Origin: Rhodobacterales bacterium
GTDB taxonomy: Bacteria > Pseudomonadota > Alphaproteobacteria > Caulobacterales > Hyphomonadaceae
Direction: 5' to 3'
Length of the DNA stretch: 64,000 nt
Assembly (NCBI GenBank): GCA_014763715.1
Contig: JACXUV010000024.1
Span: 1 to 64,000, forward strand
The notes beneath the pieces are model-generated. The model was not told where the DNA came from. It made no database searches and saw only the letters and a program-made list of their open reading frames with translations. Both the position numbers and the translations under genes were made by a program. This document shows, in pieces, positions 1 to 64,000 of the stretch (within the stretch, counting starts at the first letter, position 1; each line of letters begins with the position of its first letter).

Positions 1-119
1 GGTGAAGGAGGTGGCGGCGAGACCGGTGTGGAGGGAGATGATGACCCACCGCCGCCAGAGCACCCGGCCAGAAGGGCGAGCGCGGACACTGAAATCAGGA
101 GAGGTTTCAGGATATTCAT
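1..119 (-). CDS. Lipoprotein, N-terminal part only (cut by window edge)
   Basis: Reading minus from the ATG at 119-117 gives an open frame to the window edge, starting MNILKPLLISVSALALLAGC and then a Gly/Ser/Pro-rich stretch. This is a textbook lipoprotein signal peptide: short basic start, hydrophobic core and a LAGC lipobox, with lipidated Cys at about residue 20. The low-complexity linker after the Cys is typical of an envelope lipoprotein tethered by a flexible spacer. Only 39 codons are visible, so the mature domain and function are unknown. Confidence 0.72.
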   Translation of the reverse strand, partial: MNILKPLLISVSALALLAGCSGGGGSSSPSTPVSPPPPS

Positions 120-237
120 TCCGGTCGCCCTAGCACATTTAAGGTCAATGCCGGGTATCCGGCCGCCTTGTCTGCGCGTTTAAAGCAATCGCGGGTCTGA
201 GTGTCTATCCCGGATCGCTGTGTGGCAGGAGCGCGGC

Positions 238-1368
238 TTAGCGGGCCCGGTTGGTTGCGGCCCCCTGAGCAGGCTGGTTCGCACTGGCCTTGATCCGCGC
301 GCGCCGTTCTTTGAGGCGCTTGTTGATCGCTGCGCGAACAGGCTCATCGTACCACTGCCAGGCGGCATAGGAGAAGATCATGGACGCGGCGAGGACGACA
401 AAGCTGCCCAGCATGGGGATGTCGAGAAGGATCTCCGGATATCTCCAGGCAAGACGTTTTACGATTTCATAGATCGGGAAGTGCAGGATGTAGAGCGCGT
501 AGGACATGCCCCCCAGTGCAGCAAAGCTTGTTGCAAGCCAGCGCGGTGGCTGAACGATCAGGTAAAGCCAGAGCAGGAACGGGCCGACAATCGTCACAAG
601 GATGATGCTGCGGGCGAGGAACCAGTTCTCGGGCCCATTGATGCCGTAAAGAAGGATCAGCAGAATCAGCGGAACGGAAAGCAGGCTACGGCGGGACGCG
701 GTCTCACGCGGCTTGCCCATCATGCGATAGATCAGGACGCCGGCGAAGAAGGTACAGGAAACGCGTCCGAACCCGCCCCAGAATTCTGTCCAGCGTGAAC
801 CGAGATCCGTCGTGTCATAGTGAATAGCCATGGCGATGAACATGGCGAGGCTGATGGCCAGCACGACAAGCAGGCCAGATGTACGCCGGATGTATGGATA
901 GATCAGGATATACACCAGGTTGATCACCATTTCGAAGAACAGCGTCCAAGCCGGCACATTTGCTGCGTAAATGTATTCTGAATTCGGATCCATCCACGGG
1001 ATCATGAGGAATGCCGGAGCCGAGTTCAGCAGCTGATCGGTCAGAGACATTCCGGACGTATTGTCCGAATTGGCATAGAGATGGACCAGGGTGCCCATCA
1101 AGATGCCGAGAATATACAGTGGGTAGAGGCGGATCACCCTGGCCAGCATGAACTGGCGCGGTGTCATGCCCCGGTCGAAGCGGGGCTCATAAGCAAAGGC
1201 CAGAACGAAGCCGCTGAGGACAAAGAAGATATCGACTAGGGGCACCAGGGGCAGGGTTGGAAAGCCGGGCCAGAACATGGCGCTGTGCCCAAGGACGACG
1301 AGCATGGCACCGATTCCGCGTGCGCCATCCAGTGTCAGAAAGTTTTCGCTTTCGAGCCTGGTTTTCAT
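238..1368 (-). CDS. Acyltransferase 3 family (OafA/YrhL-like) membrane protein
   Basis: A 376-residue polytopic membrane protein of the acyltransferase-3 family, which moves acyl groups such as acetyl onto surface sugars. The family signature is at the N-terminus: LDGARGIGAMLVVLGHS, with the Arg and the proposed catalytic His, followed by FFVLSGFVLAF. About ten hydrophobic segments follow, ending in a basic tail. The length is that of the single-domain form without an SGNH domain. It lies 131 bp downstream of the polyprenyl-pentose gene set on the same strand, so it may decorate the same glycan; that link is inferred from position only. The acceptor is unknown. Confidence 0.85.
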   Translation of the reverse strand: MKTRLESENFLTLDGARGIGAMLVVLGHSAMFWPGFPTLPLVPLVDIFFVLSGFVLAFAYEPRFDRGMTPRQFMLARVIRLYPLYILGILMGTLVHLYANSDNTSGMSLTDQLLNSAPAFLMIPWMDPNSEYIYAANVPAWTLFFEMVINLVYILIYPYIRRTSGLLVVLAISLAMFIAMAIHYDTTDLGSRWTEFWGGFGRVSCTFFAGVLIYRMMGKPRETASRRSLLSVPLILLILLYGINGPENWFLARSIILVTIVGPFLLWLYLIVQPPRWLATSFAALGGMSYALYILHFPIYEIVKRLAWRYPEILLDIPMLGSFVVLAASMIFSYAAWQWYDEPVRAAINKRLKERRARIKASANQPAQGAATNRAR

Positions 1369-1499
1369 TTCATGTTCCCCGCAAGAATTCTGCTTGCTTT
1401 AGTTGCAAGATACAGGCCGCAGGGAGAGAGGGACAGGTCTTTCTCGATCAGGTGAAATGATAAGTGACGGCCTGCCGTATCTTTTGCTGGCTTGCTGGG

Positions 1500-2744
1500 T
1501 CAGTCCCTGCTGGTCTGTGGGCTGGTTGTTGCGGATTGCAGCATCCACAGGCCGCTCAAGGCACCGACCAGCAGGCAGGCCAGCATCAGGCGCGGCTGTG
1601 ACCAAAGCCCATCCATCCTGTAGTCACGCAGCAGGTCAGTGGTCGTCAGCCCGGCGAGCAGTACGCCGCCAGCAAGGAGACCATAAGCCCCGGGCGCAGG
1701 GGAAGTTTTCCTGCTCTCCGCCGTTGCGGTGTCAGCTATTGCAGCAAGGAACACGAGGAAAATATAGGCGAAGAAGCGGCCCCAATCGTGAGCGATCAGC
1801 ATCATGGGGGTTACGGCCAGGATGACCAGCGCGAAGGCCAGGACTGTCCGGATTTGGGAGCCTTCTGACGACCGGGGCGCTCCGAAGCGGACTACGATCA
1901 CCAGAGCGGCCAGGAATATGGGAATGAAAACCGCGCCGCCGATGCGTGCGGCCGTTTCCACCAGGCCCTTTGGCCCGCTTCCGAACATGCGTGTCAGTTC
2001 TTCACCCAGCAGGTTGGCGAAACTGTCGAATTTACCTTCATAGATGAATTGCGCCGTTCCCAGGTGCAGGACAGGGTTGGATGTCGGGGGTTCTGCAATA
2101 TTGGTGAGAAACAGCACGCCGACGATGATCGCACTGGTGGCCAGGCATGCTCCCAGCGCGGCCCATGTGCTGAAATTCCGGCGCAGGATCAGGGCCTGGA
2201 CGCCCAGAGCCGGCAGGACAAAGAAGACGCTGGCTTCATGCGTCAGGGACATGAACAGGCCCAGCAGTGCAAATACGGGGATGATGACGAAAAGATTTCG
2301 GCCCGGCAGAACGAACCGCGCGGCAAGAATGTAGACCAGCAGGATCAGCTGCAGCGGATCTCCCAGCGTTTCTAACAGGATACCCAGCGTTGCGGGCGAG
2401 AGCAGCACGGCCGCGGTCAGCACCATGGCTTCCAGACGGCCGAGCGGCCGGGTCAGGCGCCACAAGGCATCAATGGCAACCAAGGCCAGCCCAAGCGCGA
2501 CAATCCAGCTGCCAACCGTGATCAGCGCATAGCCTGTATTGTCGCCCCCGAGCGTTTGGATCAGTTCGCCCAACAGGCCCCTGCGGATGAAGCCATCTGA
2601 ATAATCGCGCGCCCAGTGCGTCGCCCAGTATTCGTGTGGACCATACCACTGGAAAAGGTGGCGCTCGCCGCGCACGAGGAACGCCAGGCAGAAAGCGAGC
2701 CCGCCAGAAAGCCAGAATGTCTGCCGTTCGCTCAGCCGTGGCAT
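1500..2744 (-). CDS. Polytopic membrane protein, possible GT-C-type glycosyltransferase
   Basis: A 414-residue protein with about ten hydrophobic segments and a first external loop containing HWARDYSDGFIRRG. I do not recognise a named family. An acidic/aromatic motif in the first loop after TM1, plus many TM helices, is what GT-C glycosyltransferases using polyprenyl-phosphate sugars look like. The gene starts 3 bp after the DprE2-like stop (TGA 2748-2750, ATG at 2744), so it is almost certainly in that operon. The inferred role is to use the decaprenylphosphoryl-pentose made by the upstream genes. The alternative is a transporter or O-antigen-type membrane protein. Confidence 0.7.
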   Translation of the reverse strand: MPRLSERQTFWLSGGLAFCLAFLVRGERHLFQWYGPHEYWATHWARDYSDGFIRRGLLGELIQTLGGDNTGYALITVGSWIVALGLALVAIDALWRLTRPLGRLEAMVLTAAVLLSPATLGILLETLGDPLQLILLVYILAARFVLPGRNLFVIIPVFALLGLFMSLTHEASVFFVLPALGVQALILRRNFSTWAALGACLATSAIIVGVLFLTNIAEPPTSNPVLHLGTAQFIYEGKFDSFANLLGEELTRMFGSGPKGLVETAARIGGAVFIPIFLAALVIVVRFGAPRSSEGSQIRTVLAFALVILAVTPMMLIAHDWGRFFAYIFLVFLAAIADTATAESRKTSPAPGAYGLLAGGVLLAGLTTTDLLRDYRMDGLWSQPRLMLACLLVGALSGLWMLQSATTSPQTSRD

Positions 2745-2747
2745 GGA

Positions 2748-3497
2748 TCAGGCTTTCATTTTCTTGAAGATCGGTTCCGGAAGGTGGCGGATGATGAACA
2801 TGATCAGGAGCCAGACCGGACGGGTATAGACCGTGCTTTGTTTCTTGCGGACGGCCTTCAGGGTTGCCTCGGCCACTTCTTCGGGTGCTGCCGTAAGAGG
2901 GGCAGGCAGCTTCATGCCTTCTGTCATTTGTGTGCGGACGAAACCCGGTTTGATGGTGACGACATGCACGCCTTTTCCGGCAAGCCGGTTGCGAAGGCCG
3001 GACAGGAACGCCGTAAAGCCAGCCTTGGCCGAACCGTAGACATAGTTGGCAGCACGCCCCCGGTCTCCGGCGACAGAGCTGACGCCGACCAGCGTACCGG
3101 AGCCGCGCTGTTCGAACAGGTTGGCGAAGATGCCAAGCAAAAGGGCCGGGCCTTCATAATTGCTGCGCATTACGCGGGTGGCTTTTTCCAGGTCTGTTTC
3201 GTTTTCGGCCTGATCGCCAAGCAGGCCAACAACACTGACGACCACATCCGGCAGCATGCCCAGCCCGTCCACGAACTGGGGCATCTTTGCGGTATCAAGC
3301 ACATCCAGCTCATGCAGGCTGACTGGCACATTGTAGCGCAGGGCAATGTCTGCCTTGTCGGTTTCGAGGCTGTCGGCATTCCGGGCGGCGAGGGCGACAG
3401 TGTAGCCATCAGCCGCGAACCGGTGCGCAATGGCACGTCCGATGTCAGAACGGCCGCCCAGAATGAGTGCGGTCTTTTGTTTGGAAGTATCAGTCAT
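2748..3497 (-). CDS. dprE2: SDR oxidoreductase, DprE2-like (decaprenylphosphoryl-2-keto-pentose reductase)
   Basis: A 249-residue short-chain dehydrogenase/reductase. The nucleotide-binding motif is near the N-terminus (LILGGRSDIGRAIA), the Ser of the catalytic set is in GVSSVAG, and YVYGSAKAGF supplies the YxxxK pair. A hydrophobic C-terminal segment (WLLIMFIIRHLPEPIF) is typical of DprE2-type proteins at the membrane face. With DprE1 it epimerises polyprenylphosphoryl-ribose at C2 to the arabinose form; DprE2 does the NAD(P)H reduction. I chose the ATG at 3497 over the GTG at 3500 because it overlaps the dprE1 stop as TGATG. Substrate is assigned by pairing with the DprE1 homologue. Confidence 0.85.
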   Translation of the reverse strand: MTDTSKQKTALILGGRSDIGRAIAHRFAADGYTVALAARNADSLETDKADIALRYNVPVSLHELDVLDTAKMPQFVDGLGMLPDVVVSVVGLLGDQAENETDLEKATRVMRSNYEGPALLLGIFANLFEQRGSGTLVGVSSVAGDRGRAANYVYGSAKAGFTAFLSGLRNRLAGKGVHVVTIKPGFVRTQMTEGMKLPAPLTAAPEEVAEATLKAVRKKQSTVYTRPVWLLIMFIIRHLPEPIFKKMKA

Positions 3498-4819
3498 CAC
3501 AGGGCAAGCCTATCAGATTGGGCTGAGGAAAAGGTTTCTGCGGCCTGGGTAGATTTCCGCATTTCCCTGAACTGGCTGACCCGCGTATCGGAGAGCGCAA
3601 GCGTGTCGGCTTTCAGGCGCGCGTCCTTGGCCAGATAGAAGCGGCCGCCATGGGCGAGCGTGATCTTGTCCAGCTTGTCCATCAGGTCGAGACTGCGCCG
3701 GTTGACGGGAAAGTCGAGGGCCAGTGTGTAGCCTTCCATCGGGAAGGAGAAGCGGCTGTCCTGTGGGCCGAAGCGTTTCAGCACAGACAGGAAAGATCCC
3801 TGGCCGGCAGCGCTGATTGCCTTCAGCAGGGCCTGCATACCAGCTTTCGATTGAGCGAGCGGGATGACACACTGGAATTGTGCGAAGCCCTTGCGGCCGT
3901 AAATGCGGTTCCAGTCGAGAATTGCATCCAGCGGATAGAAATACGTGTCCCAGTCCACGAGTTGCGTGCCGCTCTTTGAATGTCCGGCTTTGTAGTAGAC
4001 GGCATTGAACGCTTTCACAGTCCACCGGTTCAGGGCGAAACCGGGTGCATCCAGCGGCACATTGAGTTTGCGCTTGCGCGGCGTTTCGAAGGGGGCCTTC
4101 AGCTTTTCGGGCGGCAGGTCGGTGAGCGCCGCATGCTCTCCGAGGTATACAAGCGACCGCCCGAGCGATGGGCCGCTGCTCAGGCAGTCGATCCACGCAA
4201 CGGAATATGTCGAGCTGCCCGACGCTTCGAAGATGTCGATTGCCTCTGCCAGATTGGCGGCGGAAACCGTGGTCTGTCGAATCCAGCCGGACTCGACAGG
4301 GCGAAGACGGAATGCCGCCTTCAGGATGACCCCTGTCAGTCCCATGCCACCAAGTGTCCATTCAAACAGGTCAGCATTCTGGTTGCGGGAGCATCGCTGC
4401 ACCTCACCATCAGCGGTGAGGATCTCGATCCAATCCAGGAATGAGCCGAAGGAACCGTCCTTATGGTGGTTCTTGCCGTGAACGTCAGAGGCAATCATGC
4501 CGCCGACAGTCACGAATTTTGTGCCGGGGGTGACCGCTGGGAACCAGCCGCGTGGCAGGAACGTGTCGATGATGTCAGACAGGAGCACGCCGGCTTCTGC
4601 CGTCAGTTGTCCTGTTTCATTATCGAATGCCAGCATGTGGTTCATGTGGCGCATGTCGAGGGTCAACTGGCTGTTGAGGGAGCTGTCGCCATAGGAGCGG
4701 CCATTGCCCCGGGCGATCAACGGCCGGGATTGAGCAAGTCTGATCAGGTCGTCCTGGTTTCTCGGAGCGGCAATATGGCATTCGACTACCGGGAAGCGTC
4801 CCCATCCGGAGAGTTTCAT
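3497..4819 (-). CDS. dprE1: FAD-linked oxidoreductase, DprE1-like (decaprenylphosphoryl-ribose 2-epimerase subunit)
   Basis: A 440-residue FAD-binding (VAO-type) oxidase. The FAD-binding segment IARGNGRSYGDSS is near residue 40, followed by TPGTKFVTVGGMIASDVHGK; the C-terminal domain has GGRFYLAKDAR as in DprE1. The enzyme oxidises the C2 hydroxyl of polyprenylphosphoryl-ribose for DprE2 to reduce. A longer open frame runs to 5359, but the ATG at 4819 fits the family length and overlaps the gtrA-like stop as ATGA. In the segment matching the mycobacterial drug-binding site, GYTLALDFP has Ala where M. tuberculosis has Cys387, the residue attacked by benzothiazinones. Catalysis does not need that Cys. 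Confidence 0.88.
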   Translation of the reverse strand: MKLSGWGRFPVVECHIAAPRNQDDLIRLAQSRPLIARGNGRSYGDSSLNSQLTLDMRHMNHMLAFDNETGQLTAEAGVLLSDIIDTFLPRGWFPAVTPGTKFVTVGGMIASDVHGKNHHKDGSFGSFLDWIEILTADGEVQRCSRNQNADLFEWTLGGMGLTGVILKAAFRLRPVESGWIRQTTVSAANLAEAIDIFEASGSSTYSVAWIDCLSSGPSLGRSLVYLGEHAALTDLPPEKLKAPFETPRKRKLNVPLDAPGFALNRWTVKAFNAVYYKAGHSKSGTQLVDWDTYFYPLDAILDWNRIYGRKGFAQFQCVIPLAQSKAGMQALLKAISAAGQGSFLSVLKRFGPQDSRFSFPMEGYTLALDFPVNRRSLDLMDKLDKITLAHGGRFYLAKDARLKADTLALSDTRVSQFREMRKSTQAAETFSSAQSDRLAL

Positions 4820-5247
4820 GCGTCTTCCCCATTCGGGGCGAGCCGTGCCGAGGTGAACACAAAGCGCCGGTCGAGCTGGTATTTGACGAAGTATCCAATT
4901 GCCAGCCCGATGATCGCACCGGTTTCGCGCATCAGCTCTGTCTTCCATGCCAGCCAGAACAGGGTCTCCGATGTCCAGAAAATGGCCGTCGTGAAAATAC
5001 CCATGATCGTGTACAGAGTGAATTTCTGGCTGTGCGCCTTGAAGCCGGTTTGCAGGTCTCCGAAGATCCAGCGCTTGTCGAGAATGTATTTTACTACCAG
5101 GCCAGTCAGGGTGCCCGCGGCCACTGCTGCGGCATACCAGAGGCCATTCGTGCCAAACATCAGCACGAGCCGCTGGGTTCCGAGGTTTATCAGTGTGGCA
5201 AACGCGGCAAAGGCCGAATAGCGCAGGATGAGTTCGCGAACAGTCAA
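4816..5247 (-). CDS. GtrA family membrane protein
   Basis: A small GtrA-family protein (143 residues from the TTG at 5247) with four hydrophobic segments; RYSAFAAFATLINLGTQR and VKYILDKRWIF are typical of the family. GtrA-like proteins are thought to help move polyprenyl-phosphate-linked sugars across the inner membrane. A start at the ATG at 5292 is possible, but it would lie inside the upstream UbiA gene and add a poorly conserved Trp/Gly-rich leader. The TTG overlaps the UbiA stop as TTGA and gives a normal GtrA N-terminus. It sits inside the DprE operon, so the inferred cargo is the decaprenylphosphoryl-pentose. Confidence 0.82.
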   Translation of the reverse strand: MTVRELILRYSAFAAFATLINLGTQRLVLMFGTNGLWYAAAVAAGTLTGLVVKYILDKRWIFGDLQTGFKAHSQKFTLYTIMGIFTTAIFWTSETLFWLAWKTELMRETGAIIGLAIGYFVKYQLDRRFVFTSARLAPNGEDA

Positions 5248-6050
5248 AGCAGAACCCCTGCAGCCGCGCAGCCAACCCCCAGGATGCCACACATCTGGCT
5301 GACCCTGTCTTTGACGGCGAAAACGATTGGATCGTCATGCATTCCGCCACGATGGGCAACCATCACCATGCGGTTGATCCAGAACAAGAGGATCAGGCAG
5401 AGGCCCCACAGGGCCATGGGCTGGCTGTAAAGGGCGCTGACAGCAGGCGAATTCAGATAGAGCGCAAGGACGAGAACTGAAACAAAACCCGAGCTGGTGG
5501 CCATTTGAGAGACCACAGGCAAGTCATCAATCTGGTATCCGCGGCCGGATGGCTTGAGCACGTCGCGCTGGGCGCTGTCGACCAGCTCTGCCTGCCGTTT
5601 TACTGCGGCGAGGGCAAAGAACAGGAAGACCGAAAATGCCAGCAGCCAGAAGGACAACGTAATGCCGGTGGCGGCGGCGCCGGCCAGCATCCTGACCGTA
5701 TAGAGCGCGGCAAGCGTCACGACATCAATAAGTACACGGCGTTTCAATGCCAGAGAGTATGCCATCGTGATAACGTAGTAGCATGCCATAACGCCAAGGA
5801 ACGTGTAGCCCAGCGTTGCGCCGAGTGCGATGCCGGCGATGAGCAGGAAGGGCGCCATCAGTGTACCATGAAGCAAGGGGAGGGCGCCGGAGGCCAGCGG
5901 GCGGTTCCGCTTTCTGGGGTGGGCGCGATCCGCTGCAAGGTCGAGCATGTCGTTCAGCAGGTAAACGCTGGAGGCGATAAGGCTGAAGCAGACAAAGGCG
6001 ACGACGCTCTGGACGAAGGTGAGCGCGTCGATCTTGTGTGCGGCAAACAT
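5244..6050 (-). CDS. UbiA-family prenyltransferase part of a frameshifted HAD-UbiA gene
   Basis: This frame encodes a UbiA-superfamily protein: NDMLDLAADRAHPRKRNRP carries the Asp-rich prenyl-phosphate site, and eight or nine hydrophobic segments follow. In DprE loci this enzyme is the polyprenyl-phosphate phosphoribosyltransferase (Rv3806c type). The first ATG (6050) cuts off the conserved start of the family. The same frame stays open back to 6185 and encodes LGPYLKAIRPHQWLKNLLVF just upstream, with no ATG, GTG or TTG there. The UbiA part was therefore almost certainly fused to the HAD domain upstream and is now in a different frame. See the frameshift entry at 6157-6160. Confidence 0.8.
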   Translation of the reverse strand: MFAAHKIDALTFVQSVVAFVCFSLIASSVYLLNDMLDLAADRAHPRKRNRPLASGALPLLHGTLMAPFLLIAGIALGATLGYTFLGVMACYYVITMAYSLALKRRVLIDVVTLAALYTVRMLAGAAATGITLSFWLLAFSVFLFFALAAVKRQAELVDSAQRDVLKPSGRGYQIDDLPVVSQMATSSGFVSVLVLALYLNSPAVSALYSQPMALWGLCLILLFWINRMVMVAHRGGMHDDPIVFAVKDRVSQMCGILGVGCAAAGVLL

Positions 6051-6100
6051 CGGTATGAAGACCAGCAGGTTCTTCAGCCATTGGTGCGGGCGAATGGCTT

Positions 6101-6760
6101 TCAGATACGGTCCAAGGGAGGATGAGCGCGTTGAGAGATGTTCGGCTGTTCGCAGGTTTTGTCTGCGCGTGTCCGCAGGGATGTGTTAGCATCGACTGTA
6201 ACGGCCTTCGAGGCGCTTTCCCAAACGGGCAGGTCTGCCGGGCTATCGCCCATATAGGCATATCCGCCCTCACCGAACCGTTCAGTCAGGAAGCCTGCTT
6301 TGTGGGGGCCTTTCAGGTTGCGGGTTCCATCAGATCCATGGACCTCGTCGAAAATCCCGAGATGTGCGCCGATGGCGTGGACGATGTTTTCATCAGATGC
6401 CGAGACAAGCGCTGTGCGCCCGCCATTCTTCCGCCAGACCTGAATATAGTCGATGACGTCCTGGTTGTAGGGGAGTGACGCGGGGAGGATGGTTGTTTTC
6501 TCGCTGAGATGACGCTTGATCGCGGCCCGGCCCTTCGGGGCAACAAGGAGCGTCTGTACCGGGGTCAGGGCATTCGTCGAGCAGGAAGCCCAGAAGGTTT
6601 CAAACAGCATGTCCGTTCGGATCAGGGTGCCGTCCAGGTCGACAACCAGCACGGGCAAGATGTCGTTATCTGCGACTTTAAAACCGGACGCTTCCGGTTG
6701 CGCGGGCTCGTGCGGCGTCTGCGAACCTATGCGGTCTGACTGTGCCATCGTGTTTCCCAT
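6101..6760 (-). CDS. HAD-like phosphatase part of a frameshifted HAD-UbiA gene
   Basis: About 219 residues from the ATG at 6760 (a TTG at 6772 is also open). VLVVDLDGTLIRTDML near residue 40 is HAD motif I with both Asp residues; TALVSASDE is motif II; YMGDSPADLPVWESA is motif IV. In DprE loci this domain removes the 5-phosphate from polyprenylphosphoryl-ribose-5-phosphate and is commonly fused to the UbiA transferase. Here the HAD frame runs through DANTSLRTRADK and then into an unconserved tail ending at 6101. The UbiA linker resumes in the other frame. Either the gene is disrupted, or the sequence has lost one base, or it is made by frameshifting. Confidence 0.8.
   Translation of the reverse strand: MGNTMAQSDRIGSQTPHEPAQPEASGFKVADNDILPVLVVDLDGTLIRTDMLFETFWASCSTNALTPVQTLLVAPKGRAAIKRHLSEKTTILPASLPYNQDVIDYIQVWRKNGGRTALVSASDENIVHAIGAHLGIFDEVHGSDGTRNLKGPHKAGFLTERFGEGGYAYMGDSPADLPVWESASKAVTVDANTSLRTRADKTCEQPNISQRAHPPLDRI
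6157..6160 (-). other. Probable one-base frameshift joining HAD and UbiA reading frames
   Basis: On the minus strand the HAD frame reads GCA GAC AAA ACC across a run of four A (T run 6157-6160 on plus). Adding one A gives ADKNLRTAEHLSTRSSS and continues straight into LGPYLKAIRPHQWLKN, the normal start of the UbiA domain. In the UbiA frame a TAA lies at 6186-6188 and no usual start codon occurs before 6050. A lost base in this A run (error or mutation) is the simplest account. The exact site could lie anywhere in about 6140-6185. Confidence 0.7.
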
Positions 6761-6772
6761 ATGCCCGTACAA

Positions 6773-7018
6773 CCTGGCGCTTCGGCAAAGACCGTCCCGC
6801 CATTCACCTTATCTGCTGGTTCAATAGCTGGAAAGTTGCAAGACTTGTGCCGGTCATGGAAAGGTGAACTCTGGCTGATGTCTTGCTGGTTTTTGCCATT
6901 CAGGCGCCCGGGCATCATGGTTAATTGCCTGCCGGCACCAAGGGTACAGAAAGGGCAAGTTTCCCGGAATGTGGCCGGGAACTGGACAAGTATTTGTGCC
7001 GGGGTATTGCATCACCTT
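6773..7018. promoter_or_regulatory. Divergent intergenic region between DprE operon and MarR gene
   Basis: A 246-bp space between the start of the minus-strand DprE operon and the plus-strand MarR-family gene. It must hold both promoters. I see no clear operator or terminator in it. The MarR frame stays open upstream through part of this stretch, but that translation has no family similarity. Confidence 0.35.
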
Positions 7019-7498
7019 ATGAGCCAGTATCACGACCTTCTCATTGCGCTTCGAAAAATTACGCGTGCGATCGACCTGCACTCCAAACAGCTGGCGAAGG
7101 AGACTGGCCTGACGGCGCCGCAATTGCTGGTGCTTCAGAGCGTGGCCAGTGTCCGGCGTGCGAAGCCCAGTGATGTCGCGCGGCAAGTTCACCTGTCCCA
7201 GGCGACGATTACGTCAATTGTGGACAGGTTGGTTCGGGCCGGTCTGGTCAAGCGCGAGCGTAACGAGCATGACCGGCGCAGTCTGGAGATCGTGATTACC
7301 GATGAGGGCCTGAAGCGGCTGGTCGATGCGCCTGAATTGCTTCAGGCTGATTTCCTCACCGCTTTTGACGGGCTCGCCGATTGGGAAAAATCCCTGCTTG
7401 TCTCCAGCATGCAGAAGATTGCCTTCATGATGGATGCGGAGAACCTGGATGCCGCGCCGATCCTGGAAGTCGGTGATCTGGATGCTGGCGGGGCCTAG
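7019..7498 (+). CDS. MarR family transcriptional regulator (EctR-like)
   Basis: A 159-residue winged-helix regulator. The central region LTAPQLLVLQSVASVRRAKP, VHLSQATITSIVDRLVRAGL and RNEHDRRSLEIVITDEG gives the recognition helix and wing of the MarR family. The ATG at 7019 is chosen because MSQYHDLLIALRKITRAID is the normal first dimerisation helix; the open frame extends to 6761 without similarity. It overlaps proB end to end by 4 bp (convergent) and is followed by proC and putP. MarR proteins next to proline or ectoine genes (EctR type) answer to osmotic stress, so a similar job is plausible but not shown. Confidence 0.88.
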   Translation: MSQYHDLLIALRKITRAIDLHSKQLAKETGLTAPQLLVLQSVASVRRAKPSDVARQVHLSQATITSIVDRLVRAGLVKRERNEHDRRSLEIVITDEGLKRLVDAPELLQADFLTAFDGLADWEKSLLVSSMQKIAFMMDAENLDAAPILEVGDLDAGGA

Positions 7499-8658
7499 CT
7501 TTCCTGAATCTGCTCCAGCTCGCTTTCTGGCGGTGTGTCCCATTGAATGTGGCGTCCATCCAGCACGACGATATTGTCGCGGCTGACGATCGTCGCATTG
7601 GTCTGAAATCCCAGCAGCTGCTTTGCGGGGATATCCTTGTTCCTGGCCAGGATCAGCGTTTCCTCGGCGGTGAAGTTGGCAAGCCCGCGTGCGCGTTCGT
7701 TGCCATCCTCGTCATAGATGTGCAGCACGTCGCCCCTGACAAAGCTGCCCTGGATAGACTGAATGTCCTCGCGCAGCAGGCCGCGTTCCCGGCGGCAAAG
7801 CGCGTCGGCTGCGGCGCCCGGGATGACAAGGCTGCCCGCCATCTGAAGGCGGTCTGTCAGCCATGCGGTCCAGTCGGTGGCGGGTTTGGCGTTTGCGACG
7901 CATCTTGTGTGCTTGCGTGTACCGTCGAGCAGGGAGGTCACAGGGCGATCGGCTTCCCCGTTTCCGATAAGGGTGGCGCAGCCCGAGTTTTGCGCCATGT
8001 TGGCGGCCTGCATCTTGGTCAGCATGCCACCGCTTCCGAGGCTGCTGACGCCTTTTGTAACCTCAAGAAACTCGTTCACATCGCTGACCGTTTCCACAAG
8101 CGCGGCCCCCGGTTCGGATGGGTCACGATCATAGAGGCCGTCCACGCAGGTCAGGATTACCAGGGTTTCGGCCTGCACCATCTGTGCAACTTTCGCAGCC
8201 AGTCGATCGTTGTCTCCCACCCGGATCTCTTCGGTCGTGATGGAGTCGTTTTCGTTGACGATCGGGGTGATGCCTGCCCTAAGAAGTCTGTGCACGGTGT
8301 TCTTTGTGTTAAGGAACCGGCGCCGGTCTTCAAGGTCTTTCAGCGTGACCAGAACCTGCGCGATGTCGAAACTGTATTCATGGGCGACCTGTTTATAGGC
8401 ATTCAGCAGGATGGGCATGCCGCATGCCGCCGCTGCCTGCTTGTCGCGCAGGCCGGCTGTTTCCGGAGACTCGCCAATTGTGCTCAGTCCCAGTGCAACT
8501 GCGCCGGATGAGCAGACTATAACCTCATAGCCGTCATCCCGCAGGGTCTTCACGTCGCTCAGGAGCTGTTGGATGAAGGCCCAGCGCGGCGTAAGCAGTT
8601 CGGGGTTGGCCAGAAGGCTGGATCCGATCTTGATGACGATACGTTTTGACTGCGGCAC
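7495..8658 (-). CDS. proB: Glutamate 5-kinase
   Basis: A 387-residue glutamate 5-kinase, which phosphorylates L-glutamate at the gamma carboxyl in the first step of proline synthesis. The amino-acid-kinase domain covers about residues 1-265: VIKIGSSLLA (phosphate loop), SSGAVALGL, VNENDSITTEEI and SLGSGGMLTKM. A C-terminal PUA domain follows (about 285-365, with GDVLHIYDEDGNERARGLANF), as in the long bacterial form. The start is GTG at 8658, with GGGAG six bases upstream. It is divergent from proC. No proA is seen in the window, so the pathway's middle step is encoded elsewhere. Confidence 0.95.
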   Translation of the reverse strand: MPQSKRIVIKIGSSLLANPELLTPRWAFIQQLLSDVKTLRDDGYEVIVCSSGAVALGLSTIGESPETAGLRDKQAAAACGMPILLNAYKQVAHEYSFDIAQVLVTLKDLEDRRRFLNTKNTVHRLLRAGITPIVNENDSITTEEIRVGDNDRLAAKVAQMVQAETLVILTCVDGLYDRDPSEPGAALVETVSDVNEFLEVTKGVSSLGSGGMLTKMQAANMAQNSGCATLIGNGEADRPVTSLLDGTRKHTRCVANAKPATDWTAWLTDRLQMAGSLVIPGAAADALCRRERGLLREDIQSIQGSFVRGDVLHIYDEDGNERARGLANFTAEETLILARNKDIPAKQLLGFQTNATIVSRDNIVVLDGRHIQWDTPPESELEQIQES

Positions 8659-8679
8659 ACAGCGCTCCCTTGTTGTCTG

Positions 8680-8694
8680 GCCTAGGACCTAGGC
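8680..8694. promoter_or_regulatory. 15-bp palindrome in the proB-proC divergent promoter region
   Basis: GCCTAGGACCTAGGC is a perfect inverted repeat (7-bp arms, one-base centre) placed 22 bp upstream of the proB start. The repeat size and position near a start codon suit a repressor site. The nearby MarR gene is a candidate binder, but MarR sites vary and nothing here proves it. Confidence 0.4.
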
Positions 8695-8907
8695 TGCGTT
8701 GAGTGCGTTCGCAACACGATTAGAGCACAAAGTAATGTGCGATTCAGCGATCATGCGTTCGAGGATCCATAAAAAATCGAATAAATTGATGCGTGTATGT
8801 TAAGTTCTATTCCCTGCGGTCTGTTTGGGGAGTTGAGAATCTCAGTAAAAAATTTGAATTCAAAGCAAGATCGGCATATGTGCGGGGCCATGAAACGAGG
8901 AGGACCT

Positions 8908-9687
8908 ATGCGCGTATTGATGGTTGGTTGCGGGAATATGGGGGCGGCTTTGCTGGCCCGCTGGGTGGATGTGCCGGGCACATCCTTCTGTACGGCTGAC
9001 CCTGTAAGCGCATTCCCTGATACGCGTGTGCAAAGCTTCGATTCTGCAAGCAAAGTGACGGGTGGCCCCTTTGATTTGCTGGTCATTGCGGTCAAGCCGC
9101 AGATGATCGCGGACATCATTCCTGGTTACCTGCCGCATCTGCAGGCTGATGCGGCCGTGCTGTCGATCGCGGCGGGAGTCTCGTGCGCGAGGCTTGAGAC
9201 GGTTGTGGGGCAACGGCCCATTATAAGGGTGATGCCAAATCTGCCTGCGAAAATCGGGAAGGGGGTCAGCGGCCTCCACTTTAATGAAGCTGTGCCTGAA
9301 GCGGTGAAGGCCGTTATAAGGCAAATGATGCTGGCTGCTGGTTCAATCGTCGAGGTCGATCAGGAAGACAGTCTCGACAAGGTCACTGCGATTGCTGGCA
9401 GCGGTCCAGGCTATGTATTCGAAATCGCCCGCGCCTATGTGGATGCCGCCATGGCGCTTGGCTTCGATGCGGATCAGGCTAGAACGCTCGTCCTCGATAC
9501 GATTGCCGGGGCCGTGGAGATGGCAGCCGGTACACAGGACGATCTTGCAGATATGCGAAATGCCGTCACCAGCAAGGCGGGCACGACCGAGGCGGGTTTG
9601 AGCGCCTTGAATGGAAACGGTGACTTGTCGCAGCTCATGCTGGCTGCGACACAGGCAGCCTACAAGCGCGCCGTGGAACTGCGCTGA
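8908..9687 (+). CDS. proC: Pyrroline-5-carboxylate reductase
   Basis: A 259-residue P5C reductase, catalysing the last NAD(P)H-dependent step of proline synthesis. MRVLMVGCGNMGAALLAR is the Rossmann motif, VIAVKPQ and RVMPNLPAKIGKG are family blocks, and DKVTAIAGSGPGYVFEIARA with TLVLDTIAGAVEMA and SKAGTTEAGL is the C-terminal signature. The ATG at 8908 is preceded by GAGGAGG at 8897-8903, a near-perfect ribosome site; upstream in-frame ATGs at 8878 and 8890 lack one and would add unconserved residues. It is divergent from proB and about 200 bp upstream of putP. Confidence 0.95.
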   Translation: MRVLMVGCGNMGAALLARWVDVPGTSFCTADPVSAFPDTRVQSFDSASKVTGGPFDLLVIAVKPQMIADIIPGYLPHLQADAAVLSIAAGVSCARLETVVGQRPIIRVMPNLPAKIGKGVSGLHFNEAVPEAVKAVIRQMMLAAGSIVEVDQEDSLDKVTAIAGSGPGYVFEIARAYVDAAMALGFDADQARTLVLDTIAGAVEMAAGTQDDLADMRNAVTSKAGTTEAGLSALNGNGDLSQLMLAATQAAYKRAVELR

Positions 9688-9890
9688 CGTTACAACATGG
9701 CAGGAGTCGAGGGGGCAATGCGGATGATGTGTCCCGACATCATGAAAGGTTGCCTTGTTTCAGGGCGTGCCACCGCTCATGCCCGCCCGGCTCATGTCTT
9801 AAAATAATGGATGCGCGTTGCATCGACCTCTAATAAGCATGCCGGGACTACCCGCGCGAACGACATACGATCACTGAACAAGCGAGCCCA

Positions 9891-11393
9891 ATGAATTACG
9901 AAGCTCTCATCTCTCTCGCCATATACTTCATTCTAATGCTGGCGATCGGCCTGTACGCTTACAGAAAGTCTACCAGCGATGTTTCCGAATACATGCTGGG
10001 CGGCCGTCAATTGCACCCGGCAGTGGGGGCATTGTCCGCCGGTGCGTCCGACATGAGCGGGTGGATGCTTATGGGCCTGCCTGGTGCCGTTTTCGTCTCG
10101 GGCATCAGCGCAGCTTGGATCGCGGTCGGGCTGACAATCGGGGCGTACCTGAACTATCTGCTCGTTGCGCCGCGTTTGCGTGTCTATACGGAGATGGCGG
10201 ATGATGCGATCACCATTCCGGACTTTTTCGAAAAGCGTTTCCACGACAAGACCCGCGCGCTCCGGGTTCTTTCATCCGTCGTGATCGTGATCTTCTTTAC
10301 GCTGTATACCTCGGCCGGGATCGTTGCGGGTGGCAAGCTGTTCGAGGCATCTTTTGGTCTGGACTACCGTATTGGTCTGTTCCTGACAGCTGGCGTTGTG
10401 GTGGCCTATACGCTGTTCGGGGGCTTCCTGGCTGTCAGCCTCACGGATTTCGTTCAGGGCTGCATCATGTTTGTGGCGCTGGTGCTTGTGCCGATCGTTA
10501 CTTATTTCGTCCTTCGGGATGAAGGGGCGTGGGCAACGGCTGCCGCCTCGGTTCCTTCCGGCTATTTCGGCTGGTGGCCTGAAGGGATGACTGTGCTTGG
10601 GCTTATATCCCTGTTGGCTTGGGGACTTGGCTATTTTGGTCAGCCGCACATCATTGTCCGCTTCATGGCGATTCGCTCTCTCAAGGATATTGCGACGGCC
10701 CGCTATATCGGGATGAGTTGGATGATCGTGACGGTGATCGGCGCGGTGCTGACCGGTATCGTTGGTTATGCTTACACCTATGCCAATGGCGTGCCGGTGG
10801 ATGACCCGGAGACGATCTTCATCATACTCTCGCAGGTCCTGTTCCATCCGCTTGTTGCGGGCTTCCTGCTGGCGGCGATTCTTGCGGCGATCATGAGTAC
10901 GATTTCTTCCCAGCTGCTGGTTTCCTCAAGCTCCCTGACGGAAGACTTCTATCGGACCTTCCTGCGCAAGGAGGCAAGCCAGGGAGAACTGGTTGCCGTC
11001 GGGCGTGTTTCGGTTCTGATTGTTTCACTCGTCGCCATCGCGCTGGCGTTCGACCGGTCGAGCAACATCCTGTCGCTTGTTGGCAATGCCTGGGCTGGCT
11101 TCGGTGCCGCCTTTGGCCCGATCATCCTGCTTAGCCTGTATTGGCGCGGGTTGACCCGGGACGGTGCTCTCTCTGGCATGATTGTCGGCGCGGGTACTGT
11201 TCTGTTCTGGCTGTATGCGCCTATCGAGATCGATGGGAAATCACTTTCCAGCATCATCTATGAAATTGTGCCAGGCTTTCTGCTGGGCGGTGCGACGGCG
11301 ATTCTTGTCAGTATCATCGGTCGGAATGTGAAGCCGCACGTCGTGCATCGCTTTAATGAGATGGAAAAAGTCATGAACCAGGATGCTGGCTAA
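9891..11393 (+). CDS. putP: Sodium/proline symporter
   Basis: A 500-residue sodium:solute symporter with 12-13 membrane segments. The PutP features are YMLGGRQLHPAVGALSAGASDMSGWMLMG near residue 30-60, GGFLAVSLTDFVQG in mid-protein and AILAAIMSTISSQLLVSSSSL around residue 330-350, the Ser/Thr-rich segment that binds Na+. The length matches PutP. It imports proline for use as nutrient or osmoprotectant. Position after proC and near a MarR gene fits an osmotic role; no putA is present in the window. The 203 bp upstream is non-coding and probably holds its own promoter. Confidence 0.92.
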   Translation: MNYEALISLAIYFILMLAIGLYAYRKSTSDVSEYMLGGRQLHPAVGALSAGASDMSGWMLMGLPGAVFVSGISAAWIAVGLTIGAYLNYLLVAPRLRVYTEMADDAITIPDFFEKRFHDKTRALRVLSSVVIVIFFTLYTSAGIVAGGKLFEASFGLDYRIGLFLTAGVVVAYTLFGGFLAVSLTDFVQGCIMFVALVLVPIVTYFVLRDEGAWATAAASVPSGYFGWWPEGMTVLGLISLLAWGLGYFGQPHIIVRFMAIRSLKDIATARYIGMSWMIVTVIGAVLTGIVGYAYTYANGVPVDDPETIFIILSQVLFHPLVAGFLLAAILAAIMSTISSQLLVSSSSLTEDFYRTFLRKEASQGELVAVGRVSVLIVSLVAIALAFDRSSNILSLVGNAWAGFGAAFGPIILLSLYWRGLTRDGALSGMIVGAGTVLFWLYAPIEIDGKSLSSIIYEIVPGFLLGGATAILVSIIGRNVKPHVVHRFNEMEKVMNQDAG

Positions 11394-11610
11394 CGCGGGT
11401 TTGCCATCTTCGGGTTTGTGTGGGTGCAACCCTGTGGGGATCTTGTCTCGGTCAGGTGATTTCTGAACGTGCGGCATGCCTATGGCTTGGTCGCCCCTTC
11501 AAAAAATGAAGCTCATAAGACAAAAAGCCGTAGGGGCGCGCCTGATTTGAGGGCAAGGCGTCAGTGCATATGAGTGACTGAAGTCAATTGTCGATGAGAA
11601 TGGAGTCGTG

Positions 11611-13362
11611 ATGAGGTTTGTGAGTTCCTGCCTGTTGTCTGTCTGCGTGGTTGGTGCCGCGTATGCTCAGGATCTGGCAATTACAGACGTAACAGTGTTC
11701 GATGGCACTGGAGCGACGCCGTATAAAGCGACGGTTATGTTTGATGATGGCCTGATTTCGGTCATCGACAAGAGGGCAGGTGATGCACCAGCCGGCGTAC
11801 CGGAAATTGATGGTAGTGGTCTCTCGCTGTTGCCGGGCTTCTTTGACTTGCACGTCCACTACACGCCAATTGGCGAGCCAGCTACGACGCCTCAGATTTC
11901 GGAAGCCTATGCCGCAGCGGGCGTGACGTCTGTTTACGATTTCGCGCAGCCGCCTGAGGCATTTGCTCCGCGCCGTGACTGGTTGAAGACGCTGCCGGGG
12001 CCGCGCGTCAATTTTGCAGCGCGGATGAGCACGACCAATGGTCATGGCGCTGACTGGTCCGATACCAGCACGACCAAATGGGTGAACACGCCTTATGCTG
12101 CGAAAGAAGCGGTCAAGGAGCTGCTGCCGTACCAACCCGATGTCATCAAGGTCTTTACCGATGGCTGGCGCTACGGGTCCGGTGTTGACAATACCAGCAT
12201 GAACGAACCGACTCTGACGGCACTTGTCGAAGAGGCGCACTCTAATGGCCTTAAAATCCTGACCCATACGGTGACCAAGGATCGGGTCGAGATTGCTGGC
12301 CGTTCAGGGGTCGATGTGGTCGCGCACTCTGTCCTAGATGAGCATATCGATCAGGACACGATCAATGCCCTGAAGACAGCTGGTACGGCTTATGCGGGCA
12401 CGCTTGCCGTTTACAATCCCGATAAGTTCGACACGCCGGATTTCGACCGGCAGCACCCGTCTTTCAAGGCACGTCAGGCGCGCTTCCAGGTGGGACTGGA
12501 CAATATGAAGGCGCTATATGAAGGCGGCGTGCTTATTGCGCTGGGCACCGATGCGGGCATGCCTCGTACACCTCACGGAACTTCCACTTTGAACGAAATG
12601 GAGCTGATGGTGCGGGCAGGACTGCCGGCAAAGGCCGCTCTGATGGCGGGCACGTCGAACAGTGCGCGTGCTATCGGTGTCTACGACCAGCGCGGGTCGA
12701 TCGAAGTCGGCAAGGATGCTGATGTGGTTTTGATCGCCGGTAAGCCGTGGGATGATATTTCGGATCTACACAAGACGAAATACACTTTCGTTGGCGGCAA
12801 GATGGTGTTCGGGGAAGGGGCGCCGGAGCCTGTCGCTGACACGCATATGGCGTCATCCGAAGTGGAGGGCGCAAAGATCGACGATTTCGATCGTGAAGAT
12901 GGCCGCTCGTCACGCGACACGCTGGTTGTGGGGGACCCGGATGGCGGGCTTGAGCGCAGCTGGCAGGTCTTCGAAATTCGGGAGGATGGCAAGCGCGGAG
13001 GTGTGCTTCACCTGTCGGCGGATCTGGCGCTGCGTGAGGATGCGCGGGCCGGCATTGTTATCCCGATGAATGTCGGATCTGTTCAGCCGGCGGATGGTTC
13101 TGCTTACAAAGGTGTTTCCTTTGATATGCGTGGGGACGGCGAGTCCTATACGCTGGTTGTTTCTACAACCGACGGACGGTGGACTCTGCCCATCCAGGCT
13201 GGTGAGGACTGGAAGACAATGAAAGTCCCATTCAAAAGCCTGACGCCTCCGGCTGCCGGGGTTGAATGGACTGGCAGCGATATTCTCGATGTGCGATTCC
13301 TTGTCATGCGCCCAGGTGGCGAGAAGGTATGGTTCGAACTGGATAATGTCAGCTTTTATTAG
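11611..13362 (+). CDS. Exported amidohydrolase with C-terminal CIA30-like domain
   Basis: A 583-residue protein with a cleavable signal peptide (MRFVSSCLLSVCVVGAAYAQ). Residues about 25-400 form an amidohydrolase: GFFDLHVHYTP has the HxH metal pair, ILTHTVTKD and VVAHSVLDEH give further His ligands, and ALGTDAGMPR gives the last Asp. Residues about 415-583 resemble the CIA30/galactose-binding beta-sandwich (FDREDGRSS through VWFELDNVSFY), which may bind sugar or the cell surface. The substrate is unknown; a periplasmic imidazolonepropionase- or dipeptidase-like amide cleavage is likely. The ATG at 11611 has GGAG five bases upstream; GTG at 11608 is the alternative. A terminator follows at 13428. 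Confidence 0.82.
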   Translation: MRFVSSCLLSVCVVGAAYAQDLAITDVTVFDGTGATPYKATVMFDDGLISVIDKRAGDAPAGVPEIDGSGLSLLPGFFDLHVHYTPIGEPATTPQISEAYAAAGVTSVYDFAQPPEAFAPRRDWLKTLPGPRVNFAARMSTTNGHGADWSDTSTTKWVNTPYAAKEAVKELLPYQPDVIKVFTDGWRYGSGVDNTSMNEPTLTALVEEAHSNGLKILTHTVTKDRVEIAGRSGVDVVAHSVLDEHIDQDTINALKTAGTAYAGTLAVYNPDKFDTPDFDRQHPSFKARQARFQVGLDNMKALYEGGVLIALGTDAGMPRTPHGTSTLNEMELMVRAGLPAKAALMAGTSNSARAIGVYDQRGSIEVGKDADVVLIAGKPWDDISDLHKTKYTFVGGKMVFGEGAPEPVADTHMASSEVEGAKIDDFDREDGRSSRDTLVVGDPDGGLERSWQVFEIREDGKRGGVLHLSADLALREDARAGIVIPMNVGSVQPADGSAYKGVSFDMRGDGESYTLVVSTTDGRWTLPIQAGEDWKTMKVPFKSLTPPAAGVEWTGSDILDVRFLVMRPGGEKVWFELDNVSFY

Positions 13363-13427
13363 GTGACGCCTGAGGGCGGCTGCATGTTCAGGCAAGCAGT
13401 CTACCAGCAAAATTAAATGTCAGGATT

Positions 13428-13463
13428 AGCGACCATCTACTAAAGGTGGTCGCTTTTCTTTTT
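13428..13463 (+). terminator. Intrinsic terminator after amidohydrolase gene
   Basis: AGCGACCATC (13428-13437) pairs with GGTGGTCGCT (13445-13454), a 10-bp stem with one G-U and a 7-base loop, followed by TTTCTTTTT. It ends the amidohydrolase transcript 66 bp after its stop and separates it from the TonB receptor. Confidence 0.8.
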
Positions 13464-13796
13464 CTGCTTCCGCACACAAGTAAACATGAAAATTTTGTGA
13501 TGAGTTTGTCTGCGCAAGTGCAACATTTGTGGGCAAGAGTCAGGAAATGACGGTTATTTTCATTATTTTGCATGTGCGAACAAAATCGTGCCGATAGCCT
13601 GAGCTTACCCAATGGCGGGTAAAGATCGGGATCAACGATGATCCTTCTGGGAAGTAAATCCGAACACAGAACAAACTAGTCCTGGCCATACCTTTGGTGC
13701 GCCGGGTGATGCAAGAGATGCGTTAATGCCGGTTGAGGGGATGCCGGCAATGCGGGGACTTGCGGAAAAAATCCAAGCTCAGGAGTTCAGCAGGAA
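13464..13796 (+). promoter_or_regulatory. Non-coding region upstream of TonB receptor
   Basis: A 333-bp non-coding stretch. It is AT-rich at about 13480-13580 and presumably carries the receptor's promoter and 5' leader. AGGAG at 13781-13785 is the likely ribosome site. I see a 6-bp TGCCGG/CCGGCA hairpin near 13726-13750 but nothing diagnostic of a known riboswitch. Confidence 0.35.
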
Positions 13797-16700
13797 ATGA
13801 GATCTATGGAAGAAGAGGGGGTCGTTGACGCAAAGGGTGACGCGTTCTGCGCGAAGCCGAGCCGTTTCATGCGGCGTTGCGCAATGACAGTATCGACAAG
13901 CGCTTTGTTGCTTGGCGTTCTGTCTCAAGGGGCCCTGGCCCAGGAGACAGCGGAAGACGACACGGCGCAGATGGAAAAAGTGCTTGTCGTTGGTTCGCAG
14001 ATCGCCGGCGCTAAAGTGTCCGGCGCGTTGCCGGTCGCAGTGGTCTCGCCCGACGAAATCCAGGCAACTGGTGCTGTGTCGGCCGAAGAACTTTTCCGGA
14101 CGATTCCTTCGGCCGGTGACATTTCGTTCAACGGTACGTATCTCGGTGGCGGCAACTCGAACGCTGCTCGCGGTGACGTTTCCACGGTCAGCCTGCGCGG
14201 TCTGGCGCAAGGTAACACGCTGGTGCTGATCAACGGTCGTCGTTCCGTGGTGCACCCGACGTCGCAGACTGACAACCAGACGCCTGTCTTCGGTTATAAC
14301 GTCAACGCCATTCCCGTTCAGGGGCTGTCTCGGGTTGAGGTGCTGAAAGACGGTGCTGCCGCATTGTACGGTTCGGACGCTGTCGCTGGTGTGGTCAACA
14401 ATGTGCTGCAGTCAGACTTCGAAGGTCTGAATGTCAGCATGCAGTATGGTCTTGCGGAAGGGACCAACCTCAAGGAATTCACCGCAGACATGCTCTACGG
14501 GACCGACTTTGCTAACGGTAAAGGGAATATCTCCCTTTATGTCGGCGGCACGACTCGCGACTCGTTGCTGCGTTCCGACCAGGATTACACGAACCTCTCA
14601 GACATGCGCCCTCTGACGGATGGAACGAACTGGGCCGGTACTGCCTGGGACAACCGTTCCACGACATCGCCATGGGGTTACTTCATTCCTGTCGATACGT
14701 CGATTGGCGCGATTTCCGCCGATGGATCGCAGTTCTCCGATGCGTCGGGCGCCTTCCACATTCAGCCATCCAGCTTCGGATGCGCGGCATCAGCTGGTGA
14801 CGACATCTGCTACGGACCGGGTTCGGTCACCTCGTCCACATATCGCGATATGCGGTATGACGAACTGGCGACGTTCGATACGCTCACCATGCTACCGTCG
14901 GTCGATCGCCTGAACATTTTCAGCTTCATCAACTATGACGTGAGTGATGATCTGCGTCTTTATGGTGAAATTGGTCTGTACAAAGCAGAAACGAATGCTG
15001 TAATCGGTGCGCCGGCCAGCCTTGGTTCCGGTCCGATTTACATCTCTGCAGATGCTTACTGGAACCCGCTGGGGGCTGTTGGCTCGGTCAACCGTATCGA
15101 CGGTCTCAGCGCTAACGTTCCGGCCGAAGGCATGGACCTGCGCATCGGGTCTTACCGCCTGGTCGATTCCGGCACTCGTGACGTCAAGGTGAAGAACGAC
15201 CAGTATCGTTTCCTCTTCGGCGCCAAGGGTGAGAAGTGGGGATGGGACTGGGATTCTGCGGTCCTCTACAACGAAGCGAAAGTCAAAGACGCGGCTGATG
15301 GTGTCGACTCCCGTCTGTTCCAGGAAGCCGTCAACCGCACGGATGCTTCCGCTTATAACCCGTTCTGTGGTGGCGACCCGGCCAGCCCCTCTGTTGGGGC
15401 TTTGGGTTGCAATTCGCAGGACACCATCGACAGCTTCATGATCACGCAGGTTCGTGAAAACAAGACGACGCTGTCGCTGGTGGACTTCAAGGTCTCCAAG
15501 CCGGATCTCTACTCGATTTGGGCGGGTGATATCGGGATCGCGGGTGGTATTGAGTTCCGTCGTGAAACCTATCACGACAACCGTGACTCTCACCAGGATG
15601 GCTCCCTGCCATACTATGACCAGATCACGGGCGATCTCGTGTCGGATTCCAGCCTGATGGGGCACAGCCCGTCGCCGGATGTTAAAGGTAGCCGGAATGT
15701 GTCTTCGGCCTACATTGAGGTCGCTGTTCCACTGGTCTCCCCGGAGATGAATATTCCGCTGGTACAGGCCCTGGATCTGCAGATTGCTGGCCGCTACGAA
15801 GACTATTCCGATGTCGGATCGGTATCCAAGCCGAAAGTCGCTGCATCCTGGGATGTGATCGACGGTCTGCGTTTCCGCGGGTCCTGGTCGGAAGGCTTCA
15901 AGGCGCCGAACCTCGAAGTGGTCAACACGCCGCTTCTGGAACGGGTGAACGGCTATCCGGACTACATCCAGTGTGAAGCGGCTCTGCGCCAGGGAACGAT
16001 CACGAGCTACAGCCAGTGTTCAACTCTCTCCGTTACCGTCGCAAGCCTGCGGTCCGGTAACACTGAACTGGAGCCGGAAGAATCGGAGAGCTCCTCCTAT
16101 GGTGTGGTCTTCGAGCCACAATTCATTCCGGAGCAGTTCGGCAAGCTTACGCTCACGGCAGATGTCTGGAGCATCGAGCAGAAGAACCCGATTGGCCTGC
16201 TGAACGACTCGGTGGCTCTATCCTACGACTACCTTCTGCGTTTGCAGGGCAGCTCCAACCCGAATGTGATCCGCCTGGATCCGACGCCGCAGCAGATCGC
16301 AGACTTTGCTGGCACCGGGCTTGAACCTGTCGGTGACGTTCTGAACGTTGTCGCCAAGTTCACCAACCTGTCGCCGCTCAAGGTCGAAGGTATCGACTAT
16401 GGTGCCTATTGGGATGTGCCGGTTGGCCCGGGTGAGCTGTCTGTCAACGTCAATGCGACCTACCTCGACACCTACTACCAGAGCCCGACGTCTGAAGCCG
16501 CTGCGCTTCTGGCTGGCCTCGATGACGGTTCGGTCAACCCGTATGTCACGGTGACCGGAGGTGGCAGCCTGATCCAGGAAGGTGGGCGTCCGGAGTGGAA
16601 ATACTCCCTCACGATGTCCTATGACTGGGATAACTGGAAGGTCGGTGCATTCTCGCAATACACCAGCCAGGTCTATGACACGAGCGTCAGCAGCTCGGCC

Positions 16701-16916
16701 TATGGTCTGTGGCCGATCGAAGATCACATGACCTGGAACTTCTATGGCCAGTACACCATGGAGAGCGATAGCTGGACCGACGGTACTTCGGTTCGTGTCG
16801 GTGTGCGTAATGCCTTTAACGAGGATCCGCCGCTTGCCGATACCTATGGCTATCTTTCCTCACTTTACCAGCCGCTGCCGCGTTACTGGTATGTGAATGT
16901 GAAGAAGTCCTTCTAA
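13797..16916 (+). CDS. TonB-dependent outer-membrane receptor
   Basis: A 1039-residue TonB-dependent receptor. After a basic leader of about 24 residues, MTVSTSALLLGVLSQGALAQ is the signal core. The TonB-box/plug region starts at MEKVLVVGSQIAG, and VEVLKDGAAALYGSDAVAGVVN is the conserved end of the plug. The rest is a 22-strand barrel; SWSEGFKAPNLEVV and a terminal aromatic (KKSF) fit the family. It imports a bulky nutrient using proton-motive force. Just downstream lie a gamma-glutamyltranspeptidase, an amidohydrolase and an acylase, so the cargo may be peptides or N-acyl compounds (inference). A hairpin follows at 16943. Confidence 0.92.
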   Translation: MRSMEEEGVVDAKGDAFCAKPSRFMRRCAMTVSTSALLLGVLSQGALAQETAEDDTAQMEKVLVVGSQIAGAKVSGALPVAVVSPDEIQATGAVSAEELFRTIPSAGDISFNGTYLGGGNSNAARGDVSTVSLRGLAQGNTLVLINGRRSVVHPTSQTDNQTPVFGYNVNAIPVQGLSRVEVLKDGAAALYGSDAVAGVVNNVLQSDFEGLNVSMQYGLAEGTNLKEFTADMLYGTDFANGKGNISLYVGGTTRDSLLRSDQDYTNLSDMRPLTDGTNWAGTAWDNRSTTSPWGYFIPVDTSIGAISADGSQFSDASGAFHIQPSSFGCAASAGDDICYGPGSVTSSTYRDMRYDELATFDTLTMLPSVDRLNIFSFINYDVSDDLRLYGEIGLYKAETNAVIGAPASLGSGPIYISADAYWNPLGAVGSVNRIDGLSANVPAEGMDLRIGSYRLVDSGTRDVKVKNDQYRFLFGAKGEKWGWDWDSAVLYNEAKVKDAADGVDSRLFQEAVNRTDASAYNPFCGGDPASPSVGALGCNSQDTIDSFMITQVRENKTTLSLVDFKVSKPDLYSIWAGDIGIAGGIEFRRETYHDNRDSHQDGSLPYYDQITGDLVSDSSLMGHSPSPDVKGSRNVSSAYIEVAVPLVSPEMNIPLVQALDLQIAGRYEDYSDVGSVSKPKVAASWDVIDGLRFRGSWSEGFKAPNLEVVNTPLLERVNGYPDYIQCEAALRQGTITSYSQCSTLSVTVASLRSGNTELEPEESESSSYGVVFEPQFIPEQFGKLTLTADVWSIEQKNPIGLLNDSVALSYDYLLRLQGSSNPNVIRLDPTPQQIADFAGTGLEPVGDVLNVVAKFTNLSPLKVEGIDYGAYWDVPVGPGELSVNVNATYLDTYYQSPTSEAAALLAGLDDGSVNPYVTVTGGGSLIQEGGRPEWKYSLTMSYDWDNWKVGAFSQYTSQVYDTSVSSSAYGLWPIEDHMTWNFYGQYTMESDSWTDGTSVRVGVRNAFNEDPPLADTYGYLSSLYQPLPRYWYVNVKKSF

Positions 16917-16942
16917 GGATGATTTACTGTTGAAACCGGAAA

Positions 16943-16968
16943 CGGGGCGGTGCTGGTTCACCGCCCCG
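16943..16968 (+). terminator. GC-rich hairpin after TonB receptor gene
   Basis: CGGGGCGGTG (16943-16952) pairs perfectly with CACCGCCCCG (16959-16968) around a 6-base loop, 27 bp after the stop. There is no T tract, so it is more likely an attenuator or mRNA 3'-end stabiliser than a strong terminator. It would allow some read-through into the ggt gene. Confidence 0.55.
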
Positions 16969-17101
16969 GATCCTTACCGGGACTGGTCGCTTGCAAAGTG
17001 GTCATGTCCGGTTTCAACTGCCATCCGGTACAAGATCGGACGGCTCGCCATGAATTGGCCAACAGGGGCAGCGGGCCAATTGAGGAAGGGCTGGAACATC
17101 A

Positions 17102-19039
17102 ATGAACAAGACACAGACTTCAAAAAGCACAGACACGAAAGAAGACGTGACCGCGCAGACAACAAGTCTGGATCGCCGGCACTTCCTGACAGCCGGCGCG
17201 CTCGTCGCCAGTGGTGTCGCAAGCGCCTGTGTGCTGCCCTCCGAGACCACTGGAAAAGTTACAGCTGCTCCAGCGCAGGAGCCTCCCAGACCACCCGATG
17301 CGCCGGAGAGTGGCGATCTGAGTGTAGCGGCTCATCGTGTCGAAACACCTGGCCCGCATGGCGTGGTCACGGCGGGGCATCCACTGGCAGCCTCTGCCGG
17401 GCTGCGCATGTTTATGCAAGGTGGTGCAGCAGGCGATGCCGCCGTTGCAACAATGGCCGTGCTGAACCTGACCGAAGCGTGGGCGTCCAGCATCGCGGGC
17501 AATGGCTTTGCAACGGTCTATGAAAAGTCCACAGGTGCTGTAAAGGCGCTGATGTTCGGCGGAGCAGCTCCGCTGGCGCTTGACCCGACGAGCGATCCGG
17601 CCGCTTTCGACTGGGGCGTAAAGGCAGCCACTACGCCGGGTGCATTCGATGGCTGGATCGAGCTTCTCCGCCGACACGGTCGTCTGTCTCTGGCTGAAGT
17701 CTTTGCGCCTGCAATTGAGCTGGCGCGCAATGGTCACCCGATTGATCCCTCGATCGCACGCATTATCGCAATCCGGGAAGAGCGCCTGCGGGAGCATCCG
17801 ACCAGCGCGGCCATATTCTTGCCGGATGGCAAAGCGCCCGCGCCGCGCCAGATCCTGCGCAATGAAAACCTGGCAAAGACTTTCGAGGCGCTCGTCGCTG
17901 AGGAGCAGGCTGTGCTGGCCGGCGGCGGAGATCGCGACAAGGCGCTCCTCGCGGCACGGGAATACTTCTATAACGGCCCCATCGCGGTAGAGCTTGACCG
18001 CTTCTTCCGTGAGGTTGGCGGATGGCTCAGAAAAGAGGACATGTCCGCCTACCAGGCAAAATGGACAACTCCCGTCCGGACTTCGTATCGCGGTTATGAC
18101 GTGTACTCCACACCGCCGACGTCGCGTGGGGGGCTCGAAGTCTGCATGCAGGCAAACCTGATCGAGCGCTTCGATGTGTCCGGCATGAAGCCAGGCAGTG
18201 CCGAACTGCTGCACCTGCAGGCCGAGGCCATCAAGCATGCCAAGGCAGATATCTACGCCTATGCTGCCGATCCGAAGTTCGCGAATGTTCCGGTCGAGGC
18301 AATGCTGTCCAAAGCTTACGCCACAGACCGGAGTGCGTTGATTGACCCGGCCCGCGCCTTGCCATTCCCCGGTGTGACGGATTTCCGACGTTACGATACG
18401 TCTGCGCCGCCTCCGCCCACCTCGGCACAGCGGACCGCAGATGATGAAGCCCGTTTCAGCGACACGACCAGCCTGACGGTTGTCGACGGGGAAGGGAACG
18501 CCATCGTCGTGACCACGACCCTTGGCGGAGGCTTCGGAACAGGTGTGGTTGCTGGAAACACCGGCTTCCTGCTGAACAATGGTATGCGGCTTGGGTCAAC
18601 GTCGCCCTATCAGGATAACGTCAATTTCGTTGCTCCTGGAAAGATCCCCATTCTGAACAACTCGCCGGTCGTTGTGATGAATGGCGCTCGCCTTTGGGCA
18701 GCCTTCGGCACGCCGGGCGGCGAGACGATCGGGCAGAGCGAATTCCAGGTCCTGATGAACCTTGTCGACTATGGCATGGGCATTCAGGAAGCCATCGAGG
18801 CGCCTCGTTTTGCGGTCAAGGCAGATCCGAATTTCTATCTGCCCGGTGCGAAATGCCTGCTTCAGCTGGAATCGCGCTTCTCGCAGGAGTGCCTCGCAGG
18901 ACTCCAGGCAATGGGGCACGTGGCAGATTATGTCGGTCCTTATGCAATTGGCAGCATTCAGGGCGTCCGGTCTTATGAGAATGGCGCGGTCATGGCCGGA
19001 GCGGACCCGCGCCGGATGGCAATGGCGGCCGGTTGGTAG
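17102..19039 (+). CDS. ggt: Gamma-glutamyltransferase, Tat-exported lipoprotein
   Basis: A 645-residue gamma-glutamyltranspeptidase, an Ntn hydrolase that cleaves gamma-glutamyl bonds such as in glutathione. SLDRRHFLTAGALVASG is a twin-arginine signal and SGVASAC offers a lipidation site, so the mature enzyme probably sits in the envelope. The precursor must self-cleave: DTTSLTVVDGEGNAIVVTTT holds the catalytic Thr that becomes the small-subunit N-terminus. GGFGTGVVAGNTGFLLNNGM and FGTPGGETI are small-subunit signatures. The family's usual TTHxSVVD is changed to TTSLTVVD, so the usual His is Ser. It is third in a run of plus-strand exported hydrolases. Confidence 0.9.
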   Translation: MNKTQTSKSTDTKEDVTAQTTSLDRRHFLTAGALVASGVASACVLPSETTGKVTAAPAQEPPRPPDAPESGDLSVAAHRVETPGPHGVVTAGHPLAASAGLRMFMQGGAAGDAAVATMAVLNLTEAWASSIAGNGFATVYEKSTGAVKALMFGGAAPLALDPTSDPAAFDWGVKAATTPGAFDGWIELLRRHGRLSLAEVFAPAIELARNGHPIDPSIARIIAIREERLREHPTSAAIFLPDGKAPAPRQILRNENLAKTFEALVAEEQAVLAGGGDRDKALLAAREYFYNGPIAVELDRFFREVGGWLRKEDMSAYQAKWTTPVRTSYRGYDVYSTPPTSRGGLEVCMQANLIERFDVSGMKPGSAELLHLQAEAIKHAKADIYAYAADPKFANVPVEAMLSKAYATDRSALIDPARALPFPGVTDFRRYDTSAPPPPTSAQRTADDEARFSDTTSLTVVDGEGNAIVVTTTLGGGFGTGVVAGNTGFLLNNGMRLGSTSPYQDNVNFVAPGKIPILNNSPVVVMNGARLWAAFGTPGGETIGQSEFQVLMNLVDYGMGIQEAIEAPRFAVKADPNFYLPGAKCLLQLESRFSQECLAGLQAMGHVADYVGPYAIGSIQGVRSYENGAVMAGADPRRMAMAAGW

Positions 19040-19103
19040 AAGTATTGAAGATTAGTGTACCCCTTAAAGGGCAGATGGAAGTGTTAGATCAGGAGCGATC
19101 CAC

Positions 19104-22058
19104 GTGAACTATAAAATGCGTTTGAAATCTGCGGGGGCATGCCTTGTGTTCACGTCCGTCCTGCTGGCCGGCTGCAACAGCCCCGGTGAGGCAACCGACA
19201 CGGCCGCCAAGGCAAACCAGCAGGCCGAAGCGGCTGAGCGTGTCCTGGTCGACGTGGTCATGACCGAGGGCACGAACATGTCGGCAGCGATGTCGCCCGA
19301 TGGTTCCACCCTTATCCTGGCGCTTCAGGGTGTTCTCTGGTCCGTCCCGGCTGAGGGCGGTGAGGCAACGGTGCTGACACCGGCGGAAATGGACTCGCAT
19401 GAGCCGTCCTGGTCTCCGGATGGTTCACTGATCACCTTCTACACCTATGCGGACAATGGCTTCACGATCTGGACGATGAAGCCGGATGGCTCGGATCTGA
19501 CGCAGCGAACCTTCGGCCCATCTGACGCCCGTTATCCGAACTTCACTCCGGATGGGAAAAGCATTCTCTATTCCGCAGATACGGAGGGTGGCTACCAGGT
19601 CTGGTCGCTCGATCTTGAAGGCGATGCCCCTGCGAAGCAGCTGACGGTTGCGGATGAAACAGGCTATGAAGTGCCGCTGACGCCTTACTTCCGCGGCTTC
19701 GGTAACGCGGTCTATCCGACGTTGTCACCGGATGGCTCGAAGCTCGCTTTCGTTGTGGACGGGCAGATGGATGCACTTGTCGTCCGCGATGTCGACGCGA
19801 CGGGAAACTTCACTGTCGCATACACCGCCGATACGCTTGGCGCGCCTGTCTGGGCACCGGATGGCAGCTCTCTCTATGTGACCGGGCTTCTGGGCAAGAA
19901 TGGCCTCGTGACGCAGGCATATGCGGATGGACCGGATGCGACGGTTCTGCTGAAAGGCGGGGATGTTTTCCCGTTCCGCCCCTCGGTTCTGGCTGACGGT
20001 TCGGTTCTCTATACCGCTGACGGCAAGGTGAAGGTTCTGGCGCCCGGCGCAGAGGCGCCGGAAAATATCGAGTTCACGGCCTCCGTCGAACTGGACCGTA
20101 CGCCATACAAGCGCCGCACCTACGATCTCACCTCCACTGAGTCCCGTCCGGCACTTGGCGTGATCGACCCGACCCTTTCGCCTGATGGCACCAAGGCTGT
20201 CTTCACCGCCGTAGGCGATCTCTGGATGTCGGACCTTGCGACCGGCGAAACGACCCAGCTGACCGATGATGCCTTCATTGACCTGTCGCCAAGCTGGTCG
20301 CCCGACGGTTCCACAATTGCCTTCGTGACGGATCGGGGTGGGAAAGCCGATATCTGGCTTATGGATGTGGCATCCGGTGAAGCCACTCAGCTGACAGACA
20401 ATCCCCGGCCTGCCAACTCGCCGATCTGGTCTCCCGATGGCACTCGTATCGCTTACCTGTCTGATGCCCTGACGACGATCTTCCTCGGTGCGACGGTCAA
20501 CATCATTGATGTGGCGACAGGTGGAGAGACCGTGATTTCGGAACCTGTGTTCGGCCCGAGCCCGCCAGCCTGGTCCAGCGATGGCGCAGCTGTTCTCGTC
20601 GTCAGCCGTCTGCCGCAGACGAACCGTTTCCGCGAAGGCTACAATGGTCTGTTCCTGATGCCTGCATCTGGTGAAGGTGAGGCAAAGTGGGTGATGCCTC
20701 AGGGCATGGACGCCTCTCTGGGGCGCCGCCAATGGAACCGTCCGGCCTGGTCGGCCGACGGCATGATCGTCTATCGCTACAAGGGTGCGCTTTACATGGC
20801 ACCACTTTCGCCGTCTGGCGACATTGGTGACGCCACGCTGGTGGCATCTGCCGGCGAAAACCCGAACTGGTCGGCGGATGGCTCAAAGCTCATCTATATC
20901 GATGGGGCGGACATCATGCTGTTCGACCGGGCGACCGGCGAAACCAGCGCGCTGGACATCAAGCCTGAATGGCACCGTGACATGCCGGAGGAGGACTATA
21001 CCATCCGTGCGGGTCACATGCTGGATGTCGCGGCAGGCAAGTATCTGGAAAATGTCGACATCGTTGTGGAAGATGGCGTCATCAAATCGATCGTGCCCGC
21101 AGGGTCAGCTGAGATCGTCGGAACGCTCATCGATGCGTCTGACCGCTATCTCATCCCGGGCCTGATCGAGAGCCATACGCACCAGTCGATCTCGCAGGGC
21201 AGGGCCCTTGGGGACATCTGGTTCAAGTACGGGATCACGACTGTTCGTGAAACGGGGGATGACCCCTATCACGCAGTTGAGCGCCGGGAGGCCGCTGATG
21301 CGGGCCGCCGTCCTGCGCCGCGGGTCTTCACGGCAGGCCCGCTGAACGAAGGCGCGCGTGTGTCGTATGGTGTTTCTGAAACAGTCGGAACAGTCGAAGA
21401 AGCGAAGGACTCCATGCGTCTTTCCACGGAGCTACAGCTCGATCTCTACAAAAGCTATGTGCGTCAGGATTACACCGTCCAGAAAACGGTGATCGAGCTT
21501 GCGCACGAATCCGGAATTCCGGTGACGGGCCACGAGCTTTATCCCGCTGTCGCCAATGGTGTTGACCAGATGGAACACTTCGGGGCCACCAGTCGGCGCG
21601 GCTACTCCCTGAAAAGCTCGCTGAACGGTGAGTCGTATCAGGATGTCATCGCGCTGGTCGCGGAATCCGGCATGTATATTACGCCCACACTGGCGCTCGT
21701 GGAACGCGGCGGTCCGGACAAGCTGGCCGCCGGGCAGGAGACCCTCCGGAACCTTCTGGCGAAAGGCGGAAAAATCGTCGCTGGCACTGACTCCCCCTTC
21801 GTGCCCTACGGTGCGTCTCTGCACACGGAACTCTCCATCTATTCCGATGCAGGGGTGCCGAATGCGACTGTTATCAAACTGGCCACCAGCCAGGCTGCTG
21901 AGGCGATCGGCGTCGGTGACCAGCTGGGCCAGATCGCGCCGGGCTATCTGGCCGACATCACGATCCTGGATGGTGACCCTCTGGCAGACATCGCGAACAC
22001 CCTGAACGTCAGCGAAGTCATGAAGAACGGTGAAATCGTCTTCACGAAGCCGGAGTAG
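19104..22058 (+). CDS. Lipoprotein: PD40 beta-propeller plus amidohydrolase
   Basis: A 984-residue two-domain lipoprotein. The signal ends in SVLLAGC (lipid Cys about residue 24). Residues about 50-640 are WD40-like/TolB-type propeller repeats; SPDGS or close variants recur many times (SPDGSLITF, SPDGSTIAFVTD, SPDGTRIAYLSD). Residues about 650-980 are an amidohydrolase: LIPGLIESHTHQ has the HxH pair, VTGHELYP another His, and IVAGTDSPFVPYG the late Asp. Such fusions occur in Bacteroidetes and Alphaproteobacteria and are thought to act on peptides or cyclic amides; the substrate is unknown. The start is GTG at 19104, with AGGAG eight bases upstream. Confidence 0.85.
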   Translation: MNYKMRLKSAGACLVFTSVLLAGCNSPGEATDTAAKANQQAEAAERVLVDVVMTEGTNMSAAMSPDGSTLILALQGVLWSVPAEGGEATVLTPAEMDSHEPSWSPDGSLITFYTYADNGFTIWTMKPDGSDLTQRTFGPSDARYPNFTPDGKSILYSADTEGGYQVWSLDLEGDAPAKQLTVADETGYEVPLTPYFRGFGNAVYPTLSPDGSKLAFVVDGQMDALVVRDVDATGNFTVAYTADTLGAPVWAPDGSSLYVTGLLGKNGLVTQAYADGPDATVLLKGGDVFPFRPSVLADGSVLYTADGKVKVLAPGAEAPENIEFTASVELDRTPYKRRTYDLTSTESRPALGVIDPTLSPDGTKAVFTAVGDLWMSDLATGETTQLTDDAFIDLSPSWSPDGSTIAFVTDRGGKADIWLMDVASGEATQLTDNPRPANSPIWSPDGTRIAYLSDALTTIFLGATVNIIDVATGGETVISEPVFGPSPPAWSSDGAAVLVVSRLPQTNRFREGYNGLFLMPASGEGEAKWVMPQGMDASLGRRQWNRPAWSADGMIVYRYKGALYMAPLSPSGDIGDATLVASAGENPNWSADGSKLIYIDGADIMLFDRATGETSALDIKPEWHRDMPEEDYTIRAGHMLDVAAGKYLENVDIVVEDGVIKSIVPAGSAEIVGTLIDASDRYLIPGLIESHTHQSISQGRALGDIWFKYGITTVRETGDDPYHAVERREAADAGRRPAPRVFTAGPLNEGARVSYGVSETVGTVEEAKDSMRLSTELQLDLYKSYVRQDYTVQKTVIELAHESGIPVTGHELYPAVANGVDQMEHFGATSRRGYSLKSSLNGESYQDVIALVAESGMYITPTLALVERGGPDKLAAGQETLRNLLAKGGKIVAGTDSPFVPYGASLHTELSIYSDAGVPNATVIKLATSQAAEAIGVGDQLGQIAPGYLADITILDGDPLADIANTLNVSEVMKNGEIVFTKPE

Positions 22059-22064
22059 GAAACC

Positions 22065-22096
22065 GGGGCTGGTGCCGGCAATCAGGCATCGGCCCC
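22065..22096 (+). terminator. Hairpin between propeller-amidohydrolase and acylase genes
   Basis: GGGGCTGGTGCC (22065-22076) pairs with GGCATCGGCCCC (22085-22096), 12 bp with two G-U pairs and an 8-base loop, followed only by ATTT. It is a likely attenuator or partial terminator rather than a full stop. Confidence 0.5.
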
Positions 22097-22143
22097 ATTT
22101 CCAGAGTGCACTCTCGTCTCTGTGACTGGAAAAGGAAAATGTC

Positions 22144-24312
22144 ATGAAGCTCGGACACCTGATTTCCGGTGCTCTCATTGCGGCCAGCGGACTGGCCGTG
22201 TCGGCCTGCGCGGGTGCTGTGTCCGGCCCGGATACGGCAGAGCCTGTTGCTGTCGCGGCAGAACTGGTTGCGGAGGCGCCGGCCCCAAAGGGCGAGATCC
22301 TGTGGGACACCTATGGCGTGCCGCACATCTACGGCGCTGACGCAGAGACGGTTTTCTACGGATACGGCTACGCGCAGGCGTCCAGCCACGCCAATACGAT
22401 CTTCCGACTGTATGGCGAAGCCAGGGGCAAGGGCGCCGAGTATTGGGGCGCGGCCTATGAGGACACGACCAAATGGCTTGTCATGAACGGCGTGCCGGAG
22501 CGGGCGCAGATCTGGTACGATGCTCAGCAGCCTGATTTTCGCGCGAAACTCGATGCCTTCGCGGCCGGGATGAATGCCTTCGCGGAAGAACACCCGGGAG
22601 CCATCGACGAAGACCTGAAGCAGGTACTGCCTGTCACCGGCGTGGATGTCGTCGCGCATGCGCACCGCCTGATGAATTTCGTCTATGTCGCGTCTCCGGG
22701 ACGTACGGTTGGGGAGGGCGATCCGCCGGAACTGGAGAAGCAAGGCTCCAACACATGGGCCGTTGCGCCATCCAAAACGGCCGATGGGCACACGCTCCTG
22801 CTGCAGAACCCGCACCTGCCATGGAGCATGCCGTTCTTCATCTATTACGAAGCCCACCTCGTTGCCCCGGACTTTGAGGTCTATGGTGCAACCCAGGTCG
22901 GCCTGCCGGTTATCCGCTTTGCTTTCAATCAGCAGATGGGCATTTCGAACACGGTCAACGGTATGGTCGGTTCAACGACCTATGAACTGACCCCGAAAGA
23001 CAATGGTTATCTGTTCGATGGCGAGGTTCTGCCCTTCGACGTGAAGGAGACCAGCTACAAGCTGTTGCAGGCGGATGGCACGTATCTCGATGTGCCCGTC
23101 TCCATCCGGTCGACCGTGCACGGGCCTGTCTTTGAGCGTCCGGATGGCAAACTGGTGGCGCTGCGTGTCGCCGGGCTGAACCGACCCGGCATGCTGCAGC
23201 AATATTTCGATATGGTCACCTCGAAGAGCTATGAGGATTTCCACGCGGCGATGACCCGTCTTCAGGTGCCGACCTTCAACATTTCCTATGCGGATCGCGA
23301 CGGTCACATTGAGTACATCTTCAATGGCATCGCACCAAAGCGCGCCTCCGGGGATATCGACTTCTGGAGGGGGCTGGTGCCGGGGGATACGTCCGAATAC
23401 CTGTGGACCGATGTGCATCCGTTTGAGGATCTGCCGCACGTGACAGATCCGGAATCCGGCTTCATCCAGAACTCGAACGATCCGCCATGGGAAGCCACGC
23501 TTCCGGTCACCTACAAGCCTGAAGACTATCCGGCCTATTTCGCTCCGCGCACGCCGCTATCGATGCGCGCGCAGAATTCGCTGAAAATGATGGTCGACGC
23601 AAAGGACCTGACGTTTGACGAATTCATCAAATTGAAAGTCTCCGCGCAGGCCCTGATGGCAGACCGCGTTCTGCCGAACCTTCTCGCCGCTGCGGCTGAG
23701 GATTCTGATCCGGACATGCAGAAGGCGGTTGAGGTGCTGTCCAACTGGGACCGGACCTTCTCAGCTGACAATCGCGGCGGTGTCCTGTTCGAGGAATGGG
23801 CCAAGCTGTTCGCCGGGCCGCGCATGTCCGGCCTCGATGGCTTTGCCGTTCCGTGGAGCGCGGATGACCCGATCAACACGCCGTCTGGTCTGAAAGATCC
23901 GCAGGCCGCCGTCGAGCAGCTGCGGCAGGCAATCGCGAAGACAAAGGAGACCTACGGCCAGATCGACCCGGTCTATGGCGATGTCTCGCGCTTCATCCTT
24001 GACGGTGTCGATGTGCCGGGCAGTGGCGGCTATGGCAATCTGGGCGCATTCCGCGTGATCACCTGGTCGGAACCAAACGAGGATGGCATCCGCACGCCGG
24101 CACATGGAGAGACATGGGTGGCGATGGTTGAGTTTTCGACCCCGATCAAGGCCTATGGCCTGATGAGCTATGGCAACTCGCGCCAGCCCGGTACCACGCA
24201 CTACAGCGATCAGCTGGACCTCTTGTCGAAAGAACAGTTCCGCGAATTCTGGCTGCAGCGCGAACAGGTCGAAGCAAACCTCGAACGGCGTACACCGCTG
24301 AACCCGCAGTAA
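22144..24312 (+). CDS. Penicillin acylase family lipoprotein
   Basis: A 722-residue Ntn hydrolase of the penicillin acylase/AHL acylase family. The signal is hydrophobic and ends in VSAC (lipid Cys22). [13 protein letters not shown] is the start of the alpha chain. [15 protein letters not shown] marks the self-cleavage site, with Ser202 as N-terminal nucleophile of the beta chain; [18 protein letters not shown] follows as in the family. Members cleave N-acyl amides: penicillins, acyl-homoserine lactones, acyl amino acids. Envelope placement next to a TonB receptor and GGT suggests nutrient scavenging or quorum quenching. The true substrate cannot be read from sequence. Confidence 0.88.
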
Positions 24313-24327
24313 GCGGACGGAAATGAA

Positions 24328-24363
24328 ATGCACCCCCGGACGGCGAACCGTCCGGGGGTGCAT
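24328..24363. terminator. Bidirectional terminator between acylase and PhoD genes
   Basis: A 16-bp perfect stem, 24328-24343 paired with 24348-24363, with a CGAA tetraloop, lies between two convergent genes 15 bp after the acylase stop and 23 bp after the phoD stop. The arms are very GC-rich (ACCCCCGGACGG). Its position and symmetry suggest it serves both transcripts, though neither side has a long T run. Confidence 0.75.
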
Positions 24364-24386
24364 CCATGTCTGCATGAAGGACGGGC

Positions 24387-25919
24387 TTACATATCCTTCG
24401 TGCGCATCTCGATATCGGTCGTGACAGGTGAGTCCGCGCGGCCGGAGTCCTCGACGACGCGGAATTCGGCGCTGCAATTGTCTTTGGAAAAAGTTGTCCG
24501 CAGGTAGCCGCGCTTGTTGCCATTCAGGTAGGAGACGTGCGGATTGGCGTCGCGCACGATTTCCATATCGCGTGCCCACGGGCAGTAGGAAGAGATCGAG
24601 CTGCCGACCAGTTCGTGCCCGATCCGGCGGGAGTTCGGATCGAACTGGTCTTCGTGCAGCGTTGAGGCCATCGCCGTGTGCCAGTCACCCGTGAGGAAGA
24701 TGGGGTTCGAGACCCCATCTGCCAGCGTGGCGGACAAACGGTCTCGTGCGGACGGGTACCCATCCCAGCTATCAAGATTGGTTTCCGCTGCTTCTGGTGC
24801 TTCGGTGTAGCGATACGATGTGAACCAGACCTGCGTCGCAATCACATTGAACGGGGCAGACGATGTCTTCAGAGACCGGGTCAGCCAGGCTTCCTGTTCG
24901 GCGCCCATGATGGTGCGCTTCGGATCGAGGGCCTCTTCGCAATAGGGTTTGCGGTTATCGCCGCACGGCTGGTCGTCACGGAACTGGCGGGTATCCAGCA
25001 GGTGGATCAGCGCAGGGCCCAGATGATATTTGCCATACAGCTGCAGCGTGGCCTTCATCTTGTTGAAGGCCGGCGGTGCCTCGATCGGCATGTGCTCGTA
25101 GTAGGCCTTGAAGGCTGCATATTTGCGGATCTCGAATTCCAGAGGTGTCTGCTTTTCCGGGTCCTGCGGAGTGCCTGCAGCCCAGTTATTGTCGACTTCG
25201 TGATCGTCCATGGCGACGATCCATGGCGCGATGGCATGGGCTGCCTGCAGGTGCGGGTCGGCACGGTAGAGCGCGTAGCGGTTCCGGTAATCCCACAGTG
25301 TGACGATCTCATTGCTGTTGTGCTGGCGCACGATTTCGAACATGCGCCGTTCGCCGCCGCCCACGTCGCGCATTTTTGCGCCAAACGCCGAGATGCCGCC
25401 CTCATAGATATAGTCGCCGGTATGGATCACACAGTCCGGCACCCAACTGGCCAGGTCGCGATAGGCGGCATAGTGGCCGGTCTCATAGTGCTGGCAATAG
25501 GCGAGGGCGACCTTTGCTTCCGGCGCGTTCGGGTCTGTCGTGCGTGTACGGCCGACCGGGCTTTCCTCGTCGCCATAATAGAACTGGTAGAAATATTCCC
25601 GGCCAGGCTTCAGGCCGGTGAGCTTGTAGTGGATGGAGTGGGCATCTGCATCAGAGGTGCGCACAATCTCGTCGCGGATCGGATTGCGCATTGCATCATC
25701 CGTACACACGCGTACGCGGACGTCTGCCGTACCGGGCGGCATGCCGCCGCCATTCAGCGGATCGGGCGCCAGGCGCGTCCACAGGATGACGCTGGAAGGT
25801 GTAGGGCTACCGGAGGCGACCCCAAGTGTGAAGTGCGCTTTGCCGCCTTCGGCATAGGCCATTTTCGGCACCCATAACGCAGCACCGGTGGAAGCGAGAA
25901 ACAAGCGGCGGGAAAACAT
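24387..25919 (-). CDS. phoD: PhoD-like alkaline phosphatase/phosphodiesterase, Tat-exported
   Basis: A 510-residue PhoD-family enzyme. MFSRRLFLASTGAALW is a Tat signal, as expected for a metal enzyme folded before export. The N-terminal beta domain (LGVASGSPTPSSVILWTRLAP) is typical. The catalytic domain shows CVIHTGDYIYEGG, VAMDDHEVDNNWAAG and LTGDWHTAMAS, which supply the metal-binding Asp, His and Asn. PhoD enzymes hydrolyse phosphate mono- and diesters in the periplasm, using Ca2+ and Fe3+. It lies downstream of a TonB receptor on the same strand, across a 120-bp gap with a hairpin, so the pair may serve uptake and cleavage of one phosphorus compound. Confidence 0.93.
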   Translation of the reverse strand: MFSRRLFLASTGAALWVPKMAYAEGGKAHFTLGVASGSPTPSSVILWTRLAPDPLNGGGMPPGTADVRVRVCTDDAMRNPIRDEIVRTSDADAHSIHYKLTGLKPGREYFYQFYYGDEESPVGRTRTTDPNAPEAKVALAYCQHYETGHYAAYRDLASWVPDCVIHTGDYIYEGGISAFGAKMRDVGGGERRMFEIVRQHNSNEIVTLWDYRNRYALYRADPHLQAAHAIAPWIVAMDDHEVDNNWAAGTPQDPEKQTPLEFEIRKYAAFKAYYEHMPIEAPPAFNKMKATLQLYGKYHLGPALIHLLDTRQFRDDQPCGDNRKPYCEEALDPKRTIMGAEQEAWLTRSLKTSSAPFNVIATQVWFTSYRYTEAPEAAETNLDSWDGYPSARDRLSATLADGVSNPIFLTGDWHTAMASTLHEDQFDPNSRRIGHELVGSSISSYCPWARDMEIVRDANPHVSYLNGNKRGYLRTTFSKDNCSAEFRVVEDSGRADSPVTTDIEMRTKDM

Positions 25920-25998
25920 GGGTCACCTCTGTCTGAATGCTGGCAATGGACACGCGGCCAATGGGGAATGTGGAAGATCACCCTTCTGAAAAGGGAGA

Positions 25999-26026
25999 CC
26001 CGGCCAGTGGGGACAGACTGGCCGGG
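25999..26026 (-). terminator. Hairpin between TonB receptor and phoD genes
   Basis: CCCGGCCAGT (25999-26008) pairs perfectly with ACTGGCCGGG (26017-26026), with an 8-base loop, 13 bp after the receptor stop. On the minus strand it is followed by TCTCCCTTTTC, a modest T-rich tail. It would end or attenuate the receptor transcript before phoD. Confidence 0.65.
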
Positions 26027-26038
26027 CCTTTAGTGCGG

Positions 26039-28708
26039 TTAGAACGAGTATTCGTACTGGATCCAGAAGGACCGCGGTTTACCGTTCCAGCCGTACTGCT
26101 TGTAATAAGCGCTGTCGTTCGGCCCGATCTCGCCACGCACCGCAGCGGTGTTGCGGTTGTAGCCGGTGCCGCCGGAGGCGCGCTCAAAATAATCCTCATC
26201 CAGCAGGTTCACGCCGCGGATCAGGAAGCGGTGCTGTTTCTTGTCGCCCAGGAAGTACTGAACGGAGCCGTTGAGGACGAAATAGTCACCAAAGTTCATG
26301 TCATCCATGACGCGATCACCGTTTTCGTCGACCATGCGGGCGAGGGTCGTGCCGGCATAGGCCCATTCCGGACCCTGCCAGCGCGGGTTCAGCGCGAACA
26401 CCCAACGATCTGTTGGCGTGTAGGTGATGAGGCCCGACAGGGTCCACTCCGGACGTTCAGAAGACTGACGGAATTCGGAGTTACCCGCATGACCGGGTAC
26501 AACAAAGTCAAGATTGGTCGTTGTGCCATCCAGACGCGCGGCAACGCCATAGACCGGGTTCGGTTCCAGCGATTCCATGTTGGTATAGCTGAAGTCCGCC
26601 TGCCATTTGTCGAAGTCGAAAGCGACGTCGACGGTGAAGCCTTCGATGTCCTGCTTGGCAATTGCGTTCACGGCAACGGTCTGGCCCGGATCCATCAGCT
26701 CGTTTGCCGCCGTGCGGCAGAATGAGTCCGGAGCGATGATGCTGGTGCGGTTTCTCTCAATCGCTGCCGTGTCGTTGTCGAGGTACGAGAAGAGCGGGTT
26801 GGCGACGTCGTTTGCATATTCAAGGCAGACGGCACCGACAGCGCGGCTCGAGAAGAGATTGTTGATCTCGGTTTTGAAGTAACCGACTTCGACGTTGTAC
26901 GTGCCGTCAAAGATATCCCCATCGATACCGGCGCCGAGGTTGAAGGCTTTCACATCCTGCGGCTCCAGGCCGGGGTTGATGTTGGCGCCTGCACCGAATG
27001 CACCGATCTCGTCGATTTTCGGAAGGCTGTAGGACGTGCCGCCCGAACCGCGTGCGTACAGGCCATGCCCGAAGTTCTGGCGCACACCGACTTTCCAGAT
27101 CGACTGGTCGCTGAAATTGTCGTTGAAGTCCTGACGGGCAGCGAACGAACCGCTGAAGCCATCCAGAACAGGCAGGGACAGGCGAAGGTCGCCATAGATG
27201 CCGGTGCTGGTCAGCGTCACATCCTGAACGCCGTAGGAGTCGTCGGAATTGTCCTTGTAGCTGGTGTTCTGAACACCGGCGACGATTTCAACATAGTCGT
27301 TCAGGGTATAGGTCGCGCGGGCGTTGAAGCCGTAGTCGACATAACCGGATTCGCGCTGGTCGGTCGTGCCGAAGCCCTTGACCAGACCGCCATCACCGAA
27401 GTTGGCCGTGGATTCCACCACATAGCCCATTGGTGCGCCGATTGGGAACGGGTTCTCCAGTGTACCGTATGGTTGGCCATAATAGGGGCTGTTCGGATCC
27501 TGGTTGATGTAGAAGGTGCTGCCACCATTCCAGGCGTCGTCAGATGCAGAGCCGGTGCTGCCGTACGGGTTGGTGACACAACCGGCCGGGAGGCCCGGGA
27601 TGCCTGCGGCAAAGGCTTCGAAGGCCGCTGCCGTCGTGAAGCCCGTGATGCCCTGGTCGGCGGCCATGGCCTGGATGTCTGCCGGCAGGTCCTGAAGGCG
27701 CGGGATTTGACAGATCTGGGCGTCGATCTCGTCGTTCTTCAGCTGCGGGTCCTGATAGTGCGCTTCCAGGTCAATCTTCAGCTTGTCATTGAAGCGGTGC
27801 TTGAAGCTCGCATTGTAGATCGGGAATTCCGTAAAGTTCGGTGCAAATACGGTCGTGTTCGGGAAGGAGTCCCGGAAGTCGACCGTGGCGTAGGACGCGC
27901 CGAGGCGCAGTTCCGTTTCCGGGCCAATCTGCCAGAGGTATTTCGCACCCAGGCTGTTGTAGCTATACGGGAACTCGTGACGGCCGCCGAGCGCAATGAT
28001 CGTGTCGCCATAGGCATCTGCACTGAACAGCTCGTGCGCGTCCGTCTCGTAGGAGCGGCCAAAGACCAGGATGGAGTGCTTGCCATCCTTGTCCAGCGGC
28101 AGGGACACGTTGCCGTAATATTCGCGGGTCTTGAACGAACCGGCATAGGCGCCGACTTCGCCTTTCAGCGTGCCGTCAGGCTCCTTGGTCTTGACGCTGA
28201 CAACGCCGAGGCCGCCATTGGAACCGAAGTAGAGGCTGTTGCCGCCGCGATAGACTTCGACGCTTTCGATCATGCGCGGATCGATGGCCGTTGCCGGCCA
28301 GAGGTCTTCCAGCGGTGAGGAACGGTCGAAATAGGGGACGCCATCCACCAGCAGCAGGGTGTCGCGATCGGTGCCGCCGTCGATGCGGATGGTGAATTCG
28401 CCTTCATCCGGCGAGTAGCCGACGTTTGCACCGCGGATCAGGCCCGAGGCAAGTTCGCCGAAATTGGTAAAGCCGCCGGTTTCGATCTCTTCGGAGCTGA
28501 TCAGCTGGACCTGCGTGCCGAACTCGGCAAAGTCGACAGCAATATCAGACGTCAGAGCATTGACGGCCTGGCCTTCGACGCGAATGGTTTCGAGCCGGCG
28601 CGTATCTTCCCCATCCGCATCCGGTTCAGCAATCGCAACCTGGATGGCGGTCGACGCCATCAGTGCGCTCAAGCAGAATTTTACACTGCTCTTCAGTTTC
28701 AGTTTCAT
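26039..28708 (-). CDS. TonB-dependent outer-membrane receptor (phosphorus-module)
   Basis: An 889-residue TonB-dependent receptor from the ATG at 28708 (an upstream ATG at 28723 adds METPA). I prefer 28708 because GGAGAC lies about nine bases before it. The signal MKLKLKSSVKFCLSALMAST ends near AIAEP. The plug contains LETIRVEGQAV, RIDGGTDRDTLLLVDGVP and ESVEVYRGGNSLYFGSNGG; the barrel ends FWIQYEYSF. It is divergent from a HAD phosphatase, with two RpiR-type palindromes between them, and followed by phoD. The inferred cargo is a phosphorylated or phosphonate compound too large for porins. Confidence 0.9.
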   Translation of the reverse strand: MKLKLKSSVKFCLSALMASTAIQVAIAEPDADGEDTRRLETIRVEGQAVNALTSDIAVDFAEFGTQVQLISSEEIETGGFTNFGELASGLIRGANVGYSPDEGEFTIRIDGGTDRDTLLLVDGVPYFDRSSPLEDLWPATAIDPRMIESVEVYRGGNSLYFGSNGGLGVVSVKTKEPDGTLKGEVGAYAGSFKTREYYGNVSLPLDKDGKHSILVFGRSYETDAHELFSADAYGDTIIALGGRHEFPYSYNSLGAKYLWQIGPETELRLGASYATVDFRDSFPNTTVFAPNFTEFPIYNASFKHRFNDKLKIDLEAHYQDPQLKNDEIDAQICQIPRLQDLPADIQAMAADQGITGFTTAAAFEAFAAGIPGLPAGCVTNPYGSTGSASDDAWNGGSTFYINQDPNSPYYGQPYGTLENPFPIGAPMGYVVESTANFGDGGLVKGFGTTDQRESGYVDYGFNARATYTLNDYVEIVAGVQNTSYKDNSDDSYGVQDVTLTSTGIYGDLRLSLPVLDGFSGSFAARQDFNDNFSDQSIWKVGVRQNFGHGLYARGSGGTSYSLPKIDEIGAFGAGANINPGLEPQDVKAFNLGAGIDGDIFDGTYNVEVGYFKTEINNLFSSRAVGAVCLEYANDVANPLFSYLDNDTAAIERNRTSIIAPDSFCRTAANELMDPGQTVAVNAIAKQDIEGFTVDVAFDFDKWQADFSYTNMESLEPNPVYGVAARLDGTTTNLDFVVPGHAGNSEFRQSSERPEWTLSGLITYTPTDRWVFALNPRWQGPEWAYAGTTLARMVDENGDRVMDDMNFGDYFVLNGSVQYFLGDKKQHRFLIRGVNLLDEDYFERASGGTGYNRNTAAVRGEIGPNDSAYYKQYGWNGKPRSFWIQYEYSF

Positions 28709-28830
28709 GGCTGGTGTCTCCATATAACCCCATCACCCGCCGGACATCGACGAGCCGGGCGCGGACGGCCGGGTGGGCCGTACTCGCCACGCCGCCGATC
28801 TAGACAGCCATCGCAACACTTATGTGAAGT

Positions 28831-28845
28831 TTGAATAAAATTCAG
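28831..28845. promoter_or_regulatory. RpiR-type operator candidate 1 (TonB receptor / HAD)
   Basis: TTGAATAAAATTCAG is a 15-bp near-palindrome (TTGAA-N5-TTCAG). It matches two other sites in this module (28879 and 30630) under the pattern TTGAR-N5-YTCAR with an A-rich centre. It lies 123 bp upstream of the TonB receptor start. RpiR-family HexR recognises a site of the same size and layout. The binder is inferred to be the RpiR protein at 29696-30598. Confidence 0.55.
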
Positions 28846-28878
28846 ATGAATAGTATTTACATCTGAGTTGGATTGTAA

Positions 28879-28893
28879 TTGAGGAAAACTCAA
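28879..28893. promoter_or_regulatory. RpiR-type operator candidate 2 (TonB receptor / HAD)
   Basis: TTGAGGAAAACTCAA is a perfect palindrome (TTGAG-N5-CTCAA), 30 bp before the HAD start and 34 bp from candidate site 1. Two sites about 48 bp centre to centre could allow cooperative binding or serve each divergent promoter. Confidence 0.6.
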
Positions 28894-28922
28894 AATACGG
28901 AATGAGTTCTGGAGAGTGATGC

Positions 28923-29699
28923 ATGGCGCATGGCCTGATGCCCGCCTCTTCGGCCGAGATTGCGCATGTTGCGCAGGCGGCCAGGGGGTTCCTTATAGAC
29001 TGGGATGGTTGCTGCGCCATCGACAATCAGCCGACGGTATCCGCAGTCGCTTTCCTGCGCGCTCATCAGGAGCGGGCGGCGATTGTGTCGAACAATTCCT
29101 CCAATACGGTCGATGACTTTCTTGAGATTCTCACGAAGGCGGGCGTGTCTATGCGGCGGGAGCAGATCGTTCTGGCTGGTGTGGAGGCAATCGACCGGGC
29201 GGCTATGGCCGGGCCGGCCGACGTCATGATTCTGGCCGATCCACGCATGCGCGCCGTCGCGCGGAATTTGGGTGTGCGGCTCAATCGTGATGAGGCGGAG
29301 ATCGTGGTTCTCCTGCGTGATACGCGGTTCAGTTACAGCCGGCTGGAGCGTGCCGCGAACGCGCTGCGCAAGGGGGCTCGCCTGATTGTCGCCAATCCGG
29401 ATCTTACGCATCCCGGCGCAGAAGGGCGCGTCAAGCCGGAGACGGGGGCGCTTCTGGCGGCCCTCGGCGCCTGCGTGAATCTGGATACCGTCGAGATGGA
29501 AATCATCGGCAAGCCGAAGCCGGGGCTTTATCTGAAAGCGTGCCGGGCGTTGGGGCTGGGACTGGAAGACGTGGTCATGCTGGGCGACAATCCGGCAACG
29601 GACCTTGCCGGCGCAGAGGCGCTTGGCATGCGGGCGCTGCTGACGCGGGCAGATGAGCCAGGCGTGTTCGAGGCGCTCCTGCAGGAAACCGGGTTCTAG
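28923..29699 (+). CDS. HAD-IIA family phosphatase (NagD-like)
   Basis: A 258-residue cytoplasmic HAD hydrolase. FLIDWDGCCAIDNQPT near residue 24 is motif I (DxD); AAIVSNNSSNT is motif II; GKPKPGLYLKACRALGL gives the Lys; DVVMLGDNPATDLAGAEALGM is motif IV. The cap type and length fit the NagD/4-nitrophenylphosphatase group, which removes phosphate from small phosphoesters. A GGAGAG ribosome site precedes the ATG at 28923. It overlaps the RpiR gene by 4 bp tail to tail and starts beside two RpiR-type palindromes. It may dephosphorylate the imported compound; phosphonoacetaldehyde hydrolase is a less likely alternative. Confidence 0.85.
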   Translation: MAHGLMPASSAEIAHVAQAARGFLIDWDGCCAIDNQPTVSAVAFLRAHQERAAIVSNNSSNTVDDFLEILTKAGVSMRREQIVLAGVEAIDRAAMAGPADVMILADPRMRAVARNLGVRLNRDEAEIVVLLRDTRFSYSRLERAANALRKGARLIVANPDLTHPGAEGRVKPETGALLAALGACVNLDTVEMEIIGKPKPGLYLKACRALGLGLEDVVMLGDNPATDLAGAEALGMRALLTRADEPGVFEALLQETGF

Positions 29700-30598
29700 A
29701 ACCGCTTCAGGGACAAAACATCAAATGTTTTCCGTAGAGTATCGGTCGCGCGGTCATAATCGGCGAGGGCGAGTGCGGCGATCAGCGCGTCGAGCACGCA
29801 GAGCTGTGCGATCCGGCTGGTCATGGCCTCGGTCCGGAATTTGGTCTCGCGTGCCATGGTGAACAGCTTCACGTCTGCATAGGCCTGCAGGGGGGAACTG
29901 GAGAAGTTTGTGACGATGATGGTCTTCGCGCCGGCTTCCTTGGCGAGGCGTGTGGCCGCCAGCGTCTCATGGGTGGAGCCGGAGTGCGAGATGGTGAGCA
30001 CGGCGACATTCGGGCCGGTGCGCGAGGCGCTGATCGCCTGAATGTGGCTGTCCACCACGACCCGTGCGTCAATCCCGATCCTCAGCATGCGGTATTGCGC
30101 ATCTTCGGCAATCGGGGCGGACGAACCGATGCCGTAAATTTCCACCCGGTCTGCCTCGCGGATCAGCCGTACCGCTTCGTCAACCGCATCGGCATCCAGA
30201 ATCGACAGCGTGTCGCGCAGCGCCTGAATGCCCGCATGGAACGTCTTCCGGCAGACGGTCGGCGTCGTGTCCGTAGGGCGCAAATCTTCGTGGATGAACT
30301 GAACCGGCTGGACCACTTCCTGCGCAAGGCTGAGTTTCAGCTGCTGGAAGCCTGACAGGTCCAGCTGGCGGCAGAGATTGATCACGCTGCCATCGCTTGC
30401 GCCGGTCGCCTCCGCCAGTTCCGTCACAGACATGCCGACCACCTGACGGGGATTTTCCAGGATAAAGTCCGCAATGGAGCGCGTGCTGGGCCCAAGGGAG
30501 GGGTGACGCACGCGGATGCGTGTCATCACATTGTCCACGATCGGCGTGTCCGCTCGTTTCTTGCTTGCGGTTTTGCGCTTCGGCTTGCTCTCGGACAT
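29696..30598 (-). CDS. MurR/RpiR family transcriptional regulator
   Basis: A 300-residue regulator with an N-terminal helix-turn-helix (about 25-100: SIADFILENP, SVTELAEATGASDGSVINLCRQL) and a C-terminal SIS sugar-phosphate-binding domain (about 140-280: VEIYGIGSSAPIAEDAQYR, VAVLTISHSGSTHETLAAT). RpiR proteins sense phosphosugars or related phosphates. The start at 30598 has GGGAG upstream. It is divergent from phnD, and a palindrome TTGAATTAAACTCAA lies 31 bp before its start, so autoregulation is likely. The same motif occurs twice before the TonB receptor and HAD genes, which suggests that it controls the whole module. Confidence 0.92.
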   Translation of the reverse strand: MSESKPKRKTASKKRADTPIVDNVMTRIRVRHPSLGPSTRSIADFILENPRQVVGMSVTELAEATGASDGSVINLCRQLDLSGFQQLKLSLAQEVVQPVQFIHEDLRPTDTTPTVCRKTFHAGIQALRDTLSILDADAVDEAVRLIREADRVEIYGIGSSAPIAEDAQYRMLRIGIDARVVVDSHIQAISASRTGPNVAVLTISHSGSTHETLAATRLAKEAGAKTIIVTNFSSSPLQAYADVKLFTMARETKFRTEAMTSRIAQLCVLDALIAALALADYDRATDTLRKTFDVLSLKRF

Positions 30599-30629
30599 TT
30601 ATTGCTCCCTGAGGTTCATATCTCAGTAA

Positions 30630-30644
30630 TTGAATTAAACTCAA
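30630..30644. promoter_or_regulatory. RpiR-type operator candidate 3 (rpiR / phnD)
   Basis: TTGAATTAAACTCAA matches the TTGAR-N5-YTCAR pattern of the sites at 28831 and 28879. It sits between the divergent rpiR and phnD genes, 31 bp before rpiR and 121 bp before phnD. Confidence 0.58.
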
Positions 30645-30765
30645 TAAACGTCAAGAATACTCCACTTTCGTTACACCAGTGTCACAAGCTGCTGCTATCG
30701 ACCCCTTCAGTGAATTGTTGCGGCGCAAAACGTGTGCGCTGTCGGGTGGTGAAGAGGGCTCTGAC

Positions 30766-31686
30766 ATGCGTCTGGTGATGCTTCTGACGGTCCTGATCGG
30801 GCTTTGCACGTTTGGCTTTCCTGCCCATGCCCAGCGGACCGGCACGGCCGCCAGCCCCCTCCGTGTGCTGCTGATCCCGGCCGATGGTGGTACGGAAGAC
30901 GGCACACGGGCAGATTTCCTTCCCTTGTTCAATGCGATTACGCGCACCAGCGGCATCCATTTCGATGTGCAGACAGGCCAAAGTTATTCGGCGGTGATCG
31001 AGGGCATGTGCGCCGGTCAGGCAGAGATCGCCTGGCTTGGCCCGGTCTCCTATGTGGAGGCCCACAAGCGCGGCTGCGCAGACCTTCTGGCCGTTGAGGA
31101 ACGTGATGGCGGCTCCACTTACTATGCCGGAATCTTCGTCTCGGCGGATTCCGGCATCCAGACCCCGCAGGACCTGGCCGGAAAATCCATTGCGCTCGGC
31201 TCCCAGCATTCGGCGAGCAGTTTCTCCTATCCGCTGGCCATATTGGTCCAGGCCGGGGTGGACCCGTTGCGGGACCTCTCTGCAATCCGCATCACCGGCA
31301 GTCATGCCAATAGCCTGCTCGCCTTGCAGAATGGACTGGTCGATGCGGCGGGGGCTTCTTTCATCTCGTTTGAGCGCGCGGTGAACCAGGGCGGCCTGAA
31401 TGCAGCGGATTTCCGCCTCCTTATGAAGTCGGACCCGATCCCGAACCCGCCCATCGCCATGCATCCCGGCCTGCCGGATGCCGTGAAAGCCTCGCTGAAG
31501 TCATCGCTGGCCAAGGTGCATGAAACGCCGGGCATCCGTCCGGAGTCGATCCGCGGTTATGGCGGCAAACAGGTGGACCGTTACAACACAGAGACGTCTG
31601 ACGCCCTGTTCGAGGCGATGGCGGGCACAATCGGCTTTATCGACACCGATTATCAGGCCGCAATCCTTCAGAAGTCCGGTTCCTGA
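30766..31686 (+). CDS. phnD: Phosphonate/phosphite-type ABC transporter, substrate-binding protein
   Basis: A 306-residue periplasmic binding protein of the PhnD family. MRLVMLLTVLIGLCTFG-FPAHAQ is the signal peptide; RVLLIPADGGTEDGTRADFLPLF, CAGQAEIAWLGPVSYVEA, KSIALGSQHSASSFSYPLA and VDAAGASFISFERA are the family blocks. The open frame extends to 30679, but the ATG at 30766 starts the signal peptide and has GAAGAGGG upstream. It binds phosphonates, phosphite or small phosphate esters for the PhnCE importer encoded next. The exact ligand cannot be deduced. No C-P lyase, phnX or ptxD gene is in the window. Confidence 0.9.
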   Translation: MRLVMLLTVLIGLCTFGFPAHAQRTGTAASPLRVLLIPADGGTEDGTRADFLPLFNAITRTSGIHFDVQTGQSYSAVIEGMCAGQAEIAWLGPVSYVEAHKRGCADLLAVEERDGGSTYYAGIFVSADSGIQTPQDLAGKSIALGSQHSASSFSYPLAILVQAGVDPLRDLSAIRITGSHANSLLALQNGLVDAAGASFISFERAVNQGGLNAADFRLLMKSDPIPNPPIAMHPGLPDAVKASLKSSLAKVHETPGIRPESIRGYGGKQVDRYNTETSDALFEAMAGTIGFIDTDYQAAILQKSGS

Positions 31687-31705
31687 CCTGGCGGGAGTCG
31701 TCTGA

Positions 31706-32509
31706 ATGACTGGTATGCAAGCAGAAAGAGTGGCCAGCGGTCCTGTATTGACGGTGGCGGACGCCCGGAAGACCTATCCGGACGGGCCGGCCGTTCTGGA
31801 GGGTGTCTCTCTGGCCATTGAGCCGGGCAGTTTCTGTGTCCTGCTGGGCGCCTCAGGCTCCGGCAAGACGACGCTGTTGCGGTCGATTATCGGCCTCGTG
31901 CCGCTGGATGCGGGCGCGATTGACGTAAGCGGAACGCGCCTGACCCCGAAAACGCTGCGCAGTTTGCGCCGGCAGATCGGTATGGTGCATCAGGATTTCG
32001 GCCTCTCGGCACGCCTGACGGCAGCGCAGAACGTCATGGCAGGCACGGCGCCCGGCCTGCCCATGTGGCGGTTGCTGTTTCAGGCCTATCCGAAGCCGGT
32101 GCAGGAGAAAGCCTGTGCCTTGCTCGCGCGTGTCGGGCTTGAGGCTGGGCATGTGAACCGCCCCGCCAGCGGCCTCTCCGGCGGACAGAAGCAGCGCGTC
32201 GGCATTGCCCGTGCCCTGATCAATGATCCGAAGCTGATCCTCGCGGACGAGCCTGTCGCCAGCCTCGACCCCCAGACGGCACAGGACGTGATGGGCCTCC
32301 TGCGCCAGACCGCGAAGGAACAGGGCGCCGCCGTGCTGTGTTCGCTGCACCAGATCAATCTGTCGCGCGCCTTTGCGGACCGGATCATCGGCCTGCGCGA
32401 AGGGCGGATTGTGTTCGACGGCCCGCCCGGCCAGCTCAGCCAGGACATGCTCGCCCGTATCTTCGGCACAGGCCGCGAGACCTTTGCGCCTGCCATGGCG
32501 GTGGCCTGA
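31706..32509 (+). CDS. phnC: Phosphonate-type ABC transporter, ATP-binding protein
   Basis: A 267-residue ABC ATPase. LLGASGSGKTTLLRSI is Walker A, MVHQDFGLS holds the Q-loop, ASGLSGGQKQRVGIARAL is the signature, and PKLILADEPVASLDP is Walker B with the catalytic Glu; SLHQI contains the switch His. It follows phnD by 19 bp and is separated from phnE by one base (TGAC-ATG), so all three form an operon. It energises import through PhnE. Confidence 0.93.
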   Translation: MTGMQAERVASGPVLTVADARKTYPDGPAVLEGVSLAIEPGSFCVLLGASGSGKTTLLRSIIGLVPLDAGAIDVSGTRLTPKTLRSLRRQIGMVHQDFGLSARLTAAQNVMAGTAPGLPMWRLLFQAYPKPVQEKACALLARVGLEAGHVNRPASGLSGGQKQRVGIARALINDPKLILADEPVASLDPQTAQDVMGLLRQTAKEQGAAVLCSLHQINLSRAFADRIIGLREGRIVFDGPPGQLSQDMLARIFGTGRETFAPAMAVA

Positions 32510-32510
32510 C

Positions 32511-33542
32511 ATGTCGGATGCAGGCAGCCTCAGCCCCTCGGGCCAGAACACGAGCCCTGCACGCTGGCAGGTGAAGCCGGCCTTCGACTGGAAGACCGTC
32601 CTGATGGTCGCGGCAGCGTTCGTGCTGCTCTCCGTCTCCGCGCAGCGGATGGAGCTGCATCGCCTGTCCAGCCAGCTGGGGGAATTCCTGCAGGCGAGCG
32701 TGGGCCTGAAGGAGTCCTCCCAGATCGGCCGCGGCATCGGCAGCGTGACGCAGCAGATGTACCCCATCGCGATTGCCGAGCGCACGCCGGTTTCCCTGAT
32801 CGACGATTTCGACCCGGCGCACCTGCCGCTGTTTTCGCACCTCGAAACCGAACAGGTGGAGGAGTCCGCGCTGGACCCTGCCACCATGCAGATGACCACG
32901 AAGACGGTGAAGAAGACCTTCCTGGTGGAGCCTGCCGGTTATCTCCTCTATACGCTCGGCAAGATGCTGGAGACGGTGGAGATGGCCATCTGGGCCAGCC
33001 TGTTCGCCGTGCTGATGAGCCTGCCGCTGTCCTGGGTTGCGGCGCGGAACTTCACGCCGCATCCCGTGCTCTACGGACTGGCGCGCAGCTTCATTTCCTT
33101 CCTGCGGGCGGTGCCGGAGCTGATCAGCGCGCTGTTCCTTGTGCTCGCTTTCGGCTTCGGGGCGATTGCGGGCATTCTCGCGCTGGCGCTGCACAGCGTG
33201 GGCTTCCTCGCCAAGTTCTTTGCGGAAGAAATCGAGGCGGCCGACAAGGTGCCCCAGGATGCCATACGCGCCACCGGGGCGGGCGATCTTGCCGTTCTGC
33301 GCCTCGCCGTGCTGCCGCAGGTCCTGCCCAGCTATACCGCGCTGACCTTCTACATTCTCGACCGCAATATCCGCATGGGAACGGTGATCGGTCTCGTCGG
33401 TGCGGGCGGGATCGGGCAGGAGCTGAAAGGCCGTTACGACATGTTCCAGTATGACCATGTGGCGACGATCCTCCTGATCATCTTCCTTTCCGTGCTGGCG
33501 CTGGATGCGCTGGCGGCGAAGATCCGGCGGAAACTGATCTAG
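32511..33542 (+). CDS. phnE: Phosphonate-type ABC transporter, permease
   Basis: A 343-residue permease of the PhnE type. The start ATG at 32511 follows the phnC stop by one base; the longer open frame to 32373 overlaps phnC and is rejected. A first TM near residue 25-40 is followed by a long external loop of about 100 residues, then five TMs. AIRATGAGDLAVLRLAVLPQ is the cytoplasmic EAA-type loop that docks with the ATPase, and TVIGLVGAGGIGQELKGRYD is the PhnE C-terminal signature. It ends 6 bp from the convergent histidine-kinase gene. Confidence 0.92.
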   Translation: MSDAGSLSPSGQNTSPARWQVKPAFDWKTVLMVAAAFVLLSVSAQRMELHRLSSQLGEFLQASVGLKESSQIGRGIGSVTQQMYPIAIAERTPVSLIDDFDPAHLPLFSHLETEQVEESALDPATMQMTTKTVKKTFLVEPAGYLLYTLGKMLETVEMAIWASLFAVLMSLPLSWVAARNFTPHPVLYGLARSFISFLRAVPELISALFLVLAFGFGAIAGILALALHSVGFLAKFFAEEIEAADKVPQDAIRATGAGDLAVLRLAVLPQVLPSYTALTFYILDRNIRMGTVIGLVGAGGIGQELKGRYDMFQYDHVATILLIIFLSVLALDALAAKIRRKLI

Positions 33543-33548
33543 GCGGCG

Positions 33549-35060
33549 TCAGGCGGCGGGCAAGCGGACCACGACTTCCAGTCCGCCACTTTCCCGGTTG
33601 CGCACGTCGATGCTGCCGCCATGCTGCAGGGCGATGTCGCGCGCAACGGCCATGCCCAGCCCCATCGTGCCGGCGGCCATCGTCCTTGCCTCATTCTCGC
33701 GCGAGAAAGGCAGGAAGATACGGGGCAGGAAGTCTGGCGCGACGCCCGGCCCGTCATCCTGGATAGTGATCTCGTAGACATTGCCTGCCTTGCGAAGCGC
33801 GATATCGGCATTGCCGCCGTAACGGATGGCGTTGTCGATAATGTTCGCAAACATCCGCCGCAGGGTGAGCGGGTCACCAAGGATGATAGCGCGGTCTGCA
33901 TCCGCCAGCTGCACAGGCGAGCCGGTATCCTGATAGCCCTCCACAACGGTTTCCAGCAGGGCGGACAGGTCCAGCTTCTGCATCTCCGCCTCGCGCGCAC
34001 CGGAGCGCAGGAAGTCCAGAACGCTGGCGATCATCAGGCGCATTTCAGCCAGGTCGTCATTCGCCTTGGTGCGGGAGGCATCCGGCAGCGCGTCGATCCG
34101 GTAGGCAAGGCGCGCCAGCGGTGTCTGCAGGTCATGCGCAATCGCGGCCAGCATGTCGGTGCGCTGGTTCATCAGGTCCTCGCGCTCCTTGCGGGCCTCG
34201 TTCAGCGCGCGGGCAACGGCACGGATCTCCGGAGCGCCGGATTCGTCATAGGTGTCCGGCCGGTGGGCGGGCGACTGGCGCACCTGCCGGGCAAGTTCCC
34301 GCAGCGGCCAGGTGATCTGTCCCGACAAAGCCCACGAAACAGCCATGACCAGCAGGAAGACCAGGCCCAGCACCAGCGCGGTGACCAGCGTCCAGCTCGA
34401 AAGGCCGGGTTCTTTCAGTGTGCGAAGGACCAGCCAGCTTCCGTCTCCGAGGTCCACCGTGATCACGAACTGGCCCTTGATGATCCTGCCGAACAGGAAG
34501 CCTGCCGGGCCATCGGCCAGGAACCGTTCTGGCGGCATCAGGTCAGGCGAGAAAATATCGCTTGAGAATATGTCGTGCGGCGGCGGCCCGTCCGGTTCCG
34601 GTCTGTCGCCCATCGGTGGCTTGTCGCCGTCCTGCGGCGGAGATGGCGGCGGCTCGTGCTGGCCCTGATCCGGTTGTGTTCCCGGTTTGGGGCCAGGAGG
34701 CTCGCGCGGGGGGAATTTGCCTGCAGGGCCCAGATCCCGCACATAGACGCGCACGGTCTCCGGCTTCACATTCATGGCCCAGCTGATGGCGCGCTCGCTG
34801 TCGGGCGCGCGCATCATCCGGGCCGGTGCTTCCGGCTCGCTCGTGGCGGTCTCGATCTCTATGTCGTAGGCGCCCTTGATCTCGCTGCGTTCGCCTGCGA
34901 CCAGTTCGGCGATCTGGTTCGCCGTGACCGGTGCCGGGCGCGGGGGCGGGCCGCGCCAGACCAGATAGGTCATGGCCAGGATGGTGATCAGCATGGCTGT
35001 CACCGCAAGGGCCATGATCCGCAGGTGGATCGGCAGGGTGGTGGGGAACAGACGGCGCAT
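33549..35060 (-). CDS. Sensor histidine kinase with Pro-rich periplasmic domain
   Basis: A 503-residue membrane kinase. TM1 is at about residue 15-35 and TM2 at about 235-255, enclosing a 200-residue periplasmic sensor with an unusual Pro/Gly/Asp-rich middle (PPREPPGPKPG, PPPSPPQDGD). HAMP follows (WPLRELARQVRQ), then the H-box AAIAHDLQTPLARL, N-box ANIIDNAIRYG, G1 DDGPGVAPD and G2 MGLGMAVARDI. All catalytic motifs are intact. Its ATG overlaps the regulator stop as TGATG, so it pairs with the response regulator just upstream. Convergence with phnE hints at phosphorus sensing, but the signal is unknown. Confidence 0.92.
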   Translation of the reverse strand: MRRLFPTTLPIHLRIMALAVTAMLITILAMTYLVWRGPPPRPAPVTANQIAELVAGERSEIKGAYDIEIETATSEPEAPARMMRAPDSERAISWAMNVKPETVRVYVRDLGPAGKFPPREPPGPKPGTQPDQGQHEPPPSPPQDGDKPPMGDRPEPDGPPPHDIFSSDIFSPDLMPPERFLADGPAGFLFGRIIKGQFVITVDLGDGSWLVLRTLKEPGLSSWTLVTALVLGLVFLLVMAVSWALSGQITWPLRELARQVRQSPAHRPDTYDESGAPEIRAVARALNEARKEREDLMNQRTDMLAAIAHDLQTPLARLAYRIDALPDASRTKANDDLAEMRLMIASVLDFLRSGAREAEMQKLDLSALLETVVEGYQDTGSPVQLADADRAIILGDPLTLRRMFANIIDNAIRYGGNADIALRKAGNVYEITIQDDGPGVAPDFLPRIFLPFSRENEARTMAAGTMGLGMAVARDIALQHGGSIDVRNRESGGLEVVVRLPAA

Positions 35061-35827
35061 CAGGATTGTAGTGAAACCTGGTGATTGAACATGTAGCCTT
35101 CGTTCCGGACCGTCCGTATCAGGTCGAACTGCCCCTCCTTGTCCAGCTTGCGGCGGAGGCGGGAAATCTGGACGTCGATGGCGCGGTCAAAACTGTCGGC
35201 ATCGTCACCATGGGCATAATAGAGCAGCTGGTCGCGCGTCAGCACGCGGCGAGGATGCTCAAGGAAGGCGCGCAGCAGGCGGAACTCGCTGTCGGACAGG
35301 GTGATCAGCGTGTCTTCCGGGTCGGCCACAACGCGATTGACGATGTCCACGGTCCAGCCGGAGAAAGTATAAATGGGAACTGCCGCGCTGCCGGTGCCCT
35401 GCGGCTGTGCCGGTGCGCTGGTGGGCGCCGGGCTCTCAGGCGAGGTCTCCGGCCGGCGCACGCGGCGCAGCACGGTGCGGATGCGGGCCAGCAATTCGCG
35501 CGGATTGGCCGGTTTCGGAAGGTAGTCCTCCGCCCCCAGTTCCAGCCCGACGATACGGTCCGTATCGGAGCCCATGGCTGACTGGATGATGATGGGCGTG
35601 GTGTTGCCTTCCTGTTGCAGACGCTTGAGGATCGACAAGCCATCCTCGCCCGGCATCATCACATCCAGAACGATCAGGTCCCAGGTACGCTTGGACAGCA
35701 GACTGGTGAGTTCACCGGCATTGGCTGCGCTTTCCACGATGAACCCATGACTGGAGAAATACTCCGTCATGGCCTCACGGATCCCCGCGTCATCATCTAC
35801 CACGAGAATGGCAGTGGACAGGTCCAT
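35060..35827 (-). CDS. OmpR-family response regulator
   Basis: A 255-residue response regulator from the ATG at 35827 (GGAGCG upstream; an ATG at 35848 is also open). The receiver has VVDDDAGIREAM, the phosphorylated Asp in LIVLDVMMPGEDG and the Lys in YLPKP. A long Pro/Ser/Ala linker (about residues 125-145) separates it from the winged-helix DNA-binding domain, which has SDSEFRLLRAFLEHP, LTRDQLL and DVQISRLRRKLD. It forms an operon with the kinase gene downstream. Targets are unknown; the phn operon is nearby but not proven. Confidence 0.92.
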   Translation of the reverse strand: MDLSTAILVVDDDAGIREAMTEYFSSHGFIVESAANAGELTSLLSKRTWDLIVLDVMMPGEDGLSILKRLQQEGNTTPIIIQSAMGSDTDRIVGLELGAEDYLPKPANPRELLARIRTVLRRVRRPETSPESPAPTSAPAQPQGTGSAAVPIYTFSGWTVDIVNRVVADPEDTLITLSDSEFRLLRAFLEHPRRVLTRDQLLYYAHGDDADSFDRAIDVQISRLRRKLDKEGQFDLIRTVRNEGYMFNHQVSLQS

Positions 35828-36019
35828 GGCTGTTAGCGCTCCGATCATGGGCGAAATGTAATGCCCTTAGGTAGCGGCCTGATGCCATCGCCGCAATAAA
35901 GCTGAAACATTGCAGAACATTCCGAACAGGCGTGTGAAAGCCATGCCAGTCGGGGCTGCGGCCTGTTGGATAAGTGTGCGCCAATCCGTCTGATAAGCCC
36001 CCTCGATAGGCTCAGCTGC

Positions 36020-36679
36020 ATGACAGATCACCGTGCATTCATCACACAGGGCCTTGAGGCCGCCAGGGACGCGCTCGCGGATGCGTCGGCCATGGCGAAC
36101 CTGCATCTTCTGCCAGCCGGGCTTTCCCGCTCGCTGAAGCGGCGTTGTATGGCCCGCTGGCGTGTGATCGCCACGATCGTGCGCCGGCTGATCTTCCTGA
36201 TGGCGCTCTCGATAGAGCTTCCCATGATCCGCCATAGTCCGGACAAGTCCGGTATAGTCATGACGAAGTCCGGCATGGTCATGGATGGGGTGGAGGATGT
36301 CACGGCATCGTTCGGTCCACAGCCGCGCGCCTTTGCGCTGGTGCCCCACAAGTGCGGACCTCCGCCGCCGGGCGGGCTCGGTACGGCCAGTGTGGGAGGG
36401 ACCAGTCAGAAAGGGCTGGACGGGCCTGTGCCTGCTGCGCCTGTCATTGCGCAGTTTCGCGCACTCCTGAAAGTGCTCCGCGATCCGGAGGGCCATGCGC
36501 TGCGTCTCGCCCGTGTCCTGCGGCGCTGGAAGGCGCGCGGTGAGGCGCGGCCCTACATCATGCCCGTGCGCGGCAACCACCGCCTGCGGCCGGAACTGGG
36601 TGTTGTGTCCAGCTTCCTGCCCGGCCTGCTGAACGCCTCGCTCGCGCAATGGCCTTTACCGCTTCCCGATACGAGTTGA
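36020..36679 (+). CDS. Conserved hypothetical protein
   Basis: A 219-residue protein I do not recognise. From the ATG at 36020 it reads MTDHRAFITQGLEAARDALA, with a short hydrophobic stretch (IVRRLIFLMALSIELP) near residue 55, a Gly/Pro-rich centre and a basic C-terminal third (LKVLRDPEGHALRLARVLRRWK). An in-frame ATG at 35966 is possible. Third-position GC and the lack of stops support coding on this strand over the antisense frame. It stands alone between two unrelated minus-strand units and ends about 25 bp before a terminator hairpin. It has no signal peptide. Confidence 0.55.
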   Translation: MTDHRAFITQGLEAARDALADASAMANLHLLPAGLSRSLKRRCMARWRVIATIVRRLIFLMALSIELPMIRHSPDKSGIVMTKSGMVMDGVEDVTASFGPQPRAFALVPHKCGPPPPGGLGTASVGGTSQKGLDGPVPAAPVIAQFRALLKVLRDPEGHALRLARVLRRWKARGEARPYIMPVRGNHRLRPELGVVSSFLPGLLNASLAQWPLPLPDTS

Positions 36680-36696
36680 GTGCCCTGTAATTGAAG

Positions 36697-36732
36697 CAAA
36701 AAATAGCCGGAGTGCCTGCGGGCACTCCGGCT
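36697..36732 (-). terminator. Intrinsic terminator for dioxygenase-like gene
   Basis: AGCCGGAGTGCC (36705-36716) pairs perfectly with GGCACTCCGGCT (36721-36732) around a 4-base loop. On the minus strand the stem is followed by ATTTTTTGC, so it ends the dioxygenase-like transcript 22 bp after its stop. It can also stop plus-strand transcription from the hypothetical gene. Confidence 0.85.
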
Positions 36733-36754
36733 GAAGGTTCTGGAGAAAACCCTG

Positions 36755-37489
36755 TCAGGTTCTGACAGGTATGGAAATGCTAGCCCGCACGCCCTTGCGG
36801 GCATCGCCGCTGACCAGCGCGACCTGGGTGGGCGATCCGGGGGACGCCGCTGTCGCGCCGGGGCGGCCAAAGACAAGGCCCTCGAATGTTTTCAGGCTGG
36901 GCCGGTAGACGAGGTTGCTCTTGTAAACCTCACGCGAAACCGTCTCCGGGAAGAGGATGCGGGAGCGCAACTGGCACGCCTGCGGCTTCTGCATCGACTC
37001 CAGCGAGGGGTAGACTTCGAAATGCACATGCGGCTCGCGGCCGGTATAGGTGCCCGGATAGACCGACTTGAAGCTCACGCGCCCGTCCGGTCCGGTCACG
37101 CCGATGCCGCGCAGATAACTCGCATCGTTCACGCCGTAGACAGAATACCCGCCCCTGGCGTCGCTGTGCCAGACATAGACCGCCGCTCCGGCCAGAGGCG
37201 TCTGCCAGCGGTCGGCCGTCACCAGCTTGATCACCAGGTCCAGCGGAAGGCCGGCGGCGCTGAGGCCCTTGCCATCCATATTGGGGCGGATGTCCCGGCG
37301 CAGAAGGCCGGCGCGGGACCAGAAATTCGCAAGGCTCGTCTTGCCGGTGGGCGAGGGTTCATGCGGATAAGGGGCGGCCGGGGTTTTCCGTTCCACTGTC
37401 TGGGCCCGGGACGTCAGGACCGGCAGGTTCAGCGTGCCGAGGGCCGCAAGGCGGAGGAAACTACGGCGGGAACCGCTTTGCTCGTTCAT
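36755..37489 (-). CDS. Intradiol ring-cleavage dioxygenase-like protein, Tat-exported
   Basis: A 244-residue protein of the intradiol dioxygenase family (protocatechuate 3,4-dioxygenase fold). SRRSFLRLAALGTL is a twin-arginine signal. The non-haem Fe(III) ligands can be placed: Tyr in AAVYVWHSDARGGYS and Tyr plus two His in YPGTYTGREPHVHFEVY. It would bind a catechol-like compound in the periplasm. Such exported relatives are common in Alphaproteobacteria, but their substrates are mostly unknown. I chose the ATG at 37489 because the longer frame to 37696 has no similarity and disrupts the signal. It is divergent from an orphan response regulator. Confidence 0.85.
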   Translation of the reverse strand: MNEQSGSRRSFLRLAALGTLNLPVLTSRAQTVERKTPAAPYPHEPSPTGKTSLANFWSRAGLLRRDIRPNMDGKGLSAAGLPLDLVIKLVTADRWQTPLAGAAVYVWHSDARGGYSVYGVNDASYLRGIGVTGPDGRVSFKSVYPGTYTGREPHVHFEVYPSLESMQKPQACQLRSRILFPETVSREVYKSNLVYRPSLKTFEGLVFGRPGATAASPGSPTQVALVSGDARKGVRASISIPVRT

Positions 37490-37761
37490 GGTGCATTCAT
37501 CCGGAGACTGTGAGCTTCCATGCCTGCCAGAGGAATGTTGAGTGCGTTTGTCCCGCGCATGTCGACTGATGCCCAAATGTGTCAGCCGGCAAGACCGCAT
37601 GAAAAACATGTCATCTTGCGATGAATATAGCTGTAGCGCGGGGCAATAGAGTGAATTGCAGAGACCGGGGTGTTCCTTGCAACCCTGAAATATCAAGGAA
37701 ACATAAGACGCCTACCTGCTTTTGCTGGGCAAAAACAAACATGTGTCTGGCAGGCAAGGTT

Positions 37762-38478
37762 ATGGAAACTGAACATATTCTGGTTGTCGACGACAACCGC
37801 GACATTCGCGAAGATCTACGCAGTTATCTCCTGGAACATGGCTATCGCGTGTCTGTGGGGGAATGCGCGGCGGCTGCACGGCGGATCATCCATTCCGGTG
37901 AACCGGATCTGGTCCTGCTGGATGTGATGCTGCCGGGCGAGGATGGTATCAGCCTCTGCCGCTCGATCACTCAGCTGCGGGACATTCCGATCGTCCTGCT
38001 GAGCGGCCGGGCGGACGAGGTGGACCGGATCGTCGGTCTGGAAGTCGGCGCGGACGATTATGTCGCCAAGCCATTCAATCCGCGCGAATTGCTGGCGCGT
38101 ATCCGCTCCATCATGCGCCGCACGAAGGGGCGGAACGGAAGTCTGGCGTCGGAGAAGTCCCGCTTCTACGAGTTTGACCGCTGGACCTTCGATGTCGCCC
38201 GCCGGAACCTTACGCGGGATGACGGCACTGTCGTGATGCTCAGCTCCGGTGAGTACCAGCTGCTGACGATCTTCCTGAACCGCCCGCAGATCGTTCTCTC
38301 GCGGGAGCGGATCGTGGAACTTTCCCACGCCGAAGGCGCCGAAGTGTTCGACCGCAGTGTCGACAGCCAGGTCAGCCGGTTCCGCAAGAAAATCGAGCGC
38401 GACCCCAAACGGCCGGACATCATCCAGACCGTCTGGGGGGGCGGTTATGTCTTTGCAGCAGAAGTGAAGCGGCTCTGA
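37762..38478 (+). CDS. OmpR-family response regulator (orphan)
   Basis: A 238-residue response regulator with receiver motifs VVDDNRDIRED, the Asp in LVLLDVMLPGEDG, Thr/Ser in VLLSGRAD and Lys in YVAKPFNPRELLARIRSIMRR. The winged-helix output has SSGEYQLLTIFLNRP, LSRERIVELSHAEG, FDRSVDSQVSRFRKKIE and a TVWGGGYVF ending. ATG at 37762 begins the receiver; the upstream frame to 37621 is Cys-rich and unconserved. No kinase gene adjoins it. It is divergent from the dioxygenase-like gene, its most obvious possible target. The stop codon forms the loop of its terminator. Confidence 0.92.
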   Translation: METEHILVVDDNRDIREDLRSYLLEHGYRVSVGECAAAARRIIHSGEPDLVLLDVMLPGEDGISLCRSITQLRDIPIVLLSGRADEVDRIVGLEVGADDYVAKPFNPRELLARIRSIMRRTKGRNGSLASEKSRFYEFDRWTFDVARRNLTRDDGTVVMLSSGEYQLLTIFLNRPQIVLSRERIVELSHAEGAEVFDRSVDSQVSRFRKKIERDPKRPDIIQTVWGGGYVFAAEVKRL

Positions 38479-38494
38479 GAGCCGCTTCTTTTTT
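38466..38494 (+). terminator. Intrinsic terminator with the stop codon in its loop
   Basis: GAAGCGGCTC (38466-38475) and GAGCCGCTTC (38479-38488) form a perfect 10-bp stem with a 3-base loop TGA, which is the stop codon of the response regulator. Six T follow. The gene's last three sense codons therefore lie inside the terminator. Confidence 0.9.
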
Positions 38495-38506
38495 CGGGGA
38501 GGCAGA

Positions 38507-41092
38507 TCAGAACCGGGTCGACGTGCTGAAGCGGAAAGTTTCCGTGCGGTCATATTCCTCCTTGGCGAGGATATGGCTGAAGTCGAACCGGATCGGCCCG
38601 AACGGGGAATTCCAGTAGATACTGAGACCGGTTGAGGCGCGCAGTGCCAGCTCGTCAGCAATGTACTGGACGCCATCGCGGCCATAAACATCGGTAAATT
38701 CCACCGGGTCGCTCTTGTCGACATCGGTCAGCCAGCCAACGGACCCTGCCTCGACAAACAGGCCGCTCTTGATGCCATATTCTTCAGGCATGAAGTTCGG
38801 CAGCGAAAGGTCGAAGCTCGCCTGGTAATACGCGTCGCCGCCAAGGGCATTGAGGCGTTTGATGTCGTAAGTGCCGTCATCATTCTCGATCCGCTGAACG
38901 ATACGCGGGCCAAGGCCTGCCGTATCAAATCCGCGGAACGTGTTGCCACCACGGAAGAAGCGGTTGTTGATCCGAACCCCTTGAGGCGTAACCTCACCGG
39001 TATCGGACAAAGCATCGGTGGTGCCATAGGGCTCAATGTAGCCGCCGGACAGGCGGAGCGTTCCTGTGACCCCTTTCATGAAGCCGTGATAGGCAGACAG
39101 TGAAGCCGTGCTGCGGATATAGTTCACATCACCGCCCAGGCCGGAAAAGTCCTGAGCGAAGGACATGTCAAAGCCACCGGTCGGGGAAATCGGATCGTTG
39201 CTCATGTCGAGACGCAGCGAATAACCGACAATGGAAGAAATCTCTGAGCGCTCCGACGAGCAGAGGGAGTAGCGGTTGAGGTAACGGGAGTCACAGGTGT
39301 CGACCACAAGGGAACCATCCGGCAGCGGGATATCATCCGGCGTTAGATAGGCGACCGAGACAACGTCATCGCTCGTGTCACCCGGCGTGTCATTGTCATC
39401 CAGTGTGTATTCCGTCGTCAGCCGTTCGCCGGTCTCCTCATCAATGACGATCAGGCTGTCGGTCACGTCGATCGAGTCATTCTGGAGCAGGTATTTCAGG
39501 CCCAGTTGAAGCCGCTCGGTCAGCGGGAAGCCGAGTTGAGCGCCTGCACCATAAGACAGGGTCGTATATCCGCCGAGCGACGTGCTCGAATAATCCAGCC
39601 GGGAAACAAAGGCATTCACCCCCGCGGCGAGGTTCATGTCGAGGAAGCGCGGTTCTGTATATTGAAGGTCCAGGATCTGCTGCAGGCTGGACGTCGAAAT
39701 CCGGGCGGATGCTGATTGTCCGCGTCCCAGAACGTTGCGCTGGGACATGCTGAGATCAAGCAAATAGGATTCAGACGAGGAAAAGCCTGCCGAGAATGCC
39801 AGCTCGCCCGTCGGCTGTTCCTGGATATTCACATTGATATCGACCCGGTCGGCATCCCCGGTCGGGACTTCCTCGATTTCGACTTCCTTGAAGAAGCCAA
39901 GGGCCCGAACCCGGTTGCGTGAGCGGTCCAGCAGCACGCGGTTGAAGGCATCCTCCTCGGAGACTCGCAATTCCCGCCGAATAACCCGGTCCAGGGTCTG
40001 GGTATTCCCGAGAATGTTGATGCGATTGATGTAGACCCGCGGTCCCTCATCAACGAGGAACGTCACGTTGACGATATGGGTTTCCGGGTCTGCATCGATT
40101 TGCGGGCGAATGTCGACGAAGGCGTATCCGGCAATGCCGGCAATATAGGTCAGGGAGTCGATGGACTTCTCGATGGCGTCGCCGCGGAACAGATCATCCT
40201 TGTGCATCACCAGTGCTGACTGAAGCGCTGTCGTGTTCAGCCGTTCAAGCGCGGACTCCACTTTCAGCTCGCCGAACTTGTAAACCTCACCCTCGTTGAT
40301 CGTGTAGGTGATGTAGAAGTCTTTCTGGTCCGGTGTCAGTTCGGCGACAGCAGATTCGACACGGAAGTCGTAATAGCCCTTGTTCTGGTAAAACTCGCGC
40401 AGGCGCTCACGGTCATATTCCATCCGTCCGGGGTCGTAATTGTCATTGGACGAGAAGAAACGCCACCAGCGGGATTGGGTTGTCACGACTTCGGAACGCA
40501 GACGCTGGTCGGAATATTCTTCATTACCAATGAAATTGATCGAGCGAACGCCTGACACCGGGCCTTCCGTGATCTTGAAGATCACATCAACGCGGTTTTG
40601 CTCCAAAGGTTTGTAGAGGGGTTCCACCTTGGCCGCGAAGCGGCCGGCTTGCCGGTAAAGCTCCATGATGCGCTGAACATCCGATTGCATCCGGGCCGCT
40701 GTGAAAACGCTTCGCGGCTCAACCTGGATCTCTTCCCTGATCTTGTCTTCCTTCAGGGCCTTGTTGCCCTCGATGATGACGCGGTTCACCACGGCGTTTT
40801 CAACAACGGTGATGACAAGGTCATCTCCGGAGCGTTCGAATTTCGCATCGGCAAAGAGACCGGTGGCGAACAGGGCTTTCAGGGACAAGTCGATCCGTTT
40901 TGCATCAAATGCGTCGCCTGGGGTGACGAGAAGATAGGAGAGGACGGTGCGGTCCTCGATCCTCTGGTTTCCATCGACGCGGATCGCGCGGATCGTTCCA
41001 TCCGCCTGCTGTGCATGAGCTGGCATTGGCAGCACCATTGTCCCGGAGGTGAGACAGAGGGCGAGCGCAATGGCAGTAGCGGGATGACGCAT
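38507..41092 (-). CDS. bamA: BamA-family outer-membrane assembly protein
   Basis: An 861-residue BamA/Omp85 protein. The signal ends AHAQQADG. Five POTRA repeats (about 30-435) start with TIRAIRVDGNQRIEDRTVLSY and include GVRSINFIGNEEYSDQRLRSE and VYINRINILGNTQTLDRVIRRE. The 16-strand barrel carries NRFFRGGNTFRGFDTAGLGP, the conserved loop-6 RGF motif, and ends in a terminal Phe (STSTRF). It inserts beta-barrel proteins into the outer membrane. It is longer than typical (~770-800), partly through an acidic barrel loop (TLDDNDTPGDTSDD). It sits 45 bp after an autotransporter gene, not beside rseP/lpxD, so it could be a second copy. Confidence 0.93.
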   Translation of the reverse strand: MRHPATAIALALCLTSGTMVLPMPAHAQQADGTIRAIRVDGNQRIEDRTVLSYLLVTPGDAFDAKRIDLSLKALFATGLFADAKFERSGDDLVITVVENAVVNRVIIEGNKALKEDKIREEIQVEPRSVFTAARMQSDVQRIMELYRQAGRFAAKVEPLYKPLEQNRVDVIFKITEGPVSGVRSINFIGNEEYSDQRLRSEVVTTQSRWWRFFSSNDNYDPGRMEYDRERLREFYQNKGYYDFRVESAVAELTPDQKDFYITYTINEGEVYKFGELKVESALERLNTTALQSALVMHKDDLFRGDAIEKSIDSLTYIAGIAGYAFVDIRPQIDADPETHIVNVTFLVDEGPRVYINRINILGNTQTLDRVIRRELRVSEEDAFNRVLLDRSRNRVRALGFFKEVEIEEVPTGDADRVDINVNIQEQPTGELAFSAGFSSSESYLLDLSMSQRNVLGRGQSASARISTSSLQQILDLQYTEPRFLDMNLAAGVNAFVSRLDYSSTSLGGYTTLSYGAGAQLGFPLTERLQLGLKYLLQNDSIDVTDSLIVIDEETGERLTTEYTLDDNDTPGDTSDDVVSVAYLTPDDIPLPDGSLVVDTCDSRYLNRYSLCSSERSEISSIVGYSLRLDMSNDPISPTGGFDMSFAQDFSGLGGDVNYIRSTASLSAYHGFMKGVTGTLRLSGGYIEPYGTTDALSDTGEVTPQGVRINNRFFRGGNTFRGFDTAGLGPRIVQRIENDDGTYDIKRLNALGGDAYYQASFDLSLPNFMPEEYGIKSGLFVEAGSVGWLTDVDKSDPVEFTDVYGRDGVQYIADELALRASTGLSIYWNSPFGPIRFDFSHILAKEEYDRTETFRFSTSTRF

Positions 41093-41137
41093 GTCAACTT
41101 CCTTGTAAGGGGCTGCCGGAGAGGCAGGAAGCGGGGG

Positions 41138-44100
41138 TCAGAAACGGAGCTTGATGGAGGCGTTTGCGGTGGCGACGGTTGCTTCGTCAGAGAATTCCCC
41201 GCCAACTCCCAGGCGGAGCTTCAGGTATTCGGAACCGGCAACCATGGAGATTCCGACTGTCGCGGCATCTCCGAATTCCTCGCTGGAGCGAAGGGTGAAT
41301 TGCTCGTCATAGCCGACGAAATTCGCACTGACTTCGTAAGGGGTTGAGGACAGTGTCGAGCGGTAACCGAGATCCAGTGACGCGCGCAGCATCGGCTCGA
41401 TGCCATCGTCCTGAGTGAACTGCGCAAGGGCAGGACCAAGGTTCTCGTTGGAACGGTTTGGACGCCAGGTCCAGCTGAGGGCGACGCCTGTGCTTGCCGT
41501 GACTTTTTCCGTGTGGGCGTCGGAAACGGCAAGGTTCAGGCCATTGGAGGCGGTTTCCTGATAGGCATCCTGGTTCAGGCTAAAATAGTCGATGCCAATA
41601 CGCGGGGAGATCTGGAATGCGCCAGAACCCAGGTCACTGCTTGCCAGTAATGAGGCGGACGTGCTGCGGCCATCCCACTCGCCACTCACTTCGGATTCAT
41701 ATTCACTGACTATGACTTTACGATAGCTGGAATGACCGATGTCGGAATACATGGTTGCAGCTTGAAGCGTAACCGGACCGATCTTGTCAGAGGCGTAAAG
41801 ACCGATACCGAGGCTCTTCATCGTGACGGGGTTCAGGCCGCCGGTTTTCTCCTCGAAACGGCCGTCAGACATGTTGGCCATGATGCCGACGGCATCCAGC
41901 CCAAACATGGAGCGATCATAGCCAAGCGAGATACCGAGGCCCCGGCCATCGTATCCGGGAGAGTCAGAGGTACCCGAGGCGTCGATGTTGGTGTAGTTTT
42001 CCTGGATCCAGGCACCGTTGCCGGCTTCGCTTGAGGTCCTGCTCAGGGCCAGGTGAGCTCCAAGGGAGCTGAAGGCCGCGCTGGCCTGGGATTCCAGATA
42101 GCGGGTCGCCGCATCAGTACGTTGCGGCAGGAGCAGACTGTATGCCTGCATGAAGTCTTTCTCGGTAGTGAGTTCAGCGATGGCCGATCCGATATCCTCA
42201 TCGCTGGTCGCAATTTGCAGGACCGCCGCATAGGCGTTGGACTGGTTCGAGTCGAGTTTCAGTTCTGAGGCTGTCTTCAGGTGGAAATCGAGATTTAGCG
42301 CGTTTGGATCTTCGTCAGGTGAAACCAGCGTCACATCATAAATCCACGGCAGACCTGTTGTGACGGTGTTGTAGTCGGCAGAAAAGTCGAGCATCAGGGC
42401 ACTGAGCAGGGGCACCGAGAAGTCTTCGGCGAGGAGAGACGTCAGAACGGGTTGGAGGCTCAGCTCATCGGTAAGTGTCGCCGTGCCCGCGACCTGGAAA
42501 AAGGGTGTCGAGCGGATATTGTTCGGATCGATTTCCAACGCCAGCAGGCTGGTGCCGGAAACATCCAGGCTGGCTAGTTCCAGGGTCGTGTCTTCTTCAA
42601 AAGTGACCTCGGAATTTGCGATCGACATGGTGAGGTTTCCGCCAGTCGAGTAGAAGTTTCCTGAAATGTCCGAGTCATTGAGAATGCTGACGGAGCCACC
42701 TGATGACCCGAAATACAGGTCTCCGGCGAGTGTGGTATCTGACAGGCTGGCAAGGATATCGGAGCCGAAGTGTATGTCCCCGGAATATACGATAGAGTCG
42801 AATTCCAGTGTGCTTCCGCCTTCTCCGAAATAGGTGTCGCCGATCACATAGCCATCAAGGGCGCGGAACACATCATCGCCCCTACCAAAGAGTATATCAC
42901 CGACCAGATAGGGATCGGCGACATCATCCTCATCGATCTCGTCGTCATCATTGGTATCTTCCGTTGGAATTTCCCGGTCCTGAAGCAGTGTTATGCCGGC
43001 AGTCGTTCCGGACAGGTCGATCGCGCGGGCAATGCCGGTTTCGTTGTCTTCGCGTCCATCGGAAACCAGCAAGGCCGAGATTGTGCCGGTATTCTCGATA
43101 TATGTCAGTGTGCCGCTTGAGTCCTGGACTGCTGTCGCGACGCCGCCATAACCGTTGGAAGAGGCCTTGATCGTTCCGGAATTGAGGAGTGTGGTCAGGT
43201 TGGCACCGTCATCGACCTGCACTGCAGTGGCTGTGTCGTCGGACAATGTATAGGTCGTGGCGGATATGGTTCCGGTATTCTCCAGCGTGCCTATGTTAGT
43301 TAAGATACCGAGATTGAGCGCCAGTGCCGCAGCCTCATAAGCTGTGGCCTGGATTGAGCCGGTGTTGAGGATACCGCCCTCAATCGTCACACTTGCTGAG
43401 CCATCTTCAGCGCCATGAATGGCAAGAGCAGTTGCGTCAAATCCAATATTAAGGCCGTTCGCGAAAACAGTACCGCGGTTGATCAGACCCTGATCAAACG
43501 AGAATGTCGCGAGGACTTCGTCTGTGTCGTCGTCATCGTCGTCGTCGAGAGTGTCGTGGACGGTTTCTACAACTGTGCCGAGAGTGATGTCTGTGTCGAC
43601 AGCCTCAATGTCGAGCGCGATACCAGAACCATAGCTGTAGATCCGGCCGCTGCCCCGGTTCTCATCGAAGTCTTCGACGGTGTCTTTCGTTTCGTCGTCT
43701 TCATCCTCTTCCGAAACATAATCATCCACGGCACCGTTGATGAGCAGGCCATTGATAACACTGCCTGTCAGGCGGACAGTGTAGGCGTTATCGTAGAGGT
43801 CATCTGCATCCAGGCGGTCTTCGACGGGATCTGTGTCCTCATCAATGTTGAGTGGCGCAATGTAATTGGTTTGTCCGACACTGGTGAAGCCGGTAGACGT
43901 GAGCGTGCCGTCTATCGAGAAGGCCCCGCCAATATCTCCATCGATAGTCAGACCCGCTGCGTTTTCGCCTTTCGCAGACACGGAGCCGCTGATGGAAACG
44001 TCTCCGGTGGCGCCATCAGAGAGCTGTATGCCAATTGCGTTGTCTCCGACTACGGAGATACTGCCCGAAACGTCCAGGTTCCCGTCAAGCAAAGGGTTGA

Positions 44101-44680
44101 TGATGATGCCTGCGGAGTCGTTTCCTTCGACCATCAGGTATCCGGAATCACCGATCAGAATGTCACCTGTCAGGGGATCGCCGCCATCGACGAGAATGGC
44201 GATGCGGTCTGAGCCGATGGCGAGGGGGCCGTCATCGTCGTCATCATCGTCTTCATCTTCGCGATCATAGTCCTCGATCAGCTGGATGGAGCCTTCAATC
44301 GTCAGATCAGTGTCGCGCCCGGTGGTAACGTGAATGCCGACAACATTGTCTGTGTCTTCAGCGATCAGTACACCTTCACTGCTGACACTATTGTCGGAGT
44401 CCACAGTGACGATATCCGTGCCCTCAGATCCTGAGACATCGATTTCGCCATCATCTGTAATGGTTATGTCGCCGGGCGAGCCGCTATCCGCAGTAGATGT
44501 CGCGATGGGGGTTGTCGTGTCGGAGTCGATTTCCGCTGCGGTCGCGGCCGTGCCGGTGACGGTGGCTCCGAGAAGAAGAATGAGGATTCGGTGTGAGGCG
44601 GATGCACGGAAGGCGGATGTCCGGAATGCCGTTTGAGGGGCTCTTATTAACGCCTTGTAATATGGTGAGAAAAGGCCCAT
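41138..44680 (-). CDS. Autotransporter with Asp-rich passenger
   Basis: A 1180-residue type V autotransporter. An extended signal peptide (about 48 residues, core ILILLLGATVTGTAATAA) leads into a passenger of about 800 residues. This has beta-helix-like repeats (NTGSIQATAY, NTGTISATTY, NSGTIKASSNG, NTGTISALLV) broken by acidic tracts (DREDEDDDDDDDGP, EEDEDDETKD, LDDDDDDDTDE). From about 880 it is an autotransporter barrel, ending KLRF. The acidic loops might bind Ca2+. The passenger has no recognised catalytic motif. A BamA-family gene follows 45 bp later on the same strand. Confidence 0.87.
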   Translation of the reverse strand: MGLFSPYYKALIRAPQTAFRTSAFRASASHRILILLLGATVTGTAATAAEIDSDTTTPIATSTADSGSPGDITITDDGEIDVSGSEGTDIVTVDSDNSVSSEGVLIAEDTDNVVGIHVTTGRDTDLTIEGSIQLIEDYDREDEDDDDDDDGPLAIGSDRIAILVDGGDPLTGDILIGDSGYLMVEGNDSAGIIINPLLDGNLDVSGSISVVGDNAIGIQLSDGATGDVSISGSVSAKGENAAGLTIDGDIGGAFSIDGTLTSTGFTSVGQTNYIAPLNIDEDTDPVEDRLDADDLYDNAYTVRLTGSVINGLLINGAVDDYVSEEDEDDETKDTVEDFDENRGSGRIYSYGSGIALDIEAVDTDITLGTVVETVHDTLDDDDDDDTDEVLATFSFDQGLINRGTVFANGLNIGFDATALAIHGAEDGSASVTIEGGILNTGSIQATAYEAAALALNLGILTNIGTLENTGTISATTYTLSDDTATAVQVDDGANLTTLLNSGTIKASSNGYGGVATAVQDSSGTLTYIENTGTISALLVSDGREDNETGIARAIDLSGTTAGITLLQDREIPTEDTNDDDEIDEDDVADPYLVGDILFGRGDDVFRALDGYVIGDTYFGEGGSTLEFDSIVYSGDIHFGSDILASLSDTTLAGDLYFGSSGGSVSILNDSDISGNFYSTGGNLTMSIANSEVTFEEDTTLELASLDVSGTSLLALEIDPNNIRSTPFFQVAGTATLTDELSLQPVLTSLLAEDFSVPLLSALMLDFSADYNTVTTGLPWIYDVTLVSPDEDPNALNLDFHLKTASELKLDSNQSNAYAAVLQIATSDEDIGSAIAELTTEKDFMQAYSLLLPQRTDAATRYLESQASAAFSSLGAHLALSRTSSEAGNGAWIQENYTNIDASGTSDSPGYDGRGLGISLGYDRSMFGLDAVGIMANMSDGRFEEKTGGLNPVTMKSLGIGLYASDKIGPVTLQAATMYSDIGHSSYRKVIVSEYESEVSGEWDGRSTSASLLASSDLGSGAFQISPRIGIDYFSLNQDAYQETASNGLNLAVSDAHTEKVTASTGVALSWTWRPNRSNENLGPALAQFTQDDGIEPMLRASLDLGYRSTLSSTPYEVSANFVGYDEQFTLRSSEEFGDAATVGISMVAGSEYLKLRLGVGGEFSDEATVATANASIKLRF

Positions 44681-44814
44681 GCAGTTGTGCTCCGGTTCGG
44701 GTGGAGCGTCTGCGTTACGGGAGGGGCTTGTCTAAACTTTGCCGGATAGGCTCAATGCGCAGCTGATCCTTGTCAGCCTGACACAATTTCGACAATTCGG
44801 TAATTTTCGAAATC

Positions 44815-44843
44815 AAAATGCCCGCCTACGGAGTAAGCGGGCA
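44815..44843 (-). terminator. Intrinsic terminator for acyl-CoA synthetase gene
   Basis: TGCCCGC (44819-44825) pairs with GCGGGCA (44837-44843), with an inner TAC/GTA pair set. On the minus strand the stem is followed by TTTTGATTTC. It lies 22 bp after the stop of the synthetase gene. Confidence 0.75.
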
Positions 44844-44864
44844 GTCTGGTTTATGCTTGTAATA

Positions 44865-46571
44865 TCAGTGGGGCCCGGCGTTCTGGAGTTCCGCGCTGAG
44901 GCGGTCCCTAAGATCCCGTTTGACAAACTTTCCGCTGGCATTGCGGGGCAGTGCATCCGCGAGGAACCAGACATAACGGGGCACTTTGTGCTTGGCCATG
45001 ATGCCGGCGCAATGCGCGCGGAATTCGTCTGCCGTCAGTGCCTCGCTGGGTTTCAGAACGAGGGCAATGCCGACTTCTTCGCCGAGACGGTCATCCGGCA
45101 CGCCGAACACGCTGCATTCCGCGACAGCCGGGTGGCGGTAGGCGACGGATTCGACTTCGGCACAATACACATTCTCACCGCCCCGCAGGACCATGTCCTT
45201 CTTGCGGTCAACGATGAAGATGAAGCCGTCCTCGTCGATCCGTGCAATGTCGCCTGTGTGGAGCCAGCCATCGGTGATCGACTCGGCGGTGGCCTCCGGG
45301 CGGTTGATGTAACCCTTGATGACGGATGAGCCTTTGACCCAAAGTTCTCCAAGTTCCCCGGGAGGAACCGCGTCGCCCAGCTCGTCTACGCATTTGACTT
45401 CGAAGTTCGGCATGGCCGGGCCTGCGCTATCCGGCTTGTCGACGAAGAAGTCTGCAGAGACGGACGTGATGATGCCGCAGGTTTCTGTCATGCCATAGCC
45501 TGTGCCAGGCCGGGCGGTGGCAACCTGGGATTCGATCTTCTGCACGAGATCAGGCGGGACCTGAGCGCCTCCGCCTGCGAGTTGTACCAGGCTGGACGTG
45601 TCCGTCTTGTCGAAATCCGGATGATTGATCAGTTCCCGCGCCATGACAGGTACACCGCTCATATTGGTGACTTTTTCGCGCTCGATGATTTTCAGCGCTT
45701 CGCCAGCATCCCAGCGATACATGAGCACGATCGTGCCACCACCGGCTGTCGCTGCGTAGGCACCGCAATTGTTGGCCGTTACGTGGAAGAGCGGCGTGGT
45801 GATCAAGACAACCGGGGGCGGCGGATCGGCTGGCGGCTCAATGCCGGTCGCGCGCTGGGTGGCCAGGGAGGTCGAGGCCGAGGCGTAGACCATGTTGAGC
45901 AGATTGGAGACACAGCCACGATGGGTCAGCTGTGCGCCTTTCGGAAAACCGGTGGTGCCGGAAGTATAGAAGATACAGGCATCGGAATCGGGATCCACCG
46001 AGACATCCGGCATATCGCCGCCATGGGCAATGACCTCACTCCAGGGCGTCATGTTCTCGGGCAAGTCGGGAATGCGCACGCCAACCAGCTTCATAGACGC
46101 GGTAAGGTCCGGGCGGTCCTTGATCCGCTCCAGACGCTCTGCGTCAACGAACAGAACCTTGGGTTCCGAGTCCTTCAGCGCGTAGGCCATTTCCTCGGCG
46201 GTCCACCACGCATTCATGCCAACGACGGCGACGCCGACCGAAACACAGGCCCAGTAGATGAGCAGCCATTCGGGGTAATTGCGCATGGAGAGCGCGACCC
46301 GGTCACCCGGGCGCACGCCTTGCTCGAACAGCCAGGCAGCAACGGAGTTCACTTGTGCATGAGCTTCGGCATAGGTGAGCCGCTCGTCTTCGTAGACAAG
46401 GTAGGTCCGGTCAGCGAAGGCAGCCGTGGACAACCAGACTTCGCGTACACTCGGCGGAGCGTTCTTGTACACGCGAAGCTTGTTTCCGAGGACTTCGGCT
46501 TCGACGATCTCAAATTCGCCGCCGGGGCCTGTCAGTTCCTCGCGTGCCTTCAGAAGTTCTGCGTAGTGCAT
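44865..46571 (-). CDS. AMP-binding acyl-CoA synthetase
   Basis: A 568-residue ANL-family enzyme that activates a carboxylic acid with ATP and joins it to CoA. CIFYTSGTTGFPKGAQLTH is the P-loop (A3), PGTGYGMTETCG is A5, LHTGDIARIDEDGFIFIVDR is A7, and PRNASGKFVKRDLR holds the catalytic Lys (A10). The substrate is not readable; the closest class looks like medium/long-chain or aryl acyl-CoA ligases. The ATG at 46571 is preceded by GGGGAG; TTG at 46583 is the alternative. It is 144 bp downstream of the amine-oxidase/RidA genes on the same strand, so it may take the acid formed there. Confidence 0.92.
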   Translation of the reverse strand: MHYAELLKAREELTGPGGEFEIVEAEVLGNKLRVYKNAPPSVREVWLSTAAFADRTYLVYEDERLTYAEAHAQVNSVAAWLFEQGVRPGDRVALSMRNYPEWLLIYWACVSVGVAVVGMNAWWTAEEMAYALKDSEPKVLFVDAERLERIKDRPDLTASMKLVGVRIPDLPENMTPWSEVIAHGGDMPDVSVDPDSDACIFYTSGTTGFPKGAQLTHRGCVSNLLNMVYASASTSLATQRATGIEPPADPPPPVVLITTPLFHVTANNCGAYAATAGGGTIVLMYRWDAGEALKIIEREKVTNMSGVPVMARELINHPDFDKTDTSSLVQLAGGGAQVPPDLVQKIESQVATARPGTGYGMTETCGIITSVSADFFVDKPDSAGPAMPNFEVKCVDELGDAVPPGELGELWVKGSSVIKGYINRPEATAESITDGWLHTGDIARIDEDGFIFIVDRKKDMVLRGGENVYCAEVESVAYRHPAVAECSVFGVPDDRLGEEVGIALVLKPSEALTADEFRAHCAGIMAKHKVPRYVWFLADALPRNASGKFVKRDLRDRLSAELQNAGPH

Positions 46572-46715
46572 GTCTCTCCCCAATATGATTTTTGGGGATC
46601 ATACATGCCTCGCTGGTCAAGGAAATGACTTGCGTAGGGGCAAGTAACCGTGCGGTAGCGATGCAGAGCGGGGTTCCGGCACCCTTCCAGCGCCGGAGCC
46701 TGTTGCGTCTGCAAC

Positions 46716-47210
46716 CTAGTCGCGCACGGCAACCACTTCAATTTCAATCAGCCAGCCAGGATTGGCCAGACCTGCCACTTCGAAGACGGATCGCGTCGGC
46801 AGGTTTGGCTGCTCTTCAGTGCCGAAATACTTCACATAGCCTTCCATGAAGCCGCCGAAATCAAGCGCGTCTTCACCGGGTGCGGCGACGATGTAGACCT
46901 GCATCTTGATCACATCGCCCATGCTGAGGCCGATGCTCTCCAGCCGCGCCTCAATGGACGCGAGCGTTGATTCGGTCTGTGTGGTGATATCGCCGTAAGC
47001 GGCCGGTGTCCTCGGTTCTGCCGTGTCATCTGCAACAGACGGACCTGCTCCGCTCAGATAGACCAGCGTCGCATCGGCCGGCACTTCAGCGGCCAGCAGG
47101 ATAGGGAAATCGGAATTCGGGATCTTGTGACGGATCACTTCACTGTCTGCAGATCCACAAGCGCTGAGGGCGATGGCTGCGGCGGAAAGAAGGGGGGCTA
47201 TCAGGCGCAT
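46716..47210 (-). CDS. RidA-family enamine/imine deaminase, predicted lipoprotein
   Basis: A 164-residue RidA (YjgF/UK114) protein with an added lipoprotein signal: MRLIAPLLSAAAIALSAC, Cys18. RidA hydrolyses reactive imines and enamines to ketones and ammonia. YLSGAGPSVA, TLASIEARLESIGLSMGDVIKMQVYI and LPTRSVFEVAGL are family blocks; the Arg in PTRS is the carboxylate-binding catalytic residue, so it is probably active. Most RidA proteins are cytosolic, so a lipoprotein form is unusual. It is 21 bp downstream of the cytochrome c gene and third in the amine-oxidase operon, where it can clear imines made by the oxidase. Confidence 0.9.
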   Translation of the reverse strand: MRLIAPLLSAAAIALSACGSADSEVIRHKIPNSDFPILLAAEVPADATLVYLSGAGPSVADDTAEPRTPAAYGDITTQTESTLASIEARLESIGLSMGDVIKMQVYIVAAPGEDALDFGGFMEGYVKYFGTEEQPNLPTRSVFEVAGLANPGWLIEIEVVAVRD

Positions 47211-47231
47211 GGTGTTTACTCCGTAATCTGA

Positions 47232-47684
47232 CTATTGGGGGCGGCTGAGTTTGACCTGCTCGGCGGTGGCCACCGGTTCATAAGAATTATCTCCCAGCCC
47301 GGATTGCAAGTAGTTGACCACGGCGGCCACTTGCTCATCCGAAAGCGTGTGGGCAAAGGACGGCATCGCTTTGTAGCCGTTCAGGATGATAAAGACAGCA
47401 TAATCGGGATATTCCAGCTTCTCATTTCCTGCGAGTGCTGGGTACATTCCGCCACCCACGGCGCCTTCGCCTTCGGGCATATGGCAGCCAGCGCAGAGCG
47501 TGGAGTAAATTTCATCTCCGCGGGTCACAGTTACGCCCGGGCCGTCGAAAATCTTTTTCTCAAGTGGCGTCGGCTCAAAGCTGGTGATCTCAGGAGTGCC
47601 TTCATCAGCATGCATGCTGAGGGCTGTGGCTGCGAATGCAATTGCGGTCAGAACGGTGCGGGTGGTGCAGTCTAGTGGTCTCAT
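47232..47684 (-). CDS. Exported class I cytochrome c
   Basis: A 150-residue c-type cytochrome. A signal peptide (VLTAIAFAATALSMHA) is followed by a single haem site, STLCAGCHMPEGEG (CxxCH), with Met in GYKAMPSFAHTLSD as the probable second axial ligand and VAAVVNYLQ as the last helix. It overlaps the amine-oxidase stop by 4 bp, so translation is coupled. The inferred job is to take electrons from the flavin amine oxidase in the periplasm and pass them to the respiratory chain, sparing H2O2 formation. Confidence 0.9.
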   Translation of the reverse strand: MRPLDCTTRTVLTAIAFAATALSMHADEGTPEITSFEPTPLEKKIFDGPGVTVTRGDEIYSTLCAGCHMPEGEGAVGGGMYPALAGNEKLEYPDYAVFIILNGYKAMPSFAHTLSDEQVAAVVNYLQSGLGDNSYEPVATAEQVKLSRPQ

Positions 47685-49255
47685 CCGTTGATCACCTTGT
47701 CATGCAGTCGGCCGATCGCATCGAGCGAGGATTCGATTGCGCCTTCCAGCCAGGCGCCGAGATAAGAAACATGCTCGCCTGCGCAGACGACACGATTGTC
47801 GATCTTCACGGCATTGGCGTAATGGGCTTCCTTGTCTCGCCAGATCCCGAAACAGCCGAGGACCCAAGGCACCTTGTGCCAGACCACGCTGACGCCGGTT
47901 TTATACTCCTCCAGATATTGAGGATGGATGTGCGAGCCGAACTCCAGCGCCCATTTGATCCGGTCTTCCGGCTGCATGGCATTAAACTCAAAAGCCTGCG
48001 CATCATCCCAGGTGTAGCCCCCAAGCACCACGGCCGGGCCTTTGGTGAACAGACCGCCCGAAGGATAGGAAATCATCTCGATCGGCAGGTCGGTGTAGCT
48101 GATCCCGCCATAGATCCTGTCGTCTTCTTCCCAGAACCGCCGCTTGAATTCCAGGCCCCATTTTGCGGAGCCGCGGTAATAGACATTGTTGATCGCAGCG
48201 GTCAGCCCGGGCGAAAGATTGTGGTCCATCTGGCCGAGAATGGAGAAGGGCACTGTGCAGACACACCAGTCTGCTTCTGCTGTCAGCGTGTCGCCGGTGC
48301 GGGTATCTTCATAAGCAACGTGTACGCCATTCTCGTCCTGTTGCAGCGAAACAACTTTGGAATTGTAGCGGATGAGGTCGCCAACTTCCCGCGCAAAGGC
48401 CTGGGCAATCATGTCCATGCCGCCGACAGGTTGGAACATCGGCATCTGGTGGTCGACCAGGTCTGCATCGGCGAGACGTTGCCAAAGGTTCGATTGGAGG
48501 ATTTCTGACAGGCTGAGGGGCGTGGAGGGCGTCGGGGCACCCTCGAAACCCGCACTCGGCGGTTTGCCATAGCCGCGGTACCGGCTGGTAAGGTCCCCAG
48601 CCGTATAAGTGTTTGAGCTATCTAGCGCGCCGGTTGCGCGGAGAGATTCGATCAGGGCTTCCCTGTCCTCAGAGGTCAGCATATCGTCCAGGCGGTTCTG
48701 GTCGACGGCCTTGGCAAGCAGTTCCGAGGTTTGGCCGCGATAGTCCGTTGCGATATGCTTGAAACGCTGGGGCTTGCCGCCGAAGGCCTTCGTGTTATGC
48801 AGATAGGCGTTGTGGTTCTGCTGGATGAAGGGTTCCAACTGAACGCCCAGGCGCTGGCAGTAGTCGATCACGCCATGATGGTCGTAGGGAATACGCCAGG
48901 GGCCGGGATTGATGTAGTTGTCGCCATCAAAGGTGACATGCTGGGTCGCGCCGCCCATCTCGGTGTAGGTGTCGCCGCCTCTCAGCGTCCAGCAGCGGCC
49001 GCCAGCTTTCTCGCGGTACTCCAGCACCTCGACCTGATAGCCGGCGGCCCGTAATTCCAGCGCGGCCACCATGCCGGCCAGGCCAGCGCCCAAGATAAGA
49101 ACCTTTGCTCCTTTCGGATCACCATCGAGCTTGATCGGCCCTTTATAGGATGACGGCTGGACGTGATGGATCGCTTTCATCGCGGAGTAGAGCGCCGCGC
49201 TGCCAGCCGTTGCGCCAATCATTGCCAAGGCGTACCGCCGGGTTGCTCCCTGCAT
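47681..49255 (-). CDS. Exported flavin amine oxidase
   Basis: A 524-residue flavin amine oxidase (MAO/L-amino-acid-oxidase fold). The N-terminus TRRYALAMIGATAGSAAL resembles a Tat signal. KVLILGAGLAGMVAALEL is the dinucleotide-binding motif, EYREKAGGRCWTLRGG follows, and CAGEHVSYLGAWLEGAIESS near the C-terminus closes the FAD site. It oxidises an amine or amino acid to an imine. GGGAGGG four bases before ATG 49255 fixes the start. It leads an operon with cytochrome c (electron acceptor) and RidA (imine hydrolysis). The substrate is unknown. Confidence 0.9.
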   Translation of the reverse strand: MQGATRRYALAMIGATAGSAALYSAMKAIHHVQPSSYKGPIKLDGDPKGAKVLILGAGLAGMVAALELRAAGYQVEVLEYREKAGGRCWTLRGGDTYTEMGGATQHVTFDGDNYINPGPWRIPYDHHGVIDYCQRLGVQLEPFIQQNHNAYLHNTKAFGGKPQRFKHIATDYRGQTSELLAKAVDQNRLDDMLTSEDREALIESLRATGALDSSNTYTAGDLTSRYRGYGKPPSAGFEGAPTPSTPLSLSEILQSNLWQRLADADLVDHQMPMFQPVGGMDMIAQAFAREVGDLIRYNSKVVSLQQDENGVHVAYEDTRTGDTLTAEADWCVCTVPFSILGQMDHNLSPGLTAAINNVYYRGSAKWGLEFKRRFWEEDDRIYGGISYTDLPIEMISYPSGGLFTKGPAVVLGGYTWDDAQAFEFNAMQPEDRIKWALEFGSHIHPQYLEEYKTGVSVVWHKVPWVLGCFGIWRDKEAHYANAVKIDNRVVCAGEHVSYLGAWLEGAIESSLDAIGRLHDKVING

Positions 49256-49702
49256 GTATCCCTCCCTTTTCCTGAATGTCGTAGGCGCGGGGCCGGTGCC
49301 GTAAAAGGAAAATCTGCCAGGACCAGACGCATTCGGGGTGGGGGACCAAAATTCGGTCAGACAGACATGTGGAGACTGGAAATGGGGCGAAGCGGTACAG
49401 GCGCGTAGGCTGGCGTCCGTGATTCGTTGGGGTGAGCCTGGCGCGATACGTCACCGGGTGCCCAAAGTATCCCGAAAATGCAGGAGACTGTGGATGGGCC
49501 GTATGCTTGCGCTGCTGCGCTCTTGTTTCCTAATTTAGAATAATTATAGAAAACGAATAAGGGCGAAGGAAACGTCAGTCGCGGGTCAGTCAGCGCAATA
49601 GAACAAATACAAGCGCGCGATTTGTCCCACTACAATTTATTGGCAAGCCGCAAGGGACAGGTATTGGATTTGTCCCGGCTAGCAACAACAGACGGAGCCG
49701 TA
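49256..49702. promoter_or_regulatory. Divergent intergenic region, amine oxidase / ahpC
   Basis: A 447-bp non-coding space. An AT-rich block at about 49530-49560 (AATTTAGAATAATTATAG) and a second near 49633 probably hold ahpC promoter elements; GGAG at 49694-49697 is the ahpC ribosome site. Peroxide control by OxyR would be expected, but I do not see a site I can defend. A 66-codon plus-strand frame at 49338-49538 is not convincing. Confidence 0.4.
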
Positions 49703-50266
49703 ATGTCCCTGATCAATACCGAAATTAAGCCCTTCAAGGCCGAAGCTTTCAAGCAAGGCAAATTCGTGTCGGTGAGCGAAGCCGACGTGAAGGGCAAATG
49801 GGCGATTTTCTTCTTCTACCCGGCAGACTTTACCTTCGTCTGCCCGACCGAACTGGAAGACCTGCAGTCCGAATACGCCACGCTGCAAGGCATTGGTGTC
49901 GAAGTGTTCGCCGTGTCGACCGACACGCACTTCAGCCACAAGGCATGGCACGAGACTTCGCCGGCTATCGGCAAGATCGAATACTACATGCTGGGCGACC
50001 CCACCGGCACCATCACCCGTAACTTCGACAATATGCGCGAAGACATGGGCCTGGCTGACCGCGGCACGTTCGTGGTTGACCCGGATGGCGTGATCCAGGT
50101 GATCGAAGTGACCTGCGAAGGCGTTGGCCGTAACGCAGCGGAACTCGTCCGCAAGGTCAAGGCGGCCCAATACGTTCGCGCAAACCCGGGTCAGGTCTGC
50201 CCGGCGAAATGGGAAGAGGGTGCTGAGACCCTTGCTCCGTCGCTGGAGCTGGTCGGCAAGATCTGA
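49703..50266 (+). CDS. ahpC: Alkyl hydroperoxide reductase, peroxiredoxin subunit
   Basis: A 187-residue typical 2-Cys peroxiredoxin, the exact length of Ahp[15 protein letters not shown] holds the peroxidatic Cys (about 47) and [11 protein letters not shown] the resolving Cys (about 166). The ATG at 49703 with GGAG upstream gives [16 protein letters not shown], the standard AhpC start; a longer frame to 49622 is rejected. It reduces peroxides and peroxynitrite in the cytosol and is recycled by AhpF, encoded next. Confidence 0.96.
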
Positions 50267-50285
50267 TCTGCCGCTTTTTGATTCT

Positions 50286-50316
50286 CCGGCTGGTCGTGCA
50301 CTGCGCGGCCAGCCGG
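50286..50316 (+). terminator. Attenuator-like hairpin between ahpC and ahpF
   Basis: CCGGCTGGTCG (50286-50296) pairs with CGGCCAGCCGG (50306-50316), 11 bp with one G-U, then GTTTCCC. It lies 20 bp after ahpC. Partial termination here would give more AhpC than AhpF, the ratio usually seen. Confidence 0.6.
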
Positions 50317-50386
50317 GTTTCCCATTCCCCACACAGGAATATGCGCCGTTAACTGGTGCACATGCGAATATCGCAGGAGATGACTC

Positions 50387-51970
50387 ATGTTGGATGCCAA
50401 CCTGAAAACCCAGCTCAAAGCCTATATGGAAAACATCCGGCGCCCGGTGGAGCTTGTGGCCGCCCTGGATGACACCAAAGGCAGCCGGGAACTCGAAGAA
50501 CTCCTGCAGGAGATTTCGGAGCTTTCCGACAAGGTCAGCTGGTCGCGCGGCCAAGATGCCCGCGCGCCGTCCTTTGCAATCACCACGCCAGAAGCGGACA
50601 TCAGCCTGCGTTTTGCTGGCCTGCCGCTCGGCCATGAATTCACCTCGCTTGTCCTTGCGCTCCTCCAGGTCGGCGGCCATCCGCCAAAGGTCGCCCCGGA
50701 AGTGATCGAGCAGATCAAGTCACTTGAAGGCAAGTTCGAGTTCGAGACGTATTTTTCCCTCTCCTGTCAGAATTGCCCGGACGTTGTGCAGGCACTGAAC
50801 ATGATGGCGGTGCTGAACCCGAATATCCGCCATACCGCGATTGATGGGGCCCTGTTCAAAGCCGAAGTCGATGCACGCCAGGTTATGGCTGTGCCGACCG
50901 TTTACCTGAATGGCGAAGTCTTCGGATCGGGGCGTATGGAAATCGAGCAGATCCTCACCAAGCTGGACACCGGCGCGCAGGAAAAAATGGCGGCCAAGAT
51001 TGCCGCGAAAGAGCCCTTCGATGTGCTGGTAATTGGCGGTGGCCCGGCAGGGGCGGCGGGAGCGGTCTACGCCGCCAGGAAAGGCATTCGCACGGGTATC
51101 GCCGCTGAGCGGCTGGGCGGGCAGGTGCTGGATACAATGGGTATCGAGAACCTCATTTCTGTACCGTACACGGAAGGTCCGAAACTGGCCGCTGCGATGG
51201 AGACACACATCAAGGAATATGATGTTGATGTGATGAACCTGCAGAAAGCCGCCAGACTTGTTCCGGCTACCAAGGAAGGTGCATTGCACGAGGTTGTGTT
51301 GGAGAATGGTGCCAGCCTTAAATCCCGCACTCTGATCCTGGCGACAGGCGCGCGTTGGCGCCAGATGGGCGTGCCGGGCGAGGAGGAATACCGCAACAAG
51401 GGGGTTGCCTACTGCCCGCACTGTGATGGGCCGCTGTTCAAAGGAAAACGCGTTGCCGTGATCGGCGGCGGGAACTCCGGCGTGGAAGCGGCGATCGATC
51501 TGGCGGGCCTAGTGGCTCATGTCACGCTGATCGAATTCGACACGCAGCTGCGTGCGGACGCTGTGCTGCAGAACAAGCTTCGCAGCCTGCCGAATGTCGA
51601 CATCATCACGTCGGCCATGACGACAGAAGTACTTGGTGATGGCTCCAAGGTGAAAGGGCTCGTCTACAAGAACCGCAACACGGATGAGCAGCATGAAGTC
51701 GCCCTGGAAGGTATTTTCGTCCAGATCGGCCTGGTGCCGAACACGGAATGGCTGCGCGGTAGCATTGAGCTGACAGAGCGTGGTGAGATCGTCACGGACA
51801 TGCGCGGTCAGACATCTGTTCCAGGTGTCTTTGCTGCTGGTGACGCCACAACCACGCCCTACAAGCAGATCGTGATTTCAATGGGTGAGGGTGCCAAGGC
51901 GGCTCTTTCCGCCTTTGACTATCTGATCCGGCTTGCGCCGGTTGAGGCGCCGGTTCTGGAAGACGCCTGA
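50387..51970 (+). CDS. ahpF: Alkyl hydroperoxide reductase, NADH:flavoprotein subunit
   Basis: A 527-residue AhpF. The N-terminal double-thioredoxin domain (about 1-200) has [14 protein letters not shown] (redox CxxC). The thioredoxin-reductase-like part has [20 protein letters not shown] (FAD), [12 protein letters not shown] (second CxxC), [20 protein letters not shown] (NADH) and [16 protein letters not shown] (FAD). Electrons flow NADH-FAD-Cys pair-N-terminal Cys pair-AhpC. It follows ahpC by 120 bp with an attenuator-like hairpin between, and ends 5 bp from the convergent DUF1348 gene. Confidence 0.96.
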
Positions 51971-51975
51971 ATTGG

Positions 51976-52437
51976 TTACAAGCCAAGCTCGCTGAGCCCG
52001 GGGTGGTCGTCAGGACGGCGACCCTGTGGCCAGTGAAACAAGCGCTCTGCTTTGCTGATTGCCAGGTCGTTTATGCTTGCATGACGCTTTCGCATCAGGC
52101 CGTTTTCGTCGAATTCCCAGTTCTCGTTGCCATAGGCACGGTGCCATTGGCCATTCAGGTCGTGAAATTCATAAGCATAGCGCACAGCGATATGGTTCTC
52201 CGTGAATGCGAACAGTTCTTTGATCAGGCGGTAGCAATATTCATTGTTCCATTTTTCTGTCAGGAAGCGGACAATTTCAGACCTGCCCCTGATGAAAAGG
52301 TTTCGGTTCCGCCAGGCGCTATCCTCTGTGTAAGCAAGAGACACTTTTTCAGGGTCGCGGCTGTTCCAGCCATCTTCGGCAAGGCGTACTTTTTCTACTG
52401 CGGTCTCGTATGTGAATGGCGGGAGAGGTGGTCTCAT
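51976..52437 (-). CDS. DUF1348 (NTF2-like) protein
   Basis: A 153-residue cytosolic protein of the DUF1348/SnoaL-like NTF2 fold. [35 protein letters not shown] and [23 protein letters not shown] are the family's conserved blocks, with [17 protein letters not shown] near the end. Function is unknown; NTF2-like pockets bind small hydrophobic molecules. It is the last gene in a same-strand set with a YHS protein and an isochorismatase-like hydrolase, under a divergent AraC regulator. Confidence 0.9.
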
Positions 52438-52511
52438 GTCAGTACTCTGTGTTTAGTTATAGGCAGCAGTAATGGGTGGCTGGAAAGGCATCTCCAGCCA
52501 CCCTTTCGTCG

Positions 52512-52997
52512 CTAGAGGTCGTTAACGGCCTTGTGCTCAATACGCGGCCAGGTGCGTTCGGCCTTGGCGAGAATGCGCGTGGAGTCCTTCTTGTACTTTT
52601 CGAAGATCTCGGCGTTCACGAAGAGATACAGCTTGCCATCAACAATGTCGGCATAACGCGGGTCGCCGTCGAATTTCTTGCCGAGCGCAACGGCATAGGC
52701 GCAGAAGCCGCCATATTGGGGCGCATACATTGCCGGGTTGGCTTTGAATTTCTTCGCAGAGTCTTCGGAAGCGAAGTAATAGGCAACACCATCATCGACA
52801 ATGGTGTAGCGTGCGTCACCTTCTGCGACTGAATTCGATGTTGCCAGCGCTACGGCGTCCACGCCGTGGAGGCCAAGAGGGACACCCGCTGTAGTGATCC
52901 CTGTCGAGACATTGTGCTCATCTTCGGCAAAGGCGGGCATGGCAACTGCGATGACGGCTGTCATCATGATGGCTGAGAGTGTTTGTGTGCGAGGCAT
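52512..52997 (-). CDS. Exported YHS-domain protein
   Basis: A 161-residue periplasmic protein with signal peptide MPRTQTLSAIMMTAVIAVAM-PAFAE. The YHS-like core is GVDAVALATSNSVAEGDARY, GVAYYFASEDSAKKFKANP, YAPQYGGFCAYAVALGKKFDGDP and LYLFVNAEIFEKYKKD. In this class the conserved Tyr and Cys may bind a metal, but the function is not known. The frame is open to 53177, adding a Pro/Leu-rich stretch; I chose the ATG at 52997 because it starts the signal peptide and has AAGGAA upstream. Confidence 0.88.
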   Translation of the reverse strand: MPRTQTLSAIMMTAVIAVAMPAFAEDEHNVSTGITTAGVPLGLHGVDAVALATSNSVAEGDARYTIVDDGVAYYFASEDSAKKFKANPAMYAPQYGGFCAYAVALGKKFDGDPRYADIVDGKLYLFVNAEIFEKYKKDSTRILAKAERTWPRIEHKAVNDL

Positions 52998-53302
52998 TTC
53001 AATTTCCTTTTCAAGAGGTTGGGGGAGTGAAGTTAGTGGGAGGGGCTCCGGTGGGAGCTGGGTGCCAGGAACCTCTCGGACGGTGAGCTCCTGGCGGACT
53101 TGAAAAATCAGGAGGCAGATACCGGGAGGAGCGTCGCTCAAGGGGATGGATCCCAGGAGAGTTTCTTGGTCCGGCATGTCATGTTTCCTGTCATTGCTGG
53201 GAACACAGGTGATGCGTGTCCCGTAAGGCCCGGCTGGCGGTAGAGAGAGGGGAGGGCCGCCAGCCGGGTGGGGTATCCACGCCAGGTGGGACGTGGATGG
53301 AG
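52998..53302. other. Non-coding gap with a 12-bp hairpin
   Basis: A 305-bp purine-rich gap between the isochorismatase-like and YHS genes. CCCGGCTGGCGG (53229-53240) pairs perfectly with CCGCCAGCCGGG (53257-53268), 34 bp after the hydrolase stop; without a T tract it is an attenuator-like or mRNA-end hairpin. The YHS frame is open upstream to 53177 (MPDQETLLGS start). No separate gene can be supported. Confidence 0.5.
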
Positions 53303-54112
53303 CTATTTCCGGTACGCTGCCTTGATGGCTTTGACAGTGTTGTCGGTATTGTCGACCGCGCTGGCGATCATCCGGAAATTGGTGAGGGATGCGTCGTAGC
53401 CGTTATAGAGCGGCGTGATGGCACCTGCGGTCGCATCGGTGACAACCATCACTTCGAAGCCTTGCTCGATCAGCTCACGCATATGGGACTCGGTACAGAG
53501 GTTTGAGGACATGCCGCCCAGAATGACTTTGGAGATACCCGCTTTACGAAGTTGCAGAACCAGATCATTCGTCTCCGGACCATAGACCTTGTGCGGGCTG
53601 GTCACGACCGTCTTGCCATTGTTGATGTAGGGCTTGTAAAGATCCAGCCAATCAGCGCCGGAGCCTTCGAACCCCTCCAGGGTCAGGGCGTGGGGGCGGT
53701 CGAACATGCCGATGCTGTGCATCAGAGTTTCGAGTGTGCCTTCGAATTCCCATTTGTGATCATGCGCATAATAGAAGTGCGGGGAGACAAAGACCGGCAT
53801 CCCGGTCTCACCGGCCACCTTGAACAGAGCTTCAAGATTTTCGACGGTCCCGTTTTCGGTAATGCTCTGGCCAACCACACCCCAGGTAACGCCCTTGGGG
53901 GAGAGGAAGTCATTTTGCGGGTCGGTGATGACAATCGCCGTCGTCGCTGGGTCAATGGCAAAACCTGGCATTGGAAGGCCGTCATTCACCGGCGGCATCT
54001 TCGCCGTGGCGGCGCGGGCGGTTTCTGCGCTTGCAATGGGAGACAGCGCAATAAGGCTGGCCAGGCCGGCTATGGATGTCAGCAGTTTCAGTGTGGGGTA
54101 GGGGGTGATCAT
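53303..54112 (-). CDS. Exported isochorismatase-family cysteine hydrolase
   Basis: A 269-residue cysteine hydrolase of the isochorismatase/nicotinamidase superfamily with a signal peptide (LLTSIAGLASLIALSPIASA). The catalytic triad is visible: Asp in TAIVITDPQNDFLSP, Lys in TVVTSPHKVYG and Cys in LGGMSSNLCTESHMR. The enzyme would cleave an amide, carbamate or vinyl-ether compound in the periplasm; the substrate is not known. It is first in the set with the YHS and DUF1348 genes and is divergent from the AraC-family gene. Confidence 0.9.
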   Translation of the reverse strand: MITPYPTLKLLTSIAGLASLIALSPIASAETARAATAKMPPVNDGLPMPGFAIDPATTAIVITDPQNDFLSPKGVTWGVVGQSITENGTVENLEALFKVAGETGMPVFVSPHFYYAHDHKWEFEGTLETLMHSIGMFDRPHALTLEGFEGSGADWLDLYKPYINNGKTVVTSPHKVYGPETNDLVLQLRKAGISKVILGGMSSNLCTESHMRELIEQGFEVMVVTDATAGAITPLYNGYDASLTNFRMIASAVDNTDNTVKAIKAAYRK

Positions 54113-54232
54113 GAGTGCCTCCTCTCAGGCGGGGGTGGGTGTCGGTTGCTTCCTGAGGGGACTGACGGGGGCCTCAGCGTGCCGTCCGGCCCTTCAGACT
54201 TAAGCTGAGATCAGACTATTCAGGTGCCTGGT

Positions 54233-54284
54233 GTCGGTATTGACGCCGGGCGACAGCTCTTTGACCGTGCGCGTCAATTCCGGC
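54233..54284. promoter_or_regulatory. Paired inverted 14-bp sites in isochorismatase / AraC promoter region
   Basis: GTCGGTATTGACGC (54233-54246) and GCGTCAATTCCGGC (54271-54284) are inverted copies matching at 12 of 14 positions, 24 bp apart, between two divergent genes. Such spacing suits an AraC-family dimer. The binder is inferred to be the regulator at 54388. Confidence 0.5.
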
Positions 54285-54387
54285 GATGTACGGTCCTTTG
54301 AGGGGTTGAGTGCCGCTGAAAACCGCCTAATGAACAACTCTTCCGGAGATAAGGGGATGTCCGGGGCACTGCCGGGGGGGAGAAGGT

Positions 54388-55404
54388 ATGACGCACGTTT
54401 CGGCGATGTTTGTCAGGAAGATGATCGAGCAGGCGCCGGGCAGCCTTGATCCCGCCGCGCTCTGGCACAGCGTAGGCCTCACCCCCGCAGATGCTGCAGA
54501 CCCGTCGGCTGGCGTGCAAGATATTGTCTACTATGGATTACTGGAAACCCTCGCGGCGGCCGAAGCGCCGGATATCAGCTTCCACCTCAGAACCTCCGCC
54601 GGAATGAAGTGCGCCGATTTCGGGGCGATCGGCCTTGCTTGGAAATCCGCGCCGACATTGCGCCGCTCCTTCCAGCGCCATGATCGCTATGCCCGCGCCT
54701 TCAACACGACTTCGACCTTTCGCCTTATCGAGCGGGACGGAAAGAACCTGTGGACGCATCACCGCCCCGAACCGAAGCGCCTCGGCATGTATCTTTCGAC
54801 AGAAGGGACGATGGGCACCTATGTGGCGATGTGTCGGGAGACGACTTTTGCGGAAAACAAGCCGGAGGCCGTCCAGTTCTGCCATCCCGAACCAGCTGGT
54901 TCGCTCAAGGCGCTGGAGGAGTACTTCCAGTGCCCGGTAACCTTTGGGGCGGATATTGACGCGATCATCCTGCCCGAGGACCGGCTGGACAAGCCGAACA
55001 CGGTGGGCGACGAAAGCATATGGCGTTTCCTGACCGCGCATATTGAAGAGACACTGGCCGATCAGGATGCTGAGGAAACCCTGACGCAGCAGATCGTCCA
55101 GAACATCGTCAACATGCTCAGCGAAGGCGTACCGACCCTGTCGGACGTGGCATCCGAATTCGGCATGAGTGCGCGGACGTTGCAACGGCGGCTGGCAGAG
55201 GAAGGTCACAGCTTCCAGACAGTGGTGGACGAAGCCCGGCGTCAGCTGGCGGAGCGGTTTCTAGCGGATACGCGCTACTCAATTGCGGAGATTGCCTTTC
55301 TCACAGGCTTTTCGGAGCAGAGCGCCTTCACCCGCGCCTTCAAGCGCTGGGCCGGCCGGACCCCCGGGGCTTTCCGCCTGGGGGCATCTGCACGCGTCCG
55401 GTAG
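54388..55404 (+). CDS. AraC-family transcriptional regulator
   Basis: A 338-residue regulator of the OruR/ArgR-like AraC class. The N-terminal ligand domain (Arabinose_bd, about 10-190) has FGAIGLAWKSAPTLRRSFQRHDRYARAF. The C-terminal HTH_18 domain has PTLSDVASEFGMSARTLQRRLAEEGHSF, AERFLADTRYSIAEIAFLTGFSEQSAFTRAFKRW and GRTPGAFR, both helix-turn-helix units intact. It likely senses a small molecule and controls the divergent isochorismatase/YHS/DUF1348 genes through the inverted sites at 54233-54284. Confidence 0.92.
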   Translation: MTHVSAMFVRKMIEQAPGSLDPAALWHSVGLTPADAADPSAGVQDIVYYGLLETLAAAEAPDISFHLRTSAGMKCADFGAIGLAWKSAPTLRRSFQRHDRYARAFNTTSTFRLIERDGKNLWTHHRPEPKRLGMYLSTEGTMGTYVAMCRETTFAENKPEAVQFCHPEPAGSLKALEEYFQCPVTFGADIDAIILPEDRLDKPNTVGDESIWRFLTAHIEETLADQDAEETLTQQIVQNIVNMLSEGVPTLSDVASEFGMSARTLQRRLAEEGHSFQTVVDEARRQLAERFLADTRYSIAEIAFLTGFSEQSAFTRAFKRWAGRTPGAFRLGASARVR

Positions 55405-55422
55405 CGCTGGTGGGGTTTGAAT

Positions 55423-56571
55423 TTACGCTTTGAGCTTTGACGCCAGATAGGCGTGACCGTCGACCATGCGGCGGATTTCATCTGCTCGTGGTTCGAGGTT
55501 CCAATCACCCTTGTCGACAGATCCTCCAAGGAGGATTCCAGTCTTGCGGGGGAAAGAATAGAGCAAGCCATAGTCATCTGTTGATCCGGCATAGCCATAA
55601 TCAATGTCGCTTTGAGGCAGCAGGAAGCTGAGCTGGCCGCGTGCGGGGAGTATGGTTTCGTCGCCAAACACTTTGCCCGCGCCAAGCCCCATGCAATTGA
55701 CGATGCTGCTCTCCGGGAGCTTTTCCAGGTCACCTTCGCTCTCGAACGTCATTTCTTTCATGCGCCCACCGGCTGCGAGGAAGTCGTTGACCAAGGCGCG
55801 GAGGTAAATATCCGGATCGATCATCAATGTATAATAGGCGTCGTAATACTGGAACGCGAAAGGTCCGCCGGATTGGTTGCGCACGAGTCCCGGGTAAAGT
55901 GCATCGCCACCTACATAAGGGAGGATCGTACTCATCGGCATTGCACTCAGTGAATACTGGCGGATCCAGTAAACTCCATATTTCGGATCGTTCGCGAAGC
56001 GGATGAAGCGGTTGAAGGCAATGCGCGAAGCAAGGTCCAGCATGGAGAGAGTTTCGGCAGAAACCTGATCGTTTTCATACAGGGTTACCGGGTGCCACAT
56101 CGCACCGGCTACGTTTGAGGTCGTATAAGGCGGAAAGTCCTTCGCATAGATCGTGACCTGTGCGCCAGCCCGCTGGAGCAGGATTGCCGTGGATAGGCCG
56201 ATCGCCCCCGAACCGAGCACGGCAACACGGTCACTGCTACTGTCTTTCGTCAAAGCGACCGCCAGTTCGGCAACACCCCATGACAGGGAGACGCCGCCTC
56301 CGCCATGGCCGTAGTTATGGACAACGTCCTTTGACCCGACCTTCACCGCTTCAAGACGGGGCCCCGGTTTTCTGAAAGGGCGGAGCCCGACGATTGTTCG
56401 GGTGACGCGGTCCATTGAGGATTTAATGGGACGCATTGGTGCGCCGATCGGCTGAACCAGAGCTTCCCCAGTGGTCGGTGGGGGCACCACACTGGGCAAA
56501 GGTATCGTACAGCCGGCCATTGCCGCGACGCCAAGGCCCGCGCCTGATGTGAGAAAATCTCTGCGTTTCAT
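55423..56571 (-). CDS. Exported FAD-dependent D-amino-acid oxidase
   Basis: A 382-residue flavoenzyme of the D-amino-acid oxidase family. MKRRDFLTSGAGLGVAAMAGC combines a Tat signal with a lipobox, predicting an envelope-anchored enzyme. RVAVLGSGAIGLSTAILLQRAG is the FAD-binding motif; SNVAGAMWHPVTLY, GLRPFRKPGPRLE and HNYGHGGGGVSLSWGVA are DAO blocks. The gene order of these blocks in sequence is unusual: PFRKPGPRLE and HNYGHGGGG, normally C-terminal, precede the Rossmann motif, a circular permutation. It would deaminate D-amino acids, perhaps from peptidoglycan turnover. It converges on the AraC gene. Confidence 0.85.
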   Translation of the reverse strand: MKRRDFLTSGAGLGVAAMAGCTIPLPSVVPPPTTGEALVQPIGAPMRPIKSSMDRVTRTIVGLRPFRKPGPRLEAVKVGSKDVVHNYGHGGGGVSLSWGVAELAVALTKDSSSDRVAVLGSGAIGLSTAILLQRAGAQVTIYAKDFPPYTTSNVAGAMWHPVTLYENDQVSAETLSMLDLASRIAFNRFIRFANDPKYGVYWIRQYSLSAMPMSTILPYVGGDALYPGLVRNQSGGPFAFQYYDAYYTLMIDPDIYLRALVNDFLAAGGRMKEMTFESEGDLEKLPESSIVNCMGLGAGKVFGDETILPARGQLSFLLPQSDIDYGYAGSTDDYGLLYSFPRKTGILLGGSVDKGDWNLEPRADEIRRMVDGHAYLASKLKA

Positions 56572-56899
56572 GATGCCCTCAATCGAATGCGTCCAGGGTC
56601 ATGTTTGTGAAATACTAGGGAGATAGGTCAAGGTGGGACAGGGCTACTCGCGGCTTGTTTGGGGATTTGCCTGCCAATGAGGCTGTCACTGAGATGCGGC
56701 TTGCAATTACGCCCGATATTTAGACGTAACCGGGCTAGGCGGTCAGTTTCTTAATGTCCAATTCTGTGCCGTGTATTTGGTCAATTGCGTAACAGGAATA
56801 ATCAGATTCAGGGAATTTGTCGTTTGAACTCAGGGAAGCATGTTTGGTCTGATCCTCAGGTGCTCTTAAGTTTCTTGGGAAGTATGTGTCTGAGAGTTT
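56572..56899. promoter_or_regulatory. Divergent intergenic region, D-amino-acid oxidase / ANTAR gene
   Basis: A 328-bp non-coding stretch carrying the start regions of both divergent genes. The ANTAR-proximal half is AT-richer. I see no clear operator, riboswitch or terminator. Confidence 0.35.
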
Positions 56900-57577
56900 A
56901 TGCCCAGAGTCCTGAACGAAATGGCATCTGAAAATTCCCGCTGTACGGGTCTGCTTTGTGAAGCGCAGCCACTGCCTGTAGATGCGACTGACCTTGGCCG
57001 CTGGGACGCTCAAGTTCTGATCCTGGCGAGTGACGAGGGGCGGGCGGCCTGTATTGCGGCTGGGGTCGCTCACAAGTCTTGCCGGATAGAAATCACAGGT
57101 CAGTCAGAGTGGCGGCCTGACCAACTGAAACTGGTCGGCGCCAGTGCGATTATTCTCGCATCTCCGGTACTGGATTTGGAATTACTGTCGGAACTTCTGA
57201 TGGTGCGTCGCTTCAGGTCGGTGCCAATCCTCGTATTTGTCGACCGGAGTTCACGTCAAGTCATGATCGAAGCATTGAGGCTGGGAGTCAGTGCCTTCAT
57301 CGTCAATGGGCTGGAGCCGGAGAGAATCCCGGCGATTCTCCAAGTGGCGGAGGAGCGTCATGCTTTGACCATGGCTTTGAAGGACCAGTTGCAGAAATCT
57401 CGGGAAGAGCTGGCGGCACGTAAGACAATTGAGCGGGCAAAAGGCTTGCTTATGATGAAGAGTGGGCTGTCTGAACAGGAAGTCTACGATTCCATGCGCC
57501 GCATGGCGATGACTCAGGGAAAGCCGATGCGGGAAGTCGCGGATGCTGTTCTGGCAGTATTCTCCATTTTTCCATGA
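56900..57577 (+). CDS. ANTAR-domain (NasT-like) RNA-binding antiterminator
   Basis: A 225-residue regulator. Residues about 35-145 form a receiver-like domain that has lost its acidic pocket (VLILASDEG, AIILASPVLDLELL, FIVNGLEPERI), as in NasT/AmiR, so it is probably not controlled by phosphorylation. A coiled helix (HALTMALKDQLQKSREELAA) leads to the ANTAR domain (about 165-222): ARKTIERAKGLLMMKSGLSE, then YDSMRRMAMTQGKPMREVAD. ANTAR domains bind two tandem hexaloop hairpins and block terminators. A matching leader lies just downstream, before a TonB receptor. NasT partners with NasS; no NasS is seen here. Confidence 0.92.
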   Translation: MPRVLNEMASENSRCTGLLCEAQPLPVDATDLGRWDAQVLILASDEGRAACIAAGVAHKSCRIEITGQSEWRPDQLKLVGASAIILASPVLDLELLSELLMVRRFRSVPILVFVDRSSRQVMIEALRLGVSAFIVNGLEPERIPAILQVAEERHALTMALKDQLQKSREELAARKTIERAKGLLMMKSGLSEQEVYDSMRRMAMTQGKPMREVADAVLAVFSIFP

Positions 57578-57741
57578 AACTTCAGTATTTTTGGAGCTTT
57601 GTCTGAGCAGTCAGAGTGCTGAGACTTTGGGCGTTGTTGGTGTGCAGTGCACAAAACCGCGACGTGAAAACAATTCCGCTGCATCGCCAACATGTTTGGA
57701 TTTGGCATTTAGACGTGGCCGGAGACAGCTTGATACACAAG

Positions 57742-57788
57742 TCAGCAGGCACAGAATACCAATGCTGGTGTTTTGAGCAGCCTGCTGA
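57742..57788 (+). promoter_or_regulatory. Candidate ANTAR hairpin P1, hexaloop AATGCT
   Basis: An outer 9-bp perfect stem (TCAGCAGGC 57742-57750 with GCCTGCTGA 57780-57788) encloses an inner 9-bp stem (CAGAATACC 57752-57760 with GGTGTTTTG 57767-57775, two G-U pairs) capped by the hexaloop AATGCT (57761-57766). Loop positions 1 and 4 are A and G, the ANTAR target rule. The two stems are split only by a 1x4 internal loop. Confidence 0.7.
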
Positions 57789-57795
57789 TGGATGT

Positions 57796-57811
57796 GGCTC
57801 AACGGCGGGCC
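57796..57811 (+). promoter_or_regulatory. Candidate ANTAR hairpin P2, hexaloop AACGGC
   Basis: GGCTC (57796-57800) pairs with GGGCC (57807-57811), one G-U, around the hexaloop AACGGC (57801-57806), again with A at position 1 and G at position 4. It starts 7 nt after P1. Its 3' arm overlaps the 5' arm of the terminator-like hairpin, so the two cannot form together. Confidence 0.65.
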
Positions 57812-57849
57812 CAATCAACACTTCAGGATATCAGTGCCTTGGGCGTTTT
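57809..57849 (+). terminator. Candidate conditional terminator in receptor leader
   Basis: GCCCAA (57809-57814) pairs with TTGGGC (57839-57844), with an inner CACT/AGTG stem (57819-57822 with 57833-57836), followed by GTTTT. It shares 57809-57811 with hairpin P2. The T run is short (four), so efficiency is uncertain. Confidence 0.5.
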
Positions 57850-57939
57850 GCTCAATGGGGGAAGCTGGTGTGTGCTCGGCAACAGGGGGCAGACGGGGCC
57901 TTAGAGAGTGAAGGTTTCGCTGCGGAAAGGGAAATAAAA

Positions 57940-60651
57940 GTGCGATTTAGTTCTTATTTGAAGTGCGCTGTTTCATCAGTGGTCGTGGGTATGGTAGTTA
58001 CCGGGGGGGTAGCCTATGCAGAGCCCGATGACGAGCCGGTGGCAGATGAGACATCTGTTCAGGAAAAGGTGATCATCACCGGTATGCGCGGTAAAGCGCG
58101 GTCGGTTATGGATTCGCCCGTTCCGGTCGATGTGCTCAGCGATGATGAAATCACGGATGTACCGTTCACGGATGCCAACGATATCATCAAGACACTGGTT
58201 CCGTCTTACTCGCTGGCTCGCCAGCCGATTTCTGACGGTGGTACGTTCATTCGCCCGGCAACGCTGCGTGGCATGCCGACCGACAAAACGCTCGTTCTGG
58301 TCAACTCCAAGCGCCGTCACCGCGCCGCTCTGGTTCAGATCGGTGGTTCGGGTACGCAAGGTCCGGATATCGCGACCATTCCGGCCATTGCTCTGAAGAG
58401 CGTTGAAGTCTTGCGCGATGGCGCTGCGGCTCAGTACGGTTCTGACGCTATCGCTGGTGTGATCAACTTTATCCTCAAGGACTCACCGGAAGGTGGTTCG
58501 GTCAGTGCCGATTTTGGTCAGTACTATGAAGGAGATGGCTTCAACACCACGCTGGCCGGCAACTTTGGCCTGGGTCTTGGAGACAATGGCTTCGTAAACG
58601 TTTCAGCCGAGTACTCTAAAGCGGACATGACTGTTCGCGGTGAGCAGTATTGTGAAAGCTGGGCCTGTCTGGATGTAAACAGCCCGGATTTCAATCCAGG
58701 TAGCAGAGCAACATCAATCGCCGGCTATGATCCCGATGCCTTTATCGCGGGTCTTGCCAATGCCGACTATGTCGGTTCCGGTGTGGTGCAACCTTGGGGG
58801 CAGCCGAACTCCAAAGCCTTCCGGACTTTCGTCAATGCTGGCTATGATTTCGGAGCCTTCGAAGTCTATGGCTTCGGCAACTACTCGAACTCCGAAGCAG
58901 ATGGCAGCTTCTTCTATCGTTATCCGGGCAACGGTACGATTGAGAACATTCGCCTGGAAGACGGCTCGCTTTGGTCATCGCTTTACCTCTTCCCAGGTGG
59001 CTTTGCTCCGCGCTTTTTCGGTAACGTGATCGATTACTCCGCTGTCGGTGGTATCCGTGGTGAGTGGAGTAATGGAATTGCTTATGATTTCAGCGGCCGT
59101 TTTGGGCATGATGAAATCAAGTACACGCTGAAGAACACGGTGAACCCATCACTGGGCGATGCATCCCCAATCAGCTTCCACCCGGGAGACCTGATCAACG
59201 AAGAGGCTCAGCTGCAGGCAGATTTCTCGAAAGAGTTTGAAGTTGGTCTGTCCAGCCCGCTGCTCTTCGCCTTTGGTGCCAGCTATATGGATGAATCCTA
59301 TGAGCTGGTTGGCGGTAATTACGAGTCCTACGTTGATGGACCGTATGCGCTTCCGGATCCGTGGGATTTCTGTACCGATGCTTACACTCCGACGGCGGCT
59401 GGCGCAGCTGTTATCGCTAATGGTTCCTCACTAAACTGCGCCAACTACACGACAGCCGATTCAAATAATGATGGCATTGAAGACGACGGATTTGCCGGCC
59501 GTGATGCTGTCTATCAGGCCCTTGGCGTCGGTTCGAACGGCTTCCCGGGTTACTCGCCGGAATTCTCCGGTGAATACACGCGTGACTCCTATGCGATCTA
59601 TGGGGATCTGAGTGCAGACGTAACGGACTCCCTGTTCCTGCAAGGCGCTCTGCGTTTCGAAGACTATTCTGACTTCGACTCAGAACTCGTCTGGAAAGTG
59701 GCTGGTCGTTATGAGTTTACGCCGAACTTTGCCGTTCGCGGTTCCGTCGGTACGGGCTTCCGTGCTCCGACGCCAGGCCAGCAGGGGACGACGAACGTTT
59801 CTACACGTCTGCCAAATGGCTTCCCGGTCGCAACGGGTCTGTTCCCGGCAGGTGGTCCTATCGCAGGTGCTCTGGGTGCGACTCCGCTCAAGCCTGAGAA
59901 GTCGACCAACTACACGCTGGGCTTCACATCGACGTATGATGCCTTCTCACTGACAGTCGATTTCTACCAGATCGACCTTGAGGATCGTGTTAACGCAATT
60001 TCGACCAAGGATGTGTCCAGTGATCCTGCTAATGACGATCCGAATGATACCGAGGATGCCTATGACAATTACCTGAAGCTGGTGAATGCAGGCGTGGTTG
60101 GTGCTGAATCCATCGGTGGTGTGTTCTACTTCACCAATGCATTTGATACCAGCACCAAGGGCGTTGACGTCGTCGCGACGTACTCCAAGGAGTGGGCAAA
60201 TGGCTCTTCGACGAAGTTCACTGGTTCTGTGAACTACAACAAGACCGAGTTCGACAGTGCCGTTGGTGGCCTGTTTAACGCCGAGGACCAGTACGACTTC
60301 GTCAACTACGATCCGAAGTGGCGCGGCGTCTTTACAGTCTCGCACGAAGTCGGCCCGTATAACTTCCTCGCTCGCGCCAACTATTATGGCGAATCTACGA
60401 ACTCCGATACTGGCGGCCCCAACGGCACGCTTCGTTACCAGGATTATGGTGCGAAGGTTCAGGTTGACCTCGAAGGTTCCTTCCAGGCTTCGGAAGCTGT
60501 GAAGATCTCCATCGGTGCGCGTAACGCCTTCGATCAATATCCGGATGAGAAGGCTCTGGGGGATAACTGCTGCGGTCGTATCTATCGTTCTGGCGATATC
60601 ATCGACTGGCAGGGCGGCTACTACTACGTGAAGCTGCTTGCAGAATTCTAA
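57940..60651 (+). CDS. TonB-dependent outer-membrane receptor (ANTAR-linked)
   Basis: A 903-residue TonB-dependent receptor. From the GTG at 57940 it reads MRFSSYLKCAVSSVVVGMVV, a signal ending near AYAEP; AAAGGGA is about 8 bases upstream. The frame is open back to 57616, but that part is the structured leader. The plug has EKVIITGMRGKARSVMDSPV, LRGMPTDKTLVLVNSKRRH and VEVLRDGAAAQYGSDAIAGVIN; the barrel includes VGTGFRAPTPGQQG and ends YVKLLAEF. Control by an ANTAR protein suggests a nitrogen-containing cargo, which fits the exported amino-acid enzymes around it. A terminator hairpin follows. Confidence 0.92.
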   Translation: MRFSSYLKCAVSSVVVGMVVTGGVAYAEPDDEPVADETSVQEKVIITGMRGKARSVMDSPVPVDVLSDDEITDVPFTDANDIIKTLVPSYSLARQPISDGGTFIRPATLRGMPTDKTLVLVNSKRRHRAALVQIGGSGTQGPDIATIPAIALKSVEVLRDGAAAQYGSDAIAGVINFILKDSPEGGSVSADFGQYYEGDGFNTTLAGNFGLGLGDNGFVNVSAEYSKADMTVRGEQYCESWACLDVNSPDFNPGSRATSIAGYDPDAFIAGLANADYVGSGVVQPWGQPNSKAFRTFVNAGYDFGAFEVYGFGNYSNSEADGSFFYRYPGNGTIENIRLEDGSLWSSLYLFPGGFAPRFFGNVIDYSAVGGIRGEWSNGIAYDFSGRFGHDEIKYTLKNTVNPSLGDASPISFHPGDLINEEAQLQADFSKEFEVGLSSPLLFAFGASYMDESYELVGGNYESYVDGPYALPDPWDFCTDAYTPTAAGAAVIANGSSLNCANYTTADSNNDGIEDDGFAGRDAVYQALGVGSNGFPGYSPEFSGEYTRDSYAIYGDLSADVTDSLFLQGALRFEDYSDFDSELVWKVAGRYEFTPNFAVRGSVGTGFRAPTPGQQGTTNVSTRLPNGFPVATGLFPAGGPIAGALGATPLKPEKSTNYTLGFTSTYDAFSLTVDFYQIDLEDRVNAISTKDVSSDPANDDPNDTEDAYDNYLKLVNAGVVGAESIGGVFYFTNAFDTSTKGVDVVATYSKEWANGSSTKFTGSVNYNKTEFDSAVGGLFNAEDQYDFVNYDPKWRGVFTVSHEVGPYNFLARANYYGESTNSDTGGPNGTLRYQDYGAKVQVDLEGSFQASEAVKISIGARNAFDQYPDEKALGDNCCGRIYRSGDIIDWQGGYYYVKLLAEF

Positions 60652-60664
60652 TGGCCAATACAGC

Positions 60665-60692
60665 CTGCCTGCTCCCGTGTGGGAGCGGGCAG
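60665..60692 (+). terminator. Terminator hairpin after ANTAR-linked receptor
   Basis: CTGCCTGCTCCC (60665-60676) pairs with GGGAGCGGGCAG (60681-60692), 12 bp with one G-U and a GTGT loop, followed by GAATTTAT, 14 bp after the stop. Confidence 0.75.
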
Positions 60693-61054
60693 GAATTTAT
60701 GAGGAGGGGCAGCATTGCGCTCCTCCTTATTTAGTTGTCAGGGGTAGTTTGGCGAATATATTTGCTGTCTAAGGTTTAAATCTGAAGAATCTCACGCGCT
60801 GCCACTTGGGCTCACAACTCAGATTTACAAAGCGGCACAAGCGCGAAAAATGTTTCTTGCTGCCCCACTTGGCGCCAATGCTGCCCATAGTCTCAACGCG
60901 AAAGCTCTGAAACAACGCTTTAACTTCTATCTCATCGTGACCTAGGCGGTTCTTCTATACAATATTCTCACAAGACAATGCTGCGTGAGTGCATTCTCGC
61001 GTGGAGCTCAGGGATTCAATTTTCTCAACCCAAAGGTAACAGGTAAATCAGGAT
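60693..61054 (+). promoter_or_regulatory. Non-coding region before exported aminotransferase
   Basis: A 362-bp gap. It contains a CTCAC/GTGAG hairpin near 60970-60992 and an AT-rich stretch around 60950-60970 (CTATACAATATTC) that could be a -10 region. I found no second pair of AxxGxx hexaloop hairpins here. It presumably carries the aminotransferase promoter. Confidence 0.35.
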
Positions 61055-62224
61055 ATGGCTTACGATATTTCCAGACGCTTTCTTCTAGCTGGTGCAACCG
61101 GTCTCGGCGTTGCGGGGGCGACCGCCTGCGCATCGGGCGCATCGGCAATCGCTGAAACGACCGAAGCGGCTTTCCCGCCAGAGAAGGTTGCCGTTGAGAA
61201 TCCCTACCTTCTTGGTCCGCCGGAAGGCGTCGCGCTGCTGTCGCGTAACGAAAACCCGTATGGTCCGGCTCCGTCAGCTCTGAAAATGATCGAATACGCC
61301 GGTTCCAAGGGCGCATACTATGCCTCGCAGGATGCTGTGCAGCTGCTGAAGACAATGATCGCCGAGAAAAACGGCGTAGCACCTGAGCAGATCGCCCTGA
61401 CCACCGGTTCGGGTGAAGCCCTGTCCGCTATCGCCATGATCTATGGTCCGAACGGACCGATCGTCGCGCCGCGCCTGTTCTGGGACACGACGGCCCTCTA
61501 CGCGGCTCGTCTCGGTATGGCTACTATCGACCGTGTGCCGCTGAAGGCCGATATGAGCACCGATCTGGAAGGCATCGAAGCGAAGGTCACGACCGAAACC
61601 GGGCTCGTCCAACTCTGCAACCCGAACAACCCGACGGGGCTTGTTGCAGATGCTGTCACGATGAAAGCCGCCGTGACCCGCATGGCGTCCAAGACGATAG
61701 TTCTGGTCGACGAGGCTTACATGGAACTGGCCGACGATCCGGACGGCAACACCTGCATCGGCCTGATCAAGGACAATCCGAACGTGATTGTGTCACGGAC
61801 CTTCTCGAAGATCTACGGTATGGCTGGCATCCGCATGGGTTACACGATTTCCTCGCCGGAAGTGGCGCAGAAGATCCAGGCGACGGCCATGTCCTGGTCG
61901 CCGTGCACGTCCTACGCAGCGGCTATCGGCTCCTACAATGACGAGCAATTCCTTGCTTTCTCCAAGGCGAAAGTCAAAGAAGCGCGTGAAATGATCACGA
62001 CCACGCTCGATACTCTGGGCCTTGAGTACCTGCCGTCGCAGACGAATTTCGTCTTCTTCAAGTCCGGAAAGCCGGCGAACGATATCCAGAAAGCATTTGC
62101 CGAGCAGAAAATTTCTGTCCGCGGACAATATATGGATTATGTCGATTGGACCCGTGTTTCCACTGGCAAAATCGAAGACGTCGAACGTTTCTGCAAAGCG
62201 CTGCCGGCGATCGTCGGCGCGTAA
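61055..62224 (+). CDS. Exported HisC-like PLP aminotransferase
   Basis: A 389-residue class I/II aminotransferase closest to the histidinol-phosphate aminotransferase group (LLSRNENPYGPAPSAL). MAYDISRRFLLAGATGLGV is a Tat signal and ATACASG a possible lipidation site, so the enzyme is predicted to be exported folded with its cofactor. PLP residues are intact: Asn in LCNPNNPTG, Asp and Tyr in VLVDEAYMEL, Lys in SRTFSKIYGMAGIRMGY. Export argues against a role in histidine synthesis; transamination or racemisation of envelope amino acids is more likely. ATG 61055 has only weak ribosome-site support (AGGAT). Confidence 0.88.
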   Translation: MAYDISRRFLLAGATGLGVAGATACASGASAIAETTEAAFPPEKVAVENPYLLGPPEGVALLSRNENPYGPAPSALKMIEYAGSKGAYYASQDAVQLLKTMIAEKNGVAPEQIALTTGSGEALSAIAMIYGPNGPIVAPRLFWDTTALYAARLGMATIDRVPLKADMSTDLEGIEAKVTTETGLVQLCNPNNPTGLVADAVTMKAAVTRMASKTIVLVDEAYMELADDPDGNTCIGLIKDNPNVIVSRTFSKIYGMAGIRMGYTISSPEVAQKIQATAMSWSPCTSYAAAIGSYNDEQFLAFSKAKVKEAREMITTTLDTLGLEYLPSQTNFVFFKSGKPANDIQKAFAEQKISVRGQYMDYVDWTRVSTGKIEDVERFCKALPAIVGA

Positions 62225-62285
62225 AGGCGGCGCCCCGGAAGCGGGGCATATCCTTCGCGCCTTTTCGGCGTTGGAATAGAATGGG

Positions 62286-62322
62286 AAGGGTGAGGTGGTA
62301 TTGGCTGCCTCACCCTTTTTCA
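62286..62322 (+). terminator. Intrinsic terminator after aminotransferase gene
   Basis: AAGGGTGAGG (62286-62295) pairs perfectly with CCTCACCCTT (62308-62317), with a 12-base loop, followed by TTTCATTTTTT. It is a strong terminator, 61 bp after the stop and 14 bp before the end of the convergent DUF2817 gene. Confidence 0.88.
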
Positions 62323-62336
62323 TTTTTTGGGCTGTC

Positions 62337-63464
62337 TTAGTTGCTGCCCCAGCTATCGATCCCGGCGACAGCTCGTGTGTAGATAGCGTCCGAGGTGTAG
62401 ATGACGCTACGGCGCCACTCCGTTGATTTGGGATAGAAGCGCTCGATAAGTTCGGCCCGTACCGCATCGGTCAATGCTCGATCAGCATTCTCTGTGCGAT
62501 GCATCAGCCAGTTATCCATCACTAAAGCTTGCAGCATCTTCGCGACATCGTAGGTGCCCCATTCGATCGTCAGGTTTACGATTTTCGCCGGGCTGTATTT
62601 TTGAATCTCTGCCCGCAAGCCTTCCAGCAACAGCCCATTGTAAAAGATGGAAACACCATCAACGACGTCATCACAATGAATGGCGTCGTTTGGCCACCAT
62701 TCTGACAGTAGACTGAATGTCTCTGATGTCTGGGGTTCATCCAGGATGAAATGGGCTTGACCGTATTTTCCGATGCCGGTGTGCCAGTCGATATGAAGAA
62801 TACGTTTGGCCAGAATTAGATGCTTCTGGGCAATAGCGAACAGGGTCCTGCCTGACCAACTGAGGTCTGCGCCACCAAAACTGAGGCCGTCAGGAAAATC
62901 GAACTGACCTGAGGTTATACCTGTCAGTGCTGCGTTCATGCCTATGCTGGAGGTCAGTGATTGGAAACCCTGCGCAAAATCACTTAACCCCTCATCATTC
63001 ATGGAGGTATTGAGCAACAGCTTGTGGACGTCAGCATAGTCCGGATTTGAGGGAGGCGGTTTCGCCCGGTCAGGAAAATTCCGGTTGAGGTCAATGCCGT
63101 CTTCATTGATCCTGTGTGCCCAAGCCCACCCATAGGGATTGATGGCGTGGATAAGTAAGACGGCAATGCCTTCAGGCAATTGCTCAGGGCCATCCAGATC
63201 CAGCCAGCGGAGGATCGTCGCGGCTCCCGGAGCAGCTTCCAGCCCGTGCGTGCCGCAACTGAAAACTAGGACCTTTTCCGCGTCCTGGGGCCCGCACCAG
63301 GCAACATCCATGGAAAGGGTCTCTCCGAAAGGACCTTTTTGCGTGGGGTGCAGATAGGATTCAACTATCAGCCCATGATGCTCGCAGGCATTCAAAAATT
63401 TCCTGCGACCTTCATCATAAGTATCGGAAAAGTACCGGGAAAGCTCTGCATCAACAGGAGTCAT
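62337..63464 (-). CDS. DUF2817 (M14-like zinc carboxypeptidase fold) protein
   Basis: A 375-residue cytosolic protein of the DUF2817 family, related to M14 metallocarboxypeptidases. VFSCGTHGLEAAPGAATILR gives the Zn-binding HxxE, HAINPYGWAWAHRINEDGIDLNRNFPD resembles the M14 Asn-Arg substrate site, and LHIDWHTGIGKYGQ gives a further His; VNLTIEWGTYDVAKML could hold the catalytic Glu. It probably removes an amino acid or acyl group from a small amide. It lies between an exported aminotransferase and a TonB receptor on the same strand as the latter, 40 bp after it, so they may be co-transcribed. Confidence 0.87.
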   Translation of the reverse strand: MTPVDAELSRYFSDTYDEGRRKFLNACEHHGLIVESYLHPTQKGPFGETLSMDVAWCGPQDAEKVLVFSCGTHGLEAAPGAATILRWLDLDGPEQLPEGIAVLLIHAINPYGWAWAHRINEDGIDLNRNFPDRAKPPPSNPDYADVHKLLLNTSMNDEGLSDFAQGFQSLTSSIGMNAALTGITSGQFDFPDGLSFGGADLSWSGRTLFAIAQKHLILAKRILHIDWHTGIGKYGQAHFILDEPQTSETFSLLSEWWPNDAIHCDDVVDGVSIFYNGLLLEGLRAEIQKYSPAKIVNLTIEWGTYDVAKMLQALVMDNWLMHRTENADRALTDAVRAELIERFYPKSTEWRRSVIYTSDAIYTRAVAGIDSWGSN

Positions 63465-63504
63465 GATGCAGCGTCTTTCCCGGTTCGGAGGTGGGGTAGG
63501 TGGA

Positions 63505-64000
63505 TCAGAAGTTCACAACCAGTTCGAGGCCATAGGTCCGCCCGATGTTCGGGTGGTTGACTAGTGTGCCGAAGAAGTCGCGGAAATCATCCACAAGGCC
63601 GTCTTCATCAGTGAGGTTGCGGCCCCAGAGATAAGCTTCATAGCGGCCATTGTTTCCCATCAGACCAATACGACCGTTGAGTTGCGTCATCGAGTCGATG
63701 TAGCCGAAGGGAACAACTTGCGTGGAAGCCAGTGTTACCGACTTGATGTTGTCAGCGGTGGTGAAATAGCCATCCGAGTACGTCAGGTCGAGGCGGGTAA
63801 GCAAGGTGGCGTCGATCGCGGCGATATCACGCGTATACACGCCCCCCAAAGAGGCGCTCCACTCCGGAGCATCGGTCAGGTTATTGCCAGAGACGTCCGT
63901 GCCGGCGGTGCCGCCTCCCGGGAAAGAATCGAAGGTTGCATCAAGGTAACCGGCGGATCCTTGTAGGGACAGGTTATCTGTAGCTTGAAGGTTGAACTCA
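63505..64000 (-). CDS. TonB-dependent receptor, C-terminal part (cut by window edge)
   Basis: The frame is open from the window edge to the stop at 63505 and encodes the last 164 residues of a TonB-dependent receptor barrel. LTDAPEWSASLGGVYTRDI, RIGLMGNNGRYEAYLWGRNLTDEDG and the end GRTYGLELVVNF (terminal Phe) are typical last strands. The start lies outside the window. The DUF2817 gene follows at 40 bp on the same strand. The pairing suggests import of a peptide-like or amide compound and its later cleavage. Confidence 0.88.
   Translation of the reverse strand, partial: EFNLQATDNLSLQGSAGYLDATFDSFPGGGTAGTDVSGNNLTDAPEWSASLGGVYTRDIAAIDATLLTRLDLTYSDGYFTTADNIKSVTLASTQVVPFGYIDSMTQLNGRIGLMGNNGRYEAYLWGRNLTDEDGLVDDFRDFFGTLVNHPNIGRTYGLELVVNF

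Follow-up and report, generated by a model that had tools for sequence, protein, structure and literature searches.

Introduction

The closest described relatives of the system reported here are EutV of Enterococcus faecalis, AmiR of Pseudomonas aeruginosa and the NasT-NasS pairs of Paracoccus and Bradyrhizobium. Switches in which a protein recognises paired RNA hairpins in this way are familiar mainly from genes of nitrogen metabolism. In EutV (PDB 6wsh and 6ww6) phosphorylation of a receiver aspartate activates the protein, which then prevents a U-run terminator, and the target leaders carry two hexaloops with A at position 1 and G at position 4 (PMC8934654 and PMC3369931). PMC3369931 also gives a linker of 5–12 nt for the E. 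faecalis eut leaders and reports many dual-hexaloop matches without a terminator. AmiR (PDB 1qo0) has a pseudo-receiver unable to accept phosphate, according to PMC8934654, and NasT combines a receiver-like domain with an ANTAR domain and acts on a leader RNA (PMC3795266 and PMC6759348).

Here we analyse an ANTAR gene followed by a gene for a TonB-dependent receptor in a 64-kb stretch of DNA from a marine bacterium, called the window throughout. A preliminary description had proposed that the ANTAR protein switches on this receptor by antitermination; our results support the ANTAR-type leader, whereas the intrinsic terminator on which antitermination would depend is weakly supported.

Results

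A dual-hairpin leader lies between an ANTAR gene and a receptor gene

The leader at 57742-57811 sits between the ANTAR gene and the gene for the receptor, TBDR1, in the following arrangement:

56900-57577, + strand: ANTAR protein gene, 225 aa, the proposed regulator (PF03861)
57742-57788, + strand: P1, a two-part hairpin with hexaloop AATGCT at 57761-57766 (direct reading; RNAalifold of 9 leaders)
57742-57750 and 57780-57788, + strand: outer stem of P1, TCAGCAGGC and GCCTGCTGA (direct reading)
57754-57760 and 57767-57773, + strand: inner stem of P1 (direct reading)
57789-57795, + strand: linker of 7 nt between P1 and P2 (direct reading)
57796-57811, + strand: P2, a 5-bp hairpin with loop AACGGC at 57801-57806 (direct reading; RNAalifold of 9 leaders)
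57796-57800 and 57807-57811, + strand: arms of P2, GGCTC and GGGCC (direct reading)
57889-57923, + strand: hairpin directly 5′ of the ribosome-binding site, its shape kept (RNAalifold of 9 leaders)
57940-60651, + strand: TBDR1, TonB-dependent receptor with a GTG start (PF00593 and PF07715, matched in the longer frame 57616-60651)
61055-62224, + strand: aminotransferase gene after TBDR1 (PF00155)

Direct reading placed both hairpins with their loops, the linker and the terminator-like pairing where the preliminary description had put them, and its AxxGxx pattern was found in both loops (AATGCT and AACGGC), each with A at position 1 and G at position 4. The fold of 57735-57855 was better than that of shuffled sequences (z = −2.5; 1 of 200 shuffles as good). 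When model R2, which has the window leader among its training sequences, was run on the window's own genome, it scored 57741-57811 at 92.8 bits and the next best site at 16 bits (150 of 702 candidates scored). Rfam returned no match in the window at the gathering threshold and three snoRNA matches with E > 1. A search of the genome for other DNA resembling the TBDR1 leader found none (the next match had E = 0.03 and covered 23 bases), and no sigma-54 site was seen by eye. The receptor frame extends far upstream in some relatives; conservation of the leader as upstream-extended receptor coding was rejected because in L004 the frame begins just 36 nt upstream of the start. Relatives of the aminotransferase are found near ANTAR-TBDR pairs in other Hyphomonadaceae (neighbour cluster c2, 8 of 11 loci), and in five loci (L033, L034, L036, L037 and L051) an extra protein, TauE/SafE in L034, lies between receptor and aminotransferase.

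Tandem hexaloops recur, and their stems covary, in relatives

The hexaloops were sought in 27 ANTAR-TBDR leaders of Hyphomonadaceae, which remained after those identical over the first 300 nt had been dropped. Tandem AxxGxx hexaloops on stems of at least 5 bp were present in 16 of them, compared with 0.04 expected from dinucleotide shuffles. When stems of 4 bp and three loops deviating by one base were admitted (GATGAT in P1 of L015, GATGTT in P2 of L017, and AACAGC in P1 of L010, which is without G4), tandem hexaloops were found in 24 of 27 leaders, 10 from the window clade and 14 others. Across the 48 loops of these leaders, A1 occurred in 46, G4 in 47 and both in 45. The three remaining leaders had a single hexaloop (L011) or two spaced 73 and 69 nt apart, outside the short-linker range (L016 and L032). 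The linker measured 7–11 nt across 12 short-linker leaders, with the 7 nt of the window at the lower end. In six leaders (L012, L013, L033, L034, L036 and L037) three successive AxxGxx hexaloops were seen instead of two.

Compensatory changes in P1 and P2, which had been named as a check on the structure, were strong outside the window clade and weak within it. In the 14 non-clade leaders 96.2% of cells were paired and 7 of 10 pairs were double-changed (24 cells); 0 of 500 shuffles matched either the paired percentage or the covariation score, and pairing fell to 25–43% when the partner was slid. The measure 'further pair types' gave no excess in these 14 leaders. Within the window clade, represented by 8 distinct rows, pairing reached 93.1% of cells and 3 pairs, all in the inner stem of P1, had changed on both sides, little above shuffles. 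Since the covariation score was equalled in 53 of 500 shuffles, the structure could not be proved from the window clade by itself.

Receptor-linked ANTAR proteins form a group that keeps RNA-contact residues

The upstream gene had been said to encode an ANTAR domain, and it does so clearly (62.5 bits against a curated PF03861 cut-off of 27.3), in the sole PF03861 match of the genome. The protein consists of a degenerate receiver-like domain, a long helix and a C-terminal ANTAR domain. Its predicted fold has the same order, receiver-like domain, long helix and ANTAR bundle (mean pLDDT 79; residues 1–34 below 50), and the best matches among solved structures were AmiR and EutV.

Searches for ANTAR proteins covered 61 genomes (the window's own and 60 relatives), 105 genomes of the family and a named GTDB set. 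Among the best 80 of 565 relatives in the last of these, the named ones were Hyphomonas and other Hyphomonadaceae, with Hyphomonas jannaschiana VP2 at 68%. The fetched loci fell into two main classes, in which the gene after ANTAR encodes either a TBDR1-homologous receptor or a NasS-like protein, with a few having neither. In a midpoint-rooted tree of 103 ANTAR proteins, which represent part of the known family (27 TBDR-linked, 70 NasS-linked and 6 other), a branch with support 100/98 set the 27 TBDR-linked proteins apart from all others, the NasS-linked proteins included. All 27 come from Hyphomonadaceae or the window's family. In none of the TBDR-type loci did the fetched downstream flank contain a NasS match, and no sensor or ligand for the ANTAR protein was found.

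Eleven RNA contacts of EutV, as named in PMC8934654, were mapped by alignment, allowing for a shift of 2 residues between the chain index and the numbering of the paper. Seven of them (R142, K143, K149, E160, Y164, R168 and M172) correspond to R174, K175, K181, E192, Y196, R200 and M204, which are identical in 27 of 27 TBDR-type rows. R179, opposite EutV K147, is Arg in 25 rows and Lys in 2, a conservative difference, and EutV N173, R175 and R177 have different residues (T205, G207 and P209) opposite them. The receiver domain shows a different pattern: position 87 is Ala in the window, and Asp is found there in 0 of 27 TBDR-type rows compared with 20 of 40 NasS-linked rows, while the first-strand Asp is present in 39 of 40 NasS-linked rows and 2 of 27 TBDR-type rows (NasS-linked counts are from the first 40 of 72 rows). 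Because the receiver Asp is gone in the TBDR-type rows, activation of the TBDR-linked ANTAR proteins by phosphorylation appears unlikely.

The ANTAR gene and TBDR1 occur in the same genomes

TBDR1 orthologues, accepted at E values up to 1e-150 from no more than 21 scored candidates in each genome, were found in 20 of 42 Hyphomonas genomes, and a TBDR-type ANTAR was found in the same 20. Neither was found in the other 22. Weak protein matches in G021 and G030 (E = 9e-4 and 6e-4; 24–26% identity; frames > 500 aa) were set aside, and the 42 genomes are related, not independent. Within the clade, TBDR1 orthologues share 86–91% identity and their ANTAR regulators 62–70%.

The conservation of the hexaloops, the covariation outside the clade, the strict co-occurrence and the kept RNA-contact residues support reading of the leader by the ANTAR protein. 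On these comparisons of sequences, the interpretation of the TBDR1 leader as ANTAR-responsive is well supported, and the product of the ANTAR gene immediately upstream probably recognises its dual hexaloop.

A second dual hexaloop precedes another receptor gene

We also scanned the window with R1, a covariance model built from the 14 non-clade leaders only and therefore without the window in its training. The top-ranking match, at 13606-13644 (21.0 bits; E = 0.0045), lies about 150 nt upstream of a second receptor gene, TBDR2; the TBDR1 leader came second (15.7 bits; E = 0.074; P1 bridged), and the next match scored 9.9 bits. The regulon is probably wider than the preliminary description proposed. 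The features of this region are:

7495-9687 and 9891-13362: genes directly before TBDR2, for an amino-acid kinase, a P5C reductase, a sodium:solute symporter and an Xaa-Pro-dipeptidase-like amidohydrolase, the last scoring below that family's cut-off
13605-13644, + strand: dual hexaloop of the TBDR2 leader, TTACCC-AATGGC-GGGTAA, 6 nt, GGATC-AACGAT-GATCC (model R1)
13797-16916, + strand: TBDR2, second TonB-dependent receptor and proposed trans target (PF00593, PF07715)
17102-24312, + strand: genes behind TBDR2, for a gamma-glutamyltranspeptidase (PF01019), a PD40-amidohydrolase (PF07676/PF01979) and a member of the penicillin-amidase family (PF01804)

Orthologues of TBDR2 (81–85% identity) were present in 8 further genomes, and all 9 genomes bear the ANTAR gene. 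The tandem hexaloop was found in 7 of the 9 orthologues, window included, with one hexaloop each in L167 and L168, and in 0 of 21 TBDR2 paralogues (≤48% identity). R1 scored the seven TBDR2 leaders at 20.7–30.1 bits; it also gave 24.2 bits to a site within a receptor gene (L175), a false match that looks like chance. In the TBDR2 stems 3 pairs were double-changed, which was equalled by 2 of 500 shuffles. TBDR2 and the ANTAR gene share a contig in 8 of 9 genomes, about 30–55 kb apart from start to start, and are on different contigs in G005. A leader duplicated along with its receptor was rejected as the origin, TBDR1 and TBDR2 aligning over about 200 residues at 33% and then in short pieces, and the TBDR2 leader was not found in phage records.

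The genome has 34 Plug-domain matches, of which 30 were fetched and 29 had a leader to scan, the upstream sequence of L196 being only 84 nt. Among these 29 leaders a tandem was found only at TBDR1, at TBDR2 and, as a weak pair, in L214, with none in L219. Over the 30 loci R1 again gave 21.0 bits to TBDR2 and 15.7 bits to TBDR1, and it gave 16.8 bits to L212 on the strand opposite its receptor. A genome-wide R1 scan, in which 150 of 1467 candidates were scored, missed the TBDR2 site and returned nine matches besides the TBDR1 leader; seven overlap long open frames, two (L151 and L154) lie outside the printed frames, and no receptor gene was evident behind any of the nine. The motif occurs in 7 of 9 TBDR2 orthologues and 0 of 21 paralogues; the single ANTAR protein of this genome is therefore likely to act in trans on a small regulon of receptors.

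The genes preceding TBDR2 suggest proline or peptide use, and its neighbourhood as a whole would fit uptake of nitrogen-rich, peptide-like compounds. A third Plug-domain protein of the window (L213; 26039-28723) adjoins a PhoD-like phosphatase (24387-25919) on the minus strand, and a scan upstream of it gave no tandem hexaloop.

Three further sequence elements were noted in these leaders. A dyad such as TGCANC-N5-TGTGCG/A was seen by eye about 75–115 nt 5′ of the first hexaloop in many TBDR1 and TBDR2 leaders (57639-57657, 13510-13537, L014-L020 and L122), being weak in the TBDR1 leader of the window. It is reminiscent of the NtrC box, and would fit nitrogen control. The stretch TGCTCGRCAACAGGGGGCAG (57873-57892) is invariant bar one base in 9 TBDR1 leaders, and GGCAGGGGG occurs in 6 of 7 TBDR2 leaders (13728-13760), where the window has GGTTGAGGGG; both stretches may perhaps be a site for a small RNA or a protein.

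Alternative pairings downstream of P2

The preliminary description had drawn a terminator-like hairpin with TTTT that shares 57809-57811 with P2. In the window GCCCAA (57809-57814) is able to pair with TTGGGC (57839-57844), followed by GTTTT. The elements of this region are:

57796-57806, + strand: strand A of the proposed switch, the 5′ side and loop of P2
57836-57844, + strand: strand B (GCCTTGGGC), with strand A, the 3′ side of P2 and strand C as possible partners
57845-57849, + strand: GTTTT, the U-run of the terminator drawn earlier, absent from the 9 other clade leaders
57850-57858, + strand: strand C (GCTCAATGG), the 3′ arm of hairpin T and a look-alike of strand A

All 6 pairs of the terminator stem are possible in 5 of 10 clade leaders (window, L006, L008, L009 and L110), with 5 pairs in L010 and 4 in the remaining four. 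The hairpin is thus present in the window, but GTTTT follows the stem there only, in 1 of 10 clade leaders. Terminator scoring across leaders detected no U-run hairpin that overlaps P2 and is conserved. In some leaders of other clades (e.g., L017 and L020) P2 is followed by hairpins with short U-runs, and inspection of the TBDR2 alignment revealed no U-run terminator.

The predicted folds depend on the fragment. The fold of 57735-57855 has the terminator stem and no P2, while the best fold of 57788-57858, which reaches the end of the next hairpin, has P2 and no terminator. RNAalifold of 9 leaders gave P1, P2, hairpin T (57837-57858) and the hairpin before the ribosome-binding site. Among minimum-energy folds of the P2-T fragment in 10 leaders, B pairs with C in 9 and P2 forms, with no protein considered, in 6, whereas the A:B helix and the terminator pairing drawn earlier appear in 0 of 10. 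With the U-run in 1 of 10 leaders and the pairing in 0 of 10 best folds, a U-run terminator was not upheld as a conserved off state; the intrinsic terminator has weak support, being possible in the window strain and unsupported as a conserved feature.

The A:B duplex has an energy of −14.2 kcal/mol in 9 of 10 clade leaders and −9.8 in L010, and strand C is the best match to A among the leader 10-mers in 9 of 10 (rank 15 in L010). These energies and the likeness of A and C suggest a choice among strands in the TBDR1 leader. The A:B pairs barely vary, so that such a switch is without covariation support, and by eye the choice was not seen in most TBDR2 leaders. The A:B and terminator helices could matter only during transcription or with P2 kept open.

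Discussion

Starting from the computed motif, its conservation, the co-occurrence, the residue conservation and the second target, we infer that a NasT-like ANTAR protein, having neither an adjacent NasS partner nor a phosphorylatable receiver, would bind the tandem hexaloop hairpins while the leaders of two TonB-receptor operons are being transcribed, in cis at the adjacent TBDR1 and in trans at TBDR2, about 43 kb away. A signal would free or activate the protein, and receptor expression would presumably be raised. In the TBDR1 leader, bound protein would keep P2 closed and so bar strand A from strand B, leaving B to pair with C in hairpin T; when no protein is bound, the growing transcript may form A:B. 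The alternative helices are directly followed by GTTTT in the window strain, where they might act as terminators; the other clade leaders are without this U-run. We consider this account, with its ANTAR protein, two receptor leaders and A/B/C switch, the best explanation and a likely one. The narrower proposal that a NasS-free ANTAR clade runs a TonB-receptor regulon, in cis and in trans, through a new type of expression platform, with P2 and a look-alike further downstream competing for a single shared strand and without a classical intrinsic terminator, is doubtful.

Control by the leader might run through antitermination, through Rho or through translation. One alternative is that ANTAR binding acts on translation or RNA stability by way of the conserved hairpins that separate P2 from the start codon, which is somewhat unlikely. 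Hairpin T and the hairpin before the ribosome-binding site are conserved, a conserved U-run is missing, and ANTAR-target RNAs acting on translation are reported in actinobacteria (PMC8164766); yet neither P2 nor its alternatives were seen to pair with the ribosome-binding site, and P2 ends about 130 nt 5′ of the start codon, unlike motifs that overlap a start site. Canonical antitermination, in which the 3′ arm of P2 and TTGGGC would form an intrinsic terminator with its U-run that ANTAR binding prevents, is less probable again and in our view unlikely. It is the mode of the characterised ANTAR systems (PMC8934654 and PMC3369931), the fragment of the window ending at 57855 folds in this way with GTTTT behind GCCCAA/TTGGGC, the full stem is possible in half of the clade leaders, and short U-runs follow P2 in leaders such as L017 and L020. 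However, 9 of 10 clade leaders are without the U-run, inspection of the TBDR2 alignment shows no U-run terminator either, and the pairing is lost from all ten best folds once hairpin T is included.

The two explanations that dispense with the ANTAR protein fare worse. That the hairpins are functional but bound by another factor, with the adjacent ANTAR gene incidental, is very unlikely: some conservation of the leader may serve DNA-binding factors upstream of P1, but this would leave aside the strict ANTAR-TBDR1 co-occurrence in 42 genomes, the kept RNA-contact residues, A1 and G4 in 46 and 47 of 48 loops, and the confinement of TBDR2 orthologues to ANTAR-bearing genomes (9 of 9). Chance hairpins within a conserved region are extremely improbable given 16 observed tandems against 0.04 expected from shuffles and a covariation matched by 0 of 500, even though short motifs are common and R1 yields false matches.

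The RNA motif and the protein fold found here are already known, whereas the target class is new and the downstream RNA unusual. Uptake through such receptors is the first, costly step in nutrient capture, and its known control involves sigma/anti-sigma pairs, Fur-like repressors, riboswitches and small RNAs. If the ANTAR-based account is true, ANTAR control extends to the outer membrane, in a system with one regulator and two targets that is testable in culturable Hyphomonas. It would also offer a natural example of a NasT-like protein that lacks its nitrate sensor, in which what drives such a protein can be asked directly. The preliminary description was aware of no such arrangement for a TonB receptor, and we likewise found no ANTAR control of one in titles and abstract openings of the open-licence literature; the supplementary hit tables of PMC3369931 might list one.

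Compared with the described systems, the nearest protein relatives of the window ANTAR in the tree are those of the NasT-NasS systems (PMC3795266, PMC6759348), with which it shares the receiver-like domain, the ANTAR domain and the leader RNA as target. Unlike NasT-NasS, the window locus is without an adjacent NasS and the targets are outer-membrane receptors, and unlike the NasS-linked rows (Asp in 20 of 40) all 27 TBDR-type rows lack Asp at the receiver position aligned. EutV (PMC8934654, PMC3369931) has the dual A1/G4 hexaloop and the linker range in common with the window, and 7 of its 11 named RNA contacts in common with the TBDR-linked ANTAR proteins; neither its activation by receiver phosphorylation nor its U-run terminator is conserved in the TBDR-linked system. 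AmiR, the best fold match, likewise has a pseudo-receiver, but no AmiC-like partner was recognised by eye among the listed neighbours of the window ANTAR and the target genes differ. The actinobacterial ANTAR-target RNAs (PMC8164766), although from a different phylum, are likewise found with transport genes and beyond the nitrate and ethanolamine operons.
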